This document shows positions 1 to 64,000 of a stretch of 64,000 nt of DNA, one piece after another; within the stretch, counting starts at the first letter, position 1, and each line of letters begins with the position of its first letter. The translations under genes were made by a program, and so were the position numbers. Under the pieces are notes generated by a model that worked only from the letters and a program-made list of their open reading frames with translations, had not been told where the DNA came from and ran no database searches. The stretch comes from Rubrivirga marina (lineage in GTDB: Bacteria; Bacteroidota; Rhodothermia; Rhodothermales; Rubricoccaceae), in assembly GCF_002283365.1 (NCBI RefSeq), contig NZ_MQWD01000001.1:3885985-3949984 (forward strand), read 5' to 3'.

Positions 1-237
1 CGCCCGAAGTTGGCCGCCGACCGATCCCACGTGCTCGACTTCTACTGGATGTTCGTCGGGCTGACGGCCGGGGTCTTCGCCTTCGGGATCCCCGGCGTCG
101 TGCTCGGGCCGGTCGTCGTGGGGCTGTTGAAGGCGCTCCTCGACGTGGTCACCGACGACGAGAGCTGGCGGACGGCCGACGGCGACGACCCCGAAGCCGA
201 CGTCCTCGCCCAGGACGCCGTCGAGGCGGCCGGCTAG
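1..237 (+). CDS. AI-2E family transporter, C-terminal end (partial)
   Basis: The reading frame is open from the first base, so the gene starts outside the window. The visible 78 residues hold a hydrophobic segment (WMFVGLTAGVFAFGIPG, then VVLGPVVVGLLKALLDVV) and an acidic tail. The pattern FGxxGxxLGPxxxxLL is what the last membrane helices of the AI-2E/PerM transporter family look like. That family (PF01594) comprises inner-membrane exporters of varied or unknown substrates, so the real substrate cannot be told. The stop codon TAG overlaps the stop of the convergent next gene by four bases (CTAG). Confidence 0.7.
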   Translation, partial: RPKLAADRSHVLDFYWMFVGLTAGVFAFGIPGVVLGPVVVGLLKALLDVVTDDESWRTADGDDPEADVLAQDAVEAAG

Positions 238-1055
238 CGGGCCAGCCAGTCGGCGTAGAGCTCGGGGCGTCGGTCGCGGAGGAACAGCCGCCGCGCGTGC
301 GACTGGCGCACCGCGTCGAGGTCGACGTCGGCGATCAGGATCTCCTCCGTGCCCTGGCCCGCACGGGCGATCACGCGGCCGTCCGGCGAGCAAACGAAGC
401 TTTCGCCGGCGAACGTCAGCCGCTCCTCCGGCCCGACGCGATTTGCGAGCGCGGTGAAGTACCCGTTTTGGAACGCCGCGACGCGCATCTCGGCCTCGTA
501 CAGCCCCTCGGGCCATTCCCCGACGGCCCCGGCCTGCGGCACCACGACGAGCTCGGCGCCGTCGAGCGCGAGCGCGCGCATGGCCTCCGGGTAGTGCCGG
601 TCGTAGCAGATCGCCACGCCGACGCGACCGGCCGCCGTCTCGTAGACCGGCAGCCCGCGGTCGCCCGGCGCGTAGTAGCCCTGCTCGTGGAACGCCTCGT
701 AGTCGGTGATGTGAATCATCCGCGTCCGTCCGAGCAGCGTCCCGTCGGCGTCGATGACGGGCGACGTGTCGTAGGTCCGGTCCCCATCCCGCTCGAACAG
801 GTTGAGCACGGCGACGACGCCCCGCGCGGCGCACCGCTGCTGAAACGCCTCGACGGTCGGGCCGGGGATCGGCTCGGCCCGGGCGAGCGCCTCGGGCGTC
901 GCGTGGCGCTGGGGGTAGAACGGCGTGAACGGGAGCTCGGCGAAGGCGACGAGGTCGGCCCCGGCGTCGGCGGCGCGATCGAAGGCTGCCAACCCGCGGC
1001 GGAGGTTGTCGTCGAGGTTGTCGGTGGCGGGCTGCTGGACGAGGGCGAGGCGCAT
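234..1055 (-). CDS. Carbon-nitrogen hydrolase (nitrilase superfamily), possible N-carbamoylputrescine amidase-like
   Basis: 273 residues, the usual length of the superfamily, which cleaves non-peptide C-N bonds through a Glu-Lys-Cys triad in the cytoplasm. Glu40 (AFAELPF) and Cys150 (GVAICYDRHYPE) are present. The catalytic Lys normally found in a KMHI-like segment is not seen: the matching stretch is GRTRMIHI, with Met113 in its place. The PQAG and FQNGYF segments resemble beta-ureidopropionase and N-carbamoylputrescine amidase. ATG at 1055 is chosen because the residues that follow (MRLALVQ) begin the first family strand and because a C-rich leader precedes it. A longer open frame upstream reads through a repeat and is unlikely. 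The substrate is unknown. Confidence 0.8.
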   Translation of the reverse strand: MRLALVQQPATDNLDDNLRRGLAAFDRAADAGADLVAFAELPFTPFYPQRHATPEALARAEPIPGPTVEAFQQRCAARGVVAVLNLFERDGDRTYDTSPVIDADGTLLGRTRMIHITDYEAFHEQGYYAPGDRGLPVYETAAGRVGVAICYDRHYPEAMRALALDGAELVVVPQAGAVGEWPEGLYEAEMRVAAFQNGYFTALANRVGPEERLTFAGESFVCSPDGRVIARAGQGTEEILIADVDLDAVRQSHARRLFLRDRRPELYADWLAR

Positions 1056-1440
1056 GGAGGCTGGGGGCTGGAGGGTGGGGACACAAGGTGAGCACGCCTC
1101 GACCGCAGAGCCCCCCTTTCCGTTGTCGTCCCGAGCGGAGCGAGGGGTGTCATTTCGGCTGGCTCCCCACTCACCACGAGTGGCACGCTCGGGTCCGACG
1201 ATCCTTCGCTGCGCCGCTACGCGGCTCCGCTCAGGATGACACATCGGAGGCCGCGAGCCGGCGGACACCCCGACGACGCGGGCCCCTCCTTCTCGGTGCC
1301 GAGGCGGGCAGGGCAGGTGTCGTCCGTTTCCGACTCTCCCGTTCCCGCGAGCGCCGCAGGCCGCCCTCTTCCCCCGGCTTTCGCGGTCTCGGGGTCGGCG
1401 GCTCTGTTGTTTTGAGCCACTCCCAACCGACCCCACCCCC
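1056..1440. other. Intergenic region between divergent hydrolase and ndk genes
   Basis: 385 bases without a convincing gene. It holds a repeat with two oppositely oriented arms (about 1125-1151 and 1200-1241), a half copy of the CGAGGCGG palindrome near 1292-1313, and the C-rich leaders of both flanking genes. A TTGTTTTG stretch near 1405-1412 could be the -7 box of the ndk promoter, but this is weak. The open frames crossing it are arginine- and serine-rich and look like GC-driven noise. Confidence 0.6.
1125..1241. repeat. Inverted intergenic repeat, copy 1 (GATCCTTCGC...CAGGATGAC type)
   Basis: The left arm reads GTCCCGAGCGGAGCGAGG and the right arm reads GATCCTTCGC, then GGCTCCGCTCAGGATGAC. 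The arms are imperfect inverted copies of one another around a centre of about 50 bases. The same kind of unit recurs at 52468-52577. There is no coding potential. It looks like a dispersed non-autonomous repeat between genes. Confidence 0.6.
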
Positions 1441-1881
1441 ATGGAGCGCACGCTCGCCATCATCAAGCCGGACGCCGTCAAGGCGGGCCACGCCGGCAAG
1501 ATCCTCGACCGCATCCTCTCGGAGGGCTTCGCCGTCCGCGCGATGAAGCTCGTCACCCTGACCCAGGCCCAGGCCGAGGGGTTCTACGCCGTCCACGCCG
1601 AGCGGCCGTTCTTCGGCGAGCTCACCGAGTTCATGTCGTCCGGCCCGTGCGTCCCGCTGGTCCTCGAGCGCGAGGACGCCGTCGCCAAGTGGCGGGAGGT
1701 GATCGGCGCGACGAACCCGGCCGAGGCCGCCGAGGGCACGATTCGGAAGCAGTTCGCGACCTCGATGGGCGAGAACGCCGTCCACGGCTCCGACTCCGCC
1801 GAGAACGGCGTCAAGGAGGGCCGCTACTTCTTCTCGGAGAGCGAGATCGTCCAGAACGGCGCCGACGTCATCGACGCGTAG
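1441..1881 (+). CDS. ndk: Nucleoside diphosphate kinase
   Basis: 146 residues, full family length. The enzyme transfers the gamma phosphate from NTPs to NDPs through a phosphohistidine and so balances nucleotide pools in the cytoplasm. The N-terminal strand [13 protein letters not shown] and the active-site motif NAVHGSDS (His115) are intact, as are Lys9 and the ATP-contacting Arg/Thr residues around GATNP. The start is set by the conserved N-terminus and a C-rich leader. A strong rho-independent terminator follows at 1904-1935. The gene is convergent with panD. Confidence 0.98.
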
Positions 1882-1903
1882 CGCGTCGTCGCCACGGATT
1901 TTG

Positions 1904-1935
1904 CGGCCGGTGCCTCCCCGCGCCGGCCGTTTTTT
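1904..1935 (+). terminator. Rho-independent terminator of ndk
   Basis: The stem CGGCCGGTGC / GCGCCGGCCG (ten pairs, one G-U) closes a six-base loop (CTCCCC) and is followed directly by six T residues. It lies 22 bases after the ndk stop codon. Confidence 0.85.
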
Positions 1936-1937
1936 GT

Positions 1938-1973
1938 AGCTCTGCTCGCCTCGGCACCGAGGCGGGCGGAGCT
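1938..1973. repeat. Palindromic element with CGCCTCGG/CCGAGGCG core
   Basis: Arms 1938-1954 and 1957-1973 pair over 17 positions (two G-U pairs) with a two-base centre. It sits between the convergent ndk and panD genes and reaches into the panD stop codon, so it may also end transcription from the minus strand. It belongs to the dispersed palindrome family described in the findings. Confidence 0.75.
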
Positions 1974-2460
1974 AGCGGCGACGGCGACCGTTGCCGCGGC
2001 TGCCGGGGAGCGGGCGCCCGAGCCGCGGCGCGAACAGGTCGCTCGTGTCGACGGCGTTCGTGACGGCCGGCATCGTCGGGTCCGAGACGTCGGCGCCGTC
2101 GAGGTCGAACGTCTCCGTCGGGTTGTTGTCGCCATCGACGAGGACGACGCGCGGCTTGTGGGCCTCGGCCTCCTCCGGCGTCATGTCGGCGTAGGCCATC
2201 ACCACCACGAGGTCGCCGGGCGCGCAGAGGCGGGCGGCCGGGCCGTTGAGGCAAACCGTCCGAGTCCCGGCCTCGGCCGGGATCGTGTACGTTTCGAGCC
2301 GGCTCCCGTTGTTCACGTTGACGACCTGGACGCGCTCGTACGGCAGGATCGAGGCCGCCTCCATCAGTTCCCGGTCGAGCGTGATCGAGCCCTCGTAGTG
2401 GAGGGCGGCCTCGGTCACCGTCAAGCGGTGGAGCTTGCCTTTGAAGAGGGTGATCGTCAT
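1972..2460 (-). CDS. panD: Aspartate 1-decarboxylase (pantothenate pathway)
   Basis: Makes beta-alanine from L-aspartate for pantothenate and coenzyme A synthesis. The pyruvoyl enzyme forms by self-cleavage between Gly24 and Ser25, visible here in YEGSITLD. Lys9 and the YERVQVVNVNNGSR segment are also typical. At 162 residues it is about 35-45 residues longer than most PanD proteins. The extra C-terminal tail is low in predicted order and ends GRRRR. It follows panC after 40 bases, so the two form a panC-panD operon, an arrangement known in many bacteria. A C-rich tract precedes the ATG. Confidence 0.95.
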   Translation of the reverse strand: MTITLFKGKLHRLTVTEAALHYEGSITLDRELMEAASILPYERVQVVNVNNGSRLETYTIPAEAGTRTVCLNGPAARLCAPGDLVVVMAYADMTPEEAEAHKPRVVLVDGDNNPTETFDLDGADVSDPTMPAVTNAVDTSDLFAPRLGRPLPGSRGNGRRRR

Positions 2461-2500
2461 GGCGGGAGGGGTGGGGGATGCGGGGCGGGGGATGCGGGCC

Positions 2501-3406
2501 TCATCCCGCGTCTCTCACCATCAGCGTGGTGTTGTCGATGAGTCGGGTGTCGCCGAAGTACACGGCGAGAGCGGCAAGGTAGCGGCCTCCGGAAGGGCGT
2601 TCTGGTGAGAGTGTGTCAACGGGCTGCAGCGCGTCCGCGTCGACGACCTCGGCGTACTGGAGCCGCGCGAGCGGAGCGGCGGCGACCTGCGCTTCCATCG
2701 TCCCGCGGATCGCCGCCGCGTCGCGCTCGCCGAGCTCGACGGCGGCCTCGGCCGCGCGGAGCGCCTGCGAGAGCACGACGGCCTGCGCGCGCTCCTCGTC
2801 CGAGAGGTAGCGGTTGCGCGACGAGAGCGCCAGCCCGTCCGGCTCCCGCACGATGGGGTGCCCCACGAGTTCGACCCCGAACCCGAGCTCGGCCGTCATC
2901 CGGCGGAGGATCGCCAGTTGCTGGGCGTCCTTCTGGCCGAACACGGCGAGGTGCGGGCGGCACGCCAAAAACAGCTTCGTCACGACCGTCGTGACGCCCT
3001 CGAAGTGGCCGGGACGCGTGGCCCCGCAGAGGTGCCGGTCGAGGTCACGGACCGACACCGTCACCCACGGCGGGAGCCCGAACGGGTACATCACCCCGGC
3101 CGAGGGCGCGAAGACGGCGTCCACCCCGCCCGCCTCCGCCAGCGCGTCGAGGTCGGCGTCGAGCGTGCGCGGGTAGGCCTCGAAGTCCTCGCCCGGCCCG
3201 AACTGGGTCGGGTTGACGAAGACGGAGACGGTCACGTGCCCGTCGCCTCCGGCCCGCTGGCGGGCCTCGCGCACGAGCGCGAGGTGCCCGTCGTGGAGCG
3301 CGCCCATGGTGGGGACGAGCACGAGGCGGCGGCCGGCGGCGCGGGCCGCGTCGGCCTCGGCCTGCATGGCCTCGATGGTGCGGTGGACCGGTGGGCGGGT
3401 GGGCAC
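2501..3406 (-). CDS. panC: Pantothenate synthetase
   Basis: Joins pantoate to beta-alanine with ATP through a pantoyl-adenylate, the last step of pantothenate synthesis. 301 residues. The nucleotide-binding HxGH-type motif is in PTMGALHDGHLALV (about 31-44), followed by FVNPTQF, the pantoate/ATP segment FGQKDAQQL and the SSRNRYL loop. All key blocks are present. It heads a two-gene operon with panD, which supplies its beta-alanine. The start lies behind a C-rich leader and is divergent from fumC across 177 bases that hold both promoters. Confidence 0.97.
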   Translation of the reverse strand: MPTRPPVHRTIEAMQAEADAARAAGRRLVLVPTMGALHDGHLALVREARQRAGGDGHVTVSVFVNPTQFGPGEDFEAYPRTLDADLDALAEAGGVDAVFAPSAGVMYPFGLPPWVTVSVRDLDRHLCGATRPGHFEGVTTVVTKLFLACRPHLAVFGQKDAQQLAILRRMTAELGFGVELVGHPIVREPDGLALSSRNRYLSDEERAQAVVLSQALRAAEAAVELGERDAAAIRGTMEAQVAAAPLARLQYAEVVDADALQPVDTLSPERPSGGRYLAALAVYFGDTRLIDNTTLMVRDAG

Positions 3407-3492
3407 GGGGGCGCGGGGGACGTCAGATCGATGGACGGGCTCGGACGGATCAAGTTCGCGGAGACCGCCCGAACCGCTTCCGCTCGGCCCGG

Positions 3493-3500
3493 TACGTTCT
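3493..3500 (+). promoter_or_regulatory. Possible -7 box of the fumC promoter
   Basis: TACGTTCT resembles the TAnnTTTG box of Bacteroidota-type promoters and lies 91 bases upstream of fumC in the divergent panC-fumC gap. No matching TTG -33 box is evident. Confidence 0.3.
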
Positions 3501-3510
3501 CGTGCCCTCC

Positions 3511-3554
3511 CCGCCTCGTCCCTACGGCTTCGCTCCGGAGAGCCGTCGAGGCGG
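3511..3554. repeat. Palindromic element, long form
   Basis: Outer arms CCGCCTCG (3511-3518) and CGAGGCGG (3547-3554) enclose inner arms ACGGCT and AGCCGT around TCGCTCCGGAG. The same inner sequence recurs inside the moxR coding region at 22389-22433. It lies in the fumC leader region. Confidence 0.65.
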
Positions 3555-3583
3555 TCCGACTCCCCTCCCCCATCAGCCTCCCC

Positions 3584-4984
3584 ATGTCCGACGTCCGCAT
3601 CGAAACCGACTCGCTCGGCGAGGTCCGCGTGCCCGCCGAGGCGCTCTACGGCGCCCAGACGCAGCGCGCCAAGGACAACTTCCCCGTCTCGTCACTCCGC
3701 TTCCCGCGCCGGTTTATCGAGGCGCTCGGGACCGTCAAGGCCGCGTCGGCGCGCGCCAACAAGCAGCTCGGCTTGCTCGAGCCCGAGACGGCAGACGCCA
3801 TCGACGCCGCCGCGCTGCGCGTGCGGGAGGGCGACCTCGACGACCAGTTCGTGCTCGACATCTTCCAGACGGGCTCGGGCACGTCGACGAACATGAACGC
3901 CAACGAGGTCATCGCCAACGTCGCGACGCAGACGCTCGGCGGCGCGCTCGGCTCGAAGGGCGTCCACCCCAATGACGACGTCAACTACGGCCAGTCGTCG
4001 AACGACGTGATCCCGACGGCCATGCACGTCGCGGCGCGCGTGGCGATCGAGCGGGATCTGCTGCCGGCGCTGGAGCGGTTCGCGAGCGCGCTCGAGGACA
4101 AGGCCCAGGCTTTCGACGACGTCATCAAGAGCGGGCGGACGCACCTCATGGACGCCACGCCGGTCCGCCTCGGGCAGGAGTTCGGCGGGTACGCCGCCCA
4201 GGTCCGGAAGGGCATCGCGCGCGTCGAGGCCGCCTCCGAAGAGCTGGCCGAGCTCGCCCTCGGCGGGACGGCCGTCGGGACCGGCATCAACCGGCCCGAC
4301 GCGTTCCCCGAGGCGGCCATCGCCGAGATCTCCGAGATCACGGGCGTGGCCTTCCGTGAGGCCGAGAACCACTTCGAGGCGCAGGCCGCCAAGGACGGGT
4401 ACGTCGCCGCCGCCGGCGCGCTCAACACGCTGGCGGTGTCGCTGCTGAAGATCGCCAACGACATCCGGCACCTCTCGTCGGGCCCCACGTCGGGGCTGTC
4501 GGAGATCCAACTCCCGGCCATCCAGCCGGGCTCGTCGATCATGCCGGGCAAGGTGAACCCGGTAATGAGCGAGGCCATGATGATGGTGGCCGCGCGCGTG
4601 ATGGGCAACGCCGTGACGATCACCGTCGGCGGGCAGCACGGGAACTTCGAGCTCAACGTGATGATGCCGGTCATGGCCCACGCCATGCTGGAGTCGATCG
4701 AGGCGCTCTCGGGCGTGCTCGACGCGTTCCGCGAGCGGTGCCTCGAGGGCATCACGGCCAACCGCGAGCGGGCGCGCGAGCTGCTGGAAAAGAACCCGTC
4801 GATCGCGACGGCCCTCAACGCCGAGATCGGCTACGACGCCGCGTCCAAGGTGGCCAAGAAGGCCGCGGCCGAGCAGAAGTCGGTCCGCGAGGTGCTGCTG
4901 GACATGGGCCTCATCCCGGAGCAGCGGATCGACGAGGTCCTCGACGTCCGCTCGATGACGGAGCCGGGCATCCCGGGCGAGTAG
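3584..4984 (+). CDS. fumC: Class II fumarate hydratase
   Basis: Interconverts fumarate and L-malate in the TCA cycle as a cytoplasmic tetramer without an Fe-S cluster. 466 residues, normal for the class. Visible blocks are GSGTSTNMNANEVIAN, SSNDVIPTAMH, the active-site loop SGRTHLMDATPVRLGQE and the signature GSSIMPGKVNPV. ATG at 3584 matches the usual start (MSDVRIETDSLG) and follows a C-rich leader. The frame is open for 242 codons farther upstream, but that part is antisense to panC and arginine-rich, so it is not coding. mdh, the next TCA enzyme, lies far away in this window at 52.8 kb. Confidence 0.97.
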   Translation: MSDVRIETDSLGEVRVPAEALYGAQTQRAKDNFPVSSLRFPRRFIEALGTVKAASARANKQLGLLEPETADAIDAAALRVREGDLDDQFVLDIFQTGSGTSTNMNANEVIANVATQTLGGALGSKGVHPNDDVNYGQSSNDVIPTAMHVAARVAIERDLLPALERFASALEDKAQAFDDVIKSGRTHLMDATPVRLGQEFGGYAAQVRKGIARVEAASEELAELALGGTAVGTGINRPDAFPEAAIAEISEITGVAFREAENHFEAQAAKDGYVAAAGALNTLAVSLLKIANDIRHLSSGPTSGLSEIQLPAIQPGSSIMPGKVNPVMSEAMMMVAARVMGNAVTITVGGQHGNFELNVMMPVMAHAMLESIEALSGVLDAFRERCLEGITANRERARELLEKNPSIATALNAEIGYDAASKVAKKAAAEQKSVREVLLDMGLIPEQRIDEVLDVRSMTEPGIPGE

Positions 4985-4994
4985 CGGCCCCCGT

Positions 4995-5032
4995 CCGCCT
5001 CGGTGGCTGCCCCGACGGTGCCGTCGAGGCGG
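4995..5032. repeat. Palindromic element after fumC
   Basis: Arms CCGCCTCG (4995-5002) and CGAGGCGG (5025-5032), with a second small palindrome GACGGTGCCGTC next to the right arm. It starts ten bases after the fumC stop, where a terminator would be expected, but no T-run follows. Confidence 0.65.
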
Positions 5033-5140
5033 GCAAGACGACGCAACCCGAGACCGTGTGGCCGGTTCAACGGACGCCCCGAGGCTCCCGTCGGTGCCGC
5101 CTCCCATCGGAACCGTGGAGCGCCATTCTGCCCCCTCCCA

Positions 5141-5743
5141 ATGCGCGCGGCTCTCTGTGTTCTCGCCCTCGTTGCCCTCGCCGCCTGCGGCCCCGGCGAC
5201 GAGTCGGCCGCCCCCGTCACCGAGGCGGGCCCGGCCCCAGCCGACACCGCCCGCGCGCCCGCCCCGCCACCCGCAACCGACACGACGCTCACGGCCGACG
5301 GCTGGGGCCCGCTCACCGTCGGCATGACGAGGGCCGAGCTCGTGGAGGCCGTGGGCGATGCGCCCCCCGACGTGGCGACGGGCCTGGCGGACACGGGCTC
5401 GTGCGAGGAGTTTCACCCGGTCCGCGCCCCGGAAGGCCTGCTCGTGATGCTCGAAGACGGCGTGCTCACGCGCGTCTCGGCCAGCGGGGAGTCCGAGGTG
5501 ACGACGCCCGAGGGCCTCGGCCTCGGCGACGCCGCGGCCGACGTCGAGGCGGCCCACGGCGACGACGCCGTAGTCACGCCCCACAAGTACGTCGAGGCGC
5601 CCGCCGCGTACGTCACCGTCTGGCGGTCGGGCGACGGCGGCGAGGCCGTCCGCGGGATCCGCTACGAGATCGGGGCGGACGCGACCGTCGAGCGGATCCA
5701 CGGCGGGGGCCCCAGCATCGAGTATGTCGAGGGGTGCCTCTGA
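5141..5743 (+). CDS. Putative lipoprotein with two repeat halves
   Basis: 200 residues. The N-terminus MRAALCVLALVALAAC is a lipoprotein signal peptide with the lipobox LAAC, so Cys16 would be lipidated and the protein anchored in the envelope. A Pro/Ala-rich linker follows. Two stretches look alike, LTVGMTRAELVEAVGDA and LGLGDAAADVEAAHGD, the pattern seen in small BamE- or BLIP-like domains where an alpha-helix packs on a sheet; this is a resemblance, not an identification. Two Cys residues near GSCEEFH and EGCL could form a disulfide. No function can be given. Start chosen for the signal peptide and the C-rich leader. Confidence 0.7.
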   Translation: MRAALCVLALVALAACGPGDESAAPVTEAGPAPADTARAPAPPPATDTTLTADGWGPLTVGMTRAELVEAVGDAPPDVATGLADTGSCEEFHPVRAPEGLLVMLEDGVLTRVSASGESEVTTPEGLGLGDAAADVEAAHGDDAVVTPHKYVEAPAAYVTVWRSGDGGEAVRGIRYEIGADATVERIHGGGPSIEYVEGCL

Positions 5744-5746
5744 GGG

Positions 5747-6538
5747 CTACTCCGGCACCGGGACCCCAGGGAAGGGCCAGAGGGGTGACGGGTCGGGCAC
5801 GCCGACGCCGAGCGCCAGGAGCAACTCCGCCAGCTGGCCCCGGTAGTACACGAGCGGAGTGAGCCCGAACGTGCGGAGCGCGTCGCCACGGGGGAGTCGC
5901 GCGACCGGGTCCCCCTCCCGCTCCAGCAGCCAAGGAGCCCTCATGTCGTCCGGTCCAAGGCCGATCAGCGCCCGCCGGACGCTCTCCTCGTTGGCCGCGT
6001 ACGCCTCGCTGATCTCGGCCGACATCTCGAGGTCGAGGGCCGGCTCGAGGTCGAGCGCCAGCTTGTCGAGTTCCAAGATCCACCCGATCCGTTCCACGAG
6101 GCGGACGAGGCGCCACGAGAGCGTCCGGATGGTGGGGAGGTCGGGGTGGGGAGACCAGTCGAGGTGCGCCTCCGGGAGCAGCAAGAGGAGCGTTCCTGTG
6201 CGCTCGACCTCGATGAGGGCCTCGTTCAAGATGGCCGGACGGGGCCGTTTCACGGACGTCTGCTCCGCCTCCCGTCGTCGGGCCGGACGGGGGGGCCGAG
6301 CGTTGGGATCTGGGGACCAACGCACGACCTCGGCGAATGCGAGGGCCGTGTCGTTCCCCAGGACCCACGACGCTCCGGACGGCCACGTGCTGGTGTGAGC
6401 CACGACGAACTGAGCGCGGTGGTCCTGACCCTGATGGGTCAGGATGCGGACCGTCTGGTCACGTCTGGGGACCCGGTCGGCGAGGTTGTACCAGCCGGGC
6501 GGCAGATCGAGGGGAAGGGGCGGCACGGCGAGTCTCAT
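5747..6538 (-). CDS. DinB-like four-helix protein, metal ligands not evident
   Basis: 263 residues from ATG at 6538; an in-frame ATG at 6580 would add 14 arginine-rich residues. The middle and end resemble the DinB/YfiT superfamily: a helix with TIRTLSWRLVRLVERIGW, and a closing helix YYRGQLAELLLALGVGVPDP where DinB proteins usually read HxxGQ followed by VPxP. The His residues that bind metal in active members are replaced (YYRGQ), so catalysis is doubtful. DinB-like proteins include thiol transferases and many of unknown role. It ends four bases from the convergent lipoprotein gene. Confidence 0.45.
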   Translation of the reverse strand: MRLAVPPLPLDLPPGWYNLADRVPRRDQTVRILTHQGQDHRAQFVVAHTSTWPSGASWVLGNDTALAFAEVVRWSPDPNARPPRPARRREAEQTSVKRPRPAILNEALIEVERTGTLLLLLPEAHLDWSPHPDLPTIRTLSWRLVRLVERIGWILELDKLALDLEPALDLEMSAEISEAYAANEESVRRALIGLGPDDMRAPWLLEREGDPVARLPRGDALRTFGLTPLVYYRGQLAELLLALGVGVPDPSPLWPFPGVPVPE

Positions 6539-6672
6539 CGGGCGGTCTGCATAGGGTCGAGGGCGCCGTCGGTTCCGCATGGATGAGATCGACGCCGGTA
6601 CTGTTCAAAACCTATGCACGCCTTTGGACCGCCCGCCGCCCGTCGATACCCCCCTCCCCACCCCCGACACCG

Positions 6673-9393
6673 ATGCCGAGGACCACCGCTGAGCGGACAC
6701 GCCACCGTCTGACCCGGCGCTACGCGGTTGCCGTGGTCTCGATCGCGGTCGCCGCCATCGCCGCGCACTCGCTGATCGGGGTAGCGCTGCTCCAACGGAC
6801 GCGGGACGCACACGTCGTGAACCTCGCCGGACGCCAGCGGATGCTGAGCCAGAGGATCGCCAAAGAGGCCGTCCTCCTGAGCACGGGCCGAACCGGCGCC
6901 TCGGCGGCGACCCTTCGAGCTCTCGCGGACGAGTGGGCGGGGACGCACCGCGGTCTCCTCGACGGAGACGCGAGCCGCGGGCTCCCCGGCCTCGACGCTC
7001 CCTCCATCCGTCCCGCACTCGACGCCCTCTCCGACGAGATCGCGCGCGTCCAAAGGGCGGTGGAGGGGCTCACCACGTCGGCGGCGACGGGGGACTCCGC
7101 ACAGACCGAGCGCCACCTCGGCGAGATCCTCGAGGCCGAGCGATCGTTCCTTCCGCGAATGGACCGCGTCGTGTTCTCACTCGACGACGCCTCCGTGCGG
7201 ACGAGCCGTCGGCTCCAGTGGGTCGTGCTCAGCCTCCTCGTATTCATCCTGGCGCTCCTCGCCGCGGTCGCCCGGTACATTTTCCGCCCCTCGATCCGCG
7301 ACGTCGTCCGGGCCCTCGATCGGGTGGGGGAGCAGGCACGGCTCCTCCGGACCGTGATCGACGCGATCCCTGACCACATCTACGTCAAGGACGTGGAGGG
7401 GCGAGCCACGCTCCGGAACGTCGCCAGCGCACGGGCCCTCGGCTTCGACGACCCCAAGCTCGCCGTGGGGCACACCGACTCCGAATCCGGATCGGCGCTG
7501 GGCACCGCGGCCCTCCGCGACGACCTGGAGGTGATCCGCACCGGCGTGCCCCTGTTGGACAAGGAGGAGCGCGGTGAGAAGGGAGAGTGGTTCGTGACGA
7601 CCAAGATGCCACTCCGCGACGACGCCGGCGACGTCGTCGGACTGGTCGGCGTGACCCGGAACGTGACGGCCATCCGTGAGGCCGCCGCGATGTTCGAGGG
7701 GCTCGTGGAGCACTCCGTCGCCGGGACGGCCATCATCCAAGACGGCCACATGGCCTACGTCAACCCCCGCATGGCCGAGATCTTCGGGTACACGGTCGAG
7801 GAGATGACGGGCCTCCCCGCCCTCTCGATCGTCCACGAGGACGACCAGGATCTGGTGCGCGAGAACCTCCGCCGCCGGATCGAGGGCGAGGCCACCGCGA
7901 TCAGCTACAACGCTCGGGGCCGCACGAAGACGGGCCGGACGATCCACGTCGAGTTGGCGGGGGTCGGCGGGGAGCACGAGGGGCGCCCCGCCGTGATCGG
8001 CACGGCCATGGACGTCACCGAGCGGGAGGAGGTCGAGCAGACGCTCTACCACCAGGCCCACCACGACCCGCTCACCGGCCTGCCCAACCGTGCGCTCTTC
8101 CAGGTGCGACTGGACGTCGCCGTCGAACGGGGGGACCGCGTGAACGACGAGGCCGGCTACGCCGTGCTGTTCATCGACCTCGACCGGTTCAAGGTGGTCA
8201 ACGACACGCTGGGCCACTCGGCGGGCGACCGACTGTTGCAGAAGGTCGGCGAACGGATCGAGAGGGTGGTCCGTCCCCGTGACACGGTCGCGCGCTTCGG
8301 AGGCGACGAGTTCGCCGTTCTCCTCGACAAGGTCGCGGGGCCCGAGCACGCCGAGCGCGTAGCGGCCCGGGTCAAGGACGCCCTCTCCTCCCCCATCCGT
8401 GTCGATGGGAATGACCTCTCCGTCGGGGCCTCCGTCGGGATCGTCATGGCACGGGCGGATCACTGCGACGCCGACGCGGTGCTTCGCGAGGCCGACCTCG
8501 CGATGTACGAGGCGAAGCGCGCCGGCCGCGGCCGCTCCGCGACCTACGACATCGTCGCCCATGGGGCGATGTCCCGGCGGCTTCGCCTCGAAATAGACCT
8601 CCCGCAAGCCGTCGAACGGGACGAGCTCCGCCTGGCCTATCAGCCCATCGTCGATCTCACCGACGGAGCCCTCGTGGGGTTTGAGGCGCTCGTCCGATGG
8701 GAACACCCGGAGCACGGCCTGCTCTATCCCGACGCGTTCATCGGCGCGGCGGAGGACAGCGGGCAGGTCGCCGCCGTCGACCGGTGGGTCCTGCGCGAGG
8801 CGTCCCGACAGATGGCTGCGTGGCGGGAGGGCCTCGCCGACGACGCGGTCCTGATGCTCAACGTGAACTGCACTGGCCGGGACCTCCTCGAGTCCGACTA
8901 CACCGACGCCGTCCGGCGGATCCGCGACGAGGGCGGCGACCCCGACCACCTCTTCCTCGAGATCACCGAGTCCGTCCTGGTCGAGGACCCCGACGCCGTG
9001 ACGGCCGAGCTGAGAAGCCTCCAGAACGTCGGCGTCCGGTTCTGCATCGACGACTTCGGGACCGGGTACTCCTCGCTGGCGAGCCTCCACAGCCTCCCGG
9101 TGGACCGGGTCAAGGTCGACCGCTCCTTCGTCGCGGAGATGGCCGAGCGGACGGAGAGCGCGGCGCTGGTGCGCACGATCATCCGGCTCGGCCAGATCCT
9201 TGGCAAGTCGATCGTCGCCGAGGGGATCGAGACCGTCGCGCACCTGGAGGCGCTCTGCGGGATGGGCTGCGCCTACGGCCAGGGGTACCTCTTCAGCCGG
9301 CCCCTCTGGCCGGACCAAGTGAGCGAGTTGCTCGCCTCGGAGCGGCCTCCGTGGGCGACCTATTGGGCGGACGCCGACGTGATGGCCGTGTAG
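6673..9393 (+). CDS. PilJ-type sensor, PAS, GGDEF and EAL domain protein (cyclic di-GMP turnover)
   Basis: 906 residues. A first membrane helix (about 17-40) is followed by a type IV pili/NarX-like sensor region with NLAGRQRMLSQRIAKE (about 50-65), a second membrane helix near 185-205 and two PAS domains. A GGDEF cyclase domain (GGDEF at 543-547) comes next, then an EAL phosphodiesterase domain (EAL at 671-673, DDFGTGYSSL later). Both active-site motifs are intact. An RxxD inhibitory site (RPRD) sits five residues before GGDEF, as in product-inhibited cyclases. It probably senses a periplasmic signal and makes or degrades c-di-GMP; which activity dominates cannot be read. ATG at 6673 follows a C-rich tract. 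Confidence 0.93.
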   Translation: MPRTTAERTRHRLTRRYAVAVVSIAVAAIAAHSLIGVALLQRTRDAHVVNLAGRQRMLSQRIAKEAVLLSTGRTGASAATLRALADEWAGTHRGLLDGDASRGLPGLDAPSIRPALDALSDEIARVQRAVEGLTTSAATGDSAQTERHLGEILEAERSFLPRMDRVVFSLDDASVRTSRRLQWVVLSLLVFILALLAAVARYIFRPSIRDVVRALDRVGEQARLLRTVIDAIPDHIYVKDVEGRATLRNVASARALGFDDPKLAVGHTDSESGSALGTAALRDDLEVIRTGVPLLDKEERGEKGEWFVTTKMPLRDDAGDVVGLVGVTRNVTAIREAAAMFEGLVEHSVAGTAIIQDGHMAYVNPRMAEIFGYTVEEMTGLPALSIVHEDDQDLVRENLRRRIEGEATAISYNARGRTKTGRTIHVELAGVGGEHEGRPAVIGTAMDVTEREEVEQTLYHQAHHDPLTGLPNRALFQVRLDVAVERGDRVNDEAGYAVLFIDLDRFKVVNDTLGHSAGDRLLQKVGERIERVVRPRDTVARFGGDEFAVLLDKVAGPEHAERVAARVKDALSSPIRVDGNDLSVGASVGIVMARADHCDADAVLREADLAMYEAKRAGRGRSATYDIVAHGAMSRRLRLEIDLPQAVERDELRLAYQPIVDLTDGALVGFEALVRWEHPEHGLLYPDAFIGAAEDSGQVAAVDRWVLREASRQMAAWREGLADDAVLMLNVNCTGRDLLESDYTDAVRRIRDEGGDPDHLFLEITESVLVEDPDAVTAELRSLQNVGVRFCIDDFGTGYSSLASLHSLPVDRVKVDRSFVAEMAERTESAALVRTIIRLGQILGKSIVAEGIETVAHLEALCGMGCAYGQGYLFSRPLWPDQVSELLASERPPWATYWADADVMAV

Positions 9394-9724
9394 GGGACCC
9401 GCACGGAGCCTCTCCGTTGTCTCAGGCGTGACCGCCCTCGGCCCAGGCGTTTCCGGGCCGGGCGTCCGTGAAGCGAGGGCGTTGCGCCGTGGCAGCCTGC
9501 CTCGCGGGGACGGGGGCACGACGCCGCCTGGGAGGGTCGTCGGGGGATCGCATGGAGGCTCCGCCCGCGGAGTCTCTCCCTCCCGAGGCCGATCTCGTAA
9601 CCCCCCGAGACTCAATCCACCGGAGCAAGGGGACCCCCCCACGCCCCACTCGTTCCAATTGGAGTGGGTATCCGGGTCGGCACAGTACTTGATTTGGGAC
9701 GTCCCTCACTCACCCCGTCCCCCC
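9394..9724. other. Intergenic region before the pilin-like gene
   Basis: 331 bases with no convincing gene. An inverted repeat CCCACTC (9645-9651) / GAGTGGG (9662-9668) surrounds CCAATTGG and could be an operator. TTGATTTG at 9689-9696 is close to the TAnnTTTG promoter box and lies about 30 bases before the next start. Nothing else stands out. Confidence 0.5.
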
Positions 9725-10246
9725 ATGGGCCAGCAGCAGCTTCTCCTCCTCGTCCTCGGCGTCGTCATCGTCGGGCTCGCCGTCGTCGTCGGCATCCAGA
9801 GCTTCAACGAGAACCAGCGGAAGTCCGAAGTCGACACCTACACCGCACAGGGCGTCGCCCTGGCCGGCGACATCATCGCCTACTACATGAAGCCCGAGGC
9901 GACCGGCGGTGGCGGCCAGGACGCGGCCAATCTCGCCACGCTGACGATCGACGAGCTCGGCTACAGGCGGGATGTCTACGACACGTGGCAGGGCTACAAC
10001 CGCACGGGCATCCTCTCGGACGGCGTGGTCCGCTACGTCGCGCCCGACGCGACGGCCCCCCTGCTCCACATCCACAAGTATCCGTCGACGAACGGCGACA
10101 CGCGTGTCGAAGTGTACGTATTTGGCCCGTCTGAGGACTGCATCGTCGCCCGGAACGACAGGCTGAACGTGAGCGCCACGTGGTCGGACGGGGGGAGCGA
10201 CGGGACGCCACCCGCCAACCCGAACCCGGGCGTCTGCTCCTGGTAG
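9725..10246 (+). CDS. Small pilin-like single-pass membrane protein
   Basis: 173 residues. The N-terminus MGQQQLLLLVLGVVIVGLAVVVGI is one long hydrophobic helix with almost no preceding charge, and a mostly polar domain follows (helix SFNENQRKSEVDTYTAQ, then strands). This layout is that of type IV pilin-like proteins: a hydrophobic stalk helix continuing into an amphipathic helix and a C-terminal sheet. The classic prepilin cleavage site (K/R-G-F-x4-E) is not obvious. Two Cys residues near EDCIV and PGVCSW may form a C-terminal disulfide loop, as in pilins. Function is inferred only from shape. Confidence 0.5.
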   Translation: MGQQQLLLLVLGVVIVGLAVVVGIQSFNENQRKSEVDTYTAQGVALAGDIIAYYMKPEATGGGGQDAANLATLTIDELGYRRDVYDTWQGYNRTGILSDGVVRYVAPDATAPLLHIHKYPSTNGDTRVEVYVFGPSEDCIVARNDRLNVSATWSDGGSDGTPPANPNPGVCSW

Positions 10247-10266
10247 CGGACGCGACCGACCGACTC

Positions 10267-10304
10267 CCCTGCCCGCCTCGGTGACGCCGCCGAGGCGGGC
10301 AGGG
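10267..10304. repeat. Perfect palindromic element between convergent genes
   Basis: Arms 10267-10281 (CCCTGCCCGCCTCGG) and 10290-10304 pair perfectly over 15 bases around an eight-base loop. It fills the gap between the pilin-like gene and the convergent DUF2254 gene and ends one base from the stop of the latter. It could act as a terminator in both directions. Confidence 0.8.
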
Positions 10305-11717
10305 TCAGGCCGTGCCTCCGATCCAGTCGGTCCGCGCGGTCATGGCCTCGAAACCGACCCGACCCGAGAGGAGCCGCGTGACCTCGGTGTGGCGCTGGCG
10401 GACCGACAGCCGGTCGGCCTCCAGCGCGAGGGTGGCGTCGGCGCCGTCGAGGATCGCGTCGGCCTCGTGGCGCAGCGCGACCCGCTGACGCTCGTCCGCC
10501 ACGCGACCGGCGACCTCGCCGATCGTCTTGAGCGCGTGGAGCGCGGCGTTCCGGTCGGACGCGAGGTACGGCCGGAGCTGCCCGAAGACGCCCCCGACGA
10601 ACTGCTCGAACGTCGTCGGGTGCGCGACGACGCGGAGGGCGCCGTCGTCGTCGTAGCGCTCGGGGCGGGGGAAGTCGCGGCCGGCGAGGTCCTTGAGCGC
10701 GGCGCCGAGCCAGTCGAGGCAGGCGATGGCCGTGAACGGGTCGTTCACGCCCGGCGAGAGCGCCCGCGCCGCGATCTCGACCAGCTCATCGATCAGGAAG
10801 CGGACGTCCTGACGGGCCGTCCGCTTGGCGCCCCAGGCGAACGCCGTCCGGATGGCGTCGCGGGTCTCATCCGTGACGTGATCGGGCGGCCAGGCGAGGA
10901 CGAGCGTGTCGCCGTCCGCCACGAAGTCGCCCGGCCGGTGCCGGATGCGGAGCAGGAGGTCGTGCTCGCACGCCAGCCGGAGGACCGCGTCGGCGTCGAT
11001 GCCCGACACGTAGCCGGCGCCGTCGGCCGCCACGCGCTGGGCGTCGTCGTAGAACCCGTCCGGGAGGGGCGACTCGGGGTCCTCCCCGTCCGCCTCGCGC
11101 GTCGCGTTCCCCTCCCCGATCCGCTCCGGAAACAGCGTGTCGACCTTGCCGAGGAGGTCGCGCCCGACGCCCGCGACGAGGTTCGAGACGTGGATGCTCT
11201 CCGGGACGTGGTGGATGAAGTAGATCAGCACGCCGACGGACGCCACCGCCAGCGCCAGCCCGACGAGGATGGCGACGTGCGGAACGAACTCGCCTACGGC
11301 CCCCTCCCCTTCCGCCGCCGTGCGGATCGTGCGGAGCACGAGGAGGCAGTAGAGGAACGTCGCGATAAAGGTGCCGAGCGTGACCTGGTTGCCCCGGTCG
11401 TCCATGAAGTTGGCCAGGAGCCGCGGGCCGTACTGGCCGCTCGCGTAGACCACGCTCGCGATCGTGATCGAGAACGTCACGCCGGCCACGCCGATCATCG
11501 ATCCGGCGATCGTCGAGAGGACCGCCCGTGCGCCCTCGGGCCGGTTCCCGTACAGGAACGGGACCTCGCGGATCCACTCGGCCCCGACCCGCCCGTCGAA
11601 GCTGATCAGCGCGACCGACAGCACGGCCGCGCCGATCGTCATGAGCGACGGGATGAACCAGTAGCTGGCGCGGACAGCCTCCCAGGTAGCGGCGGCGCGG
11701 GCGTGGATCGGGGGCAC
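10305..11717 (-). CDS. DUF2254 family membrane protein
   Basis: 470 residues from a GTG at 11717, chosen because a CCTCCCCCTCC tract lies just upstream; a TTG at 11744 is possible. Four or more membrane helices occupy the first half (WFIPSLMTIGAAVLSVALI, TIAGSMIGVAGVTFSITIASVV, LGTFIATFLYCLLVL, VAILVGLALAVASVGVLIYFIHHV). The phrase FSITIASVVYASGQYGPRLLANFMDD is highly typical of DUF2254. A soluble half follows with the family block LSPGVNDPFTAIACLDWL. These inner-membrane proteins have no established function. Confidence 0.85.
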   Translation of the reverse strand: MPPIHARAAATWEAVRASYWFIPSLMTIGAAVLSVALISFDGRVGAEWIREVPFLYGNRPEGARAVLSTIAGSMIGVAGVTFSITIASVVYASGQYGPRLLANFMDDRGNQVTLGTFIATFLYCLLVLRTIRTAAEGEGAVGEFVPHVAILVGLALAVASVGVLIYFIHHVPESIHVSNLVAGVGRDLLGKVDTLFPERIGEGNATREADGEDPESPLPDGFYDDAQRVAADGAGYVSGIDADAVLRLACEHDLLLRIRHRPGDFVADGDTLVLAWPPDHVTDETRDAIRTAFAWGAKRTARQDVRFLIDELVEIAARALSPGVNDPFTAIACLDWLGAALKDLAGRDFPRPERYDDDGALRVVAHPTTFEQFVGGVFGQLRPYLASDRNAALHALKTIGEVAGRVADERQRVALRHEADAILDGADATLALEADRLSVRQRHTEVTRLLSGRVGFEAMTARTDWIGGTA

Positions 11718-11797
11718 GGAACGGAGGGGGAGGTCCGGGCCCAACGCCTCTCCCCCGTCCCGGCTCCGCGACCCTCGTTCGTGGGGAACGCCCGGAC

Positions 11798-12481
11798 CTA
11801 GCGCCGGTGCGTCTTGCGGGCTCGGCGGAGGGCGCTCGGCTCGCCCGGCGACACGAACGGACTATCGATCACGACGAACCGGTAGTCGAGGTCGATCCCG
11901 CGCGAGATGCCGATCCGACTCGTGGTCTCGACGCGAGCGTCAGGGACGGCCTCCCCTTCTGCGAAGAACAGCGGCGGCGAGGTGAGGTCGGTCCCGTGGA
12001 GCCGGCTCTCGGTCGCCTCCGGCGGCTCGTTGATGCCGAACGCCTGCGTCAGCTTGCCCGGCCCGTTCGTCAGGTCCCGCCGCCGGCGCACCGAGGCGGG
12101 GCGGTTGGCGGTCATGGCCGCCTCGCCCTCGACCGGCTCGACGGCCCGGATCAGCACGGCGCCGGCCTCGCCCTCGGGCTCGGTCACGACGTTCAAGAGC
12201 CAGTGCGTGTAGTAGATCTTGTAGACGTACGCCGTGCCCGGCGCCGCGAACAGATCCGCCGCGCGACCGACGGGCTGGACGCGGCCGTCGTCGCCGAACG
12301 TGGCCTTCCACCCGTGCATCGCGGGGTCGTCGGCTCGGTAGCCCTCGGTCTCGACGATCCGCCCGACCAACCGGCCGTCGTCTGGCGACTCGTAGACGAG
12401 GAGCGCACCGAGGAGGTCGCGGGCGACCTGGAGCGTCGGGCGGGCGAAGAACGAGAGTGGGAGCGGCGACACGCGTAACAC
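11798..12481 (-). CDS. DNA-3-methyladenine glycosylase (AAG/Mpg type)
   Basis: 227 residues. It removes alkylated purines from DNA and starts base-excision repair. Family blocks are present: ARDLLGALLV near the start, IVETEGYRADDPAMHG with the catalytic Glu, GTAYVYKIYYTHWLLNVV, AVLIRAVEP, and NGPGKLTQAFGI. No ATG is near; GTG at 12481 is chosen because CCGCCCCC directly precedes it, and a second GTG at 12472 is the alternative. The reading frame stays open far upstream, across the neighbouring divergent gene, but that part is not conserved in character. The gene stands alone. Confidence 0.9.
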   Translation of the reverse strand: MLRVSPLPLSFFARPTLQVARDLLGALLVYESPDDGRLVGRIVETEGYRADDPAMHGWKATFGDDGRVQPVGRAADLFAAPGTAYVYKIYYTHWLLNVVTEPEGEAGAVLIRAVEPVEGEAAMTANRPASVRRRRDLTNGPGKLTQAFGINEPPEATESRLHGTDLTSPPLFFAEGEAVPDARVETTSRIGISRGIDLDYRFVVIDSPFVSPGEPSALRRARKTHRR

Positions 12482-12526
12482 GGGGGCGGTCCATTCGTAC
12501 GGGCGTCCTCGCTCCCGTGTGCCGCC

Positions 12527-12748
12527 ATGCCCCGCCGCCGTCTCCAGCGCATCGCTCTTTCCGTCCTGTTCATTCTGTTCGCGACCGTCGCGCTCCGACA
12601 GCTCCGGGGCCTCTTCCAGCACGACCATCACCGGGAGCACCGGATCGAGCACGTCCACCGGCACCACGACCGGACGGACCGACACCACCGCCACCATCAC
12701 GACGTGCACGTTGAGGTGGACGAGGACGTCGTCGTCGAGATCCGGTAG
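12527..12748 (+). CDS. Histidine-rich single-pass membrane mini-protein
   Basis: 73 residues. A basic start (MPRRRLQR) is followed by one hydrophobic helix (IALSVLFILFATVAL), then a tail with 14 His residues and many Arg and Asp, and an acidic end. The start has a C/T-rich leader, which supports a real gene. The first 30 residues resemble those of the DUF4097 protein encoded just downstream ([21 protein letters not shown]), so the two may share an origin or work together. A metal-binding role is a guess from the His content. A hairpin at 12843-12860 and a T-run near 12880 separate the two genes. Confidence 0.5.
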   Translation: MPRRRLQRIALSVLFILFATVALRQLRGLFQHDHHREHRIEHVHRHHDRTDRHHRHHHDVHVEVDEDVVVEIR

Positions 12749-12842
12749 CCCACCCCGCCTCGAGGCGTCGACGGACGAGAGCGGAGGGAGGCCACGCCGT
12801 CGCGGGAATGTGGCTCCGTCCGGGGAGGACGGGAGATGTGCG

Positions 12843-12860
12843 CGGAGTCGTCCGACTCCG
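12843..12860 (+). terminator. Hairpin upstream of a T-run, possible terminator
   Basis: CGGAGTCG and CGACTCCG pair perfectly around TC. A run of seven T residues lies about 20 bases farther on, which is too far for a standard terminator, so the call is weak. Confidence 0.35.
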
Positions 12861-12898
12861 TCGTGCGGCCGAAGTGCGGTTTTTTTAGCACGTCCCTG

Positions 12899-12905
12899 TA
12901 ACTTC
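12899..12905 (+). promoter_or_regulatory. Possible -7 box for the DUF4097 gene
   Basis: TAACTTC follows the T-run and sits 51 bases before the start codon. It resembles the TAnnTT boxes in front of other genes in this window. Confidence 0.35.
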
Positions 12906-12955
12906 AGCCCGGCGCCCTCCGTCGGACGGGCGCACCCTGTCTCCCCTCCCCGCCC

Positions 12956-13960
12956 ATGTCCCGTCCCCGCGCCCAGCGAGCCCTCCTGACTCTTTTCGGG
13001 CTCCTCCTCGTCGCCGTCGCGGCCACATCCATCCGGCCCGCCGTCCGCAGCTCGGGCCCCATCGAGCACCGCGTCGCGCACGTCGACGAGCGGAAGGTCG
13101 AGGTCGCCGTCCGGTCCGTCTCATCGCGCGACGTCCTCTTCGACGAGTCCTTCCGCGTCCGCGAGGGTGGCGAGCTGACGGTCGACCTGGGGAGCGAGAG
13201 CGTGACCGTCCGGACCGTCCGCGGCGACCGGGCGCGCGTCATCGTCGAGGGCGACGGCCGCGACGCCGAGGTGGAGTTCGAGCGCCGCCGGTTCTCGGCC
13301 CGCGCCGACGGCGCCGACCTCGTCGTCCGGACCGACCCGCCCCGCCGGCGCTGGTCGATGACCCGGACCGACGCCCGGTTCCGGGTCACGGTCGAGATCC
13401 CACGCCGGTACTCGGCCGACATCGACCTCGGCTCCGGCAGCGTCGACGTGGCGTCCCTCATGGGCGACCTCCGCGTCGACGTCGGGAGCGGCTCGGTCCG
13501 CGTCGAGGACGTCGAGGGCGACGAGATCTCCCTCGACACGGGGTCCGGCAGCGTCCGCGCCCAGACGCTCCGCGGCGATGTCCGCATCGACACCGGCTCC
13601 GGGAGCGTCTCCGTCGACCGCGTTTACGGCCCCCTCTCCGTCGACACGGGCTCCGGCAGCGTCTCCGTCGGTGAGGTCGACGGCGAGACCCACATCGACA
13701 CGGGCTCGGGCGGCGTCTCGATGACGCTCCGGTCGGCCGCGGCGTCGCGCGTCAGCACCGGCAGCGGCTCGGTCGAGCTCCGCCTCCCGCGCGGCGCCGG
13801 CTTCGACGTCGACCTCGACGGCGGCTCGGTCCGCATCGACGAGGCCCTCGGGTTCTCGGGCCACCGCGAGCGCGACGAGGCCCGCGGCCGGCTCGGGCGC
13901 GGCGGCCCGATGCTCTCCGTCGGCACCGGCAGCGGGACGATCCGCCTTGTGACCGGCTAG
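12956..13960 (+). CDS. DUF4097-type beta-strand repeat protein, membrane-anchored
   Basis: 334 residues. One N-terminal hydrophobic helix (about 8-24) anchors or exports the protein. The rest is built of strand repeats of about 20 residues, each with a GSGSV turn ([33 protein letters not shown] and so on), the hallmark of the DUF4097/adhesin-like family predicted to form a right-handed beta-solenoid. The family is often encoded beside envelope stress or anti-sigma systems, but none is adjacent here. Its stop overlaps the convergent DUF255 gene stop by four bases (CTAG). Confidence 0.8.
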
Positions 13961-16101
13961 GCCCCACGGTCCCCTCTCTCTCCCGCCCCGACGGCGTCCG
14001 CCAGCGACTGGCGGGCGCCCTCGGCGTCCGTGATCGGCGCCTGGCAGACGTGGTTCTCGCAGACGTAGGCCGTCGCGCGGCCGTCGACGGCCGTCTGCGC
14101 TTCCGCGAACGGGACGAGGTCCGTGATCGGCGCCGGCCCCTGGCCGGGCGCGCGGAGGACGAACACGGCGTGCGGCGCGTAGACCTCGCGGACGGCCCTC
14201 AGCATCGCGGCCGTCTCGTGCATGCCCTTCCCGTCGGCGACGACGACCTCCTGCGTCGGCCCCTCGGCGAACAGCGCGGCCGTCAGAAGGTGCGTGAACC
14301 CGTCCGGGTGCTCGCGGACGACGTCGGGCGCCTGGAGCCCGCGGTGAGCCGCGGCCTCGAGCTCGTCCCGACCCGTGAGCCGCGCCAGCCGGAGTCCGTT
14401 GAGGATCGCGACGCTGTTGCCGGCCGGGAGCGCGCCGTCGTCGAGCGCCCGCTGGCGGACGAGGAGGTCGAGTGCGTCGGCCGGAGAGAGGAAGTAGCCG
14501 CCGTCGGGCGCCTCGAAGCGGTCGCGCATCCGGTCGTGGAGGTCGAGCGCGGCGCCGAAGTAGGCGGGGTCGAACGTCGTCTGGTAGAGCTCGATCAGCC
14601 CCCAGACGAAGAAGGCGTAGTCGTCGAGGAGGCCCGGGATGCCGGCCTCGCCGTTCCGCCAGCGGTGGAGGAGGTCGCCGGCGTCCGACCGCATCTCGCG
14701 GAGGACGAACCGGGCCGCCTCGGTGGCGGCGTCGGCGTAGTCGGTCCGCCCGAACGTCCGGGCCGCGACGGCGAGCGCGGCAATCGCAAGGCCGTTCCAG
14801 TCGGCGAGGACCTTGTCGTCGAGGAGCGGCCGGGGGCGCTCGCTGCGGGCGTCGAGGAGTCGGACACGGATGCCGTCGAGCCGCTCGCGGAGGACATCGG
14901 GCTCGAGCTTGAGGCGGTGGGCGGGCGCCGCCAGCGGGTCCGCCGCGCCGAGGCGGCGCTCGTACAGGTGGAGGACGTTGGCGCCGGTCGGCTGGTGGGT
15001 CGCCTCGTCGAGGTAGTTGCCACCCGCGTCGGCGCCCCAGACGTCGGCCGCGAGGCGGGCATCGTCCGGCCCGAGTGAGGCTTCCAGCTCCGCCATCGTC
15101 CAGACGTAGAAGGCGCCCTCCTCGCGCTCGCCGGCGGCATTGAGCGAGTCGGCGTCCTCGGCCGAGGCGAAGGCGCCGCCGGGCTGGCGGAGGTCGCGGA
15201 GGACGTAGCCGAGCGTCGCCTCGGCGGCCTCACGGAGGTCGTCGGCGCCCGTGGCGTGGGCGGTTTCGGTGCAGGCGATGACGTAGAGCGCCTGGTCGTA
15301 GAGCATCTTCTCGAAGTGCGGGAGCAGCCACTCCCGGTCGGTCGAGTAGCGGTGGAGCCCGCCGCCGACCTGGTCGTAGGCGCCGCCGCGGCGGACCGCC
15401 CGGAGCGCGGCGACGGCGACACGGGCGAGCGCGGCGTCGCCGGTGATCGCAGCCCGACGGATAAGAAACAGCGCGTGGTGCGGCGTCGGAAACTTGGGCG
15501 CGGCGCCGAAGCCGCCGTGCTCGGGGTCGGCCCGGCGGAGGAGCGCACGCGTGGCGGCCTCGATCTCGGCCTCGCCGAGCGCGTCGCCCCCTTCGGGCTC
15601 CGCCATCTGCCGCACGATGCCCGCCAGCTCCTGGGCGGACCGGCGGACGCCGTCGGCGTTCTGGCGCCAGTGCTCTGACACATTCTCGGCGAGCTCGCGG
15701 ACGCCGATCCGCCCGCCTCGGCTCTCGCGCGGGAGGTACGTCCCCACCCAGAACGGCTCGCGCGTGTCCGGCGTGAGGAGCGCCGTGAGCGGCCAGCCGC
15801 CGCGGCCCGTCGCGGCGAGCACCGCCGCCATGTAGACGCCGTCGACGTCCGGCCGCTCCTCCCGGTCCACCTTGATGCAGACGAACGCGTCGTTGAGCGC
15901 CCGCGCCGTCTCGGGGTCCTCGAACGACTCGTGCTCCATCACGTGGCACCAGTGGCACGTCGCGTAGCCGATCGACAGGAACACCGGCACGTCGCGGCGG
16001 CGAGCCTCCTCGAAGGCCGCGTCCGACCACGGCCACCAGTCGACGGGGTTGCCAGCGTGCTGGAGGAGGTAGGGGGAGTTGGCGTCGGCGAGCCGGTTCA
16101 T
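13957..16101 (-). CDS. DUF255 thioredoxin-domain protein (YyaL/SSP411-like)
   Basis: 714 residues, close to the usual length. The N-terminal DUF255 domain has the thioredoxin-like fold with a CHWC motif (Cys49, Cys52) in [17 protein letters not shown]. An (alpha/alpha)6-barrel domain related to N-acylglucosamine 2-epimerase follows, with [28 protein letters not shown]. The family occurs from bacteria to mammals (spermatogenesis-associated protein 20) and its reaction is not established. Start confirmed by the conserved N-terminus ([15 protein letters not shown]) and a strong C-rich leader. Confidence 0.93.
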
Positions 16102-16250
16102 GGAGGTGGGGGTGCGGGAGGCGCGTACGAGCGGCGCCGGGCGCGGTGCCCCGTCACGGATCCGGGACGGATGTGCAGACCAAAGTGCATGAGGTGGAGG
16201 CGCTCAGAAAATGAGCGATACGTGCACAGGTCTGACGACACTCTCCATTC

Positions 16251-17096
16251 ATGGTCCGCCTCTCGATTCTCTGCCTTCTCCTTCTCGCCGCGTGCCGACC
16301 GGCGCCCTCCGGCCTGACGCCTCACGAGGCCGCCCTCGCCCACCTCGACGCGCTCCGCGCCGGCGACGCCGACCGGGCGCTCGCGCTCCTCGACGAGGCG
16401 GCTGAGGCCGGCCACCTCGAGGCGCTCCACATCCTCGCGCATGCCCACGGCCGAGGCTACCTCCAAACGCCCTACGACTCGGTTCAGAAGTCCACGTCGC
16501 ACCTCCCGATCTTCTCGACGCGGTGGGAGGCGGGGCGGGCCCTGCGCCGCTTCGAACGCGCCCTCCGTGACTCCGTCCGCGCAGGAAGCGTCGAGGCGCA
16601 GTTTCTGGTGGCCGACCGCCTCCTCGGCACGCGACGGATCCCTGGCGCGCGTGACGAGGTCGACCCCGACTCCGCCCGCGCCCTCTACCACACGCTGGCC
16701 GCCCGCGACGCTGACCCTCTCCGCCTCGCCTTCCTCGCCAACCGGCTCGGTGACGACGAGGCGTACCTCGCGCACCTCGACGACGCTGCCGAGGCGGGCG
16801 ACCCCAACGCGTGCGTCTTCCGCTACTGGCGGCGCCGAGACCGCGACGCCCGGTTCTCCGCGGCCGGCGTAGCCCGGGAGATCGACGCGCTCGAGGCGTG
16901 CCGCGCGCGCGCCCTTGAGGCTCACCACGACGCCGAGATGTTCACGTCCGGCGAGCGCGTCGTCGGCGACCTCGCGGCACAAGCGCGCGAGGGGAACGCC
17001 GAGGCCACCGCGACGCTCGACTCGCTCCGGGCGACCGGGGTGTTTGATCGCCATCCCCGGCTGGCACCGCTCGCCGACGCCGGCGTGCCGGGCTGA
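16251..17096 (+). CDS. Putative lipoprotein with Sel1/TPR-like helical repeats
   Basis: 281 residues. The signal peptide MVRLSILCLLLLAAC ends in a lipobox, so Cys15 is probably lipidated. The mature protein is rich in helix pairs of Sel1/TPR style (AGDADRALALLDEAAEAGHLEALHILAHAHGRG, SVEAQFLVADRLLG, AYLAHLDDAAEAGDPNACVFRYW). Such repeats scaffold protein contacts. There is no catalytic motif and no neighbour that explains it. A terminator-like hairpin follows, although its T-run favours the opposite strand. Confidence 0.65.
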   Translation: MVRLSILCLLLLAACRPAPSGLTPHEAALAHLDALRAGDADRALALLDEAAEAGHLEALHILAHAHGRGYLQTPYDSVQKSTSHLPIFSTRWEAGRALRRFERALRDSVRAGSVEAQFLVADRLLGTRRIPGARDEVDPDSARALYHTLAARDADPLRLAFLANRLGDDEAYLAHLDDAAEAGDPNACVFRYWRRRDRDARFSAAGVAREIDALEACRARALEAHHDAEMFTSGERVVGDLAAQAREGNAEATATLDSLRATGVFDRHPRLAPLADAGVPG

Positions 17097-17100
17097 CCCG

Positions 17101-17133
17101 AAAAGAGCCCCCGCCCCGAAGGGCGAGGGCTCT
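17101..17133 (-). terminator. Rho-independent terminator of the M4 protease gene
   Basis: AGAGCCC-C-CGCCC, loop CGAA, GGGCG-A-GGGCTCT: twelve pairs with one mismatch. On the minus strand the stem is followed by TTTT, as expected for transcription coming from the protease gene. On the plus strand no T-run follows. Confidence 0.75.
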
Positions 17134-17176
17134 AGGGCCGGGGAGGTGGTGGGCTCCCCGAGTCCGCCAGATCGGC

Positions 17177-19621
17177 TTAGCGGACGACCGTGAGCTGCCG
17201 CGTCAGGCGCTGCCCGTCGACGTCGAGGACGACGACGTAGACGCCCGCCGGCAGGGCCGACGTGTCGAGCGCAACATCGGTCCGTCCCGCCTGGAGGCGG
17301 CCGGCGTGCGGGCTCGCGACCTCGCGGCCGAGCAGGTCCAAGACGGCCACGCGGGCGTCGCCGGCCTCCGGCATCGAGACGCCGACCGTGGCGACCGATG
17401 TGGCCGGGTTCGGGCCGACCGCGAGGTCGAGCACGAGCGCCTCGGCCTTCGCCGGGACGACCCCGAGCACGTCGCTCGGCGGGGCCACCGGCGGCTCGTC
17501 CATCGCCACGGCGTCCAACTCGCCGGTCGCCGTCATCAGCGCCTGCGTCGAGTAGTACGCGACCTGCGTGATCCGGTAGCCGTAGCCCGTGACCGAGTAG
17601 TCGGTCACGATGTTCGACTTGATCGTCGAGCCGTCGACGACGGCCCAGAAGCCGGACCGGGTGCCGGTGTAGGTCGCCCGGGTCGTGTTGCCCGCGTCCT
17701 TGATGTAGACGAAGTCGTAGTTGTTCTCGAGCTCGAACTGGGCGAAGTACATCGCGACCTGCTGGGCGCCGGTCTTCGTGTAGGTGTGGGTGTAGTTGTA
17801 GTTGTTGGCGTACGGGTGCGGCGTCTGCGCGTTCGCCGACTCGTAGTACCACTGGGCGGTGCCACCGCCGCCTCCGCCACCGCCGCCGGACGAACCGACG
17901 CCGACCGCGGCCCACGCGTTCGTGACCGCCGTGACCTGCGACGAGCCCGACCCGTAGAGGTCTGTGGCCGCCTGGATCGTCCCGGCGCGGGCGGCCGAGA
18001 AGGTCGTCGAGGACGTGAAGTAGTTGGCGAGGGCGCGGTACCAGATCCGCTCGGTCGCGTTGCGGCCGATGCTGGAGACGCTCACGCCGTTGTGCGTGCC
18101 GCCGGCCGCCATCAGGTAGGCCGCCTTGTTCGGGATGCCCGAGTTCGTGTGGACGCCGCAGTAGTCGTTCGACTGTGACGGTGAGCATGAGCCGGGGTAG
18201 AGTCGGTCGTCGTAGTGGTCCGGCTGGCCCTCGGCGGGCGGGTTGCTCAGGCTGCGGAGCGCGTCACCGCCGGTGCCCGGCGTGTACGAGTTCTCCCCGA
18301 GCGTCCAGTCGTCCCGGTCCACCATCACGGCGAAGATGTCGGAGACCGACTCGTTGAGCGCGCCCGACTCCTTCTGGTAGACGAGGCCAGCCGTGTACTC
18401 GGTCACGGCGTGCGTCAGCTCGTGGGCCGCGATGTCGAGTTCGACGAGCGGGCCGAACGTGGAGCCGTCGCCGTCGCCGTAGACCATCTGCTGGCCGTTC
18501 CAGAACGCGTTGTTGTAGCCCGAGCGGTGGTGGACCGTGCTCGTCATGTTCGCGCCGGAGCCGTTGTAGCTGTTCCGGCCGTGCGTGTTCAGGAAGTAGT
18601 CGTACGTGAGGATCTGGCCGTAATGGGCGTCAACGCCGGCTCGGGCCGCCGACGACGTGAAGTTGTTGTCGGAATCCGTGATGTAGCTGCCCGGGAGCGA
18701 GGTCCCGTTGTTTCCCGTCATCGTCCGGATGTAGGACGGGCCGCGGGTCGTGTCGTAGAGGTAGTAGGTCCCGCCCGAGGAGTAGGTCGGGATCGTGACC
18801 GTCCCGCTGTAGAGGCTCGAGCCGGAGCCCGTCTCGGGCGCGACCATGGCGAGCACCGACGAGTCGCTCTGGCGGGCGTATGGGACGCCCGAGGCGGCCG
18901 CGGTCGCCTCGACGCGCGGGTCGAAGGTGTGGATCGAGTTGAACCGGTGCAGGACGTCGCCCGTCTTCGCGTCGACGAAGACCTCCCAGTTGGCCGGGCG
19001 CGGCGCGTCGACGAAGAGGCGGACGTGGTACGCCAGCCGGTAGCCGTCGTCGTGGGGGTAGACGACGAGGTCGGCCGTCGGCGTCCAATCCATGGCGTCG
19101 CCGAAGGCGTCGGCCGGGACGGAGTCGCGGAACTCGACGGGGCCGAGGTCTCGCTTGGCGAGCACCAGGGACGCGTCGGCGGCGAGCGCCGGCCGCGTGT
19201 CGATGTCTGTGGCGCCCGGGTGGAGGTCGCCCCCCCACGCGACGGCCCGGCCGTCGCGGATGTGGAGGGCGCCGTCGCCGGTCCACACCGGCACGCCGTC
19301 GACCGTCTGGCGGACGCGGACGTGCGTCATGCCGAGGTCGTCGGTCTCGGTCCGCTCGACGCGGAGCTCCGGGGCCGAGGCGAACCCGAACGCGGCGGCG
19401 TGATCGCGGAAGAAGCCGGACACGTCGTTGGCAGACGCGCGGCCGAGGTCGCCGGCGAGGAACGTCGGCGTGTCGCGGTCGGTGGCGTAGACGGAACGCG
19501 TGACGGCGCCGAACTCGGCGGCGACGGCCTCGCGGGCGTCCTGGGCCGAGGCGCCGGGGGTGAGGAGGAGAGCAGAGAGCGCGAGGGCAGCTAGGCCCCT
19601 GCGGAGAGGTGCAACACGCAT
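17177..19621 (-). CDS. Thermolysin-type (M4) metalloprotease exported by type IX secretion
   Basis: 814 residues. Order of parts: signal peptide (1-27, ending ASAQ); FTP/PepSY propeptide; M4 zinc protease with HELTH (400-404) and the third ligand in GALNESVSD; M4 C-terminal helical domain with the active-site His near HTNSGIPNKAAYLMA; a Gly-rich linker; a CUB- or jelly-roll-like domain of about 100 residues (ENNYDFVYIKDAG); and a T9SS type A sorting domain (VGPNPATSVATV ... RLTRQLTVVR). It is therefore predicted to be secreted across the outer membrane and to degrade external protein. The start at 19621 gives a good signal peptide behind a C-rich leader. Confidence 0.95.
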   Translation of the reverse strand: MRVAPLRRGLAALALSALLLTPGASAQDAREAVAAEFGAVTRSVYATDRDTPTFLAGDLGRASANDVSGFFRDHAAAFGFASAPELRVERTETDDLGMTHVRVRQTVDGVPVWTGDGALHIRDGRAVAWGGDLHPGATDIDTRPALAADASLVLAKRDLGPVEFRDSVPADAFGDAMDWTPTADLVVYPHDDGYRLAYHVRLFVDAPRPANWEVFVDAKTGDVLHRFNSIHTFDPRVEATAAASGVPYARQSDSSVLAMVAPETGSGSSLYSGTVTIPTYSSGGTYYLYDTTRGPSYIRTMTGNNGTSLPGSYITDSDNNFTSSAARAGVDAHYGQILTYDYFLNTHGRNSYNGSGANMTSTVHHRSGYNNAFWNGQQMVYGDGDGSTFGPLVELDIAAHELTHAVTEYTAGLVYQKESGALNESVSDIFAVMVDRDDWTLGENSYTPGTGGDALRSLSNPPAEGQPDHYDDRLYPGSCSPSQSNDYCGVHTNSGIPNKAAYLMAAGGTHNGVSVSSIGRNATERIWYRALANYFTSSTTFSAARAGTIQAATDLYGSGSSQVTAVTNAWAAVGVGSSGGGGGGGGGTAQWYYESANAQTPHPYANNYNYTHTYTKTGAQQVAMYFAQFELENNYDFVYIKDAGNTTRATYTGTRSGFWAVVDGSTIKSNIVTDYSVTGYGYRITQVAYYSTQALMTATGELDAVAMDEPPVAPPSDVLGVVPAKAEALVLDLAVGPNPATSVATVGVSMPEAGDARVAVLDLLGREVASPHAGRLQAGRTDVALDTSALPAGVYVVVLDVDGQRLTRQLTVVR

Positions 19622-19668
19622 AGAGATGGGTGGTGGGATGACCCCGGCGAACCGCGCCGGGCTGTGCG

Positions 19669-19700
19669 CCACGCTAGGCGCTCACCTCCCATTCACACAA
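19669..19700 (-). promoter_or_regulatory. Possible promoter of the M4 protease gene
   Basis: Read on the minus strand, TTG (19698-19700) is followed after 21 bases by TAGCGTGG (19669-19676). This is close to the Bacteroidota pattern TTG-N19-21-TAnnTTTG and lies about 50 bases from the start codon. Confidence 0.4.
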
Positions 19701-19897
19701 CTCCCACGACACCTTCCAACGAGAGAGGGCGTGGCACCTCGCGCCGTCAACGGGCGTGCAATCGGGGCTGGACCCGCTCTACTGGGGGACAAGTGCGTGC
19801 CCCACCTTTTTGAGAAGAAACAATGAACCGTAGGACAAAATCGGACGCCGTGAGCGGTGCATCCGAGGAGTAGTACGCCGATCACGGGACCGGTCGT

Positions 19898-21382
19898 CTA
19901 GAACGTTCCCTCGGCCTTGATCTGCAGGTACCGGTTGACCGCGTCCACCGTCAGCCGCTCCGGTGTAGTGAGGAGCGCGCCGACGCCGTGGCGCTCCAGC
20001 GTCCGTGCGATCTCACGCTTCTCGAGGGCCAGCGACTCGGCGGTCGCCTTGACGTAGACGTCCTCGAGTCGCTCGGCCGTCGACGTGAGGAGGTCGCGGA
20101 TGCCGGTGTTCTCGAACAGGACCACGACGAGGCGGTGGCTCCGCGCGATCCGCCGGAGATAGGGGAGCTGGCGCTCGAGCCCGGCGACCGTGTCGAAGTT
20201 GGTCATCAGCAGGACGAGCGACCGCTGGCGGAGGCGCCCGCGGAGGACGGCGTAGAGGTCCTCGAACGACGGGTCCTGGTAGCCGGGGTCGAGCCGGTAG
20301 AGCGCGTCGAGGAGCGCCGCCAGCTGCCCGCGGCGACGGTCGGGCGGGACGACCCCGCGGGCCTCGCGGTCGAACGCCACGAGGCCGGCCCGGTCGCCTG
20401 TGAGGAGGGCCGTGTTGAGGAGGACGAGCGCGGCGTTGACGGCGTGGTCGAGCAGCGTCATCCCCTCGAACGGCGACCGCATCGCGCGCCCCATGTCGAG
20501 CGCGACGACGACCGGCTGCTCTCGCTCGTCCTGGTAGGTGTTGACCATGAGCCGCGGCTCGTGCGCGCTCCGCCGCGCCGTCGCCTTCCAGTTGACCGAG
20601 CGGCGGTCGTCGCCCGGGACGTACGGGCGGACCTGGTCGAACTCCATCGTGTGCCCCCGCCGCCGGACGCGCTTCACGCCGACCTCCCGGAGCCGGTCGC
20701 TCTCGGCCAGGAACGCGTAGCGCTTCATCTGCTGGATCGAGGGGTAGACGACCGCCTCGCCGCCCTCGGCCACCACGAACCGCCGCGCGACGAGCCCGAG
20801 CGGCGACGACACATACACGAGAAGCCGGCCAAAGTCGTACGCCCCGCGCTCCGTCGGCCGGAGGGAATACGCGAGCCGGGCCTCACCGCGCGCGGGCACC
20901 GGCACCACGACGCCGTCGCCGCGCTCCTGGAACTGGACCGGCACCTCGTCGATCACGCGCGCCGACACCCGGACCCCGTACCGACTGCGGACGAGGACCT
21001 CGACCTCGTTGGGGTCGCCGAGGGACAGCTTCTCGGGGACCTCGCGCCGCCCCGTGACCGCACCGCCCGTCCCCCACAGCAGCACGAGGTCGGCCACGAC
21101 GAGGGCGGCGAGCGCGAACGCGGCGACCTCGACGACCGGAAGCAGCGGCGCCCACACGAACGCGGCGACGAACGCCGCTGCCAGCCCGAGGAGGGCCCAG
21201 AACGGCCGGGCGGTGAGGAACAGGTCGCGGAAGGGGTTGGGAAATCGGGACGGGGGGCCCGGGGCACCCGCCTCGGCGCCGCGCTCACCGAGGCGGACGG
21301 AGTCGCCCCCCCCCTGCCCTGCCGACGCCGCGACGACGCCGGCCGGGTGAGCCTCGGCCCGTTCCTCGTTCCCGTTCCCCAT
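19898..21382 (-). CDS. DUF58 domain protein, last gene of the MoxR operon
   Basis: 494 residues. After a low-complexity N-terminal stretch of about 55 residues come two membrane helices (FWALLGLAAAFVAAFVWAPLLPVVEVAAFALAALVVADLVLL in parts). A beta domain and then the DUF58 block GHTMEFDQVRPYVPGDDRRSVNWKATAR follow, with a VWA-like region (VVVALDMGRAMRSPFEGMTLLDH). DUF58 proteins accompany MoxR ATPases and may act as VWA partners in assembling envelope or extracellular complexes. It follows the moxR stop by five bases. Part of its N-terminus is encoded by a palindromic repeat (21268-21296). Confidence 0.9.
   Translation of the reverse strand: MGNGNEERAEAHPAGVVAASAGQGGGDSVRLGERGAEAGAPGPPSRFPNPFRDLFLTARPFWALLGLAAAFVAAFVWAPLLPVVEVAAFALAALVVADLVLLWGTGGAVTGRREVPEKLSLGDPNEVEVLVRSRYGVRVSARVIDEVPVQFQERGDGVVVPVPARGEARLAYSLRPTERGAYDFGRLLVYVSSPLGLVARRFVVAEGGEAVVYPSIQQMKRYAFLAESDRLREVGVKRVRRRGHTMEFDQVRPYVPGDDRRSVNWKATARRSAHEPRLMVNTYQDEREQPVVVALDMGRAMRSPFEGMTLLDHAVNAALVLLNTALLTGDRAGLVAFDREARGVVPPDRRRGQLAALLDALYRLDPGYQDPSFEDLYAVLRGRLRQRSLVLLMTNFDTVAGLERQLPYLRRIARSHRLVVVLFENTGIRDLLTSTAERLEDVYVKATAESLALEKREIARTLERHGVGALLTTPERLTVDAVNRYLQIKAEGTF
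21268..21296. repeat. Palindromic element inside the DUF58 coding region
   Basis: Arms CCGCCTCGG (21268-21276) and CCGAGGCGG (21288-21296). Read on the minus strand it encodes part of SVRLGERGAEAG, in the variable N-terminus before the first membrane helix. Confidence 0.65.
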
Positions 21383-21387
21383 GCCCC

Positions 21388-22467
21388 TTACCTCGGCACC
21401 TCGATCTCCTCGACGATCCGCCGGAGGACCGTCTCGGGACGAACGCCCTCGATCTCACGCTCGGCCGTCAAGAGGACGCGGTGCCGAAGCACCGGCGCCA
21501 CGATCGTGCGGAGGTCGTCGGGCGTGGCGAAGTCGCGGCCCGACATGGCGGCGACGGCCTTCCCGCCACGGACGAGCGCCAGCGTCGCGCGGGGGCTGGC
21601 ACCGAGCGACAGCGACGGGTGCCGCCGCGTCGCCGCCACGATCGCTGCTGCGTAGGTGAGCACGGGAAGCTCGACGCGGACGCCGCGGACCGCTGCTCGC
21701 GCCTCGCGGAGCGCGTCGGCGTCGAGGACGACCTCGACCTGCTCCTCGTCCATCACGCCGCCGAAGCCCTGGAACCGCGTCAGCATCTCGACCTCCTCCT
21801 CCTGCGACGGGTACTCGACCACGACCTTGAACAGGAACCGGTCGAGTTGGGCCTCCGGGAGCCGGTACGTCCCCTCGTGCTCGATCGGGTTCTGCGTGGC
21901 GACGACCATGAACGGGTCCGGCAGCTTGTGCGTCGTGCCGTCGACGGTCGCCTGACGCTCCTCCATCGTCTCGAACAGGGCCGCCTGCGTCTTGGCGGGC
22001 GCCCGGTTGATCTCGTCGATCAGGACGAGCTGGGCGAAGATGGGGCCCGGGTGGAACTCGAAGGTCCGCGTGGCCGGCGAGAACACGCTCGTGCCGAGGA
22101 CGTCGGCCGGCATGAGGTCGGGGGTGAACTGGATCCGCGCGTAGTCGAGCCCCGAGGCCTTCGCCAGCAGCCGCGCCGTGAGCGTCTTGGCGACGCCCGG
22201 GACGCCCTCGATGAGCGCGTGGCCGCCCGCGAGGAGGCACGCCACGAGCTCGTCGATCAGCCCGTGCTGGCCCACGACGACGCAGCCGATCTGGGTGCGG
22301 AGCGCGTCGACGGCGGCCTCGACCGGCGCGAGGTCGGCCGTTGGGGCGAACGGGTCCGGCGCAGAATCGGATGTCGGCGCGGCCTCCTCCACCTCGGCCC
22401 TTCGGCTTCGCTCAGGAGAGCCGTCGAGGCAGGCGGGGTCGGGCGGCGTGTCGGGAGCGTCGGGCAT
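21388..22467 (-). CDS. MoxR family AAA+ ATPase
   Basis: 359 residues. After a Pro/Asp-rich N-terminus of about 50 residues comes a complete AAA+ module: Walker A in EGVPGVAKTLTARLLA, Walker B in LVLIDEINRAPAKTQAALFE, sensor 1 in VVATQNPIEHEGTYRLPEAQLDRFLF, and a C-terminal lid. MoxR ATPases act as chaperones that load metals or assemble complexes with VWA-domain partners; the DUF58 protein downstream is the likely partner. Residues around ACLDGSPERSRRAEV are encoded by a dispersed repeat. It follows the DUF4350 gene in the operon direction, with about ten bases between them. Confidence 0.95.
   Translation of the reverse strand: MPDAPDTPPDPACLDGSPERSRRAEVEEAAPTSDSAPDPFAPTADLAPVEAAVDALRTQIGCVVVGQHGLIDELVACLLAGGHALIEGVPGVAKTLTARLLAKASGLDYARIQFTPDLMPADVLGTSVFSPATRTFEFHPGPIFAQLVLIDEINRAPAKTQAALFETMEERQATVDGTTHKLPDPFMVVATQNPIEHEGTYRLPEAQLDRFLFKVVVEYPSQEEEVEMLTRFQGFGGVMDEEQVEVVLDADALREARAAVRGVRVELPVLTYAAAIVAATRRHPSLSLGASPRATLALVRGGKAVAAMSGRDFATPDDLRTIVAPVLRHRVLLTAEREIEGVRPETVLRRIVEEIEVPR
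22389..22433. repeat. Palindromic element, long form, inside moxR
   Basis: Outer arms CCACCTCGG and CGAGGCAGG enclose CGGCTTCGCTCAGGAGAGCCG, nearly the same as the centre of the element at 3511-3554. Here it is translated as part of the variable N-terminus of the MoxR protein. Confidence 0.6.
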
Positions 22468-22477
22468 GGGTCGGCGA

Positions 22478-23752
22478 CTAGACGTGGCGGAAGAAACGGG
22501 CGACGCGGGCGTCGAGGCGGACGAGGTCGTGGGCGTCGGGCCGCTGGCGGGCGCGACGGAGCGCGCCGAAGAGTTGCTGGGCCTCGTCCTCGGGCACGCC
22601 GGCGCGGGCGGCGGCGAGGCGGGCGGTGTCGTCGTCGAGCGCGGGCTCCGTGATGCGGAGCTCCGTGCGGAGCCGGTCGAGCACGACGCGCTCCATCCGC
22701 CGCGCGAGGGCCCGGTCGTCGCGGTGGACGAACCGGAGGCGGCCGACGGTCCGCGCGAACTCGCGCTGCGCGTTCGGGGGGGGCGCCACGACGGGGACGG
22801 CCCGCTGCCATCGGCGCCCGCGGAAGGCGAGGTACAGCACGCCCGCCAGCAGCAAGACGACGTAGGCGCCGCGGAGCGCGGGCGTCTGGAGGACGTAGCG
22901 GAGCGGCGTCGCGGCGTGCTCTTGGTACGGCTTGAGGTAGTCGTCCCACAGGACGGGCTGATCCGGGAGCGAGGCGACGAGGGCGGCGGCGTAGGCCGGG
23001 CCGTCGCCGGCGCCCGTGAGCGCGGCGTTCGAGACGGCCAGCGGGGTCGACGAGATCAGCACCTCGCCCCGCCCGTGGCGGACGCGCACGAGCGTCACCA
23101 TCCGCTCGGTCTCCTCCCACGGCCAGACGGCGTGACCCAGCACCTCCGTCCGTGCCGGGTCGAGGCCGACGATTTCGGCTAGCTGCACGTCGATCGGGAA
23201 CGCGTAGTCGCCCGCGACCCCGGGCGGTACCAGCGTGAGCGTGTCGGGATTGAACTCCGCCCGCGCTCCGAAGGCCTCCACCCCGCCGAACACCGGATCC
23301 ACCATGATGGCCTCCGGCTCCTCGTAGACGCCCAGGTCGCCGTCCGCCAGGACGCCCTCCTCCGCCTCGGTCGTGTCGGGGACCATGAGCGCGTCGGCGA
23401 GCGGGCCGCTCAGGCCGTGCGTGAGGAGGGCGAGCGTGTTGCCGCGCGCCACGAAGTCGAGGACCCGCTCGGCCTCGGCCGCGTCGGGCGCGACCGACTG
23501 GGCGAGGACGAGGTACGTCCGGCCGCGGAGCGTCGTGTCGGCGAACAGCTCGAAGGCCGGGACGGCGACGGGTTCGACGGGCTGGCCGAGCCACGCGGGG
23601 AGCGATTCGTAAAACACCTCGGCGTCGAAGGGGGCGTCGCCCTCCCGCTCCAGCCGCACGCGGAGGTCGAGCGGCTTCGGCCGTGCCATCTCGACGGCGA
23701 TCAGGGCGAGGATCATCACGCCCACGAGGAGGAGGTAGCCGCGGACGCTCAT
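22478..23752 (-). CDS. DUF4350 domain membrane protein
   Basis: 424 residues. An N-terminal helix (GYLLLVGVMILALIAVEMA) leads into an extracytoplasmic alpha/beta domain of GATase-like type (RTYLVLAQSVAPDAAEAERVLDFVARGNTLALLTHG), which is the DUF4350 signature region. A second membrane helix (ALRGAYVVLLLAGVLYLAF) and a cytoplasmic helical tail follow. Its ATG overlaps the stop of the DUF4129 gene (ATGA, 23749-23752), so translation is probably coupled. It sits between DUF4129 and MoxR, the common order of this conserved but poorly understood cluster. Confidence 0.85.
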   Translation of the reverse strand: MSVRGYLLLVGVMILALIAVEMARPKPLDLRVRLEREGDAPFDAEVFYESLPAWLGQPVEPVAVPAFELFADTTLRGRTYLVLAQSVAPDAAEAERVLDFVARGNTLALLTHGLSGPLADALMVPDTTEAEEGVLADGDLGVYEEPEAIMVDPVFGGVEAFGARAEFNPDTLTLVPPGVAGDYAFPIDVQLAEIVGLDPARTEVLGHAVWPWEETERMVTLVRVRHGRGEVLISSTPLAVSNAALTGAGDGPAYAAALVASLPDQPVLWDDYLKPYQEHAATPLRYVLQTPALRGAYVVLLLAGVLYLAFRGRRWQRAVPVVAPPPNAQREFARTVGRLRFVHRDDRALARRMERVVLDRLRTELRITEPALDDDTARLAAARAGVPEDEAQQLFGALRRARQRPDAHDLVRLDARVARFFRHV

Positions 23753-24564
23753 GCGGGCACCGAGGCGGGCGGGGCCGGGGCGGCCTCGTCGAAGAGCGGG
23801 GCCAGCTCGGCGTGGAGCGCCGGCGGGACGGGCCGCTCCCCGTACCACACGGCGTCGAACACGCGCGTGGCGCGGGCAAAGGTCGCGGCGCGGTCGGGGC
23901 GGGCGGCGCGGACCTCGGCGACGTACTGGCGGTTCGTCTTGTCGCGGCGCCACGCGATCGCCCCGGCCGCGTCGAGCGCCTGGAGCAGGAGGAGGTAGCG
24001 CACGCGGATCGCCTCGCGGTGCTCTCCCGCATCGAGCGCCTCGCGGAGGCGCGTAGCCAGGTCCACCTCGGCGATGTCCTCGGCGTCGAGGAGCGGGCCG
24101 ACGCCGCCTCCCGCGTCGGAGCGGCGGGCGAATACGCCCCCGCCTTCGACCCGGAGCAACCGAGCCACGGCCCAGCCGACGACGAGCACGGCGAGCCCGA
24201 TCAGCACGTAGCGGCGCACGTCGGGCGTCGTGTTCTCGTAGACCGGATCCCAGAGGGTCCGCCGGAGCCAGCGCAGGAACTGCTCCCACAGCGATGGGCC
24301 CTCGGCCTGTGGGGTGTCGTACTGGAAGTCCGGGTCGGCGCGGTAGGCACCGAGCGTGGCCGGGGCCGGCGCGGGGACGAGCGTGTCGGTGGCGAGAGGG
24401 GCGCCGTAGACGTCGGCCGGGTCCTCCGGTGGGAGGCGATCGGCCGGGAGGACCTCCGTTGGCGGCGGAGCGGGCGGTGGCGGCGGGGTCGCGGGGGGCG
24501 CTGGCGGGGGCGCCTCCTGGGCGACGGCCGCGACCGCGAGCAACGCGAAGACGAGCGCTCTCAC
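23749..24564 (-). CDS. DUF4129 domain membrane protein
   Basis: 271 residues from GTG at 24564, which overlaps the upstream gene stop (GTGA). A signal-like helix (RALVFALLAVAAVAQ) precedes a long Pro/Ala linker, a membrane helix (YVLIGLAVLVVGWAVARLL) and a C-terminal helical domain with LREALDAGEHREAIRVRYLLLLQALDAAGAI and KTNRQYVAEV, typical of DUF4129. In other operons the domain is fused to transglutaminase-like proteins. The role is unknown; it probably forms part of one membrane complex with its neighbours. Confidence 0.85.
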   Translation of the reverse strand: MRALVFALLAVAAVAQEAPPPAPPATPPPPPAPPPTEVLPADRLPPEDPADVYGAPLATDTLVPAPAPATLGAYRADPDFQYDTPQAEGPSLWEQFLRWLRRTLWDPVYENTTPDVRRYVLIGLAVLVVGWAVARLLRVEGGGVFARRSDAGGGVGPLLDAEDIAEVDLATRLREALDAGEHREAIRVRYLLLLQALDAAGAIAWRRDKTNRQYVAEVRAARPDRAATFARATRVFDAVWYGERPVPPALHAELAPLFDEAAPAPPASVPA

Positions 24565-25577
24565 CCGCGGAACCCGCCGCCGCGGAAGCCTCCCCCGTTC
24601 TGGTTTGCGTCGCGGTCCCCGGCGTCGGCGCCCGGCGCGGGCGGAGGCGTCGGGTCGGGCGCGTCGAGGTCGTCCGCTTCGGCGTCGAGGCCGGCGAGCT
24701 CGTCGAGGTCGGCGTAGAGGCCCGAGCCGTCGAGCTCCTCCGCCAACCGGCCGTGCACGAAGTACAGCGCCACGAGCGGGATGAGGTAGCCGGCGTACGA
24801 GACCACCTGGAGCGGCGCCATCACGGCGCCCATCATCGAGAACATCGCTGTCGGGTCCGTCTCGATCGTGTTGATGCCGACGACCATCATCACGATGTAG
24901 AGCGGCATCGAGATGATCAGGATGATGACGTAGAACAGGAGGCCGGCCAGCAGGAGCGCGCCGAACGAGAAGCCCCACGAGTCCTTGACGAGCAGGCGCG
25001 CCCGTTGCCACGACGACGCGAGCGAGTCCTCCTCCAGCGTCCGCACGGCGATGGTCACGGCGTAGTACGGGAGCGACCAGACCACGAACGCCATCCACGC
25101 GAGGATGCCGAGGCACGGGACGATCGCGATGACGGCCGAGGCCATCACCACGAGGGCGTACACGACCGACAGCCCGAGGAACGGGAGGAGCAGGCCGCGG
25201 GCCTCCTCCCACAGCACGCCGGCCGTGATCTCGCCCGCGAGCCCCTCGCGGTACAGCTTGACGTAGGCCGAGGCCGCCGCGACCGTCAGCGCGCCGCCGA
25301 GGAACCCGAACAGCAGGATCCCCAGGTACGTCGGCCCGAACATGGCGAACGGGTCGTTCTCGATGGCCGCGGGGTCGGCCATGAGGCCGCCCATCTGGTA
25401 CATGTAGAGGCCCGTCGCGATGCCCGTCGCGAGGGCCACCGGCGCCACGACGGCGACGTAGCTCGTCAGCAGCTCGCGCCAGTTCTCGCGGAGCAGGGCG
25501 ACGGTCCCGTTCATCACGTCGCCCACGTCGCGGAGCTTGCGGAAGGGGATGGACCCGCGGTCGGGGAAGTCAGACAT
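24561..25577 (-). CDS. Multi-pass membrane protein of the MoxR operon
   Basis: 338 residues with about six hydrophobic helices (for example SYVAVVAPVALATGIATGLYM, YLGILLFGFLGGALTVAAASAYV, LPFLGLSVVYALVVMASAVIAIVPCLGIL and FGALLLAGLLFYVIILIISM, quoted in part). The N-terminal phrase FRKLRDVGDVMNGTVALLRENWRELL resembles membrane proteins of the glycerophosphodiesterase-domain or DUF4013 type. The C-terminus is Asp/Pro- and Gly-rich (GGGFRGGGFRG). It overlaps the SpoIIM-like gene by eight bases and the DUF4129 gene by four. No reaction can be assigned. Confidence 0.75.
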   Translation of the reverse strand: MSDFPDRGSIPFRKLRDVGDVMNGTVALLRENWRELLTSYVAVVAPVALATGIATGLYMYQMGGLMADPAAIENDPFAMFGPTYLGILLFGFLGGALTVAAASAYVKLYREGLAGEITAGVLWEEARGLLLPFLGLSVVYALVVMASAVIAIVPCLGILAWMAFVVWSLPYYAVTIAVRTLEEDSLASSWQRARLLVKDSWGFSFGALLLAGLLFYVIILIISMPLYIVMMVVGINTIETDPTAMFSMMGAVMAPLQVVSYAGYLIPLVALYFVHGRLAEELDGSGLYADLDELAGLDAEADDLDAPDPTPPPAPGADAGDRDANQNGGGFRGGGFRG

Positions 25578-26547
25578 GGGGAGCGCGGCCGCGGAGGGCC
25601 GGGAGGACGACGAAGTAGCCGACGAGAAACGCCAGCGATCCGAGGATGACGATGAGGCTCGCCCAGAGCGGCATCTCCGTTCGGCGCGTCACGACCCCTT
25701 CGAGGAGCGCGGCGAACGCGAACACGGGCACGAGGCCGACGACGATCTTCAGCCCGCGGACCGCGCCTCTACGGAGTGCCGCGAGTCGCGGATACGTCCC
25801 GGGCAGCAGGACGGCGTTCCACATCGTCAGGCCCGCGCCGCCAGCCACGACGATGGCCGCCAGCTCGAGCGTCCCGTGGATCATCACGACGCGGAACCAC
25901 TTGGCGAGGAGCCCTTCGGCGGCGAACAGGTGCGCGAAGGTGCCGACCATGATCCCGTTCTGCACCAGCACCCAGCCCGTCCCGACCGAGGCGCCCGGGA
26001 CCGGCGCGCCAGGGAAGAAGCCCGTGAACGCGAGGAACGACACGCGGATGTTGTTGAACGCGATGCCCAGCGTCATGTCGAGCTGGCGGGCCTCCTTGTA
26101 GACCGCGAAGGGGTCGCCCGCCTCGATGTTCGCCTGGGACATGTTGACGTAGCCGTCGCCCAGGATGAGCCGGACGAACGTGGCGTCGCCGACCGACGAG
26201 ACGGCGCCGACGCCGATCGCACCGAGGAACAGGAGGAGCGAGGCCAGGAGGGCGCCGCGGGCCTCGTAGACGGCCTCGGGCACCTCGTGCGTCCAGAACC
26301 GGACGAGCCGGCCGCGCTCCTCGCGGCGGTTCCGGTAGACCTGCGCGTGGGCCTGCGCCGAGAGGTCGTTGAGGTAGGCCGCCGTCGCCGAGCCGGGGTA
26401 GAACGTCTTGGCGTAGGCGAGGTCGTCGCCGAGGCGGACGTAGGCGTCGGCCAGCGCGTCGGGGTCGACCGCGCCGTCGGCGTCGAGGAGCCCTTCGAGG
26501 GCGCGCCAGGTCGGGGCGCGGCGGCGGACGAAGACGGCTTCGCGCAC
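25570..26547 (-). CDS. SpoIIM family membrane protein (stage II sporulation protein M-like)
   Basis: 325 residues from a GTG preceded by a TCCCCCCGC...CCACCCC leader. A soluble helical N-terminus (LLDADGAVDPDALADAYVRLGDDLAYAKTFYPGS) is followed by about five membrane helices with the family phrases NNIRVSFLAFTGFFPG and GTFAHLFAAEGLLAKWFRVVMIHGTLELAAIVVAGGAGL. The family name comes from Bacillus, but homologues in non-spore-formers accompany MoxR/DUF58 genes as here. It is the promoter-proximal gene of the six-gene operon that runs down to 19898. Confidence 0.9.
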   Translation of the reverse strand: MREAVFVRRRAPTWRALEGLLDADGAVDPDALADAYVRLGDDLAYAKTFYPGSATAAYLNDLSAQAHAQVYRNRREERGRLVRFWTHEVPEAVYEARGALLASLLLFLGAIGVGAVSSVGDATFVRLILGDGYVNMSQANIEAGDPFAVYKEARQLDMTLGIAFNNIRVSFLAFTGFFPGAPVPGASVGTGWVLVQNGIMVGTFAHLFAAEGLLAKWFRVVMIHGTLELAAIVVAGGAGLTMWNAVLLPGTYPRLAALRRGAVRGLKIVVGLVPVFAFAALLEGVVTRRTEMPLWASLIVILGSLAFLVGYFVVLPALRGRAPHV

Positions 26548-26682
26548 GGGGTGGCAGCGGGGGGAGCGTGACGGGCCGGAAGGTACCCCCGGTGCTCAGA
26601 TGGGGCACCCGCACCGACTCCCCGAGCGGCTTGACCCGGGCGCACGGCGGCCGATACCCGGGGCAGACTCCGCCCGCGCCCC

Positions 26683-27720
26683 ATGTCCGCCCCCGTCATC
26701 TCCACCTGGTTCTACGCCGAGCGCGAGGGGGAGGAGAGCGTCTACCCCCAGGTCGGCGGCCGGTCGTCGTCGACGTGGTTCCAGTCGGTCTACTGGCGGT
26801 GCGTGGTGGACTTCTTCGCCGCCAGCGCGCGCGTCAACCCCGACGCCCGGCACCGGCTCTACACGAACCTCGACGCGGTCCCCGACATCGACGGGTTCGA
26901 CACAGCGACCTTCCTGGCCCGGCACGGCGTCGAGGTCGTCGTCCTCCCCTACACGTCGAAGCCGCCGGCCGGCTGGCACTCGGCGTGGACCAACCAGTTC
27001 TACGTCCTCGACGTCACGGCCCACCTCGCCGAGACGCTCCCCGAGGCGGACACGGTCGGCGTCCTCCTCGACTCCGACTGCGTGTTCACCCGGTCCATCG
27101 GGCCCCTCGTCGAAGCCGCCCGCGAGCACGGCGCGCTCACGTTCGACGCCCACGTGGCCGACGACGACGAGATGAACGGGCTCTCGCCCCGCCAGCTCGG
27201 CCGGCTCCTCGCCGAGATGGACGGCGTCGGCGGCGACGGGGCCTCGCCGGTCGTGCCCTACCTCGGCGGCGAGATCGTGGCCGGCACGCGCGACGCGCTC
27301 CGGGCCGTCGTGCGGGAGGCACAAGCCGTGTGGCCGGAGATGGTCCGCCGTCACGAGGCGGGCGAGCCGAAGACGAACGAGGAGGCCCACCTCCTGAGCG
27401 CCGTCTACCACCGCCTCGGGCTGCCCGTCGGCACGGCCGACCCCTTCATCGACCGGATGTTCACGTGGTTCACCGGCGCGACCGTCCGCCCCGGCCACGA
27501 GGCGATGATGGTCTGGCACCTCCCCAACGAAAAGCGGCTCGGCCTCCGGCGCCTGTTCCGGGCCGTCCGCGACGACGACTCGTGGTTCTGGACGCTCCCC
27601 GTCGGCGACGCGTGGCGCCAGCGGCTCGGCCGGACGCTCGGCGTGCCGCGCCGGACGCCTGCCAAGTGGGTCCGCGACGTCGGCCGCGCCGTCCGCGACA
27701 AGGTCGAGCGGCCGGCGTAG
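26683..27720 (+). CDS. Putative GT-A fold glycosyltransferase-like protein
   Basis: 345 residues, no signal peptide, cytoplasmic. VGVLLDSDCVFTRSIGP contains a DxD-like metal and sugar-nucleotide motif, preceded by a strand-helix pattern (RLYTNLDAVPDIDGFD ... VEVVVLPYTSKPPAGWHSAWTNQFYVLDVTAHL). This suits a nucleotide-diphospho-sugar transferase fold, and the gene points into the exopolysaccharide cluster from the other strand. I do not recognise the exact family, and sugar and linkage are unknown. A C-rich leader supports ATG at 26683. Confidence 0.5.
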   Translation: MSAPVISTWFYAEREGEESVYPQVGGRSSSTWFQSVYWRCVVDFFAASARVNPDARHRLYTNLDAVPDIDGFDTATFLARHGVEVVVLPYTSKPPAGWHSAWTNQFYVLDVTAHLAETLPEADTVGVLLDSDCVFTRSIGPLVEAAREHGALTFDAHVADDDEMNGLSPRQLGRLLAEMDGVGGDGASPVVPYLGGEIVAGTRDALRAVVREAQAVWPEMVRRHEAGEPKTNEEAHLLSAVYHRLGLPVGTADPFIDRMFTWFTGATVRPGHEAMMVWHLPNEKRLGLRRLFRAVRDDDSWFWTLPVGDAWRQRLGRTLGVPRRTPAKWVRDVGRAVRDKVERPA

Positions 27721-27773
27721 GGAAGGATCGGGGGATGAGGGGCCTCGAAACGGCCCGCCTCCCTCCCCTCCCC

Positions 27774-28751
27774 TCACGCGCCGAGGCCGAGGTAGTTGTC
27801 GGGGCCGGGGACGACGAGGTTCCGCAGCCGCCCCAGCCCGAACGCGAACCGCCCGTAGGCGGCCCAGGCCCGGAGGCGGTCGGCCCCCGAGAGCGGCGCG
27901 TGCGTGATGGCCTTCGCGAACTCGACGGCGCGGCCGGCCGACGGCAGCAGCGGCCCGGTCGGGCGGACGCCCGTCTCGTACTCGATGTAGTCGCGGCGCG
28001 AGAGGTGGCGCGCGCTGCCGGCGTGGTGGCGCTGCTCGAAGAGCGGCGCGTCGAGGTAGGCGATGGGCCCGCGGAGCAGGAGCTCGGCGCAGAGGGCGTC
28101 CTCGACGCCCGGCATCGCGAACGGCCGCGACTGGCGGACCGCCTCGGCGCGGAAGACGGCGTAGACCAGCCACTGCCCCGGCTTGTCGCGGAGGAACCGG
28201 AGGAGTCGGGCGCCGGGGTCCGGCCCGTCGAGCGCGCGCTGCGTGTCGGGCGTCCACGCCCAGACCCCGCCGTCGCCGTCGTGGAAGCCGCCGGCCTCGG
28301 CGTCGTACGGGTACGGCGCGCCCGCGTCGTCGACGAGGCGGAGCGCCGTGTGGGCGCCGACGGCCTCGGGACGCGCGTCCAGCTCCGCGAGGCACCGCGC
28401 GGCGTAGTCCGGGAGCGGGACGTCGTCGTGGGCGGCCCACTTCACGAACGGCGCGCCGGTCTCGAGCGCGAGCGCCATCGACCGGTTGAAGTTGCCATTC
28501 GCGCCGAGGTTCGCCTCGTTGCGGTGGTAGCGGATGCGGGGGTCCGCCTCGGCCGCCGCCCGAGCGATCTCGGCCGTGCCGTCGGTCGAGGCGTTGTCGG
28601 TGACGACGGCGACCCAGCGTTCTTCGGTCTGCGCCTGGAGCGCCTCGAGGGCGCGGGGCAGGTACCGCTCTCCGTTGTAGACAGGGACGGCGAACGCGAT
28701 CCGGGGCGCCGTCACGTCAGGCGGCGGCGAATTGGGCGATGGCGTCGTCAT
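27774..28751 (-). CDS. Glycosyltransferase family 2
   Basis: 325 residues. A typical GT-A inverting transferase: RIAFAVPVYNGERYLPRALEALQAQTEERW, then VVTDNASTDGTAEIAR and the acceptor-side AAHDDVPLPDYAARC, where HDD stands for the DxD motif. ATG at 28751 lies inside the end of the preceding gene (35-base overlap), as in tightly packed operons. It is the last gene of the minus-strand exopolysaccharide operon and probably adds one sugar to the lipid-linked repeat unit. Which sugar cannot be told. Confidence 0.9.
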   Translation of the reverse strand: MTTPSPNSPPPDVTAPRIAFAVPVYNGERYLPRALEALQAQTEERWVAVVTDNASTDGTAEIARAAAEADPRIRYHRNEANLGANGNFNRSMALALETGAPFVKWAAHDDVPLPDYAARCLAELDARPEAVGAHTALRLVDDAGAPYPYDAEAGGFHDGDGGVWAWTPDTQRALDGPDPGARLLRFLRDKPGQWLVYAVFRAEAVRQSRPFAMPGVEDALCAELLLRGPIAYLDAPLFEQRHHAGSARHLSRRDYIEYETGVRPTGPLLPSAGRAVEFAKAITHAPLSGADRLRAWAAYGRFAFGLGRLRNLVVPGPDNYLGLGA

Positions 28752-29967
28752 AGATGACCCGGAGCTCGCGGTAGTTGACGTCGCGGGAGTACCGCTCGGC
28801 AAAGCGCATCCGCGTCTGGGCGCGCATGGCGTCGAGGCGGTCGGGGTCGGACGTGAGCTCGCGGATGGCGGCGGCGAGCGCCGCGGCGTCGCCGCGCGGA
28901 AACAGCCGACCGGTCACGCCGTCCTCGATCATCTCGGAGAACGCGCCGTGGTCGGTCGCCACGACGGGCGTCCCGACGCCCATCGCCTCGACGGCCACGA
29001 GCGGCCAGCCCTCGTACCACATCGACGGCGCCACGAGGAGCCCGGCCGTGGCCATCGTCCAGACCATCGCGTCGGGATCGAGCCAGCCGAGCCACTCGAT
29101 CCGGTCGTCGGCCTCGGCCGCCTCGCGGACGAGGTCGGCGAGCTCGCCGTCGCCCGCGATCTTGAGCGTCGGGAGCGTCGGGTCGAGTGCCCAAGCGTCG
29201 AGGAGGACGCTGAGCCCCTTCCCGTTCGCCAGGCGACCGGCGAACAGGACGTGGTCGCCCCCCGGGCCGTCGATGGGGACCCCCTCGGCCGCGTTGTGCT
29301 TCACGGCGATCCGGTCGGCCGGGAGCCCGCCGTCGGCGAGCACACCCCGCGCGAACTCGCTCAGCGCGACGTACCGGTCGACGGCGTGGTCCCACGTGCC
29401 GAGCGCGCGGTGAGCAGCGATGGTGCTCGCCACGGCCGCCGTCGCCGCCGCGCTCCCGCGGTAGCACTTGTGCCGGACGGCCGGCGCCGCGAACGCCTTC
29501 CCCACGCAGTCGTGGCAGAGCCGGCCATCCCGCAGCAGGAGGTTGCCCGGGCACACCATCCGGAAGTTGTGGAGCGTGTGGACCGTGGCCGCACCGCCCG
29601 CGTGGGCCGCGTGGAACACCGACGGCGACGCCAGCGGCAGCGTGTTGTGGACGTGGACCACGTCGACCCCCTCGGCCTCGACGATCCGGCGGACCTCGGC
29701 GTAGGCCTCGCGACTCCACAGCGTCCGCGTGGCGAGCGCCAGCCGGCCCATCCCGTCGACGTCGTCGTTGTGGAGCTCGTAGCAGAGCACGCGGTGGCCC
29801 CGCTCTTCCAGGAGCTCGCGCTCGCGCTCGTAGACGCCGTCCTCCCCGCCCCGGTGCTGGTAGACGTTGTGGACGAGCAGGACCGTCAGCGGGGAGTCGC
29901 TGAGGTCCTCGGCCAGGAGCGACCCGCTGCGAACCGGGGCACGGAGGGCAGGAGCGATCGTCATCAT
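28717..29967 (-). CDS. Glycosyltransferase family 4
   Basis: 416 residues with the two Rossmann halves of a GT-B enzyme. The N-half has LTVLLVHNVYQHRGGEDGVYERERELLEERGH in pieces and HNTLPLASPSVFHAA. A Cys-containing insert (MVCPGNLLLRDGRLCHDCVGK) is typical of a GT4 subgroup in capsule loci and may bind zinc. The C-half has VLFAGRLANGKGLSVLLDAW and the retaining-enzyme motif near GWPLVAVEAMGVGTPVVATDHG. Its ATG overlaps the upstream stop by four bases. Confidence 0.93.
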   Translation of the reverse strand: MMTIAPALRAPVRSGSLLAEDLSDSPLTVLLVHNVYQHRGGEDGVYERERELLEERGHRVLCYELHNDDVDGMGRLALATRTLWSREAYAEVRRIVEAEGVDVVHVHNTLPLASPSVFHAAHAGGAATVHTLHNFRMVCPGNLLLRDGRLCHDCVGKAFAAPAVRHKCYRGSAAATAAVASTIAAHRALGTWDHAVDRYVALSEFARGVLADGGLPADRIAVKHNAAEGVPIDGPGGDHVLFAGRLANGKGLSVLLDAWALDPTLPTLKIAGDGELADLVREAAEADDRIEWLGWLDPDAMVWTMATAGLLVAPSMWYEGWPLVAVEAMGVGTPVVATDHGAFSEMIEDGVTGRLFPRGDAAALAAAIRELTSDPDRLDAMRAQTRMRFAERYSRDVNYRELRVIYDDAIAQFAAA

Positions 29968-31295
29968 GAGAGCGAGGCGCTGAGGAGGGCCTCGCGGCCG
30001 GGGGCCCCGATCGCACTGCCCGTGGATCCGTCGAGGCTGGCCAGGCCGTCCCCCGCCGGCGGCCGGTCCAGGCCGAGCACCTCGGCGTAGAGCGCGTTGA
30101 CGGCGTCACCGTTGGCCTGCCAGCTCAGCTCGTGGGCCCGGGCGATGGCCCCGCGGCTCCGACGGTCGTAGCCGGCGGGATCGGAAGCCAGCGTCGTCAC
30201 GGCCTCGGCGAGACGGCGGACCGCCTCGTCAGGCGTCGTCACCGGGACCGGCACGCCGCAGGCGTCGGAGCAGACGTCGGCCGCGCCCTGGTGGTCGAGG
30301 TACACGACGGGAAGGCCCGCCGAGAGCGCCTCCAGCATGACGTTGCCCGACGTGTCGCGGAGGCTCGTGAAGGCGAAGGCGTCGGCCTGGGCGTACAGGT
30401 CCATCAGCTCGGCGCGGGGCATCCAGCCCCGCCACTCGACGCCCGGCACGCCGCTCAGGAGGTCGCGCTCCGGCCCATCCCCGACGACGATCAACTCGAT
30501 CTCAGGTCCCCCCTCACGAGCCGCCCGCTGGAGCCGATCGAGCGCGGCGAGCGCGAGCCGGAGGCCCTTCGTGGGGATGAGCTGTCCGGCCCAGAGCAGG
30601 CGGAACGGGCCGGGCTCGCGATCCGCCCACCGCTTGGCGTCCCCGACCGCGCCCGTGCCCGTCTCCAGGAGTTGGCGGACCGGGGCGCCCGTGATCTCCT
30701 CCAGGTCCCGCTTGCCCGTCGAGTTGGCGGCGAGGAGCACGTCGGCCGCCTCGGCGGCTTCGCGGACGCGCCGGCCCCGGAGCTGGATGCCGTTGAGTAC
30801 GGTCCGCACGCGCTCGGTGACGGCCATCGACCGACTCCCGATGTCGAGGAAGGCGGCCGGGGTGTTCTGGGTCCCCCCCACCGGTCCCCAGACGAACGGG
30901 ACGCCGAGCTTCCACAGGTCGCCGGGCTCGCGGTAGCCGCAGAACGTCACCTGGTGAGCGAGGTCGTACGGGCGCTCCGCGTGGAGCCGTCGAGCGAGCC
31001 GGAGCGCGCGGGCCTGCCAGCGGCGGTAGGTCGGGTAGAACGCACCCGGGACGCGGTGGAGCGCCCGCTCCAGCCGGGTGTGGGGGACCCGGTAGAACCG
31101 GACCGCGTCGGCGATCCCCTCGGCCTCGACGCCCGTCGCGAGGAGGGCCATCTCGTGGTCGGTCGCGCAGAGGATCACGTCGACATCGCCGAACCGGGCG
31201 GCCTGGACCACCCGGTTCCACCCGACGAAGGGCTCCGAGCCGAGCGTGGGGTCGCAGGTGTAGGCCCCGAGAAGGAGGCGGGGGCGAGGGGACAT
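29964..31295 (-). CDS. Glycosyltransferase family 4
   Basis: 443 residues. N-terminal GT-B half with GAYTCDPTLGSEPFVGWNRVVQAAR; the C-half reads RLLWAGQLIPTKGLRLALAALDRL and SLRDTSGNVMLEALSAGLPVVYLDHQGAADV, the donor-sugar binding block of family 4. The phrase FVWGPVGGTQNTP is also usual for a capsule-type GT4 subgroup. ATG at 31295 follows CCCCCACCTC. The frame is open much farther upstream, but that part is antisense-like noise over the polymerase gene. Part of the exopolysaccharide operon. Confidence 0.93.
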   Translation of the reverse strand: MSPRPRLLLGAYTCDPTLGSEPFVGWNRVVQAARFGDVDVILCATDHEMALLATGVEAEGIADAVRFYRVPHTRLERALHRVPGAFYPTYRRWQARALRLARRLHAERPYDLAHQVTFCGYREPGDLWKLGVPFVWGPVGGTQNTPAAFLDIGSRSMAVTERVRTVLNGIQLRGRRVREAAEAADVLLAANSTGKRDLEEITGAPVRQLLETGTGAVGDAKRWADREPGPFRLLWAGQLIPTKGLRLALAALDRLQRAAREGGPEIELIVVGDGPERDLLSGVPGVEWRGWMPRAELMDLYAQADAFAFTSLRDTSGNVMLEALSAGLPVVYLDHQGAADVCSDACGVPVPVTTPDEAVRRLAEAVTTLASDPAGYDRRSRGAIARAHELSWQANGDAVNALYAEVLGLDRPPAGDGLASLDGSTGSAIGAPGREALLSASLS

Positions 31296-31378
31296 GGAGC
31301 CTGGCGAGGTGGGGGACGCCAGGCGCTCTGCACGATCCGAGCCGATCCCCACCCGACCTGTTCGGTCGGCCCCGTCCG

Positions 31379-32845
31379 TCACGCCGACTCGACGGGCGCG
31401 GCGACTGAACCCACGGGCGCCCCGTCCCCGGACGGCGCCGGCCCCCCGGCCGCCCACGACCACGACGGCCCCGAGGCGGGCCGGGGCGCCGCCCCGACGC
31501 GGAGGTCGTCGAGCAGGTGCGGGTGCGTCCGCTGGAGGCGCGTGCCGGCGAGCGCGAGGCCGAAGACGGTCCAGAACGGGATCGCGCCCATCGGCCCCTC
31601 GAGGTACACGTCGAACGACGCGTTGACGTGGGCCGCCAGCCAGAGCGCGCCGCACACGGCGTAGAACCCGGCCCACCCGTCGAGCCCCCGCAGCCGCGCC
31701 TCGACGGCCGACCGCCCGACGCGCCAGAACCAGAGGCCCTGGATCAGCAGCCACACCAGGAACATGGGGACGCCGCCGCGAGCGAGGACCGTGAGGTGCG
31801 AGTTGTGTGGGCTCCGCAGCGACCCCTCGTCGTCCACGTTGAAGCCGTCGTCGTCGGCGAGGTTGATCCCAAAGCCCTTGCCGTCGAGGAAGTGCGCCCC
31901 GCCGAACGTGTAGTCGATGATCTTCCCCCACCACTCGAGGCGCCACTCGGCCGTGTTGGCGAGCTGGGGGTTGTCGCTGCGGCCCGCGATGCTCTTGACG
32001 TTCTCCCAGACCTGCTCGACCGAGAACTCCCGCGTCCCGTCGTTGATCTTGATGCCCGACGAGCCGACGGCCAGGCCGAGCACGACGACGAGCGCGCCGA
32101 CGTACACGAACCGCCCGTACCGCGCGGTCGCCGGCTTCCACAGCGTCGCGAGCCCCATCCCGAGCACGAACCCCAGCATCCCGCCACGGGACGTGATCAT
32201 GAGCCCGATGATGCCCGCGGTGAGCCCGACGATCAGGGCCGGCTTCGGGCGCTGAAACCCGACCGTCACGAGCGTCACCGCAGCGGCGAGCGTGACGAGG
32301 AGGTCGCCCGGCTTCGTCTGGATGATGAGGACGTTCGCCCACGGCCACACGGGGAACGCCTCGAACACGCGGATGAAGAAGTGGACCGGCCACCCGACCA
32401 GGATCACGCCCCACACGAGACGCGGGGCGTGGGCGATCAGCCATCGGAGCCGCCCCGGCTTCTCGAGCACCAGCCCGGCCGCGATGAGTGCGAACAGGCC
32501 GTAGAGCACGACCATCCCGTCGCGGGCGGCGTCGATCCCCCACGTCGGGAGGCCCATCGCGACCCGGATCGACGCCCAGCCGATGAGCCCGACGAGGAGC
32601 CCCATCGCGGCCCCGGGCACGACGCTCGTCCGGCGCATCGCGCCCGCCAGCGCGACGAGCCCGAGCACGAGGGCGACCTCGCCGATGAACAGCGGCGGGA
32701 AGCCGAGGTAGGCGAACCCACGCCCCGCCACGGCATAGCCCATCAGGACAACGCCCAGGAACGTCGTGTACTTGTCGCCGAACGGGCGGCGCTGGGGGAC
32801 GGCGTCGGGGCGGAACGCCCAGGGGTGCGGGGCCTCCATGCTCAT
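31379..32845 (-). CDS. O-antigen ligase/polymerase-like membrane protein (Wzy-type)
   Basis: 488 residues with about ten to twelve membrane helices and a large periplasmic loop (SSGIKINDGTREFSVEQVWENVKSIAG ... DEGSLRSPHNSHLTVLARGGVPMFL, in part). The HNSHLxxLxxGG phrase and its place between late helices are typical of the O-antigen ligase/Wzy_C superfamily, which polymerises or transfers lipid-linked glycans on the periplasmic face. ATG at 32845 overlaps the flippase stop (ATGA). The last 40 residues are a Pro/Gly-rich tail. Polymerase and ligase cannot be told apart from sequence; the Wzc-like partner favours polymerase. Confidence 0.88.
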   Translation of the reverse strand: MSMEAPHPWAFRPDAVPQRRPFGDKYTTFLGVVLMGYAVAGRGFAYLGFPPLFIGEVALVLGLVALAGAMRRTSVVPGAAMGLLVGLIGWASIRVAMGLPTWGIDAARDGMVVLYGLFALIAAGLVLEKPGRLRWLIAHAPRLVWGVILVGWPVHFFIRVFEAFPVWPWANVLIIQTKPGDLLVTLAAAVTLVTVGFQRPKPALIVGLTAGIIGLMITSRGGMLGFVLGMGLATLWKPATARYGRFVYVGALVVVLGLAVGSSGIKINDGTREFSVEQVWENVKSIAGRSDNPQLANTAEWRLEWWGKIIDYTFGGAHFLDGKGFGINLADDDGFNVDDEGSLRSPHNSHLTVLARGGVPMFLVWLLIQGLWFWRVGRSAVEARLRGLDGWAGFYAVCGALWLAAHVNASFDVYLEGPMGAIPFWTVFGLALAGTRLQRTHPHLLDDLRVGAAPRPASGPSWSWAAGGPAPSGDGAPVGSVAAPVESA

Positions 32846-34206
32846 ACGGGCTCGAGGAGCGGCGCGTCGGCCGCCTCCGGCTCCGCCGGCCTCGGGGTGA
32901 GGTCCGTCGAGGCGGACGACGCCGAGACCGCGGGCGGCTCGGGCGCGTCGAGCGACTGGCGGGCAGGCCGGACGAGCACGACCAGCTCCGTCAGCAGGCC
33001 GAGCAGGTCGGAGAACAGCGCGCCGACCACGCCGAACGCGGCCGTCACGGCGAGACCGGCCGTCGACACGACGGCGACGGTCGCGACGCGGGCGCGGAAC
33101 ACGGCCGACGGCCGCTCGGCGCTCCGCACGAGCGTCACGAGCAGGTTGGCGACCGCGGCCCCGAGCGGCGCCAGCGCGAGGAGGATCAGGATCGGGAGGC
33201 TCACGGCGTACTGCCCGTCGTAGAGCCACGCCACGGCCGCCCGGCCGCCCACGAGCGTGAGCCCGCCGTAGGCCAGCGCGAGCGCCACGAATGCCACCCC
33301 GACTTTGCGGAGCGTCGGCCGGATCTCACCCGCCGCGCGAGCGCGCACGAAGATGGGCAGGCACAGCGTGGCGAGGGCCGAGAACCCCATCAGCGCCGGC
33401 ATCGCGAGGTTGTAGAACGCCCGCAGCGACCCGCTCCCCTCGAGCCCCACGAACAGCGGCAGTGCGAGGTACGGGATGGACGACTGGACCCACTCGATGG
33501 CGCCGGTCGGGGCGGCCCAGCGCCCGTACTCGACGTGCGCCGCCCGCGCGTCGGCGAGAAGGCCGGCCTCGGGGACTCGCACGGGGACGCCGAGGCGGAC
33601 CGCCAGCACGATCGCCGCGACCAGCGACGTCGCGGCCATCAGGCCGAGCGCGGCCGGGCCGGAGAGCCAGCCGACGTGGTTCAACCCCAACGCCCCGCTC
33701 ACGAGCAACACGAGATAGACAACGCCCGCGCCCGCCGCCCACGACGGCCGCGACACGACGTAGCAGGCCCGCCGCATCAGCCACAGCCCGAGAATCGCCC
33801 CCTGCGCCACGGCCAGCGTCACAAACAGCGCGCCGAGCGCCGGGCTGCCGACGACCCACACGACGGCGCCGATGGACGCGAGCACGGCGCCGGCGGCCAT
33901 CGAGAACCGCGCGTGGCCGGAGAGGAGCGCCCGGAGGTAGGCCCCCGTTCGCCCCTTGAACCGCTCGGGCCCGAACACGAGCATCGGCTCGATGAGGAGC
34001 CCGCCGTGGACCGTCCCCGCCAGCAGGAACACGATGAACGCCACCGTGAACGCGCCGTAGGCCTCGGGCGAGAGCCACCGCGCCAACAGCACGTTGACGA
34101 GGAAGTTGGCCCCGGCAAAGAGGGCCTGGTCGAGCACCGTCCACACGCCCTGCCGCAGCCACGAGCCGCGGAGGAGGTCCCGAAGGGCAGAGACGAGGGA
34201 GGCCAT
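32842..34206 (-). CDS. Polysaccharide flippase (Wzx/MATE-like)
   Basis: 454 residues and about twelve helices. The start GVWTVLDQALFAGANFLVNVLLARWLSPEAYGAFTVAF (in pieces) is the usual first-helix signature of the polysaccharide-transport (PST) flippases that move lipid-linked repeat units to the periplasm. The C-terminus is a 50-residue polar tail; part of it is encoded by GGCCTCG...CGAGGCGG (32889-32915), close to the dispersed palindrome. ATG at 34206 is the first Met in front of the conserved part. It partners the polymerase and the Wzc-like protein. Confidence 0.9.
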   Translation of the reverse strand: MASLVSALRDLLRGSWLRQGVWTVLDQALFAGANFLVNVLLARWLSPEAYGAFTVAFIVFLLAGTVHGGLLIEPMLVFGPERFKGRTGAYLRALLSGHARFSMAAGAVLASIGAVVWVVGSPALGALFVTLAVAQGAILGLWLMRRACYVVSRPSWAAGAGVVYLVLLVSGALGLNHVGWLSGPAALGLMAATSLVAAIVLAVRLGVPVRVPEAGLLADARAAHVEYGRWAAPTGAIEWVQSSIPYLALPLFVGLEGSGSLRAFYNLAMPALMGFSALATLCLPIFVRARAAGEIRPTLRKVGVAFVALALAYGGLTLVGGRAAVAWLYDGQYAVSLPILILLALAPLGAAVANLLVTLVRSAERPSAVFRARVATVAVVSTAGLAVTAAFGVVGALFSDLLGLLTELVVLVRPARQSLDAPEPPAVSASSASTDLTPRPAEPEAADAPLLEPV

Positions 34207-34235
34207 GAGGCGTGCCCGGAGGCCGGCCGGCGGGA

Positions 34236-34260
34236 GACCTCGGCGGGCGCGCCGAGGCGG
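34236..34260. repeat. Small palindromic element between flippase and SLBB genes
   Basis: CCTCGGC (34238-34244) and GCCGAGG (34251-34257) pair around GGGCGC, and the right side continues CGG. It fills the short gap inside the exopolysaccharide operon and may reduce downstream transcription. Confidence 0.55.
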
Positions 34261-34265
34261 GACGT

Positions 34266-34793
34266 CTACTGGGCGAGAAGCTGGAACAGGAAGGCGACGG
34301 TCCCGGCCGCACCGATGACCGTGGCGGCGTCCTGCCACCCGAACCGGCGCCGGTCGATCACCTCGACGAGGAGGGCGTCGTCGTGGCGCAGCGGCGGGAT
34401 GACCGACGGGTTGCCGGCCGCGTCGGCGAGGAGCGCGCCGTAGATGAGGCCGGTCCCGGGCCGAATCAGGCGGAGCTCGACGCGCCGCTCGCTCTGCCGG
34501 TCGCGCACGTCGATCCGAGGGCCGCCGGAGAGGGCGAGGAGCCGCCGGAGGTCCGTCTCGTCGGCGATCTCATAGAGGCCGGGGTTCACGACCGCGCCCT
34601 CGACCTGGACCTGGATCGTGGCCTCGCCAGGCATATGGTGCTGGTAGTAGCCGGGCGCGTTGGAGACGGTCTGCTCGCTCTGGCCGATCCGCGTGACCGG
34701 CCGCTCGGAGGCGTCGGGCCGGCCGTACGGGTCGGCGGTCTGGGCGAGGGCGAGGGCCGGGAGGAGCCCGGCGAGGAGGACGAGGCGACGCAT
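34266..34793 (-). CDS. Short SLBB-domain exopolysaccharide export protein
   Basis: 175 residues. A signal peptide (MRRLVLLAGLLPALALAQ) precedes one SLBB domain (VQVEGAVVNPGLYEIADETDLRRLLALSGGPR) and a C-terminal hydrophobic helix (DAATVIGAAGTVAFLFQLL). Wza-type export proteins have a Poly_export domain before their SLBB repeats; that part is missing here. It may be an accessory periplasmic subunit anchored by its C-terminus, with the true channel encoded elsewhere. It follows the Wzc-like gene after 31 bases in the operon. Start set by the signal peptide and the CCGCTCCCCCC leader. Confidence 0.8.
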   Translation of the reverse strand: MRRLVLLAGLLPALALAQTADPYGRPDASERPVTRIGQSEQTVSNAPGYYQHHMPGEATIQVQVEGAVVNPGLYEIADETDLRRLLALSGGPRIDVRDRQSERRVELRLIRPGTGLIYGALLADAAGNPSVIPPLRHDDALLVEVIDRRRFGWQDAATVIGAAGTVAFLFQLLAQ

Positions 34794-34824
34794 CGGAGTG
34801 GGGGGAGCGGTGGAGATGCGGGGG

Positions 34825-37428
34825 TCAGTCGCGGGCGGCGTGGCGGACGCCGGCCGTGGCCTTGAAGCCGACGGCCCCGCGCGGGTCGAACCGATTGAGG
34901 ACCGCGCCGACACGCGTGAGCCCGACGCCGGCCAGCTCGGTCGCCACCTGGGTCATGGCGTCGAGGTCGGTCCGGTCCGCCTCGGCGACGAGGAGGGCCG
35001 CGTCGGCGTAGGGCGCGAGGAGCGTGGCGTCGGCGGCGGCGAGGGCGGCCGGCGTGTCGACGACGACGATGTCGAACTTGCCGCGGCAGTAGTCGAGGAG
35101 CTGCTTCACCGTCAGGGCCGACCACATCTGGTCGGGGCGCTCGACGGTCTCGCGCGGCGTCATGGCGAGGAGGTTGGGCACGGCCGTCGTCCAGAAGGCG
35201 ACGTTGGCCTCGGGCGGCCCCTCGCCGAACTGGGCGTGCGGCTCGAGCCCGAACAGGTCGCCGACGGCCGGGTGGCGGAGGTCGGCGTCGAGGAGGAGCG
35301 TGAGCCGGCCGGCCTGGGCCGCGGCGACGGCGAGGTTGGCCGCCGTGAGGCTCTTGCCCGCGTGGCCGTCCGGGCTGCCCACGAGGACGACCTGCGGGTG
35401 CGCCCCGCCGCCGGCGTAGAGCCCGGCGTGGAGGTGCCGGAACGCCTCAGCCTCGGGCGCGAACGACCGCGTGAGCGTCACGAGGCCGGGGTGGACGACG
35501 CAGCCCTCGATCTCCTGCCGGCCGCCGCGGAGGGCCTCTTTGAGGTCGGGGACGGTCCCGATGACGGCGAAGCCGCGGTCGCGAAGGTCGTCGGGCGTCC
35601 GCGTCTTGGTGTCGGTCTGGAAGCGGAGGAACGCGAGGCCGAGGCCGAGGAGGAGGCCGAGGAACCCGCCGAGGCCGAGCGACAGCGGGAGGACCGGCGA
35701 CGACGGCTCGCGCGGGGTCTGGACCTCGCGGAGCACCTGGGCGAAGCCGAACTCGGTCGTCTCCGACAGCTCGGCGCGGTCGAACTCGGTGCGGAGCTGC
35801 TGGAGCGTGGCCTCCGAGGTGGCCCGCTGGCGCTCGAGCTGTTCGAGCTCGACCTGCTGGCCGGGCACGGCGCGGAGCTGGCCGCGGGCCTCGCCGAGAC
35901 GGCGGGAGAGCGTCGAAGCGCGGGCCTCGGCGCCGGCGAGATCCGCCTGGACGGACGAGATCTGGCGCTGGAGCTCGGCGACGTAGGCCTGACCATTCGC
36001 GCCGTCGCTCGACAGGCTGAGCCCGCCGGCGGCCACGGCCGCGTCGGTCTGCGAGCCGATCCGCGCGCGGCGGTCGGCCTTGAGGCTCCGGAGACGCGTG
36101 TCGATGCTGGCCACGTCGGGATGGCCTGTCGGGTCGCCCCGGAGCTCGGGGTTCTGCATGTAGATCTGCTCGAGGAGCCGCTCCAGCCGCGCGATCTCGG
36201 TGTCGAGGTCCGTCGTCTCGACGACCGACGGCACGTCGGCGCTCCGCTCCAGCCGCTCGGGCACCGACGCGAGGTCGCTCCGGAGCTGCCCGAGGCGGGC
36301 GCGGTGGGTCTGCGCCTCGACGCGGGCGAGGTCGAGCTGGCCCTGGAGCTGGCCGATCTGGGACACCGTCACCCGCGTCTGCTCGTCGAGGCCGGCCGCG
36401 TTCTCGGCCGTCATGAAGCCGGCGAGCTGGTTCTCGATCTCGTCGAGCTCGCCCTCGCGCCGGGCGATCTGCTCTTCGAGCACCTCGCGCGTCCGCGTCG
36501 AGCGCTCGCGCGACGACGACTGCGTGAGGGCCTGGTACTCGTCGGTGTAGAGGCGGGCGATGAGGGCGGCCTCCTCGGCGCTGCCGGCCGCGGCCTCGAC
36601 GCGGATGGCATCGGCCTGGTCGGCGGCAGGCCCGATCGTCACGACCTCCTCCTGGAGGTAGTCGGCGAGGCCGTCGGCGGTGAGCGGCGTGCCGTAGCGG
36701 TCGACGGCGCCCTGAATGGAGGTGAAGGCCTCGGCCTCGGGCTGGCGGAGGAGCGTCTCGGCCGTCCGCTCGGCGATCTGCGGCGCCTGCTGGAGCACGA
36801 GCCCCTGGTTGACGACCTTCGAGACGCTCTCGCCCGGGGCCGCGGCCACGCCGCCGGCGCCCGTCTGGGCGGGGTCGTTCGGGATGATGAGGAGGACGCT
36901 GTGGGCCTTGTAGACCGGCGCCGAGAACAGGCCGTGCGCCGCGCCGAGGGCGAGGCCGAGCACGGTCAGGCCGAGCACGAGCGGCCAGTGGCGGCGGAGC
37001 ATCCGGAGCGTCCGGCGCATCGAGCGCCGCGCCTCGTCACGCGTCGCCGCCGAGGACGACGCGGGCGGGACCGGGGGCACGGGCGGGCCGCTCGGCGCCG
37101 TCGCCGGGACCGACCGCGAGACCGGCGCGAGAGCCGCCGTCGGCGCGTCGTCCGTGTCGAAGTCGATGCGGAAGCCGTCCCCGTCGTAGTCGACGTCCCC
37201 GCCGACCTCGCGGGCCGGGTCTGCCAGCGCCGACGCCCGCACGGGGGCGGCAGCCTCGGGCGCCTCGACGGCGATCTCGGAGGCGGCGACGGGCTCCCAC
37301 GCGGGGGCGGCCGGCCGGGAGGCGCCGTCGCCGGGCAGGCTGAGGTCTTCGAACACGGCGTCCTCGACCGAGGCGTAGGCGCCGGTCGGCGGCGTCTCGT
37401 GGCGGGAGTTCGGCGGACGGTCGGACAT
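34825..37428 (-). CDS. Wzc-like polysaccharide co-polymerase with BY-kinase-type ATPase domain
   Basis: 867 residues. A Pro/Ala/Asp-rich cytoplasmic N-terminus of about 130 residues is followed by a helix (PLVLGLTVLGLALGAAHG), a Wzz/GNVR periplasmic part with long coiled coils (about 230-560), a second helix (PLSLGLGGFLGLLLGLGLAFL) and a P-loop domain. The P-loop reads SPDGHAGKS (Lys692), two residues longer than SxxPGEGKT-type loops; Walker A' (LLLDADLRHP) and Walker B (IVVVDTPA) are normal. The C-terminus (GVRHAARD) lacks the Tyr cluster of autokinases. It controls chain length and export and is the first gene of the operon, with a C-rich leader. Confidence 0.9.
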   Translation of the reverse strand: MSDRPPNSRHETPPTGAYASVEDAVFEDLSLPGDGASRPAAPAWEPVAASEIAVEAPEAAAPVRASALADPAREVGGDVDYDGDGFRIDFDTDDAPTAALAPVSRSVPATAPSGPPVPPVPPASSSAATRDEARRSMRRTLRMLRRHWPLVLGLTVLGLALGAAHGLFSAPVYKAHSVLLIIPNDPAQTGAGGVAAAPGESVSKVVNQGLVLQQAPQIAERTAETLLRQPEAEAFTSIQGAVDRYGTPLTADGLADYLQEEVVTIGPAADQADAIRVEAAAGSAEEAALIARLYTDEYQALTQSSSRERSTRTREVLEEQIARREGELDEIENQLAGFMTAENAAGLDEQTRVTVSQIGQLQGQLDLARVEAQTHRARLGQLRSDLASVPERLERSADVPSVVETTDLDTEIARLERLLEQIYMQNPELRGDPTGHPDVASIDTRLRSLKADRRARIGSQTDAAVAAGGLSLSSDGANGQAYVAELQRQISSVQADLAGAEARASTLSRRLGEARGQLRAVPGQQVELEQLERQRATSEATLQQLRTEFDRAELSETTEFGFAQVLREVQTPREPSSPVLPLSLGLGGFLGLLLGLGLAFLRFQTDTKTRTPDDLRDRGFAVIGTVPDLKEALRGGRQEIEGCVVHPGLVTLTRSFAPEAEAFRHLHAGLYAGGGAHPQVVLVGSPDGHAGKSLTAANLAVAAAQAGRLTLLLDADLRHPAVGDLFGLEPHAQFGEGPPEANVAFWTTAVPNLLAMTPRETVERPDQMWSALTVKQLLDYCRGKFDIVVVDTPAALAAADATLLAPYADAALLVAEADRTDLDAMTQVATELAGVGLTRVGAVLNRFDPRGAVGFKATAGVRHAARD

Positions 37429-37785
37429 GAGGGGCGGGGAGAGTCCCGGGTATCGGCGGCGGCCGGACTGGCTTCAATCGCCCCGCACGCAAGCGCTACA
37501 CCCGTCTCTCTCGCCCCCCTCTTGACCCGCCCCGAATGGCACGCCGGGCCGACACCGCCCCACCCTATTGCCGATTCGTCCGGGTCATGGCGGAGACCGA
37601 GACGACGGCGCCCGCCACGGCCCCTCCCTCGCTCTTCTACTTCCCCACTGCCCGCCTGCCTCGGCCCGGTTCTGGACCCTCCCGACGCAGGCGGACTCGC
37701 GACGACCGCTGGCTCGTCCGGCTCGCCGAGACATCGGCACCCCAGATCCATCAGCCCATCCCCGAGGCGGACGGAGCCGGCGGCC
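37429..37785. other. Intergenic region upstream of the exopolysaccharide operon
   Basis: 357 bases between the start of the Wzc-like gene and the end of queA. It must hold the operon promoter, but I see no clear -33/-7 pair on the minus strand and no terminator for queA. Short open frames here are Pro/Arg-rich noise. Confidence 0.45.
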
Positions 37786-38838
37786 TCAGACGATCAGCAT
37801 GCAGTCGCCGTACGAGTAGAACCGGTACCCCTCGCGGACGGCGTGTCGGTACGCCTCCATCACCGGCCCCAGCCCCCCGAACGTCGCCGTGAGGACCAGC
37901 AGCGACGACTTCGGCAGGTGGAAGTTGGTCAGGAGCGCGTCGACGGCGCGAAAGCGGTAGCCGGGCGTGACCGTGAGGTCCGTCGGCCCGGCGACCGGGT
38001 GGAAGCGGCCCGCGTCGTCGGCCGAGGTCTCGAGCGCGCGCGTCGAGGTCGTCCCGACGGCGACGACGCGCCCGCCCGACTGGCGGACGCCGTTGAGCGC
38101 GTCGGCCGTCGCCGGCGAGACCTCGATCCGCTCGGGCGCCACGCGGTGCTCGCGGAGGTCGTCGGCGCGGACGGGCTCGAAGGTGCCGTAGCCGACGTGG
38201 AGCGTGACCTCGGCCGTGACGACGCCCTGTTCTCGCAGCGCCTCGACGGTGCCTGGCGTGAAGTGGAGTCCGGCCGTCGGCGCCGCGATGGCGCCGCGCT
38301 TGCGGGCGAAGACCGTCTGGTACCGCTCGCGGTCGGCCGCGTCGGCCTCGCGGTCGACGTACGGCGGAAGCGGCATCCGCCCGATCTGTTCGATCGCGAC
38401 CTCCTCCGCCTCGACGGTCTCGAACGGGTGGCCGTCGCGGAGCAGTCGGACGCGGCGGCGGCCGCTCTCCTCGACCGCCTCGACGCGCGCCCCGAGGTGC
38501 TCATCAAAAAGGACCTCGGCGCCGGCCGTCAGCTTCCGCCCTGGCTTGGCGAGGGCCGACCACGTCCCGTCCTCCGCCCGCTCGACCAGGAACAGTTCGG
38601 CCCGCCCGCCCGTCGGCCGCCGCCCCACGAGCCGGGCCGGCACGACGCGCGTGTCGTTGAACACGAGCGCGTCGCCCGGGTCCAGGAACTCGCCGAGGTC
38701 GGCGAACTGGCGGTCCTCGACGGCCCCCGTACCGCGATGGAGCACGAGCATCCGCGAGGCGTCGCGCCGCTCGGCCGGCCGCTGGGCGATGAGCCCGTCG
38801 GGCAGGTCGAAGTCGTAGGGGGCGAGGGAATCGGGCAA
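37786..38838 (-). CDS. queA: tRNA preQ1(34) S-adenosylmethionine ribosyltransferase-isomerase
   Basis: Transfers and isomerises the ribosyl part of SAM onto preQ1 in tRNA wobble position 34, giving epoxyqueuosine. 350 residues from TTG at 38838. That start puts the family N-terminus (LAPYDFDLPDGLIAQRPAERRDASRMLVL) in the right place and follows CCCGTCTCCCCG; a GTG at 38895 is possible but has no such leader. Family blocks GDALVFNDTRVVPARL, PTAGLHFTPG, HVGYGTFEPVR and VVAVGTTSTRALE are intact. Other queuosine genes are not in the window. Confidence 0.95.
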   Translation of the reverse strand: MPDSLAPYDFDLPDGLIAQRPAERRDASRMLVLHRGTGAVEDRQFADLGEFLDPGDALVFNDTRVVPARLVGRRPTGGRAELFLVERAEDGTWSALAKPGRKLTAGAEVLFDEHLGARVEAVEESGRRRVRLLRDGHPFETVEAEEVAIEQIGRMPLPPYVDREADAADRERYQTVFARKRGAIAAPTAGLHFTPGTVEALREQGVVTAEVTLHVGYGTFEPVRADDLREHRVAPERIEVSPATADALNGVRQSGGRVVAVGTTSTRALETSADDAGRFHPVAGPTDLTVTPGYRFRAVDALLTNFHLPKSSLLVLTATFGGLGPVMEAYRHAVREGYRFYSYGDCMLIV

Positions 38839-38913
38839 CGGGGAGACGGGCGATGGCAGAGTGAAACCTAGGGGCACCCTCGGCCCAGGTCCCACCTCCC
38901 CGTTCCCAATGCC

Positions 38914-39687
38914 CTACAACTGTGCAGCGCGGCGGCGGACGGACGCGAACTGGCTGTCGTCCGTGCGGAGGCCGCGGCCGTCGTAGCGGCGGGCCATCTG
39001 GCGGACCGACTGCATCCGCTCCGACGAGAGCGGATGCGAGCGGAAGAAGGCGACGCCGCCGCCCCGCTCCTGAGAGGCCAGCCGCTCCAGGAGGTCGGCG
39101 AGGCCGTCGGGGTCGTAGCCGGCGTTGGCCATGATCTGGACGCCGAGTTGGTCGGCCTCGCGCTCGTCGCGGCGGGAGAACGACGCGAAGGCGCCCTGGG
39201 CCGCGATCTGGGCCGCGATCCCCTCGACGCCGCTCCCGAGGCCGACGGCCCCGGCGACGGCGTTGACTTCCTGGGCGGCCGAGAGCCGTTGCGTCCCGTG
39301 CCGGGCCACGCCGTGGGCCACCTCGTGGGCGATGGCCCCGGCCAACTCGCCCGCGCTCCCGACGTTCTCGATCAGCCCGGTGTTGATGTAGACGAGCCCG
39401 CCGGGCACGTTGAACGCGTTGATCGCGTCGTCGCGGACGACGTAGAACCGCCAGGGCCGGTTGCCGAGCTGCGTCTGGCGCGCCATGGCCTGGCCGATCG
39501 AGTTCACGTAGTTCGTGAGCGTCCGGTCGTTGGTGAGCGGGAGCTGCTGGGCGAGCTGGTCTTCGAGCTGGCGGCCGGCCTGCCACTCCTCGTCGACGGA
39601 GTAGTAGTTGGCGCCGCCGAGCGTGGCGCAGGAGGCGAGGCCCAGGGCGAGGACGGCGAGCGCCGCCGTGCGGAAGGCGTAGGTCAT
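38914..39687 (-). CDS. M48 family zinc metalloprotease, lipoprotein
   Basis: 257 residues. The signal peptide ends in LASCATLGG, so Cys near residue 20 is probably lipidated. The catalytic motif is in GAIAHEVAHGVARHG, and the third ligand follows in SRRDEREADQLGVQIM. It resembles BepA/LoiP-type periplasmic proteases that check outer-membrane proteins, but without the TPR part of BepA. ATG at 39687 lies behind CCCACCACC. It stands between queA and the divergent trefoil-protein gene group. Confidence 0.92.
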   Translation of the reverse strand: MTYAFRTAALAVLALGLASCATLGGANYYSVDEEWQAGRQLEDQLAQQLPLTNDRTLTNYVNSIGQAMARQTQLGNRPWRFYVVRDDAINAFNVPGGLVYINTGLIENVGSAGELAGAIAHEVAHGVARHGTQRLSAAQEVNAVAGAVGLGSGVEGIAAQIAAQGAFASFSRRDEREADQLGVQIMANAGYDPDGLADLLERLASQERGGGVAFFRSHPLSSERMQSVRQMARRYDGRGLRTDDSQFASVRRRAAQL

Positions 39688-39969
39688 GGGTCGTGCGGTG
39701 GTGGGAAGGGCAGAACGGTGCCTCGGGGGGCCTCCGTTCCTCCCCAAAAGCCGATCCAGGATCGCCCCGGGTCACACCCTCCCCCCAGACTCCACCCCGC
39801 CCTGCCCCCGTCGGACGTGGCGCCGAGGCGGGCAAACCGGCCCGAATAGCGCCGTTAACGGGGACGAGGCCGGTCTCCCAGAAAAAGAGCGCGGCGAGGT
39901 GCCGATTTCAAGCCGGCCTCCGCCTTGAGGGGGGAGCCCTCCTCCCTCCACGACACCCCCACCCTCCCC

Positions 39970-40593
39970 ATGCGACACCTCCTCATCTCCTCCGCGCTTC
40001 TGGTCGCGATGGGCGTCTCCGCCCAGACCCCCGGCGCCATCGTCACGGCCAACCCCTCCCTCTGCCTCTCCGAGTACGGCAGCTACGTACACACCCGCGC
40101 CTGCACGCCGTCCGTCAACCAGTTCGCCTCCGTCTACGTCTCGCCCCGGAACGCGTTCTATATCAAGACCACGAGCGGGGGGTGCCTGAGCGCGTTCGAG
40201 GGAGCCGGCCGGCCCGTGCGGAGCGTGGCCTGCAACGAGGCCGACGCCACCCAGCGCTGGTGGATCCACCCCAGCGGCCAGGTCCAGAACCAGGCGAACC
40301 AGGCTCTGTGCCTCGACGTCGAGGGCGGCCTCGGCCGGGACCGCCGGGTGCTGAACTACGCCTGCGACCTCAACGGGAACGAGGCGGCGCGGCGCGACAA
40401 CCAGCGGTTCTACCTCGGCGGGACGGTTCGCTACGACCCGGGGCTCGCTCAGCGGGCGACGGTGGCCTCCCGGCTGCCGGGCACCCACCACGTCACGACC
40501 GGCCTCCGCGGCGCGGGCATCATCGCCCCCGGGGGCGGCAACCTCATCGCGGCCGGCGGGGGCAACCTCATCGCGGCCGGCGGCCTCAACTAG
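39970..40593 (+). CDS. Secreted beta-trefoil (R-type-lectin-like) protein with C-terminal GGGNLIAA repeats
   Basis: 207 residues. A signal peptide (1-18, ending VSAQ) is followed by three trefoil subdomains. Each has a Cys-Leu ... Cys pair (LCLSEYGSYVHTRAC; GGCLSAFEGAGRPVRSVAC; LCLDVEGG ... YAC) and a QxW/QxF-type motif (NQF, QRW, QRF). That is the plan of the ricin B-type fold, which binds sugars in many proteins. The C-terminus carries octapeptides GAGIIAP, GGGNLIAA, GGGNLIAA and ends GGLN. A close paralogue lies at 47619 and a diverged one directly downstream. There is no T9SS domain, and the route beyond the periplasm is unknown. First gene of a three-gene group. Confidence 0.75.
   Translation: MRHLLISSALLVAMGVSAQTPGAIVTANPSLCLSEYGSYVHTRACTPSVNQFASVYVSPRNAFYIKTTSGGCLSAFEGAGRPVRSVACNEADATQRWWIHPSGQVQNQANQALCLDVEGGLGRDRRVLNYACDLNGNEAARRDNQRFYLGGTVRYDPGLAQRATVASRLPGTHHVTTGLRGAGIIAPGGGNLIAAGGGNLIAAGGLN
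40510..40590 (+). repeat. Octapeptide-coding tandem repeat
   Basis: 24-base units encode GAGIIAP-like, GGGNLIAA and GGGNLIAA, then the terminal GGLN. The repeats are in frame at the end of the trefoil protein gene and match in period those at 48156-48263. Confidence 0.75.
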
Positions 40594-40611
40594 CCCCTCC
40601 CCCTCCCGACC

Positions 40612-41208
40612 ATGCGACTCCTCCTCCTCCTCGCCCTCGCCGCAGCAGGGCCCGCCTCGGCCCAGCCGGGGGCCTTCCTCACCGCGTCGCCCCAGGCGTG
40701 CCTCTCCGCCCCCGACGGCCCCGTCGTCACCACCGACTGCACGGCGGCCTCGAACCAGTTTGAAGTCGACCGGGTCGGCCCCCACACCGTCGTCCGGGTC
40801 GGCACCCAGTGCCTCGCTGGCGCCACATCGGGTGCCCCCGTGCGAGCGGTGCCCTGCCGGGGCGGCGATCCCGCCCAGGGGTGGCGGATCACCGACGGGC
40901 GCGTCGAGAGCGCCGCCGCCCCCGGGCTGTGCCTGGCCCTCGGCGCACCGCCGGCGCAGGGCGCCCGGGCGACCCTCGAGGCGTGTGCGACCGACGGGCC
41001 CGCCGCCGAGCGCCAATGGTTCGCCCTCGGCGAGATCGTGCAGAACGCCGCGCTCGCCCGGCTCGCTCGCCGGGCCGACACGCTCGTCGGCTCGGAGCAC
41101 GTCCGCCGGCACCCCAGCGGCGTGGCCGTGATCGCCGACGGGAGCAATCACTTTGTCCGCACGGGCGGGGCGACCTACGCACGGGCCCCGCGAGGCGCCA
41201 TCCGGTAG
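40612..41208 (+). CDS. Secreted beta-trefoil protein, diverged paralogue
   Basis: 198 residues. Signal peptide MRLLLLLALAAAGPASAQ. Three trefoil subdomains are visible from Cys pairs (ACLSAPDGPVVTTDC; QCLAG ... VPC; LCLALG ... EAC) and QxW-type motifs (NQF, QGW, RQW). The tail keeps an eight-residue rhythm (GVAVIAD, GSNHFVRT, GGATYARA) but has lost the Gly-Asn repeat identity and the GGLN end. It starts 18 bases after the first paralogue behind CCCCTCCCCCTCCC, so the pair is a tandem duplication in one transcript. Ligand unknown. Confidence 0.7.
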   Translation: MRLLLLLALAAAGPASAQPGAFLTASPQACLSAPDGPVVTTDCTAASNQFEVDRVGPHTVVRVGTQCLAGATSGAPVRAVPCRGGDPAQGWRITDGRVESAAAPGLCLALGAPPAQGARATLEACATDGPAAERQWFALGEIVQNAALARLARRADTLVGSEHVRRHPSGVAVIADGSNHFVRTGGATYARAPRGAIR

Positions 41209-41212
41209 CCCC

Positions 41213-42301
41213 ATGAGATTCGTCCTCGCCCTCGCGGTCGTGGCGGGCGCCCACGCCCAGCCCGCACTGGAAGCCGGAGCCGCCCCTTTCGCCGACGACC
41301 GCTACGCCGAAGCCCTCGCCGCCTTCGAGGCCGCGGAGGCCGACCTCGCCGGCTACCCCCCGCTGACGCTGTGGCAGGGCCTCGCCCGCTACGGCGCGGC
41401 CGGCGCGCCGACCTCGATGTCCGCCGACGCGTTCTGGACCGCCCAGTCCGACCTCGGCCGCGCCAACACGGCCGACCGGATCTGGGGGACCGCCGTCACG
41501 TTCCTCAAGGGGCTCCTGTATTGGCGCGCCGGAGACGCCGCCAGCGCCGCCGACTGGTTCGAGTGGTGCGCCCCAGACGGCCTCGCGGCGGCGTCCTGTG
41601 CCCAGGCCCTCGCCGACGTCCAGGCCGGCCAGCCGGCTCCACCACTGGCTCGCTGGCCTGAGCTCGTCGAGCTTCCCGGGAGGGCCGGCGCCGCTCCGCC
41701 CGCCGACCCGCTCGCCGCGCCGCCCGGAGCGGAGCCCGCTGCACCGCCACCAGGCGGGGGCTTCCCGAGGTTCGGGCGCGGCCACGTCGTCCTCGTCAAC
41801 ACGGCCGGACCCCTGTGGGGCCGCGGGGTGGTCGAGGAGGTCGGCGAGGCGGGGACCCACTCCGAGGGGATGTACCTCATCGAGGGCGACGACGTCTACC
41901 GCGGCTGGTACTGGCACGGCGACGTCGAGGCGCCCGACCGCGAGCCGGTCTGGACCGACCACTACGTCGGCCGGTGGGACGTCCGGATTCCGGGGGCCAT
42001 CACGACCCGGACGGACGGGAGCACGCGGACTACCACCGTCTCGGGTGGCATGCGGCTCCCGCCCCTCGAGGTGTTCCCAGACGGGACCTACGCCTGGGCC
42101 ACCGACGACGGGGTGATCCGAGGCACCTGGATCCCGCGGGACGGCCTCCCCGGCATCGTGCTGCTCCGCGGGGACGAGGGCGCGGACTGGACGCTCTACC
42201 CGAACTCGGACCGGTCGTCGACAGAGACGTTCGGGACAGATCTCATCATCCTCAACTCCCCGACCGCGACCTACCGCGACGCCTACCGCATCCGAGACTA
42301 A
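41213..42301 (+). CDS. Secreted protein of unknown family, third gene of the trefoil group
   Basis: 362 residues. Signal peptide MRFVLALAVVAGAHAQ. The first third is helical and TPR-like (FADDRYAEALAAFEAAEADLAGYPPLTLWQGLARYG). A Pro/Ala linker (about 165-185) leads to a strand-rich half with GRGHVVLVNTAGPLWGRGVVEEV, WDVRIPG, LEVFPDGTYAW and GTWIPRDG, which reads like small beta-hairpin repeats. Only four bases separate it from the trefoil gene, so they are co-transcribed. I do not recognise the second half. The sigma-factor promoter begins 25 bases after its stop. Confidence 0.6.
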   Translation: MRFVLALAVVAGAHAQPALEAGAAPFADDRYAEALAAFEAAEADLAGYPPLTLWQGLARYGAAGAPTSMSADAFWTAQSDLGRANTADRIWGTAVTFLKGLLYWRAGDAASAADWFEWCAPDGLAAASCAQALADVQAGQPAPPLARWPELVELPGRAGAAPPADPLAAPPGAEPAAPPPGGGFPRFGRGHVVLVNTAGPLWGRGVVEEVGEAGTHSEGMYLIEGDDVYRGWYWHGDVEAPDREPVWTDHYVGRWDVRIPGAITTRTDGSTRTTTVSGGMRLPPLEVFPDGTYAWATDDGVIRGTWIPRDGLPGIVLLRGDEGADWTLYPNSDRSSTETFGTDLIILNSPTATYRDAYRIRD

Positions 42302-42326
42302 CGGTCCGGAGCGGCGCGAGGGCGGC

Positions 42327-42334
42327 TACCTTTG
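42327..42334 (+). promoter_or_regulatory. -7 promoter box of the ECF sigma factor gene
   Basis: TACCTTTG is a perfect match to TAnnTTTG and lies 22 bases before the GTG start, so transcription would begin near 42341. No clear TTG box is found 19-21 bases upstream. The box also overlaps a TTG that might otherwise be read as the start codon. Confidence 0.55.
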
Positions 42335-42355
42335 GCGGCCCTCGCCTCGCTCCCC

Positions 42356-42970
42356 GTGCCCGGCGCGCCCGACGTCACCCGCCTTCTCCGCGACCACGCC
42401 GCCGGCCGGCCGGCGGCCGGGGGCCCACTGCTCGCGGCCATCTACGACGAGCTCCGGCAGATCGCCCGCGCCCGCCTTCGCGGCGAGCGCGAGGACCACA
42501 CCCTCTCGACGACCGGGCTGGTCCACGAAGCCTACCTCCGCCTCGTCGACGTGACGCGAGTCGAGTGGCGCGACCGCGCGCACTTCTACGGGGCGGCCGC
42601 GGGCGTCATGCGCCGGGTCCTCATCGACTGGGCGCGCGCGCGGACGGCAGAGAAGCGGGGCGGCGAGGCGGCCGCCCTCTCCCTCGACGCGCTGGTCCAG
42701 AACGGAGAGCTGCCGGACGGTCCCCCGGCCCCCGTCCCCGCCGGCGACCTCCTGGCGCTCGACGAGGCGCTCGACACGCTCGCGCGCCTCTCGGCCCGCC
42801 AAGCCCGGGTGGTGGAGTGCCGCTTTTTCGCGGGGCTCACCATCGAGGAGACCGCCGAGGCGCTCGGCGTCTCGGCCAAGACGGTCAAGCAAGACTGGCG
42901 CCTCGCGCGGACGTGGCTCTATGCCCAGATCCGTCCCGGCGCCGCGGCCAGCTCGCCGGCCGAGGGCTGA
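42356..42970 (+). CDS. ECF-type RNA polymerase sigma factor (PF07638-like), kinase-linked
   Basis: 204 residues from GTG, chosen because the promoter box ends at 42334 and a C-rich tract precedes it. Region 2 shows AIYDELRQIARARLRGE, GLVHEAYLRL and AGVMRRVLIDWARARTAEKRGG; region 4 is LSARQARVVECRFFAGLTIEETAEALGVSAKTVKQDW. Where most ECF factors have an acidic DAED segment, this one has HTLSTTGLVHEAY (Ser51, Thr52, Thr53). In the EcfP-PknT pair of Vibrio parahaemolyticus a missing acidic segment is made good by phosphorylation from a neighbouring kinase. Here a Ser/Thr kinase gene starts 37 bases downstream and no anti-sigma gene is seen. Confidence 0.9.
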   Translation: MPGAPDVTRLLRDHAAGRPAAGGPLLAAIYDELRQIARARLRGEREDHTLSTTGLVHEAYLRLVDVTRVEWRDRAHFYGAAAGVMRRVLIDWARARTAEKRGGEAAALSLDALVQNGELPDGPPAPVPAGDLLALDEALDTLARLSARQARVVECRFFAGLTIEETAEALGVSAKTVKQDWRLARTWLYAQIRPGAAASSPAEG

Positions 42971-43007
42971 GCGGCCGCCCCTCCCCTCGCCTGTTTGCCT
43001 GTTCCCC

Positions 43008-45638
43008 ATGACGCCTCACGACTGGGAGACCGTCGGCCGCCTATTCCATGAGGCGGCCTCCCTGCCCCTCCCCGACCGGAGCCCGTACCTCGACGAGGCC
43101 TGCGCCCCCGGCCTCCGCGGCGAGGTCGAGCGGCTCCTGGCGGCGGAGCCCCCCGCCGAGGCCTACTTCGACCCCCCGACCGGGCTCGCGGCGCTCCTGC
43201 CCACCGCGGAGCTGCGAGAGGTCGTGGCGCGCGAGCGGGACGACGACTTGCCGGCCGGCGCCCGGGTCGGGCCCTGGGAGATCGTCGAGGAACTGGGCCG
43301 GGGCGGCATGGGCGCCGTGTATCGCGCCCGTCGGGCTGACGCCCAGTACGAGCAGACCGTCGCGCTGAAGGTGGTCAAGCGCGGCATGGACACCGACGCG
43401 CTGCTCGCCCGCTTCCGGCGCGAGCGGGCCGTCCTCGCGAGCCTGGAGCACCCCGGGATCGCCCGCCTCGTCGACGGCGGGGCCGCGCCCGACGGCCGGC
43501 CGTACCTCGCCCTCGAACTCGTCGACGGCGAGCCGATCACGCGGTGGGCCGACCGGCACCGGCTCGGCGTCGAGGCCCGGCTCCAGCTCTTCCTCCAGGT
43601 CTGCGAGGCTGTCGCGCACGCCCACCGGCGGCTCGTGGTCCACCGAGACCTCAAGCCGTCGAACGTCCTGGTGGACCCCGAGGGCCGGGCCCGACTCCTC
43701 GACTTCGGCCTGGCGGCCGTCCTGAGCGACGACGCCTCCGAGGCCGGCGAACGGTCCATCGGCGGCCCCCGACTCCTCACGCCCGAGTACGCGGCGCCGG
43801 AGCAGTTCGAAGGCGGGCCGACCACGACCGCCACCGACGTGTACACGTTGGGCGTCCTCCTGTACGAGCTGCTCACGGGGCGGCGTCCCCACGGCACAAC
43901 CCGGCGGCGTCTGCCCATGGGGGCCACCCCGACGGCGCGGCCCGCCCGGCCCAGTGCGGCGGCGACGCGGCCTCAGGAGCGCGACGACGCGCCCGAGGCC
44001 GAGGCCCTCGCCGCCCTCCGTGCGACGACGCCGGCCCGGCTCCGCCACCGCCTCCGTGGCGACCTCGACGCGATCGCGCTGACGGCGCTCCAGGCCGAGC
44101 CCGAGCGGCGGTACGCCAGCGTCGACGCCCTCGCCGACGACGTCCGCCGCCACCTCGCGGCACGACCGGTGGCCGCGCGCCCCGACCGGCTCGCGTACCG
44201 CGCCTGGGCGTTCGCGCGGCGGAACCGGGCCCGGCTGGCCGCCGCCGCGCTCGCCCTCGCCGTCGCCGCGACCCTGGGCGGGCAGGCCCTCCTTCAGCAG
44301 CGGGCCGCGGCGAGCGAGCGGGAGCGGGCCGACCTCGCCTCGGCCTTCGTGCTCGGCCTCCTGACCGAGTCGGACCCTCGCGAGGGGGCCGGGGGGACAA
44401 CGCCCGTCCGCGACGTGCTCGCCCGCGCCGAGCGCCGCGCCGAGGCCGAGCTGGCCGGCCGGCCCGACCTCCTCGCGCGCGTGCTGACCACGGTCGGGGG
44501 CACGCTCACGGAACTGGAGGAGTATGACCGGGCCGGGCCGCTGCTGCGCCGGGCCCTCGCACTGGCCGAGGCGACCGGCGACGCGCCGGCCGCGGCCGAG
44601 GCGCACATCCGCCTGGCGGGGCGGGCCCGACGGCAGAACCGCTACGAAGCTGCCGCCGCGCACGCCCGGCAGGCCGCCGCCACCGCCCTCCCCCGCGGGG
44701 ACGCCGCCGCGGTCCTCCACGCCCGTGCGCTCGGCGAGCAGGCCGCCGTCGCCGCCGACCGGGGCGCCTTCGACGCCGCCGCCCGGGACTACCGCACCGC
44801 CCTCGACCTCCTACGGGGTGCGTCACGAGCGGAGCGCCACACGGCCAGGCTCCTCTCTCAGCTCGGTGGCGTCTTGTCGGACGTCGGCGACCTCGACGGC
44901 TCCGCACGGGTCCTACGGGAGGCCGCCGCGCTCCAGCGAGAGCTCGTGGGGCCGTCCCACCCCGACCTCGCCTTCACCTACGTCTCGCTCGGCAACACGC
45001 TCGAACTCCGCGACAGCCTCGCGGCTTCCGTGGCGGCCCACCGAGAGGCCCTCGGCGTGCTCCAGCGGGCCTACGGCGAGGACCACTGGGCCACGGCGAC
45101 CGCTCTCCACAACCTGGCCAGCGCGGAGGACGCGGCCGGCCGCGACGCCCTCGCGGCCCAACTCTACGACCGCGCCCTCGCCATCAAGCGACGGCTCTAC
45201 GGCGACACGCACGGCTCCGTCGCGGCGACGCTGATCAACCTGGGGTACCTCCAGTACGAGCAGGGGGCCGTCGTCGACGCCGAGGCGACGACGCGCGAGG
45301 CGCTCCGCGTGGCACGGGCCATCTACGGCGACGCCCACTTCCGGACGGCCCTGGCCGCGTACAACCTCGCCGAGATCCTCCTCGGCCAGCGCCGAGCCCT
45401 CGACGAGGCCGAGCGGCTGGCAGCGGAGGCCCTCGTCGTGGACCGGGCGACGTACGGCCCCGACGACGAGGGGACGCTCCTGACGGCGCTCCTTCTCGGG
45501 CGCGTGCAAGCCGCGCGGGGCGCGTGCGGGCGGGCCGTTCCTACCCTGCGGGCCGCGCTCGGCGCGATCGACGGCCGGCTTCGCGACGCGCCGGAGCGCC
45601 GGGCGGCCGCGGCCGACCTCGCAGCCTGCGAGGGCTGA
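43008..45638 (+). CDS. Membrane Ser/Thr protein kinase with C-terminal TPR sensor region
   Basis: 876 residues. A short N-terminal helical part (WETVGRLFHEAASLPLPDRSPYLDEAC) is shared with the second kinase here. The Hanks-type kinase domain has the G-loop GRGGMGAVY (from Gly97), VALKVVK, HRDLKPSN (His212, Asp214), DFGLA and EYAAPEQ, so it should be active. A membrane helix near 405-425 separates it from many TPRs that would face the periplasm and sense a ligand or protein. It follows the ECF sigma gene by 37 bases and is probably its activating kinase. It ends before a palindrome shared with the convergent nuclease gene. Confidence 0.93.
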   Translation: MTPHDWETVGRLFHEAASLPLPDRSPYLDEACAPGLRGEVERLLAAEPPAEAYFDPPTGLAALLPTAELREVVARERDDDLPAGARVGPWEIVEELGRGGMGAVYRARRADAQYEQTVALKVVKRGMDTDALLARFRRERAVLASLEHPGIARLVDGGAAPDGRPYLALELVDGEPITRWADRHRLGVEARLQLFLQVCEAVAHAHRRLVVHRDLKPSNVLVDPEGRARLLDFGLAAVLSDDASEAGERSIGGPRLLTPEYAAPEQFEGGPTTTATDVYTLGVLLYELLTGRRPHGTTRRRLPMGATPTARPARPSAAATRPQERDDAPEAEALAALRATTPARLRHRLRGDLDAIALTALQAEPERRYASVDALADDVRRHLAARPVAARPDRLAYRAWAFARRNRARLAAAALALAVAATLGGQALLQQRAAASERERADLASAFVLGLLTESDPREGAGGTTPVRDVLARAERRAEAELAGRPDLLARVLTTVGGTLTELEEYDRAGPLLRRALALAEATGDAPAAAEAHIRLAGRARRQNRYEAAAAHARQAAATALPRGDAAAVLHARALGEQAAVAADRGAFDAAARDYRTALDLLRGASRAERHTARLLSQLGGVLSDVGDLDGSARVLREAAALQRELVGPSHPDLAFTYVSLGNTLELRDSLAASVAAHREALGVLQRAYGEDHWATATALHNLASAEDAAGRDALAAQLYDRALAIKRRLYGDTHGSVAATLINLGYLQYEQGAVVDAEATTREALRVARAIYGDAHFRTALAAYNLAEILLGQRRALDEAERLAAEALVVDRATYGPDDEGTLLTALLLGRVQAARGACGRAVPTLRAALGAIDGRLRDAPERRAAAADLAACEG

Positions 45639-45642
45639 GCCT

Positions 45643-45676
45643 GGCCGCCTCGGTGACCGCGCCGAGGCGGGCGGCC
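45643..45676. repeat. Palindromic element between convergent genes
   Basis: CCGCCTCGG (45645-45653) and CCGAGGCGG (45662-45670) around TGACCGCG, with a partly paired outer GGC/GCC. It lies between the kinase stop and the nuclease stop and may terminate both. Confidence 0.7.
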
Positions 45677-45688
45677 TCGTTCCGGAGG

Positions 45689-47416
45689 CTACTCGTCCTC
45701 GTCGTCCTCCGGCTCGTTCGTGGGCACGGCCTCCCGTGCGGCGTCGATGACGGCCTCCAAGAAGTCGTCGGCGTCGTGCTCGGGTCGCCAGCGGACCTGG
45801 CGGGCGCCCTCGGGGTGGAGCCGCATCCAGTTGGCGAGCATCCGCATCTCGTCGACGTCCGGCCGGAGGTGGCTCTCGGGCGGGGGGAGCGCGGGGTCGA
45901 ACGCCTCGGCGAGCGCGGCGGCGAGGTCGGCGACCTCGTCCGGCGCGGGGTCGGCGGGGAGGTCGACGCGACCGGCGAGGCGGCCGTACCGGATCAGGAA
46001 AAGTTGGGCCCCGCCCTCGTGGCCCTCATAGCCCGGTGCGAGTGGCTCGATCAGGACCGCGTCGTGCTCGTGGACCGCGCTCGCGATCTTCCGCTGACGG
46101 CCGAGCGTCCGTTGGAGACGGCGGAGCTGGTCGCGGTACCACCCGGCGGCCTCGTACTCGCGCGACGCCGCGGCCTCCCGCATCGCCTCCTCGACCATGT
46201 CGACGGCCTCGGTATCCCGGCCGGTGAGGAACGCGCGGACGCGCTCGACCTCGAGCCCGTACTGCTCGGCGCCCTCGCCGCCGACGCACGGCGCGCCGCA
46301 CCGGCCCATCTCGTGGTAGAGGCACGGCCGGCCGAGCGTGAACACGTTGTCGTCGCACTCCCGGAGCATGAACAGCCGCCCGATCAGCTCGACGAGCTCC
46401 TCGGCCTGGCCGCGGCGCCCGAGCGGCCCGTAGTACTCGGCCCCGTCGTGCGCGATGCGCGGCGTCCACGAGATCGTGGGGTACGGGTGCGTCGCGTCGA
46501 GGCGGAGGAACGGGTAGTCGCGGTAGCGCCGCTGGGCGCGGTTGTAGACCGGGAGGTAGTTCTTGATCAGCTTCGACTCCTCGAGGAGCGCCGCCAGCTC
46601 GGTCCCCGTCTCGCGCCACGTCACGTCGCGCACGTCACGGACGAGCTTCCGCGTCTTCGGCACGTGGCTCTCGACGCCCGTGAAGTAGCTCCGCACGCGG
46701 TTCCGGAGGCTCTTGGCCTTGCCGACGTAGATCACGCGGCCCTTCGCGTCGCGCATGAAGTAGACGCCTGGCCGGTCCGGCAGGAGCGGCAGGATCTCGT
46801 CGCGGATCTTCCGGAGGTGGCTCGGCTCGCGGCGCGTGTCCTTGTAGCGCCGTCGCTGGAAGGCGAGCACGTCCTCGACCGTCTCGACGCCGAACTCGAT
46901 CCGCATCCGGTCGAGGAGGATCGTGAGGAGCTCGGCCGTGGCGACGGCGTCGCCGAGGGCCCGGTGCCGGCCGTTGACCGCGATGCCGAAGTGCTCGATG
47001 AGCTTGCTCAGCCCCTTCGACGGGAGCGACGAGAGGAGACGCCGGGCGAGGCGAAGCGTGTCGAGAGACGGGTTCTGGAGCGGCGGGAGACCGGCTTCGG
47101 CGAGCGCCACGTCCAAGAACCGCGCGTCGAACGGGAGGTTGTGGGCCACGAGGACCGCGTCGCCGAGGAACTCGAGGAACCGCGGCATGACCTCGGCGGC
47201 CTGGGGCTGGCCGTAGACCATGGCCGTCGAGATGCCCGTCAGCCGCGTGATCCGGTGGGGCACGTGGCGGCCGGGATCGACGAGTTGCTGGAACGTCTCG
47301 ACGACCTCGCCGCCCATGAGGCGGGCGGCCCCGATCTCGATCAGCCGGTCCTCGCCGGCCCGCGAGCCGGTGGTCTCGGTGTCGACGATGACGAAGGGGG
47401 CGGTGTCCAGGTCCAT
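45689..47416 (-). CDS. DnaQ-like exonuclease fused to UvrC-type GIY-YIG nuclease
   Basis: 575 residues. The N-terminal DEDDh 3'-5' exonuclease has VDTETTG (Asp12, Glu14), HNLPFDARF and HRALGDA. Then comes a GIY-YIG domain (PGVYFMRDAKGRVIYVGKAKSLRNRV, about 215-240), a four-Cys motif (ECDDNVF ... CLYHEMGRCGAPC) that holds an Fe-S cluster in UvrC, and a UVR helix pair (SREYEAAGWYRDQLRRL). The C-terminal endonuclease and HhH parts of UvrC are absent, as in Cho. Similar fusions are known in Actinobacteria. A role in nucleotide excision repair is likely. The acidic tail ends EPEDDEDE. Confidence 0.92.
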   Translation of the reverse strand: MDLDTAPFVIVDTETTGSRAGEDRLIEIGAARLMGGEVVETFQQLVDPGRHVPHRITRLTGISTAMVYGQPQAAEVMPRFLEFLGDAVLVAHNLPFDARFLDVALAEAGLPPLQNPSLDTLRLARRLLSSLPSKGLSKLIEHFGIAVNGRHRALGDAVATAELLTILLDRMRIEFGVETVEDVLAFQRRRYKDTRREPSHLRKIRDEILPLLPDRPGVYFMRDAKGRVIYVGKAKSLRNRVRSYFTGVESHVPKTRKLVRDVRDVTWRETGTELAALLEESKLIKNYLPVYNRAQRRYRDYPFLRLDATHPYPTISWTPRIAHDGAEYYGPLGRRGQAEELVELIGRLFMLRECDDNVFTLGRPCLYHEMGRCGAPCVGGEGAEQYGLEVERVRAFLTGRDTEAVDMVEEAMREAAASREYEAAGWYRDQLRRLQRTLGRQRKIASAVHEHDAVLIEPLAPGYEGHEGGAQLFLIRYGRLAGRVDLPADPAPDEVADLAAALAEAFDPALPPPESHLRPDVDEMRMLANWMRLHPEGARQVRWRPEHDADDFLEAVIDAAREAVPTNEPEDDEDE

Positions 47417-47618
47417 GGGGGGCGGAAGATCGCGACAGCATCGCCCCGCCCGCTGACGGCCGCCGTGTCACACCGTTCGCACATCCGTTCTTCGCAGTCG
47501 GACGTCGCCCTGACATCCGGGAAAAATCGGGGAGGGACGGTGCCGTTTCGAGCCTTCGTGCCGCCTCGTGTGGAAGCGCCGGCACCCGGCCGTCGCACCC
47601 TTTCGTTTCCCAACGCTT

Positions 47619-48266
47619 ATGCGACCCTTCCTCTTCGCGGCGCTCGCCGCGTTCCTCGCCCCTACCGTCTCAGCGCAGTGGGGCGCGGTCCTCACTGCCG
47701 ACCCCACCCTCTGCCTCGCCGAGTCCGGCGGCTACGTGCACACGCGGGCGTGCGGGCCCCAGTACAACCACTTCCAAGCCCGGTTCATCCCGTCCCGCGG
47801 GGCCTACTATCTCAAGACCGGGAGCGGAGGGTGCCTCAGCGCCTTCGAAGGGGCCGGGCGTCCGCTCCGAAGCGTCCCCTGCATCCTCGGCGACGCCAAC
47901 CAGGAGTGGTCGTTCCACCGGACGGGGCAGGTCATCAGCCGGGCCGCCGGCGGCGCCAACTGCATCGACGTCGAGCGAGGGCTGGGGCGGGACCGCCGTG
48001 TGCTCGTGTACCGGTGCGACGTCAACTGGAACGAGGCGGCCCGGGCCCACAACCAGCGGTTCTACTTCAGCACCGGCATCCAGTACAACCCCACCCTCGC
48101 CAGCCGGGCGGTCCGGGTCTCGCTTCTCCCCGGGTCGCCATACGTGTCGTTCTCTCAGGGGGCCAGCGTCGTCTCGGCCGGATCGGGCAACGTGGTCTCG
48201 GCCGGCGGCGGCAACGTGGTCTCAGCGGGGTCCGGCAACGTGGTCTCGGCCGGGGGCCTCAACTAG
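47619..48266 (+). CDS. Secreted beta-trefoil protein with C-terminal GSGNVVSA repeats
   Basis: 215 residues and clearly a paralogue of the protein at 39970: same signal-peptide layout (ends VSAQ), LCLAESGGYVHTRAC, GGCLSAFEGAGRPLRSVPC, a DVERGLGRDRRVL segment and motifs YNHF, NQEW, NQRF. The tail has QGASVVSA, GSGNVVSA, GGGNVVSA, GSGNVVSA and again ends GGLN. The shared end suggests a conserved role for the terminus, for example assembly or export, but this is inference. A second membrane Ser/Thr kinase gene follows after 122 bases, repeating the trefoil-kinase pairing. Confidence 0.75.
   Translation: MRPFLFAALAAFLAPTVSAQWGAVLTADPTLCLAESGGYVHTRACGPQYNHFQARFIPSRGAYYLKTGSGGCLSAFEGAGRPLRSVPCILGDANQEWSFHRTGQVISRAAGGANCIDVERGLGRDRRVLVYRCDVNWNEAARAHNQRFYFSTGIQYNPTLASRAVRVSLLPGSPYVSFSQGASVVSAGSGNVVSAGGGNVVSAGSGNVVSAGGLN
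48156..48263 (+). repeat. Octapeptide-coding tandem repeat
   Basis: Four in-frame 24-base units encode QGASVVSA, GSGNVVSA, GGGNVVSA and GSGNVVSA, then GGLN. Third positions differ between units, so the protein sequence is kept more closely than the DNA. Confidence 0.8.
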
Positions 48267-48324
48267 CCGCCTCGGACGCAGTGGAGGTCCGGCGGGACTC
48301 TGGACGGGACCTCGCACCGCGCTG

Positions 48325-48332
48325 TACGTTGC
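48325..48332 (+). promoter_or_regulatory. Possible -7 box for the second kinase gene
   Basis: TACGTTGC, similar to TAnnTTTG, lies 57 bases before the kinase start and after the trefoil gene stop. The kinase may therefore have its own promoter. Confidence 0.4.
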
Positions 48333-48388
48333 GCTCGGCTCGTGCGTGGGCGGCCTCCAGCGTGGGGCCGCCCGTCCCAGCCCCGCCC

Positions 48389-51034
48389 ATGACCGACTCG
48401 CTCTCCGACTGGCGCCGCGTCGAGGCCGTTTTCAGCGAAGCGGCCGACCTCCCGACCGAGGCCCGCCCCGCGTTCCTCGACGGCGCCTGTCGCACATCCG
48501 ACGGGGCCCCTGACACGGACCTCCGCCGGAAGGTGGAGGACCTCCTCGACGCCGACGCCCCGGCCGCCGCCTTCTTCGACGCGCCACCGCCGAAGCGCCT
48601 GGAGCGCGTCGGGCCGTGGCGGCTGGTCGATCGCGTCGGACGAGGCGGGATGGGCGAGGTCTGGCGCGCCGAGCGGGACGACGGGCGGTATGAACAAACG
48701 GCGGCCGTGAAGCTCGTCCGCGTCGGGCTGGCGCCGCGGCTCGAGGCCCGGTTCCTGGCCGAGCGCCAGATCCTGGCCCGGCTCGACCACCCGGCGATCG
48801 GGCGGCTCCTCGACGGCGGCGTGGCCGAGGACGGACGGCCGTGGCTGGCGATGGAGTTCGTCGAGGGCGAACCGATCACGGCCTACTGCGACCACCACAC
48901 GCTGAGCGTCGACGCCCGGCTTGAGCTGTTCCGCTCGGTCTGCGACGCGGTCCAGTCGGCCCACCGGAAGCTCGTGGTCCACCGCGACCTCAAGCCGTCG
49001 AACGTCCTCGTGACGGAGTCGCCGGAGGGGCCGCGCGTCAAGCTCCTCGACTTCGGCATCGCCAAGCTCCTCGCCGAGGACGACACCGCGGCCGTCGAGA
49101 CGGTGGCCGACCTCCGCATGATGACGCCGGAGTACGCCGCCCCCGAACAGGTGGCCGAGGGCGACATCACGACGGCGACTGACGTCTACGCCCTCGGCGT
49201 CCTGCTCTACGAGCTCCTCACCGGGCGCCGGCCGCACGCCGAGGCCGGCGGGCGCCACGCCATCGAGCAGGCGATCCTCGAGACCGAGCCGCTCCGCCCG
49301 TCCGACGCCGTCACGCACGCGACGACGGGCGAGGCGGCCCGTCCCACGAGCGAGCAGACCGGGTCGGGCGGGCTCCGGGCGACGTCGCCCGAGCGGCTCC
49401 GGCGCCGCCTCCGCGGCGACCTCGACCGGATCGTGATGAAGGCGCTCCGGAAGGAGCCCGAGCGGCGCTACGACTCGGCCGCCGCGCTCGGCGCCGACGT
49501 CCGGCGACACCTCCAGGGGCTCCCGGTCGAGGCACGGCCCCAGACGGTCGGGTACCGCGCCTCCCGGTTCGTCCGGCGCCACCGGACCGGCGTGGCCGTG
49601 TCGATCCTGTCGCTCGCGGTCGTCCTCGGCGCCGCCGGCGTGGCCCTCCACGAGGCCGACCGCGCGAGCGAGGAGCGCGACCGGGCCGTCCGCGCGACGA
49701 CGCTCCTGACGGACCTCCTCGGGGACGTCGACCCGGACGAGACGGGCGGCCGGCAGGTCGCGGCCGTCGACCTTCTCGACCGGACGTCGGCCCGTCTCCG
49801 GTCCGGCCTCCGCGACGACCCGTGGACGCGGGCCTCAGTCGAGGCCGCCCTCGGGAAGGTCTACGGCAACCTCGGCCTGTTCGACCGCGCCGAGGCGCTC
49901 CAGCGCGACGCCCTCCGGGTCCGCGAGGAGCTCGGCGGCCCGGGCCACCCCGAGGCCCTCGAGAGCGCGGCCGACCTCGCGACGCTCCTCACGCAGAGCT
50001 CGCGGTATGCCGAGGGCGAGGAGATCCTCGAGCGCGCGCTCGCGAGCGGCATCGACGCGCTCGGGCCGACGGCGCCGGCCGTCGCGACGGTCCGCCGGGC
50101 CATGGGCCTCAACCTCGTGAGCCAGGGCCGGTTCGCCGAGGCCGAGCCGTACCTCCGCCGGGCCATGGCCGATGTCGAGCGCGAGCTCGGGCCGGACCAC
50201 GTCGAGACGGCCCACGCGCACGCCGCGATGGGCGCGCTCCTCCGCCGCCAGGGCCGCCTCATCGACGCGGAGGTGGCCTACCAGCGCGCGGCCGAGCTCT
50301 ACCGGACCCACTACGGGCCGGAGAGCGCCCGCCTCGGGAGCGTGCTCAACGAGCTCGGCGTCGTCGTCAAGAACCAGGGCGACTACCTCCGGGGCCAGAC
50401 CTACTACCGACAGGCCCTCGGCATCTTCGAGGAGACCTACGGGGAGAACCACCCCGAGACGGCGCTCGCCCTCAGCAACCTCGCCCTCGTCTACAAGGAC
50501 CGCGCGCTGATGACCGGCGACGAGGCGCTCCTCCAGCGGGCCGCACCGCTCCTCGACCGGTCGCTCACCACGTTCCGCCGGCTCCACGGCGACGACCACC
50601 TCCGCGTGGCCCACACGGAGGCCCACCTCGGCATGCTCGCGCTCGCCGAGGGCGACGCGGTCGCGGCCGAGGGCTGGTTCCGCCGCTCGCTCGCCACGCA
50701 CGACCTCGCGCGCACGCCGGCCCTGCACTCGGCCCGGCCGTACCCCATGACAGGGCTGGGCACGGCGCTCGTCCACACCGGCCGCGCCGCGGAGGCCGTC
50801 CCGCTCCTCCGCGAGGCGCTCCGGGTCCGCGAGGTCTCGACGCCCGGCCACTGGCGGATCGCGGAGGCCCAGAGCGCGCTCGCGGAGGCCTACGTCGACC
50901 TCGGCCGGACGCTCTCGGCCGACTCCCTCCTCTCGCTCGCCGAGGCGCGCATGGTGCGCGGCGACGGCGAGTTCGGCCCGCTCCGGATCCTGACGCGACA
51001 GCGACGGGCCGCCCTCGCCGCCCGCGGCGGCTGA
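48389..51034 (+). CDS. Membrane Ser/Thr protein kinase with C-terminal TPR sensor region
   Basis: 881 residues with the same plan as the kinase at 43008: N-terminal helical part (WRRVEAVFSEAADLPTEARPAFLDGAC), kinase domain with GRGGMGEVW (from Gly84), AAVKLV, HRDLKPSN (His198, Asp200), DFGIAKLL and EYAAPEQ, one membrane helix (GVAVSILSLAVVLGAAGVAL), then about ten TPRs of the kinesin-light-chain/TPR_12 type (LGPDHVETAHAHAAMGALLRRQGR). It should be active. No sigma factor gene is adjacent, so its target is unknown. The preceding trefoil protein is a candidate ligand for the TPR region. Confidence 0.93.
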   Translation: MTDSLSDWRRVEAVFSEAADLPTEARPAFLDGACRTSDGAPDTDLRRKVEDLLDADAPAAAFFDAPPPKRLERVGPWRLVDRVGRGGMGEVWRAERDDGRYEQTAAVKLVRVGLAPRLEARFLAERQILARLDHPAIGRLLDGGVAEDGRPWLAMEFVEGEPITAYCDHHTLSVDARLELFRSVCDAVQSAHRKLVVHRDLKPSNVLVTESPEGPRVKLLDFGIAKLLAEDDTAAVETVADLRMMTPEYAAPEQVAEGDITTATDVYALGVLLYELLTGRRPHAEAGGRHAIEQAILETEPLRPSDAVTHATTGEAARPTSEQTGSGGLRATSPERLRRRLRGDLDRIVMKALRKEPERRYDSAAALGADVRRHLQGLPVEARPQTVGYRASRFVRRHRTGVAVSILSLAVVLGAAGVALHEADRASEERDRAVRATTLLTDLLGDVDPDETGGRQVAAVDLLDRTSARLRSGLRDDPWTRASVEAALGKVYGNLGLFDRAEALQRDALRVREELGGPGHPEALESAADLATLLTQSSRYAEGEEILERALASGIDALGPTAPAVATVRRAMGLNLVSQGRFAEAEPYLRRAMADVERELGPDHVETAHAHAAMGALLRRQGRLIDAEVAYQRAAELYRTHYGPESARLGSVLNELGVVVKNQGDYLRGQTYYRQALGIFEETYGENHPETALALSNLALVYKDRALMTGDEALLQRAAPLLDRSLTTFRRLHGDDHLRVAHTEAHLGMLALAEGDAVAAEGWFRRSLATHDLARTPALHSARPYPMTGLGTALVHTGRAAEAVPLLREALRVREVSTPGHWRIAEAQSALAEAYVDLGRTLSADSLLSLAEARMVRGDGEFGPLRILTRQRRAALAARGG

Positions 51035-51057
51035 CCGCCCCGCCGGGGCCGGCCGGG

Positions 51058-52365
51058 CTAGCGGTCGAGGCCGAGCGCCTCGAACAGCATCCGCCCGACG
51101 GCGTCGTTCGCGTGCCGACCGGCAAACTGCGAGGCGCCGGGCCCGAAGGCGTAGAGCCCGACGTCGACGGCCGTGTGGCCGCTCGTGGTCCAGCCGATCC
51201 CAGCCGGCTCGCTGATGAGGTCACGGACGACCGGGCCCAGTGCGTACGGGTCGCCGGTCGCGAGGGCGCCGCGAATCGCCTCCTCGGCGCCCTCGGGCAG
51301 GTCGTCGAGCGCGAGCCCCTCGCGGACGACGGCGACGGGGTCGCCGCCGGCTTGGAGCGCGGCGGTCATGGCCTCAAACGAGGCCGTCGCCGCCAGGAGT
51401 GGCGCGGGGTCCCAGGCGTAGATGCCATCCCGGCCGAGCGCCATTCCTCCCGTCTCGTGGTCGGCCGTCGAGACGACGAGCGTGGTGCCGTCGCGAGCGG
51501 CCCAGTCGAGGACGGCGGCCACGGCCTCGTCGTAGGCCAGGATGTCGCCGAGGTGCGCCGCCGGGTCGTTGGCGTGGCCGGCGTGGTCGATCCGCGAGCC
51601 CTCGATCATGAGGAAGAACCCGTTCTCGCGGCCGTCCGGCGAGCTCGCCAGCAGGTCGAGCGCCGTCGTCGTCATCTCGGCCAGCGACGGCTGGTCGGTC
51701 TCGTCGCGGTCGATCTCGTAGGCGAGGTGGCCGTCGGCGAGGAGCGCGGCGGCGGGCGTGGCGTCGAGCGCGTCGTACCCGTCCCGGTCGGTGGCGACGG
51801 CCCACCCGTCGGCGGCCATCGGGCCGGTGAGGTCGGTGAAGTAGGACCGGCCGCCGCCGAAGAGCACCTCGACGCCGGAGGCCGCGAGCTGGCGCGCGAC
51901 CTCGGCCTCCTCGGCGCGGCTCTCGACGTGGGCGGCGAACGAGGCCGGCGTGGCGTGCGTGATCCGGCTCGTGGCGACGAGCCCCGTCGCGAGCCCGGCC
52001 GCCTCGGCCGCCTCGAGGACCGTCCGGCACGGCCGCCCGTCCGCGTCGACGGCGATGGCACCATTGTACGTCTTGAGGCCGCAGGCGTAGGCCGTCGCCC
52101 CGGCCGCCGAGTCCGTCACCCGGCTGTCGGACGACGACGTCTCGACGGAGCCGACGAGGACGCCATCGAGCGCGAGCGGGGCGCCCTTCGCCGCGGCCCC
52201 GAGCGTGGCCGAGGCCGGCCCGAACCCGTCGGCGATCATCAGGACGACGTTGCGAGGGGTCGCGTCGCCTGAGGCGGCGCGGGGGCGCTCGGGCGCGTCG
52301 GTGGCCGGCTGGGCGGTCGCGCACGCGCTGAGGGCGAGCGCCAGGAGGATCAGGAGGCGGTTCAT
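51058..52365 (-). CDS. Alkaline phosphatase (PhoA family), lipoprotein
   Basis: 435 residues. The signal peptide ends LALSACATAQ, so Cys15 is a likely lipid anchor. Metal and catalytic blocks: VVLMIADGFG (Asp46), DSAAGATAYACG with the nucleophile Ser86, SRITHATPASFAAHV, IEGSRIDHAGHANDP, VVSTADHETGGMALG and TSGHTAVDVGLYAFG. It releases phosphate from organic esters in the periplasm or at the cell surface, for phosphate supply. No pho-box-like site was recognised. Convergent with the second kinase gene, 23 bases apart. Confidence 0.95.
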   Translation of the reverse strand: MNRLLILLALALSACATAQPATDAPERPRAASGDATPRNVVLMIADGFGPASATLGAAAKGAPLALDGVLVGSVETSSSDSRVTDSAAGATAYACGLKTYNGAIAVDADGRPCRTVLEAAEAAGLATGLVATSRITHATPASFAAHVESRAEEAEVARQLAASGVEVLFGGGRSYFTDLTGPMAADGWAVATDRDGYDALDATPAAALLADGHLAYEIDRDETDQPSLAEMTTTALDLLASSPDGRENGFFLMIEGSRIDHAGHANDPAAHLGDILAYDEAVAAVLDWAARDGTTLVVSTADHETGGMALGRDGIYAWDPAPLLAATASFEAMTAALQAGGDPVAVVREGLALDDLPEGAEEAIRGALATGDPYALGPVVRDLISEPAGIGWTTSGHTAVDVGLYAFGPGASQFAGRHANDAVGRMLFEALGLDR

Positions 52366-52403
52366 GAGGGCGTCGGGGAAAGCCGTCGGTGTGGTGGGAG
52401 CCT

Positions 52404-52423
52404 CCGCCTCGACGCCGAGGCGG
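52404..52423. repeat. Palindromic element, short form
   Basis: CCGCCTCG, loop ACGC, CGAGGCGG. Identical to the copy at 63404-63423 and one base different from that at 57408-57427. It lies upstream of the phosphatase start, so this copy cannot be a terminator of either neighbour. Confidence 0.75.
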
Positions 52424-52467
52424 GGCGGGTGAGCGGCCCAGCGGTCGTCGCCGGGCCTTCCCTCCCT

Positions 52468-52577
52468 ATCATCCTGAGCGGAGCCGCGCAGGGAAGGATC
52501 TCGTCGGACTCGCGCGCTCCGCTCATCGGGCCCATGAAGCCGACCGACACAAGATCCTTCGCTCCGCTCGGGATGAC
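52468..52577. repeat. Inverted intergenic repeat, copy 2
   Basis: The left arm ATCATCCTGAGCGGAGC continues to GGGAAGGATCT; the right arm reads AGATCCTTCGC, then TCCGCTCGGGATGAC. The arms are inverted copies separated by about 50 bases. Same family as 1125-1241. Confidence 0.65.
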
Positions 52578-52827
52578 CGAAGAGGGAGCGCTTGGCCTGG
52601 GCGGGGGCACGTGGTCGAGAGCAGGAGCGCGACGGGTCGTGAGTCGTGAGAGCCTACGGACGGCGAACGCGCGGCGGTGAACCACCGTGTTGCCCCATCG
52701 GTCTTCGCCTGGAATCCGAGGCCGGCCGCCGGACGCGGGCGGGGCCGCCGTCTATTCTCCGGGAAGACCGAACGGCGGGCGCCGCGCCCGCGTCATCTCC
52801 GTCCTTCTCCCCTCCCCCTCCCAAGAC

Positions 52828-53766
52828 ATGAAGCTCACCGTGGTAGGCGCGGGCAACGTCGGCGCGACCGTCGCCGAGTGCGTCGCGCGCATGGACATCG
52901 TCCAGAACATCGCCCTCATCGACATCAACGAAGGCGTGGCCCAGGGCAAGGCCCTCGACCTCATGGAGGCCGCCCCGATCCACGGGTTCGACACCGTCAT
53001 CGAGGGCGGGGCCGACTACGGGATCACCGAGGGCTCCGACGTCACCGTCATCACGGCCGGCCTCCCGCGCAAGCCCGGGATGAGCCGCGACGACCTCCTC
53101 AAGGTCAACTCCGACATCGTCTCGTCGGTGACCCGCCAGGTCGTCGAGAAGAGCCCGGACACGATCCTCATCGTCGTCTCGAACCCGCTCGACGTCATGA
53201 CCTACGTGGCGTACATGGAGTCGGGCTTCCCGAGCCAGCGCGTGATGGGCATGGCCGGCGTGCTCGACACGGCGCGCTATCGGGCGTTCCTGAAGATGGA
53301 GCTCGGCGTGTCGGTCCGCGACATCAACGCGATGCTCCTCGGCGGCCACGGCGACTCGATGACGCCGCTCCCGCGCTTCACGACGATCGGCAGCCAGCCG
53401 GTGACCGACCTCATCGACGAGGCCCGCCTCGACGAGATCATCGAGCGGACCAAGAAGGGCGGCGGCGAGATCGTCGGCCTCATGGGCACGTCGGCGTGGT
53501 ACGCCCCGGGCGCCGGCGCGGCCGAGATGGTCGAGGCCGTCGTCAAGGACTCGAACCGCGTGCTCCCGGCCGCGGCCTGGGTCACGGGCCAGTACGGGCT
53601 CGAGGACCTGTTCATCGGCGTCCCGGTGAAGCTCGGCAAGGGCGGCATCAAGGAGATCGTCGAGCTCGACCTCAACGAGAAGGAGGCCTCCGACATGCAG
53701 GCCTCCGGCGCCCACGTCCGCGAGGTCATCGAGGCCTACCAGAACCTCCCGAAGGACGAGGCCTAG
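52828..53766 (+). CDS. mdh: Malate dehydrogenase (NAD-dependent, LDH-like class)
   Basis: 312 residues. Oxidises L-malate to oxaloacetate in the TCA cycle. N-terminal NAD site VVGAGNVGATVAE; Asp in LIDINEG selects NAD; substrate loop ITAGLPRKPGMSRDDL with the Arg residues of malate specificity; catalytic His174 in LLGGHGDSM; and the usual MTYVAYMESGFPSQRVMGMAGVLDTAR. All features place it in the bacterial LDH-like MDH group common in Bacteroidota-related phyla. A hairpin follows the stop. Start confirmed by MKLTVVGAGN and a long C-rich leader. Confidence 0.98.
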   Translation: MKLTVVGAGNVGATVAECVARMDIVQNIALIDINEGVAQGKALDLMEAAPIHGFDTVIEGGADYGITEGSDVTVITAGLPRKPGMSRDDLLKVNSDIVSSVTRQVVEKSPDTILIVVSNPLDVMTYVAYMESGFPSQRVMGMAGVLDTARYRAFLKMELGVSVRDINAMLLGGHGDSMTPLPRFTTIGSQPVTDLIDEARLDEIIERTKKGGGEIVGLMGTSAWYAPGAGAAEMVEAVVKDSNRVLPAAAWVTGQYGLEDLFIGVPVKLGKGGIKEIVELDLNEKEASDMQASGAHVREVIEAYQNLPKDEA

Positions 53767-53796
53767 CCGCGCTGGCCCCCTCTGTCGGCTCCCGAG

Positions 53797-53827
53797 ACGG
53801 GGCGGCTCCCTGGAGGGGCCGCCCCGT
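53797..53827 (+). terminator. Hairpin after mdh, probable terminator
   Basis: ACGGGGCGGC and GCCGCCCCGT pair perfectly over ten bases with an 11-base loop. Only TTGTGTG follows, so the T-run is weak. It starts 31 bases after the mdh stop codon. Confidence 0.6.
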
Positions 53828-53913
53828 TGTGTGCCGGCCGTGCGCGAGGGGTGCGAGCTTCCGGGCGCGGGCGGCCTCGGGCGCCGGCCGCGTCGCCGCC
53901 CTCACCGCCGTCC

Positions 53914-55032
53914 ATGCGCCTCCCCACCGGTCCCCGTAGCCTCCGCAAGGCCCAGCGCCGCCTTCGTCCTCGGAAGAAAGCGCCCGGCGCGGCTCCCGGG
54001 ATGCTCGTCTACGAAGGGGATGAGGGGGCGGGCCCCGTCCAGATCCACGTGATCGACTACGACGCCGATCGCCTGGAGGAGGGCCCGGCGACCGTCGACG
54101 CCTGTGACCGCTATCGCGACGCCCGGACCGTCAGCTGGATCGACGTCGACGGCGTCCACGACGTCGCGCTCGTCGAGCGGCTCGGGGCCAGCTTCGGGCT
54201 CCACCCCCTCACCCTCGAGGACATCGTGAGCCCGGACCAGCGGCCCAAGCTCGAGGAGTACCCCGGGTACGTCTACGTCGTGCTCCAGATGATGCACTAC
54301 GACCACGACGCCCGCCGCATCGAGGCCGAGCAGGTCAGCCTCGTCGTGGGGGAGGGCTTCGTGCTCTCGTTCCAGGAGTCGAAGGAGGGCGACGTGTTCG
54401 AGCCGGTCCGGCAGCGGCTCCGTGAGGGCCGCGGCGTCATCCGGAAGCACGGGGCCGACTTCCTCACCTACGCCCTCATCGACGTCGTGGTGGACCACTA
54501 CATGGAGATCCTCGAAGGCCTCGGCGAGCACATCGAGGACGTCGAAGACGACCTCACCGCCCGCCCCAACGCCGACCGCCTCCGCGACATCACCGGGCTC
54601 CGCCGCCAGGTCATCGCGCTGCGCCGCTCGATCTGGCCCCTCCGCGACGTCGTCGCTGCGCTGGAGCGGGCCGACCACCCGTTCGTCACCGACGCCATCG
54701 ACCCGTACCTCCGCGACGTGTACGACCACACCGTCCGGACGATCGAGCTGATCGAATCGGCACGCGAGATCCTCGCCTCGCTTGTCGAGCTCCACCTCTC
54801 GGCGGTGAGCAACCGGCTGACCGAGGTCATGAAGGTGCTCACGATCATCTCGGTGTTCTTCCTCCCCCTCACGTTCATCGCCGGCGTCTACGGGATGAAC
54901 TTCAACCCCGAGGCGTCGCCGCTCAACATGCCCGAGCTCAACTGGTTCTACGGGTACCCGTTCGCGTGGGGGCTCATGCTGGCCGTCGCGCTCGTGATGT
55001 TCGGGGTCTTCCGCCGGAAGGGCTGGCTCTGA
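53914..55032 (+). CDS. corA: CorA-type magnesium/cobalt transporter
   Basis: 372 residues. A large cytoplasmic N-terminal domain (WIDVDGVHDVALVERLGASFGLHPLTLEDI) is followed by long helices and two C-terminal membrane helices. The first ends in the pore signature Gly327-Met328-Asn329 in AGVYGMNF. The protein forms pentameric Mg2+ channels in the inner membrane. ATG at 53914 fits the family N-terminus; the frame extends farther upstream but only into a Gly/Arg-rich stretch. It is followed by a cation-chloride-cotransporter-like gene, 80 bases downstream. Confidence 0.96.
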   Translation: MRLPTGPRSLRKAQRRLRPRKKAPGAAPGMLVYEGDEGAGPVQIHVIDYDADRLEEGPATVDACDRYRDARTVSWIDVDGVHDVALVERLGASFGLHPLTLEDIVSPDQRPKLEEYPGYVYVVLQMMHYDHDARRIEAEQVSLVVGEGFVLSFQESKEGDVFEPVRQRLREGRGVIRKHGADFLTYALIDVVVDHYMEILEGLGEHIEDVEDDLTARPNADRLRDITGLRRQVIALRRSIWPLRDVVAALERADHPFVTDAIDPYLRDVYDHTVRTIELIESAREILASLVELHLSAVSNRLTEVMKVLTIISVFFLPLTFIAGVYGMNFNPEASPLNMPELNWFYGYPFAWGLMLAVALVMFGVFRRKGWL

Positions 55033-55112
55033 CGCACACCGGCCCGTCCAGGACCCCGCCGCCCCACCGCGGCCCTGACGGCGCTACCCTCCGGCCCCCT
55101 CCCCTCTCTCGC

Positions 55113-57305
55113 ATGGCCGACCGCGAGGCTCCCGCGACCGCCACGGCGCGCTTCGGCACGTTCGCCGGGGTGTTCACGCCGAACGTCCTCACGATCCTCG
55201 GGATCATCCTCTTCCTGCGGACCGGCTGGGTCGTGGGACAGGCCGGGCTGTGGGGCGCGCTCGCCATCATCGGGCTGGCGAACGCGATCTCGCTGCTGAC
55301 CGGGCTCTCGCTCTCGTCGATCGCCACGAGCATGGACGTCCGGGCGGGCGGCAACTACTACCTCATCTCGCGGTCGCTGGGGCTCGAGATCGGCGGGGCC
55401 GTCGGGATCCCGCTGTACCTGTCGCAGGCGATCTCCGTCGCGTTCTACATCATCGGGTTCGTCGAGGCCATGTCGATGGTGCCGGCGCTGGCGGCGATCG
55501 ACCCCCAGCTCCTGGCGACCGGCGTGGCCCTCCTGTTCGTCGTCGTCGCCTACGTCGGGGCCGACTTCGCGCTGAAGATCCAGTTCGGGATCCTGGCCGT
55601 CCTCGTCGCCGCGCTCGTGTCGTTCTTCGCGGGCGGGTGGGGCTCGATCGAGCCGGCGAACACGGCGGCCAGCTACACCGACGGCGTCTCGTTCTGGGTC
55701 GTGTTCGCCGTGTTCTTCCCGGCCGTGACCGGGATCGAGGTCGGGATCTCGCTCTCGGGCGACCTCAAGGACCCGTCGAAGAGCATCCCGTACGGGACGA
55801 TCGCCTCGATCCTCGTGACGGCGACGGTGTATGTGGCCGCGGCCGTGTGGTTCGCGACGCACCTTTCGCCGGAGGAGCTCATCTCGAACACGGGGGCGAT
55901 GGGCGAGATCGCCGCGTTCCCGATCCTGATCCTAGCCGGCGTGGCCGCGAGCACCCTGTCGAGCGCGCTCGGCAGCGTCCTCGCCGCGCCGCGGACGCTG
56001 GAGGCCGTCTCGAACGACCGCGTCGTCCCGAAGTGGATGGCCTCGCGCCTCGGGAGCCCGACCGAGCCGCGCGCGGCCGTCCTGCTCACGGGCGCCGTCG
56101 CCGTCGGCGTGATCTGGGCGGGCGACATCGACGCCGTGGCCCCGGTCATCACGATGTTCTTCCTGAACACGTACGGGATGGTCAACCTCGTGGCGGCCAT
56201 CGAGAAGGTCGTCGACAACCCGAGCTTCCGGCCGCGGTTCGCGGTCCCGGTCGTGGTCCCGGCGCTCGGCGCGCTCGGCTGCTACGGGGCGATGTTCCTC
56301 ATCAACGCCCCGGCGACGGTCGCGGCCATCGTGGTGACGTACGGGATCTACTTCTGGCTCCGGCGGCGCGAGACCGTCGAGGCCTGGGGCGACGTCCGGA
56401 GCGGCGTGTGGACGTCGCTGGCGCGGTTCGCCCTCCTCAAGCTGGAGCAGCGGGCGCCCGACCCGCGCAACTGGCGGCCGAACCTCATGGTGTTCACGGG
56501 CCAGCCCCACAACCGCGAGCGCCTCGTGGCGCTGGCCGACTGGCTCAGCCTCGGGCGCGGCGTCGTCACCTTCAGCCAGCTCCTCACGGGCGCCGCGGGC
56601 GACCCCAACAAGCCGCGGCTCCGGCAGACAGCCCGCGAGCGGATCCGGACGTACATCCGCGAGCACCAGATGGCGGCCTTCGCCGAGGCCCAGATCGTCT
56701 CCGACTTCGCGTCCGGCGCCGTGGCCGTCGCGCAGTCCCACGGCGTCGGGCGGCTGGAGGCCAACACGGTGCTGATGGGGTGGAGCGGGACGCCGGGCGG
56801 TCGGGCCCTGCTCCTGCGCGTGCTCCGCGACCTCGCCGATCTCGGCAAGTCGGTCCTCTTCCTCCGCGTCGACGAGGCCCGGGGCTTCGGGGACCGCCGG
56901 ACGATCCAGGTGTGGTGGGGCGGACGGGGCGGCAACGGCGACCTCATGCTGCTCCTGGCCCACCTCGCGCGGCGCCACCGCGACTGGGACGGCGCGCGGC
57001 TCCGCGTGCTCCGGGTGGTCGGGCGGGAGGACGCCGTCGAGCGGGTCCGCGAAGAGACCGTGGCGCTCCTCGACGCCGTCCGCGTCGAGGCCGAGGTCGC
57101 CGTGATCGTCCGCGCCGACCGGGACCGACCGTTCGTCGACCTCGTCGCCGAGCACAGCGCCGAAGCCGACCTGACGGTCCTCGGCATGCAACGGCCCGAC
57201 GCGGCCTCGGCCGAGGCGTATGGCGAGGACCTCGACGCCCTCGCGGCGGCGGCCGGGACCGTCCTCCTCGTCCACAGCGGGGCCCCGGAGGAGGCGACGC
57301 TCTAG
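55113..57305 (+). CDS. SLC12-like (cation-chloride cotransporter/APC superfamily) transporter
   Basis: 730 residues. About twelve helices begin with FGTFAGVFTPNVLTILGIILFLRTGWVVGQAG, the first-helix signature shared with Na-K-Cl cotransporters (NVLTILGIILFLR), followed by GGNYYLISRSLGLEIGGAVG and FAVFFPAVTGIEVGISLSGDLKDPSKSIP. A cytoplasmic C-terminal half of about 290 residues has RRETVEAWGDVRSGVWTSLARFALLKL and a USP-like alpha/beta end (DLTVLGMQRPDA). Bacterial members are mostly uncharacterised; the transported ion or amino acid is unknown. Its TAG stop overlaps where the ancestral stop of the T9SS remnant would be. Confidence 0.9.
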   Translation: MADREAPATATARFGTFAGVFTPNVLTILGIILFLRTGWVVGQAGLWGALAIIGLANAISLLTGLSLSSIATSMDVRAGGNYYLISRSLGLEIGGAVGIPLYLSQAISVAFYIIGFVEAMSMVPALAAIDPQLLATGVALLFVVVAYVGADFALKIQFGILAVLVAALVSFFAGGWGSIEPANTAASYTDGVSFWVVFAVFFPAVTGIEVGISLSGDLKDPSKSIPYGTIASILVTATVYVAAAVWFATHLSPEELISNTGAMGEIAAFPILILAGVAASTLSSALGSVLAAPRTLEAVSNDRVVPKWMASRLGSPTEPRAAVLLTGAVAVGVIWAGDIDAVAPVITMFFLNTYGMVNLVAAIEKVVDNPSFRPRFAVPVVVPALGALGCYGAMFLINAPATVAAIVVTYGIYFWLRRRETVEAWGDVRSGVWTSLARFALLKLEQRAPDPRNWRPNLMVFTGQPHNRERLVALADWLSLGRGVVTFSQLLTGAAGDPNKPRLRQTARERIRTYIREHQMAAFAEAQIVSDFASGAVAVAQSHGVGRLEANTVLMGWSGTPGGRALLLRVLRDLADLGKSVLFLRVDEARGFGDRRTIQVWWGGRGGNGDLMLLLAHLARRHRDWDGARLRVLRVVGREDAVERVREETVALLDAVRVEAEVAVIVRADRDRPFVDLVAEHSAEADLTVLGMQRPDAASAEAYGEDLDALAAAAGTVLLVHSGAPEEATL

Positions 57306-57681
57306 CGCGACCGGCGGATCACCGTCGCTGTCGCGGATTCCCCCCGCTCGTCGCACGGACGCCGTGGGGCCCCGGCGCCCACCCGCTCGCATCGACCGTG
57401 ACCCGCCCCACCTCGACGCCGAGGCGGAGGGACTCGCGCCACACGCGGCGGCCGAGCGCGTCAAGGGCCTCCAGCGTCACGTCCGTGGCCTGCGGGGCGT
57501 CGACGGCGACCGTCAGCGGTCCGGCGCTCGGGTTGGGAAACGCGGAAACCGTGAGGGCGCCTGTCTCGACCTGCTCATCGGTCGCCACCGGGTAGCGCGC
57601 GCCGTACTCGAACACGGAGCCATCGTCCTGCACGACGTTCGCGTACGTGACCGTGGTGCAGATACAAGACGGGAGTCGCAC
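57302..57681 (-). pseudogene. Remnant of a secreted protein with T9SS type A sorting domain (frameshifted)
   Basis: The intact frame (57319-57681) gives 120 residues, most of them a T9SS C-terminal domain: VSAFPNPSAGPLTVAVDAP ... LEALDALGRRVWRESL ... SGWAPGPHGVRATSGG. It then ends NPRQRR instead of the usual last strand. Adding one G to the G6 run at the equivalent of GGGGGGAA would continue as GESATATVIRRSR and stop at 57302, a normal T9SS ending whose stop would overlap the convergent SLC12 stop (CTAG). There is no signal peptide, catalytic domain or C-rich leader upstream, so the front of the gene is lost. A palindrome copy (57408-57427) lies inside it. Confidence 0.65.
57408..57427. repeat. 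Palindromic element, short form, inside the T9SS remnant
   Basis: CCACCTCG, loop ACGC, CGAGGCGG: one base from a perfect copy of the element at 52404-52423. It codes for part of RLGVEVGR in the remnant frame. Confidence 0.6.
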
Positions 57682-57767
57682 CTCGACGACGCCTCAGAAT
57701 ACCTGGGCAGGGCACGGCACCCAAACGGCCCGCGGAACGCCGCCCGCCCTGCACGCGAACACGCGTC

Positions 57768-58292
57768 GTGCCCTCCGACCTCGCTCTCCGCCGCACGCTC
57801 ACCGTCCGCTCGCCGGCCGACGGCGAGAAGCTCGTGCTCGTCAAAAAGCGCGGCGAGTCGATCGAGCACGTCCTGATGAAAGCCGCGCTGTGGGTGCTCT
57901 ACCGGCCCGCCTACCCCAACGTCCGCGTCGAGGTGGGCATCGGTGACGCGTACAAGCCGGACCTCGTCGCGCTCCGACCGCCGCCGGGCGGGCTGGCCTA
58001 CGGCGACCCCGAGCCCGTCTTCTGGGGCGAGGCCGGGAAGGTGTCGGCGCCGAAGTGGGCGTCGCTGTTCCGGCGGTTCCCCGACACGCACGTCGCGCTC
58101 GCCCGCTGGGACGAGCGGCTGGCACCCCACGAGGCCATCCTCCGAAAGGCCCTCGACGGCCGGCCGAGGCGTGCGCCCGTCGACCTCATCCGCGTCCCGG
58201 CCGACCTCGAGCGCCATATCGAGCGCGACGGGACGTTGGCCCTATCCTTCGACGACGTCGATCGCGTCCGGGTCGAGTCCGGAGACGCCTGA
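57768..58292 (+). CDS. Hypothetical protein with PD-(D/E)XK-like pattern
   Basis: 174 residues from a GTG. The order GESIEHVLMKAALWVLY, then YKPDLVAL, then PVFWGEAGKVSAPKWASLFRRFPDTHVALARW, suggests a helix-Glu, strand-Asp, strand-Glu-x-x-Lys arrangement like that of restriction-endonuclease-fold proteins (YaeQ and similar are the nearest I can think of). The spacing in the last motif is not classical, so this is a weak structural guess. It is followed by idi after 35 bases in the same direction. Function unknown. Confidence 0.5.
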   Translation: MPSDLALRRTLTVRSPADGEKLVLVKKRGESIEHVLMKAALWVLYRPAYPNVRVEVGIGDAYKPDLVALRPPPGGLAYGDPEPVFWGEAGKVSAPKWASLFRRFPDTHVALARWDERLAPHEAILRKALDGRPRRAPVDLIRVPADLERHIERDGTLALSFDDVDRVRVESGDA

Positions 58293-58327
58293 CGCGCTCC
58301 GCCCGGCTCCCACCGCATCCTTCGGCT

Positions 58328-58876
58328 ATGAGCGAGATCCTGCCCCGCGAGCGCGTCGTCCTCGTCGACCCGTCCGACCGAGAGGTCGGGACGGCGGAGA
58401 AGCTGGCGGTCCATCGGGACGGGCGGCTCCACCGGGCGGTCTCGGTGTTCCTGTTCGACGATCGGGGCCGGTGGCTCCTGCAGCGTCGGGCCGACGGGAA
58501 GTACCACTCGCCTCGCCTGTGGTCGAACACCGCGTGCACGCACCCGCGCCCCGGCGAGGCGCCCTTGAGCGCCGCCAGCCGCCGCCTCGACGAGGAGATG
58601 GGCGTCCGCTGCCTGCTCCAGCCGGCGTTCGCCCGGGTCTACCGCGCCGAACTCGTCGGGCCCGAGCGGCTCGTCGAGCACGAGTTCGACCACGTGTTCG
58701 TCGGGAGGTTCGACGGCGAGCCCGTCCCGGCCGCCGCTGAAGTCTCCGGCTGGGACTGGGCCGAGGCCGACGTCCTCCGCGCCGACGTCGAGGCACGCCC
58801 CGACCGCTACACGCCGTGGTTCCGGCTGTTCCAGGACGAGGTCGAGCGGGCCGCGCGCGGGTTCGGGGCGGCGTAA
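58328..58876 (+). CDS. idi: Isopentenyl-diphosphate delta-isomerase type 1
   Basis: 182 residues. A Nudix-fold enzyme that interconverts IPP and DMAPP for isoprenoid (quinone, carotenoid) synthesis. Catalytic Cys in WSNTACTHPRPGE, the Glu-rich helix SAASRRLDEEMGV, the metal and acid cluster LVEHEFDHVFVG, and WDWAEADVL are all in place. The N-terminus has ERVVLVDPSDREVGTAEKLAVHRDG. Full length for bacterial type 1 enzymes. No other isoprenoid gene is nearby. Confidence 0.96.
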   Translation: MSEILPRERVVLVDPSDREVGTAEKLAVHRDGRLHRAVSVFLFDDRGRWLLQRRADGKYHSPRLWSNTACTHPRPGEAPLSAASRRLDEEMGVRCLLQPAFARVYRAELVGPERLVEHEFDHVFVGRFDGEPVPAAAEVSGWDWAEADVLRADVEARPDRYTPWFRLFQDEVERAARGFGAA

Positions 58877-58930
58877 CACGCCCGGCGGGCGGCCCGTAGA
58901 GGCACACGCCCCTCGCCTCCCGCCCGTCTC

Positions 58931-59197
58931 ATGCCCGGACCCCGCGCCGCCCTCATCTCTGCCGTCGTCACGTACAACCTGCGGCTGTGGCTGGCGAGCC
59001 TCATCGCCGCCTTCCTGGTCCCGCTCTCGTTCGCGCTGCTCGTCATCGACCTCGTGCTCGGGCGGGCCGACTCGCCCGACGCCTTCTCGCGCCAGCTCCT
59101 CCGCGCCAGCGCCCGCCTCGAAGCGCTCATCGACGTCCACGGCGACCTGACCGACGTCCGCGTCACGGAAGACGACCGGAGCGTCGTCCGCGCCTGA
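58931..59197 (+). CDS. Small membrane protein of unknown function
   Basis: 88 residues with one long hydrophobic stretch (WLASLIAAFLVPLSFALLVIDLVLG) and a polar C-terminus (LLRASARLEALIDVHGDLTDVRVTEDD). The strongly C-rich leader before ATG and its place upstream of a two-component pair support a real gene. No family recognised. Confidence 0.55.
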   Translation: MPGPRAALISAVVTYNLRLWLASLIAAFLVPLSFALLVIDLVLGRADSPDAFSRQLLRASARLEALIDVHGDLTDVRVTEDDRSVVRA

Positions 59198-59202
59198 GCC
59201 CG

Positions 59203-59224
59203 CCCGCCTCGGCGTCGAGGCGGG
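59203..59224. repeat. Palindromic element, short form
   Basis: CCCGCCTCG (59203-59211), loop GCGT, CGAGGCGGG (59216-59224). It starts five bases after the stop of the small membrane protein gene. Confidence 0.75.
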
Positions 59225-59286
59225 GACAGCTGGAGGTTCAGGCCCGGCCGTAGGAACCGGGGGCCCGGGCGCATCATCTTGGGCTC

Positions 59287-60414
59287 ATGGCGTTTCCGGC
59301 CTCCGCCCCCTCCGTCTCGGTCCCCCGCGCGGCCCCGGTGCAGCCGGCGCCCTGGCCCCTCGCCCGCGCGGCGCTCGCCGTCGCGGCGCTGTGGGCCGTC
59401 CCGGCCGTCATCGCGCTCGGCCAGATCTCGATCGAGCAGACGCTCGCTGGCGAGCCCATCGCCTGGCACGCCGCGCTCTGGACGACGCTCCCCAACTGGG
59501 TCCTCTGGGCGCTCCTGACGCCGCCCGTCGTCTGGCTCGCGGCGCGCGTCGAGCCGGGGACCGCGCCCGTCTGGCAGGTCGTCGGCGCACACATCGTCGG
59601 GGCGGCCGCCGCGCTGGCCGTCCACGCGCTCGGGAACGTCGCGGCGTTCCGGCTGGCGGGCCTCCCGAGCGACTGGACGTGGGGGACGTTCGAGACGCAC
59701 TACGCCCTCCGCTTCCCCGTCAACGTGGTGGCCTACGGCCTGGTCGTGGCCGCGACGTGGGCGCTCCTGGCCGCCGGCCGCGCCCGCGAGCGCGAGCGCC
59801 GCGAGGCCGCCCTCGAAGCCGACCTCGCCCTCGCCGAGCTCCGCGCGCTCCGGATGCAGGTCCGCCCCCACTTCCTGTTCAACGCGCTCCACGCCGTCGG
59901 GGCGACCGTGCGGATGGGCGAGCCCGACCGGGCCGTGACGATGCTCGGCCAGCTCGGCGACCTCCTCCGGTCGAGCTTCGAGGCCGACGGGGCGACGGAG
60001 GTCCCCCTGGCCCGCGAGCTCGACGTCCTGGAGCGGTACCTCGCGCTCGAAGCGGTCCGCGTGGGCGACCGGCTGGCCGTGACGTGGGACGTGGAGGCGG
60101 AGGCCCGCGCCGCGCTCGTGCCGGCGTGGGTGCTCCAGCCGCTCGTCGAGAACGCCGTCAAGTACGGGGTCGCCTCGCACTCTGACCCCGCGACGCTCAC
60201 CGTCCGCGCCCACGTCGAGGCCGACCGGGTCCGCCTCGGCGTCGAGGACGACGGGCCCGGCCCGAGCGGGGGAACGCACGGGACCGGCGTCGGCCTGTCG
60301 AACACGCGGGCGCGACTGGAGGCACTCTACGGCGACGACGCGACGCTCACGTTCCGACCGCGGGCCGGCGGCGGGGCCGTCGCCGAGGTCACCCTCCCCC
60401 ACCGGACGCCATGA
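59287..60414 (+). CDS. LytS/YehU-type sensor histidine kinase
   Basis: 375 residues. Four membrane helices lie in the first half (about 25-165). The His_kinase domain has the phospho-acceptor block MQVRPHFLFNALHAVG (His195), and an HATPase domain follows with LQPLVENAVKYGV and GTGVGLSNTRARLEALYG. This is the LytS family, which pairs with LytTR-type regulators. The next gene overlaps by four bases (ATGA) and encodes exactly such a regulator. The signal is unknown. Confidence 0.95.
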   Translation: MAFPASAPSVSVPRAAPVQPAPWPLARAALAVAALWAVPAVIALGQISIEQTLAGEPIAWHAALWTTLPNWVLWALLTPPVVWLAARVEPGTAPVWQVVGAHIVGAAAALAVHALGNVAAFRLAGLPSDWTWGTFETHYALRFPVNVVAYGLVVAATWALLAAGRARERERREAALEADLALAELRALRMQVRPHFLFNALHAVGATVRMGEPDRAVTMLGQLGDLLRSSFEADGATEVPLARELDVLERYLALEAVRVGDRLAVTWDVEAEARAALVPAWVLQPLVENAVKYGVASHSDPATLTVRAHVEADRVRLGVEDDGPGPSGGTHGTGVGLSNTRARLEALYGDDATLTFRPRAGGGAVAEVTLPHRTP

Positions 60415-61166
60415 CGCTCCGCGCCCTCGTTGCCGACGACGAGCCGCTGGCTCGCGAGACGGTCCGCCTGCTCCTCGACGGCGTCGACGACGTCGACCTC
60501 ACGTGGGAGGCCGCCGACGGGCGCCAGGCCGTCGACGCGATCCGCGGGTTCCGACCGGACCTCGTGTTCCTCGACGTCCAGATGCCGCACCTCGACGGGT
60601 TCGGCGTGGTCGAGGCCGTCGGCCCCGAGGCCATGCCGGCGACCGTGTTCGTCACGGCCTTCGACGACCACGCGCTCCGGGCCTTCGACGCGGCGGCCGT
60701 CGACTACCTCGTCAAGCCGTACGACGACGCCCGGTTCGCCCGCGCCCTCGACCGCGCCCGCTCGCTCTGCGGGCGACCGGACCTCGCCGCCTCCCTCCGC
60801 GGCCTCCTCGACGAGCGGGACCGCCCCGAGCCCGCCGACCGCCTCCTCGTCCGCTCCGGCACGCGCCTCGTCGTCGTCCAGACGGCGGCCGTCGACTGGG
60901 CCGAGGCCGCGGGCGACTACGTCGCGCTACACGTCGGCCCGCAGACACACCTCCTCCGCGAGACGCTCTCCGGCTTGGAAGAGCGCCTCGACGGACGCCA
61001 CTTCGTCCGGATCCACCGCTCGGCGATCGTCCAGGTCGACCGGGTCCGGGACGTAAAGCTGACGGCGGCCGGCGACGCGAAGGTGAGGCTGCGCGACGGG
61101 ACGGAAGTCCGGGCGAGCCGTCGCTACTGGAAGGATCTGGAAGCCCGCCTCGGCGGCGCGGTCTGA
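60411..61166 (+). CDS. LytTR-family response regulator
   Basis: 251 residues. The receiver domain has DDE near 9-11, the phospho-acceptor Asp55 in LVFLDVQMPHLDGFG, the Thr in FVTAFDDHALRAFD and Lys in YLVKPYDD. The LytTR DNA-binding domain has FVRIHRSAIVQVDRV and VRLRDGTEVRASRRYWKDLEARL. It is translationally coupled to the sensor kinase and should act as a DNA-binding regulator. Targets are unknown; LytTR regulators often control envelope, exopolysaccharide or bacteriocin genes. A terminator follows. Confidence 0.96.
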   Translation: MTLRALVADDEPLARETVRLLLDGVDDVDLTWEAADGRQAVDAIRGFRPDLVFLDVQMPHLDGFGVVEAVGPEAMPATVFVTAFDDHALRAFDAAAVDYLVKPYDDARFARALDRARSLCGRPDLAASLRGLLDERDRPEPADRLLVRSGTRLVVVQTAAVDWAEAAGDYVALHVGPQTHLLRETLSGLEERLDGRHFVRIHRSAIVQVDRVRDVKLTAAGDAKVRLRDGTEVRASRRYWKDLEARLGGAV

Positions 61167-61178
61167 GGAGGGGGCGCC

Positions 61179-61210
61179 CGGGACCGGCCTTGGCCCGGTC
61201 CCGTTTCCAT
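61179..61210 (+). terminator. Probable rho-independent terminator after the two-component pair
   Basis: CGGGACCGG and CCGGTCCCG pair over nine bases around CCTTGGC and are followed by TTTCCATT. It lies 12 bases after the regulator stop. Confidence 0.65.
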
Positions 61211-61237
61211 TTCCGCCAGCGCGACGAGCACCACGGC

Positions 61238-61245
61238 TAGCTTGC
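61238..61245 (+). promoter_or_regulatory. Possible -7 box of dacB
   Basis: TAGCTTGC, 35 bases before the dacB start, resembles the TAnnTTTG-like boxes of several genes here. Confidence 0.35.
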
Positions 61246-61279
61246 GCGCGTTGGCGTCCCGTCCCCCACCGCCCGCCCG

Positions 61280-62746
61280 ATGCCCCGCGCCCGCGCGCTC
61301 GCCGCCTCCCTCCTGCTCGCCGTCGTGGCCGTCCTCTGGCTGGCGACGCCATCCCGCGCCGACGTCGACGGCGTCGAGGCCGAGACCCTCGCCGCGATCG
61401 ACGAGATCCTGGCCGACCCCGACCTCCCGACGGCCTTCTGGGGGCTCGTCGTCCGCGACGCGCGCGACGGCCGGGTGGTCCTCAGCCGGAACGCTGACAA
61501 GAACTTTCTCCCGGCCTCGAACCTCAAGCTGTTCACGACGGCCGTCGCGCTCGACCGGCTCGGCCCGACGTTCCGCTACACGACGCGGCTCTACCACTTC
61601 GGCGAGATCCGCCCCGACGGGACGCTCACGGGCGACCTCGTCATCCGCGGCTCCGGCGACCCGACGTTCGGGAGCGAGGGGCAGGGCGACCCGCTGGAGG
61701 ACTGGGCCGAGGCGCTCGCCGAGGCGGGCGTGCGCCGGGTCGAGGGCCGCCTCATCGGCGACGACGACGTGTTCGAGGACGCGCGCTACGGCGAGGGCTG
61801 GGACGTGACCCACATCGCGACGGAGAGCTACGCGCCCGCGTCCGGCGGGCTCGTCTGGGGCGACAACCTCGTCAACGTCCGGATCGCCGGGACGTCGCCG
61901 GGCCAGCGGCCGAGCTTCGAGTCCGACCCGCCGGGCTTCGCGACGGTCACGGGCGACGTCGTGACGCGCTCGGGCGGCGGCCGGCTCGACGTCGAGCGGA
62001 CGCTCGGGACCGACACGTTCGTCCTCCGCGGCGGCGTGCCGAGCGGCTACCGCGGGACGCTCCGCGTGCCCGTCGCCAACCCGACGCTCTTCGCGGTCCA
62101 CGCCTTCGCGCAGGCGCTGGGAGAGGCCGGCATCGACGTGTCCCGCGCCGAGCGCGTCGACGTCGACGACACCGACCGGAAGCCGCGCTACGACGGCGCC
62201 GAGCCGCTCCGCGCCTACGTCTCGCCCACGCTCGACGCCATCGTGGAGCGGACGAACCGGGAGAGCGACAACCTCTACGCCGAGCAGCTCTTCCGGACGT
62301 TCGGCGGCGGCACGACCGAGGGCGGAGCCGACCGGGTCGAGGCCTTCATCGAGGCGGCCGGGGCCGACGCCGAGGGGCTCTACCTCGCCGACGGCTCGGG
62401 CCTCTCCCGCAAGGACATGGTCACGCCGGAGTCGCTCGCCGCGCTCCTCCGCGTCATGCGGACCCACCCGGCCGGCGCGTCCTTCCGGAGCTCGCTCCCC
62501 GAGGGCGGCGGCGCGGGCTCGACGCTGCGCAACCGGCTGAGCGGCGTGCCCGTCCGCGCGAAGACCGGGTCGCTGATGGCCGTCCGCTGCCTCGCCGGCT
62601 ACGTCGACGGACCGGGCGGGACGCCCTACGTGTTCGTGCTCATGACCAACAACTACACGACGAGCGGGGGGCGGATCGCGCAGGCCCAGGACGCCATCGT
62701 CCGCGCCCTCGCCACCGGCCGCCGCGTCCCGGCCGACGAGGAGTAG
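61280..62746 (+). CDS. dacB: D-alanyl-D-alanine carboxypeptidase/endopeptidase (PBP4 family)
   Basis: 488 residues with a signal peptide (to about residue 28). The three penicillin-binding motifs are intact: SNLK (Ser80-Lys83), SDN in NRESDNLYAEQL, and KTG in VRAKTGSL. An insert domain lies between the first and second motifs, typical of PBP4 (class C). It trims peptidoglycan peptides in the periplasm. mreD follows in the same direction after a palindromic element, so the region has a cell-wall theme. Start behind a C-rich leader. Confidence 0.95.
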   Translation: MPRARALAASLLLAVVAVLWLATPSRADVDGVEAETLAAIDEILADPDLPTAFWGLVVRDARDGRVVLSRNADKNFLPASNLKLFTTAVALDRLGPTFRYTTRLYHFGEIRPDGTLTGDLVIRGSGDPTFGSEGQGDPLEDWAEALAEAGVRRVEGRLIGDDDVFEDARYGEGWDVTHIATESYAPASGGLVWGDNLVNVRIAGTSPGQRPSFESDPPGFATVTGDVVTRSGGGRLDVERTLGTDTFVLRGGVPSGYRGTLRVPVANPTLFAVHAFAQALGEAGIDVSRAERVDVDDTDRKPRYDGAEPLRAYVSPTLDAIVERTNRESDNLYAEQLFRTFGGGTTEGGADRVEAFIEAAGADAEGLYLADGSGLSRKDMVTPESLAALLRVMRTHPAGASFRSSLPEGGGAGSTLRNRLSGVPVRAKTGSLMAVRCLAGYVDGPGGTPYVFVLMTNNYTTSGGRIAQAQDAIVRALATGRRVPADEE

Positions 62747-62803
62747 CAGTGCACCGCTGACGCTTCCACTGGCGGAGCACGCGCACCAGGCCGGCCCAGG
62801 TCC

Positions 62804-62825
62804 GCCCGCCTCGGCGCCGAGGCGG
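62804..62825. repeat. Palindromic element between dacB and mreD
   Basis: CCGCCTCGG-like left arm (62805-62814) and CCGAGGCGG (62817-62825) around CG. It lies about 60 bases after the dacB stop. Confidence 0.7.
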
Positions 62826-62892
62826 AGCGAGTCGGCGGCCGCGAAGCGGGTGGGACCGGGCGCGGGGGTGAACCGTAGGCCCCGGCCCGCGT

Positions 62893-62900
62893 AGCTTCCG
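62893..62900 (+). promoter_or_regulatory. Possible -7 box of mreD
   Basis: TAGCTTCC, 25 bases before the mreD start and of the same type as the boxes before dacB and the second kinase. Confidence 0.35.
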
Positions 62901-62924
62901 GGCCCCTCTCCCCCGCCCCTCCGC

Positions 62925-63401
62925 ATGCCGTACGTCCTCCGCCAGGTCGCCCTGGGCCTGGTCGTGGTCCTCGTTCAATGGCTCCTGAGCAACCTCCGGC
63001 TCTGGGACGTCTGGCCCGACGTGGTTCTCCTCTACGTGGCCTACGTCGCCCTCCGCCGCGGGCGTGTGGCGGGCGCGGTGACCGGGTTCGGCGCCGGGCT
63101 GGCGATGGACTTCCTCGTGACGCCGGACGTGATGGGCCTCAACACGGTCCTCAAGACGCTGATGGGCTTCGTCATCGGCCTCTTCCAGTCGGAGCAGGGC
63201 GACAACCTCCGGCTCTCGCCGGCCCAGGCGTTTCTCGGCGCCCTCGTCGTGGCCGTGGTCCACAACGGGCTGATGACGATCGTCCTCGCGCTCGACGTCG
63301 GCACGCGGACGCCGTTCCTGGTCTTCGGGCTGTGGCTCGGCGGCGCGCTCTACACGGCCGTCGTGGCGCTGGCGGGCTCGCTCTTCCGCGTCCGCGGCTA
63401 G
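62925..63401 (+). CDS. mreD: Rod shape-determining protein MreD-like
   Basis: 158 residues with about five membrane helices. QVALGLVVVLVQWLLSNLRLWDVWPDVVLLYVAYVALRRGR (in parts), GFGAGLAMDFLVTPDVMGLNTVLKTLMGFVIGLF and the closing helices fit MreD, an inner-membrane partner of MreC and MreB in cell elongation. mreB and mreC are not next to it in this window, which is unusual for a classic mre cluster. It is convergent with dapD, with a palindrome between. Confidence 0.8.
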   Translation: MPYVLRQVALGLVVVLVQWLLSNLRLWDVWPDVVLLYVAYVALRRGRVAGAVTGFGAGLAMDFLVTPDVMGLNTVLKTLMGFVIGLFQSEQGDNLRLSPAQAFLGALVVAVVHNGLMTIVLALDVGTRTPFLVFGLWLGGALYTAVVALAGSLFRVRG

Positions 63402-63403
63402 GT

Positions 63404-63423
63404 CCGCCTCGACGCCGAGGCGG
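63404..63423. repeat. Palindromic element between convergent mreD and dapD
   Basis: CCGCCTCG, loop ACGC, CGAGGCGG, identical to the copy at 52404-52423. It starts three bases after the mreD stop and ends six bases before the dapD stop. Confidence 0.75.
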
Positions 63424-63429
63424 GCCGGG

Positions 63430-64000
63430 CTAGCGGAGCGCGTCCTCCAGCGTCGTCGAGGCGTCGGTCGAGGCGTCGCGGTACTTGACGATGCACGGGG
63501 CCGAGAGACTCAACCCGTGCGCCCGCCCGAAGTCGGAGTCGACGGCGCGACTGCCGGGCACGACGACGGCGCCCTCGGGGATCTCCAGCGGCCCCGCCTC
63601 GGTGGCCCGCAGGACCGTCTCGTTGGCGAGGTCGTAGACCCGCGTCGAGCGCGTGAGGATGACCCCGGCCGCCAGGACCGCGCCCTCCCGGACGACCGTC
63701 CCCTCGTAGATCCCGCACCCGCCGCCGACGAACACGTCGTCTTCGATCACGACCGGCGCGGCCCCAATGGGCTCGAGCACGCCGCCGACCTGGGCCGCGG
63801 CGCTGAGGTGGACCCGCTCGCCGATCTGACCGCAGCTCCCCACGAGCGCGTGGCTGTCCACCATCGTCCCGCTCCCAACGTAGGCGCCCACGTTGACGTA
63901 CATCGGCGGCATGCACACGACGCCCGGCGCGAGGTACGACCCGCGGCGGACCGTCGACCCGCCCGGCACGATCCGCACGCCGCCGTCGAGCCCGACCGGC
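63430..64000 (-). CDS. dapD: 2,3,4,5-tetrahydropyridine-2,6-dicarboxylate N-succinyltransferase, C-terminal part (partial)
   Basis: The gene runs off the right edge; 190 codons are visible, without the start. Left-handed beta-helix hexapeptide repeats fill it: [70 protein letters not shown] (in pieces), then [25 protein letters not shown]. This is the DapD signature. The enzyme succinylates the open-chain lysine precursor on the way to diaminopimelate, which feeds lysine and peptidoglycan synthesis. Confidence 0.93.

What the first reader, a model, noticed from the sequence alone, without database searches (positions are those of the whole stretch)
39970..51034. Repeated pairing of secreted beta-trefoil proteins with TPR-bearing Ser/Thr kinases
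Two groups in 11 kb share one plan: secreted ricin-B-like protein(s) with a signal peptide, followed by a single-pass Ser/Thr kinase whose TPR half should lie outside the cytoplasm. Group 1 is 39970-45638 (two trefoil proteins, a third secreted protein, an ECF sigma factor, a kinase); group 2 is 47619-51034 (one trefoil protein, one kinase). The kinases share N-terminal segments and the trefoil proteins are clear paralogues, so the module seems to have duplicated. Inference: the trefoil protein binds a glycan, or is itself the ligand, and signals through the TPR region to the kinase and then to the sigma factor. I know of no described system with this make-up.
Basis: partly seen in the sequence, partly recalled or inferred. 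Interest (0 to 1): 0.75.

Follow-up and report, generated by a model that had tools for sequence, protein, structure and literature searches.

The report
Secreted lectins beside kinase–sigma signalling pair
A bacterium carries genes for secreted sugar-binding-type proteins beside two membrane kinases of a widespread known signalling type; the neighbourhood is real, but it was found in this one genome only and the kinases do not look duplicated together with the lectins.

Summary
The genes are as described: a tight run T1–T2–S3–ECF–K1 (39970–45638), then T3–K2 (47619–51034). T1–T3 are ricin-B trefoil proteins; K1 and K2 are kinase–TM–TPR proteins; the ECF carries STTG, the mark of kinase-activated (ECF43-type) sigma factors.

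The kinase–sigma half is a known kind: EcfK/PknS of Xanthomonas has the same plan (PMC13147305, passages), and 40 of 60 K1/K2-like kinases surveyed in seven related genomes have an ECF directly upstream.

The "repeated module" reading is not borne out. A T1–T3 profile hits none of 243 other class genomes at E<=0.001. K2 has a 72% orthologue in the same slot in a congener without such trefoils, where a multi-TM gene occupies T3's place. K2's TPR half is as conserved there (75.7%) as its kinase half (73.5%). K1 and K2 are not sisters in the kinase tree (AU p 0.051, borderline). Forty ricin-B stretches of other genomes show no such kinase.

Best reading: T1, T2 and S3 are secreted output of one ECF43-type operon; a trefoil copy came to lie beside an older kinase. 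Trefoil-as-ligand is not excluded, chiefly for K1, but has no positive evidence.

The parts
39970..40593 (+). T1, secreted ricin-B-type beta-trefoil protein, 207 aa, with a C-terminal octapeptide tail
   Evidence: PF00652 E 7.1e-11; low-confidence model still finds trefoil lectins in PDB; 24-bp repeat 40520-40584
40612..41208 (+). T2, secreted ricin-B-type beta-trefoil protein, 198 aa, degenerate tail
   Evidence: PF00652 E 6.5e-9; 37% identical to T1; 18-bp gap to T1
41213..42301 (+). S3, secreted protein of unknown family, helical N-half and beta-rich C-half in a low-confidence model
   Evidence: no Pfam/NCBIfam match; one relative among 147 other genomes, G002, 34% over residues 161-347; model pLDDT 50.7
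42332..42970 (+). ECF sigma factor of the kinase-activated (ECF43-like) type, sigma2.2 motif STTG; TTG start as called
   Evidence: PF07638 1.8e-55, TIGR02999 3.7e-59; motif
43008..45638 (+). K1, Ser/Thr kinase - one TM - TPR protein, 876 aa
   Evidence: Pkinase 91-296, TPR_12 in 7 stretches, best 696-771; hydrophobic segment 410-428
45689..47416 (-). conserved gene between the two groups, read here as an exonuclease/GIY-YIG protein (sequence reading, no family search run); orthologues anchor the synteny
   Evidence: 86, 85 and 74% identical orthologues in G001, G003, G004
47619..48266 (+). T3, secreted ricin-B-type beta-trefoil protein, 215 aa, with a longer octapeptide tail; sits where relatives have a multi-TM gene
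   Evidence: PF00652 E 1.2e-7; 24-bp repeat 48167-48253; synteny
48389..51034 (+). K2, Ser/Thr kinase - one TM - TPR protein, 881 aa; orthologue in same slot in G001
   Evidence: 72% over 884 columns to L138:7933-10617

Best explanation
Group 1 is one operon built on a kinase-activated ECF sigma factor. K1 senses something in the periplasm through its TPR half, phosphorylates the ECF at the second Thr of its STTG motif, and the active sigma factor transcribes target genes, most simply its own operon, so that the secreted trefoil proteins T1 and T2 and the secreted protein S3 are OUTPUT of the pathway (surface or periplasmic glycan-binding-type proteins), not its input. Group 2 is not a copy of that module: K2 is an older kinase of this family that already occupied the slot beside the 45689-47416 gene, and a trefoil gene related to T1 came to lie upstream of it in this lineage, in place of a multi-TM gene. 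Shown: gene content, gene order, short gaps, ECF motif, synteny, no close trefoil relative found in related genomes. Inferred: co-transcription, phosphorylation, sigma targets, glycan binding, direction of the T1/T3 copying, that T3 was gained here rather than lost by relatives.
For: Gaps of 18, 4, 30 and 37 bp on one strand from T1 to K1 (30 also). ECF: PF07638/TIGR02999 and uncharged STTG, in line with ECF43 members (PMC13147305 and PMC8999054, passages). K1/K2 share the plan of PknS: N-terminal extension, kinase, one TM, TPRs. 40 of 60 K1/K2-like kinases in 7 genomes have an ECF directly upstream on the same strand; the genes upstream of those 40 pairs are diverse (12 same-strand, 7 of them within 150 bp; 28 divergent), which fits variable cargo rather than one dedicated ligand. 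In X. citri the sigma factor acts on a T6SS encoded in the same region, an output. K2 orthologue without trefoil in the same slot; G000/G001 DNA similarity runs to about window 47486 and stops before T3.
Against: No expression, promoter or phosphorylation data. No shared promoter between T1 and T3: the best BLASTN match of the two upstream stretches is 35 bases, 80%, in opposite orientation (E 5e-4), the others E 0.9 or worse. Group 1 has no orthologous copy found in congeners, so its operon structure cannot be checked by conservation. K2 has no ECF beside it. Absence of trefoils in relatives could be loss. K1+K2 as one clade is not formally rejected (p 0.051) and the bootstrap had not settled.
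Confidence: 0.55

Rival explanations
1. Ligand/co-receptor reading: the trefoil protein binds a glycan or acts itself as ligand, docks on the periplasmic TPR half, and so switches the kinase and then the ECF.
For: TPR domains bind proteins (general knowledge; also PMC13147305); all three PF00652 genes in the genome lie beside K1/K2; group 1 is operon-like. In PknS the periplasmic half is needed for signalling (PMC13147305, passages).
Against: K2 keeps an equally conserved TPR half (75.7% vs kinase 73.5%) in a congener with no T1-T3-like gene; K1 and K2 TPR halves are only 31.7% identical while T1/T3 are 55%; no other stretch of the 58 surveyed, with the other 58 kinases, holds a T1-T3-like gene (blastp E<=1e-4).
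Confidence: 0.13
2. Coincidence of neighbourhood: a small lectin gene family was acquired and copied locally beside one of many such kinases, with no functional link to either kinase.
For: Secreted-type genes are common throughout these stretches: 76 of 170 genes at distance 1-2 from kinases, 84 of 178 at 3-4, 69 of 196 further out. About 3% chance for one site (arithmetic). No recurrence in any other genome. T3 stands in a slot where a congener has the kinase alone.
Against: Very short gaps from T1 through K1 argue for one transcript; gene composition is not foreign (GC 0.711-0.775 against a mean of 0.731, sd 0.024, for 49 window genes).
Confidence: 0.3
3. True module duplication: one ancestral trefoil-kinase unit was duplicated and the second copy lost its ECF.
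For: Both groups share the order trefoil then kinase; kinases 42% and trefoils 55% identical. The AU test does not reject K1, K2 and the orthologue as one clade at 0.05 (p 0.051).
Against: K2 groups with its G001 orthologue (100/100) and then with two other kinases (100/99); K1 lies elsewhere (92/89). Forcing K1, K2 and the orthologue together costs 37.4 log units. The K2 orthologue lacks the trefoil.
Confidence: 0.02

Closest known systems
EcfK/PknS of Xanthomonas citri (ECF43 sigma factor with Hanks-type TPR kinase; PMC13147305, passages)
   Same: ECF gene next to a kinase with N-terminal extension, kinase domain, one TM and periplasmic TPRs; Thr in the sigma2.2 motif
   Different: the X. 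citri pair controls a T6SS and its motif is QATE; here the pair is preceded by secreted trefoil genes; no phosphorylation shown here
EcfP/PknT of Vibrio parahaemolyticus (ECF43; described in PMC8999054, passages)
   Same: STTA at sigma2.2 against STTG here; kinase gene in the neighbourhood
   Different: response to polymyxin; no lectin cargo mentioned in the passages seen
Ricin_B_lectin / CBM13 secreted proteins (PF00652)
   Same: trefoil domain over the curated cut-off in T1, T2, T3; T1 model finds CBM13 and other trefoil lectins
   Different: short stand-alone proteins, T1 and T3 with an octapeptide tail; sugar binding untested; T2 appears to have lost site residues (sequence reading)

Membership tests
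ECF43-type kinase-activated ECF sigma factor | PF07638 / TIGR02999-type ECF (that these go with ECF43 is recalled) | tested here: met
   1.8e-55 and 3.7e-59
ECF43-type kinase-activated ECF sigma factor | Hanks-type kinase gene next door | tested here: met
   K1 starts 37 bp after the ECF stop
ECF43-type kinase-activated ECF sigma factor | sigma2.2 DxxD replaced by an uncharged motif with Thr (QTTA/STTA) | tested here: met
   STTG in LSTTGLVHEAY; of 45 ECFs in the survey the motif was recognised in 40, with Thr at the third place in 37; placed by regular expression, not by structure
ECF43-type kinase-activated ECF sigma factor | assignment by the published ECF group models | not tested
   those models are not on hand; other kinase-linked groups exist (ECF59, 61, 62, 217, 283 in PMC8999054)
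ECF43-type kinase-activated ECF sigma factor | phosphorylation of that Thr by the partner kinase | not testable with these tools
   needs biochemistry
PknS-like TPR receptor kinase | N-terminal extension, kinase domain, single TM, C-terminal TPRs | tested here: met
   TM by hydropathy only
Ricin-B lectin | PF00652 trefoil domain over the cut-off | tested here: met
   3 of 3 proteins
Ricin-B lectin | sugar-binding residues | tested here: inconclusive
   Asp after Cys-Leu/Ile (CLDV, CIDV) and Asn-Gln are present in the third repeat of T1 and T3 and absent from T2, by reading the alignment; which residues define the site is recalled
   tree; synteny; AU p 0.051, borderline
   T1-T3 profile: no hit at E<=0.001 in 147 relatives or 243 other class genomes. 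Ricin-B genes of other genomes: 11 longer and 29 short stretches, partly the same loci, have no K1/K2-like sequence at E<=1e-3 (with positive controls in 71)

The most novel reading that the evidence does not exclude
Secreted trefoil lectins act as soluble co-receptors of ECF43-type TPR kinases: T1/T2 deliver a glycan signal to K1, and the pathway was extended to a second, older kinase when a trefoil copy was placed beside K2, so that one glycan cue reaches two kinases.
Probability: 0.08. Interest if true: 0.65.

Novelty: new member of a known kind. Interest (0 to 1): 0.27.

Why it matters
What TPR kinases paired with ECF sigma factors sense is largely unknown to me from the papers seen, although genomes of this lineage can carry a dozen or more of them. 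An operon that ties such a pair to small, soluble secreted proteins gives a concrete place to ask whether neighbouring secreted proteins are outputs or ligands. As a new system it is much weaker than first thought, since it rests on one genome.

Tried and rejected
Looked for trefoil relatives by profile in 148 genomes and the 244 class genomes offered (both counts include this genome; three hits at E 0.005-0.009 in other genomes, two over profile positions 1-43 and 1-49, where the signal peptide lies, and one in a frame with six stops, judged chance), in two scans of GTDB contigs (66 and 48 pattern matches, none confirmed), and T3 in plasmids and phages (none). The contig scans use two short peptide patterns each and miss divergent relatives. 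Ricin-B domains as such do occur in relatives: one search has four other genomes of the same order or class (G016, G051, G137, G319) among 38 of 395 in the phylum.

Looked for a general excess of secreted genes beside the kinases: 76/170 near, 84/178 intermediate, 69/196 far, a slight slope not worth a claim; the signal-peptide rule and the gene caller are crude scripts of my own. One fetched stretch, L148, was called in wrong frames although tblastn shows a kinase there; it yielded no kinase row and is missing from the 60. Of the 60 kinases, 54 match the TPR half of K1 or K2 at E<=1e-3 and 6 do not (4 of them in this genome). Among neighbour families present in three or more stretches only a ~177-aa lipoprotein lies at distance 1 in every member.

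Structure prediction: T1 pLDDT 44.3 and S3 50.7, both too low to use in detail. T1 still finds trefoil lectins (27 hits at E<=0.001); S3 finds nothing at E<=0.001.

Shared promoter between T1 and T3: not found. Foreign base composition: none. Remnant of the multi-TM gene in the T3 slot: no match there when the G001 protein was compared; the G003 and G004 versions were not compared. A listing on a related genus was not used.
Full report
What is there. On the + strand, 39970-45638 holds T1 (207 aa), T2 (198 aa), S3 (362 aa), an ECF sigma factor (212 aa as called from a TTG start) and K1 (876 aa), with gaps of 18, 4, 30 and 37 bp. A gene on the minus strand (45689-47416) follows, then T3 (47619-48266, 215 aa) and K2 (48389-51034, 881 aa) with a 122-bp gap. 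Pfam gives Ricin_B_lectin over its cut-off in T1, T2 and T3, Sigma70_ECF in the ECF, and Pkinase plus several TPR families in K1 and K2; S3 matches nothing.

The kinase-sigma half is known. The ECF matches TIGR02999 and carries S-T-T-G where most sigma factors have a negatively charged DxxD (by regular expression). PMC13147305 (passages) describes EcfK/PknS: co-occurrence with a Hanks-type kinase is the hallmark of ECF43, the consensus at this place is QTTA with a phosphorylated Thr, and PknS has an 83-residue N-terminal extension, a kinase domain, one TM and three periplasmic TPRs. The same passages say that a Thr-to-Ala change at that place leaves EcfK functional in one test and that a second site in the linker matters, so the single-site story is not universal. 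PMC8999054 and PMC8103513 (passages) describe the group and EcfP (STTA). K1 has this plan: kinase match from residue 91, hydrophobic segment at 410-428, TPRs after it. I did not run the published ECF group models, so 'ECF43-type' rests on neighbour, motif and Pfam/TIGR family.

It is also abundant here. K1 as a query finds 10 places in this genome at E<=1e-60 and at least one place in 19 of the 20 genomes searched, this one included. I fetched stretches around such kinases from seven genomes: this genome's own, and a choice from the listed (and truncated) hits, mainly from four better assemblies (G001, G004, G015, G017). Genes were called with a small codon-usage script. Among 60 K1/K2-like kinases (13 in this genome, 15 in G001, 1 in G002, 1 in G003, 8 in G004, 8 in G015, 14 in G017) 40 have an ECF directly upstream on the same strand and 42 have one on either side; 54 of the 60 also match the TPR half of K1 or K2. 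One fetched stretch (L148) was miscalled and is not in the count. In the 45 ECFs of these stretches the regular expression recognised the motif in 40, with Thr in third place in 37; 5 were not recognised.

The T1-T3 family was found in this genome only. This genome has three PF00652 places, all here. A profile of T1-T3 finds no other genome at E<=0.001 among 148 genomes, this one included, and none among 244 of the class, this one included (limit 0.01; three weak hits at 0.005-0.009 are judged chance). Three congeners were among those searched, 97%, 93% and 81% complete. Ricin-B domains as such are known in the phylum: 38 of 395 genomes sampled, four others of the same order or class among them. 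I took 11 longer stretches from 8 of those other genomes and the 29 short ones that came (partly the same loci); tblastn of K1 and K2 finds nothing in them at E<=1e-3, while positive controls in the same run do ring. Several of these stretches end at contig ends. Two scans of GTDB contigs, and plasmid and phage records, gave no confirmed relative.

Synteny separates the two groups. The 45689-47416 protein has orthologues at 86% (G001), 85% (G003) and 74% (G004). In all three it lies near a gene for the alkaline-phosphatase-like protein (51058-52365 here; name by sequence reading), with a multi-TM gene in between. In G003 and G004 there is no kinase there. In G001 there is a kinase 72% identical to K2 over 884 columns, between the multi-TM gene and the phosphatase-like gene, as K2 is here; there is no trefoil in that slot or, a T1-T3-like gene in that genome. 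DNA similarity between the two genomes runs from the anchor gene to about window 47486 and then stops before T3. So K2's presence in this slot does not depend on T3, and T3 stands where relatives have a multi-TM gene. Group 1 has no counterpart at this place in G001 or G003.

The kinases do not look like a duplicated pair. In a tree of the 60 N-terminal halves K2 groups with its G001 orthologue (100/100), then with G000_L073 and G003_L158 (100/99); K1 groups with four other kinases (92/89) on a long branch (bootstrap not settled). Holding K1, K2 and the orthologue together costs 37.4 log units, p-AU 0.051, so the test is borderline and the synteny carries the argument. By region K2 and its orthologue are 73.5% identical in the kinase part and 75.7% in the TPR part; K2 and K1 are 57.5% and 31.7%. 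If T3 were the ligand of K2, one would expect its TPR half to differ more from that of a species without such trefoils.

S3. Its only relative found among 147 other genomes is in G002 (34% over residues 161-347), where the gene lies third from a TPR kinase and has a different N-terminal part (a weak PPC match below cut-off). The matching kinase locus in this genome lacks it (L074). So the S3 C-terminal domain lies near such a kinase in both genomes where it was found, which is suggestive but, with many kinases per genome, not strong; this is the one observation that favours a link between a secreted member of group 1 and these kinases. The low-confidence model has a helical N-half and a beta-rich C-half.

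The trefoil proteins. The T1 model has mean pLDDT 44.3, yet its best structural matches are trefoil lectins including CBM13, in line with the Pfam call. T1 and T3 end in octapeptide repeats encoded by 24-bp units, 2.7 and 3.6 copies. By reading the alignment, T1 and T3 keep Asp and Asn-Gln in the third repeat and T2 does not; that these residues make the sugar site is recalled.

How it most likely works. K1 reads a periplasmic cue, phosphorylates the ECF, and the ECF turns on its own operon, so the lectins and S3 are made on demand. Every step after gene order is inference from the ECF43 examples. T3 beside K2 is read as a later placement. The main competitor is plain coincidence of neighbourhood: one site falls within five genes of such a kinase about 3% of the time by rough arithmetic, secreted-type genes are common around these kinases and away from them, and the two sites are not independent. 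The ligand reading is third.

Literature. No paper was found in the held library that joins ricin-type or beta-trefoil proteins with such kinases and sigma factors (searches; listings only). That is a statement about those searches, not about all print.

Noticed in passing
L074:6734-7267, L072:3170-3700, L151:9354 on: A ~177-aa lipoprotein gene lies next to one clade of TPR kinases in three congeners: a better candidate for a conserved secreted partner of a kinase than the trefoils.
   Followed up: partly
L076, L147, L150, L165, L183, L184: An ECF gene followed by two tandem K1/K2-like kinases in six of the 58 surveyed stretches.
   Followed up: no
window 40520-40584 and 48167-48253: 24-bp tandem repeats encode the octapeptide tails of T1 and T3, with different copy number; they may vary between strains.
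   Followed up: partly
L072:5381-6424: S3-like gene in a congener with a different N-terminal part, third gene from a TPR kinase; the shared C-terminal domain matches no Pfam family.
   Followed up: partly
window 24561-37428: Genes that read like a surface polysaccharide cluster: membrane proteins, glycosyltransferase-like proteins, an SLBB-like protein (34266-34793, E 1.8e-5 but below the cut-off) and a Wzc-like protein (34825-37428), by sequence reading except the SLBB match.
   Followed up: no
L138:10664-11362, L139:10978-11688, L140:10366-11283: Multi-TM gene beside the 45689-47416 orthologue in three relatives (the G001 one has no Pfam family over cut-off), no match found in the T3 slot here. 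That the three are one family was not tested.
   Followed up: partly
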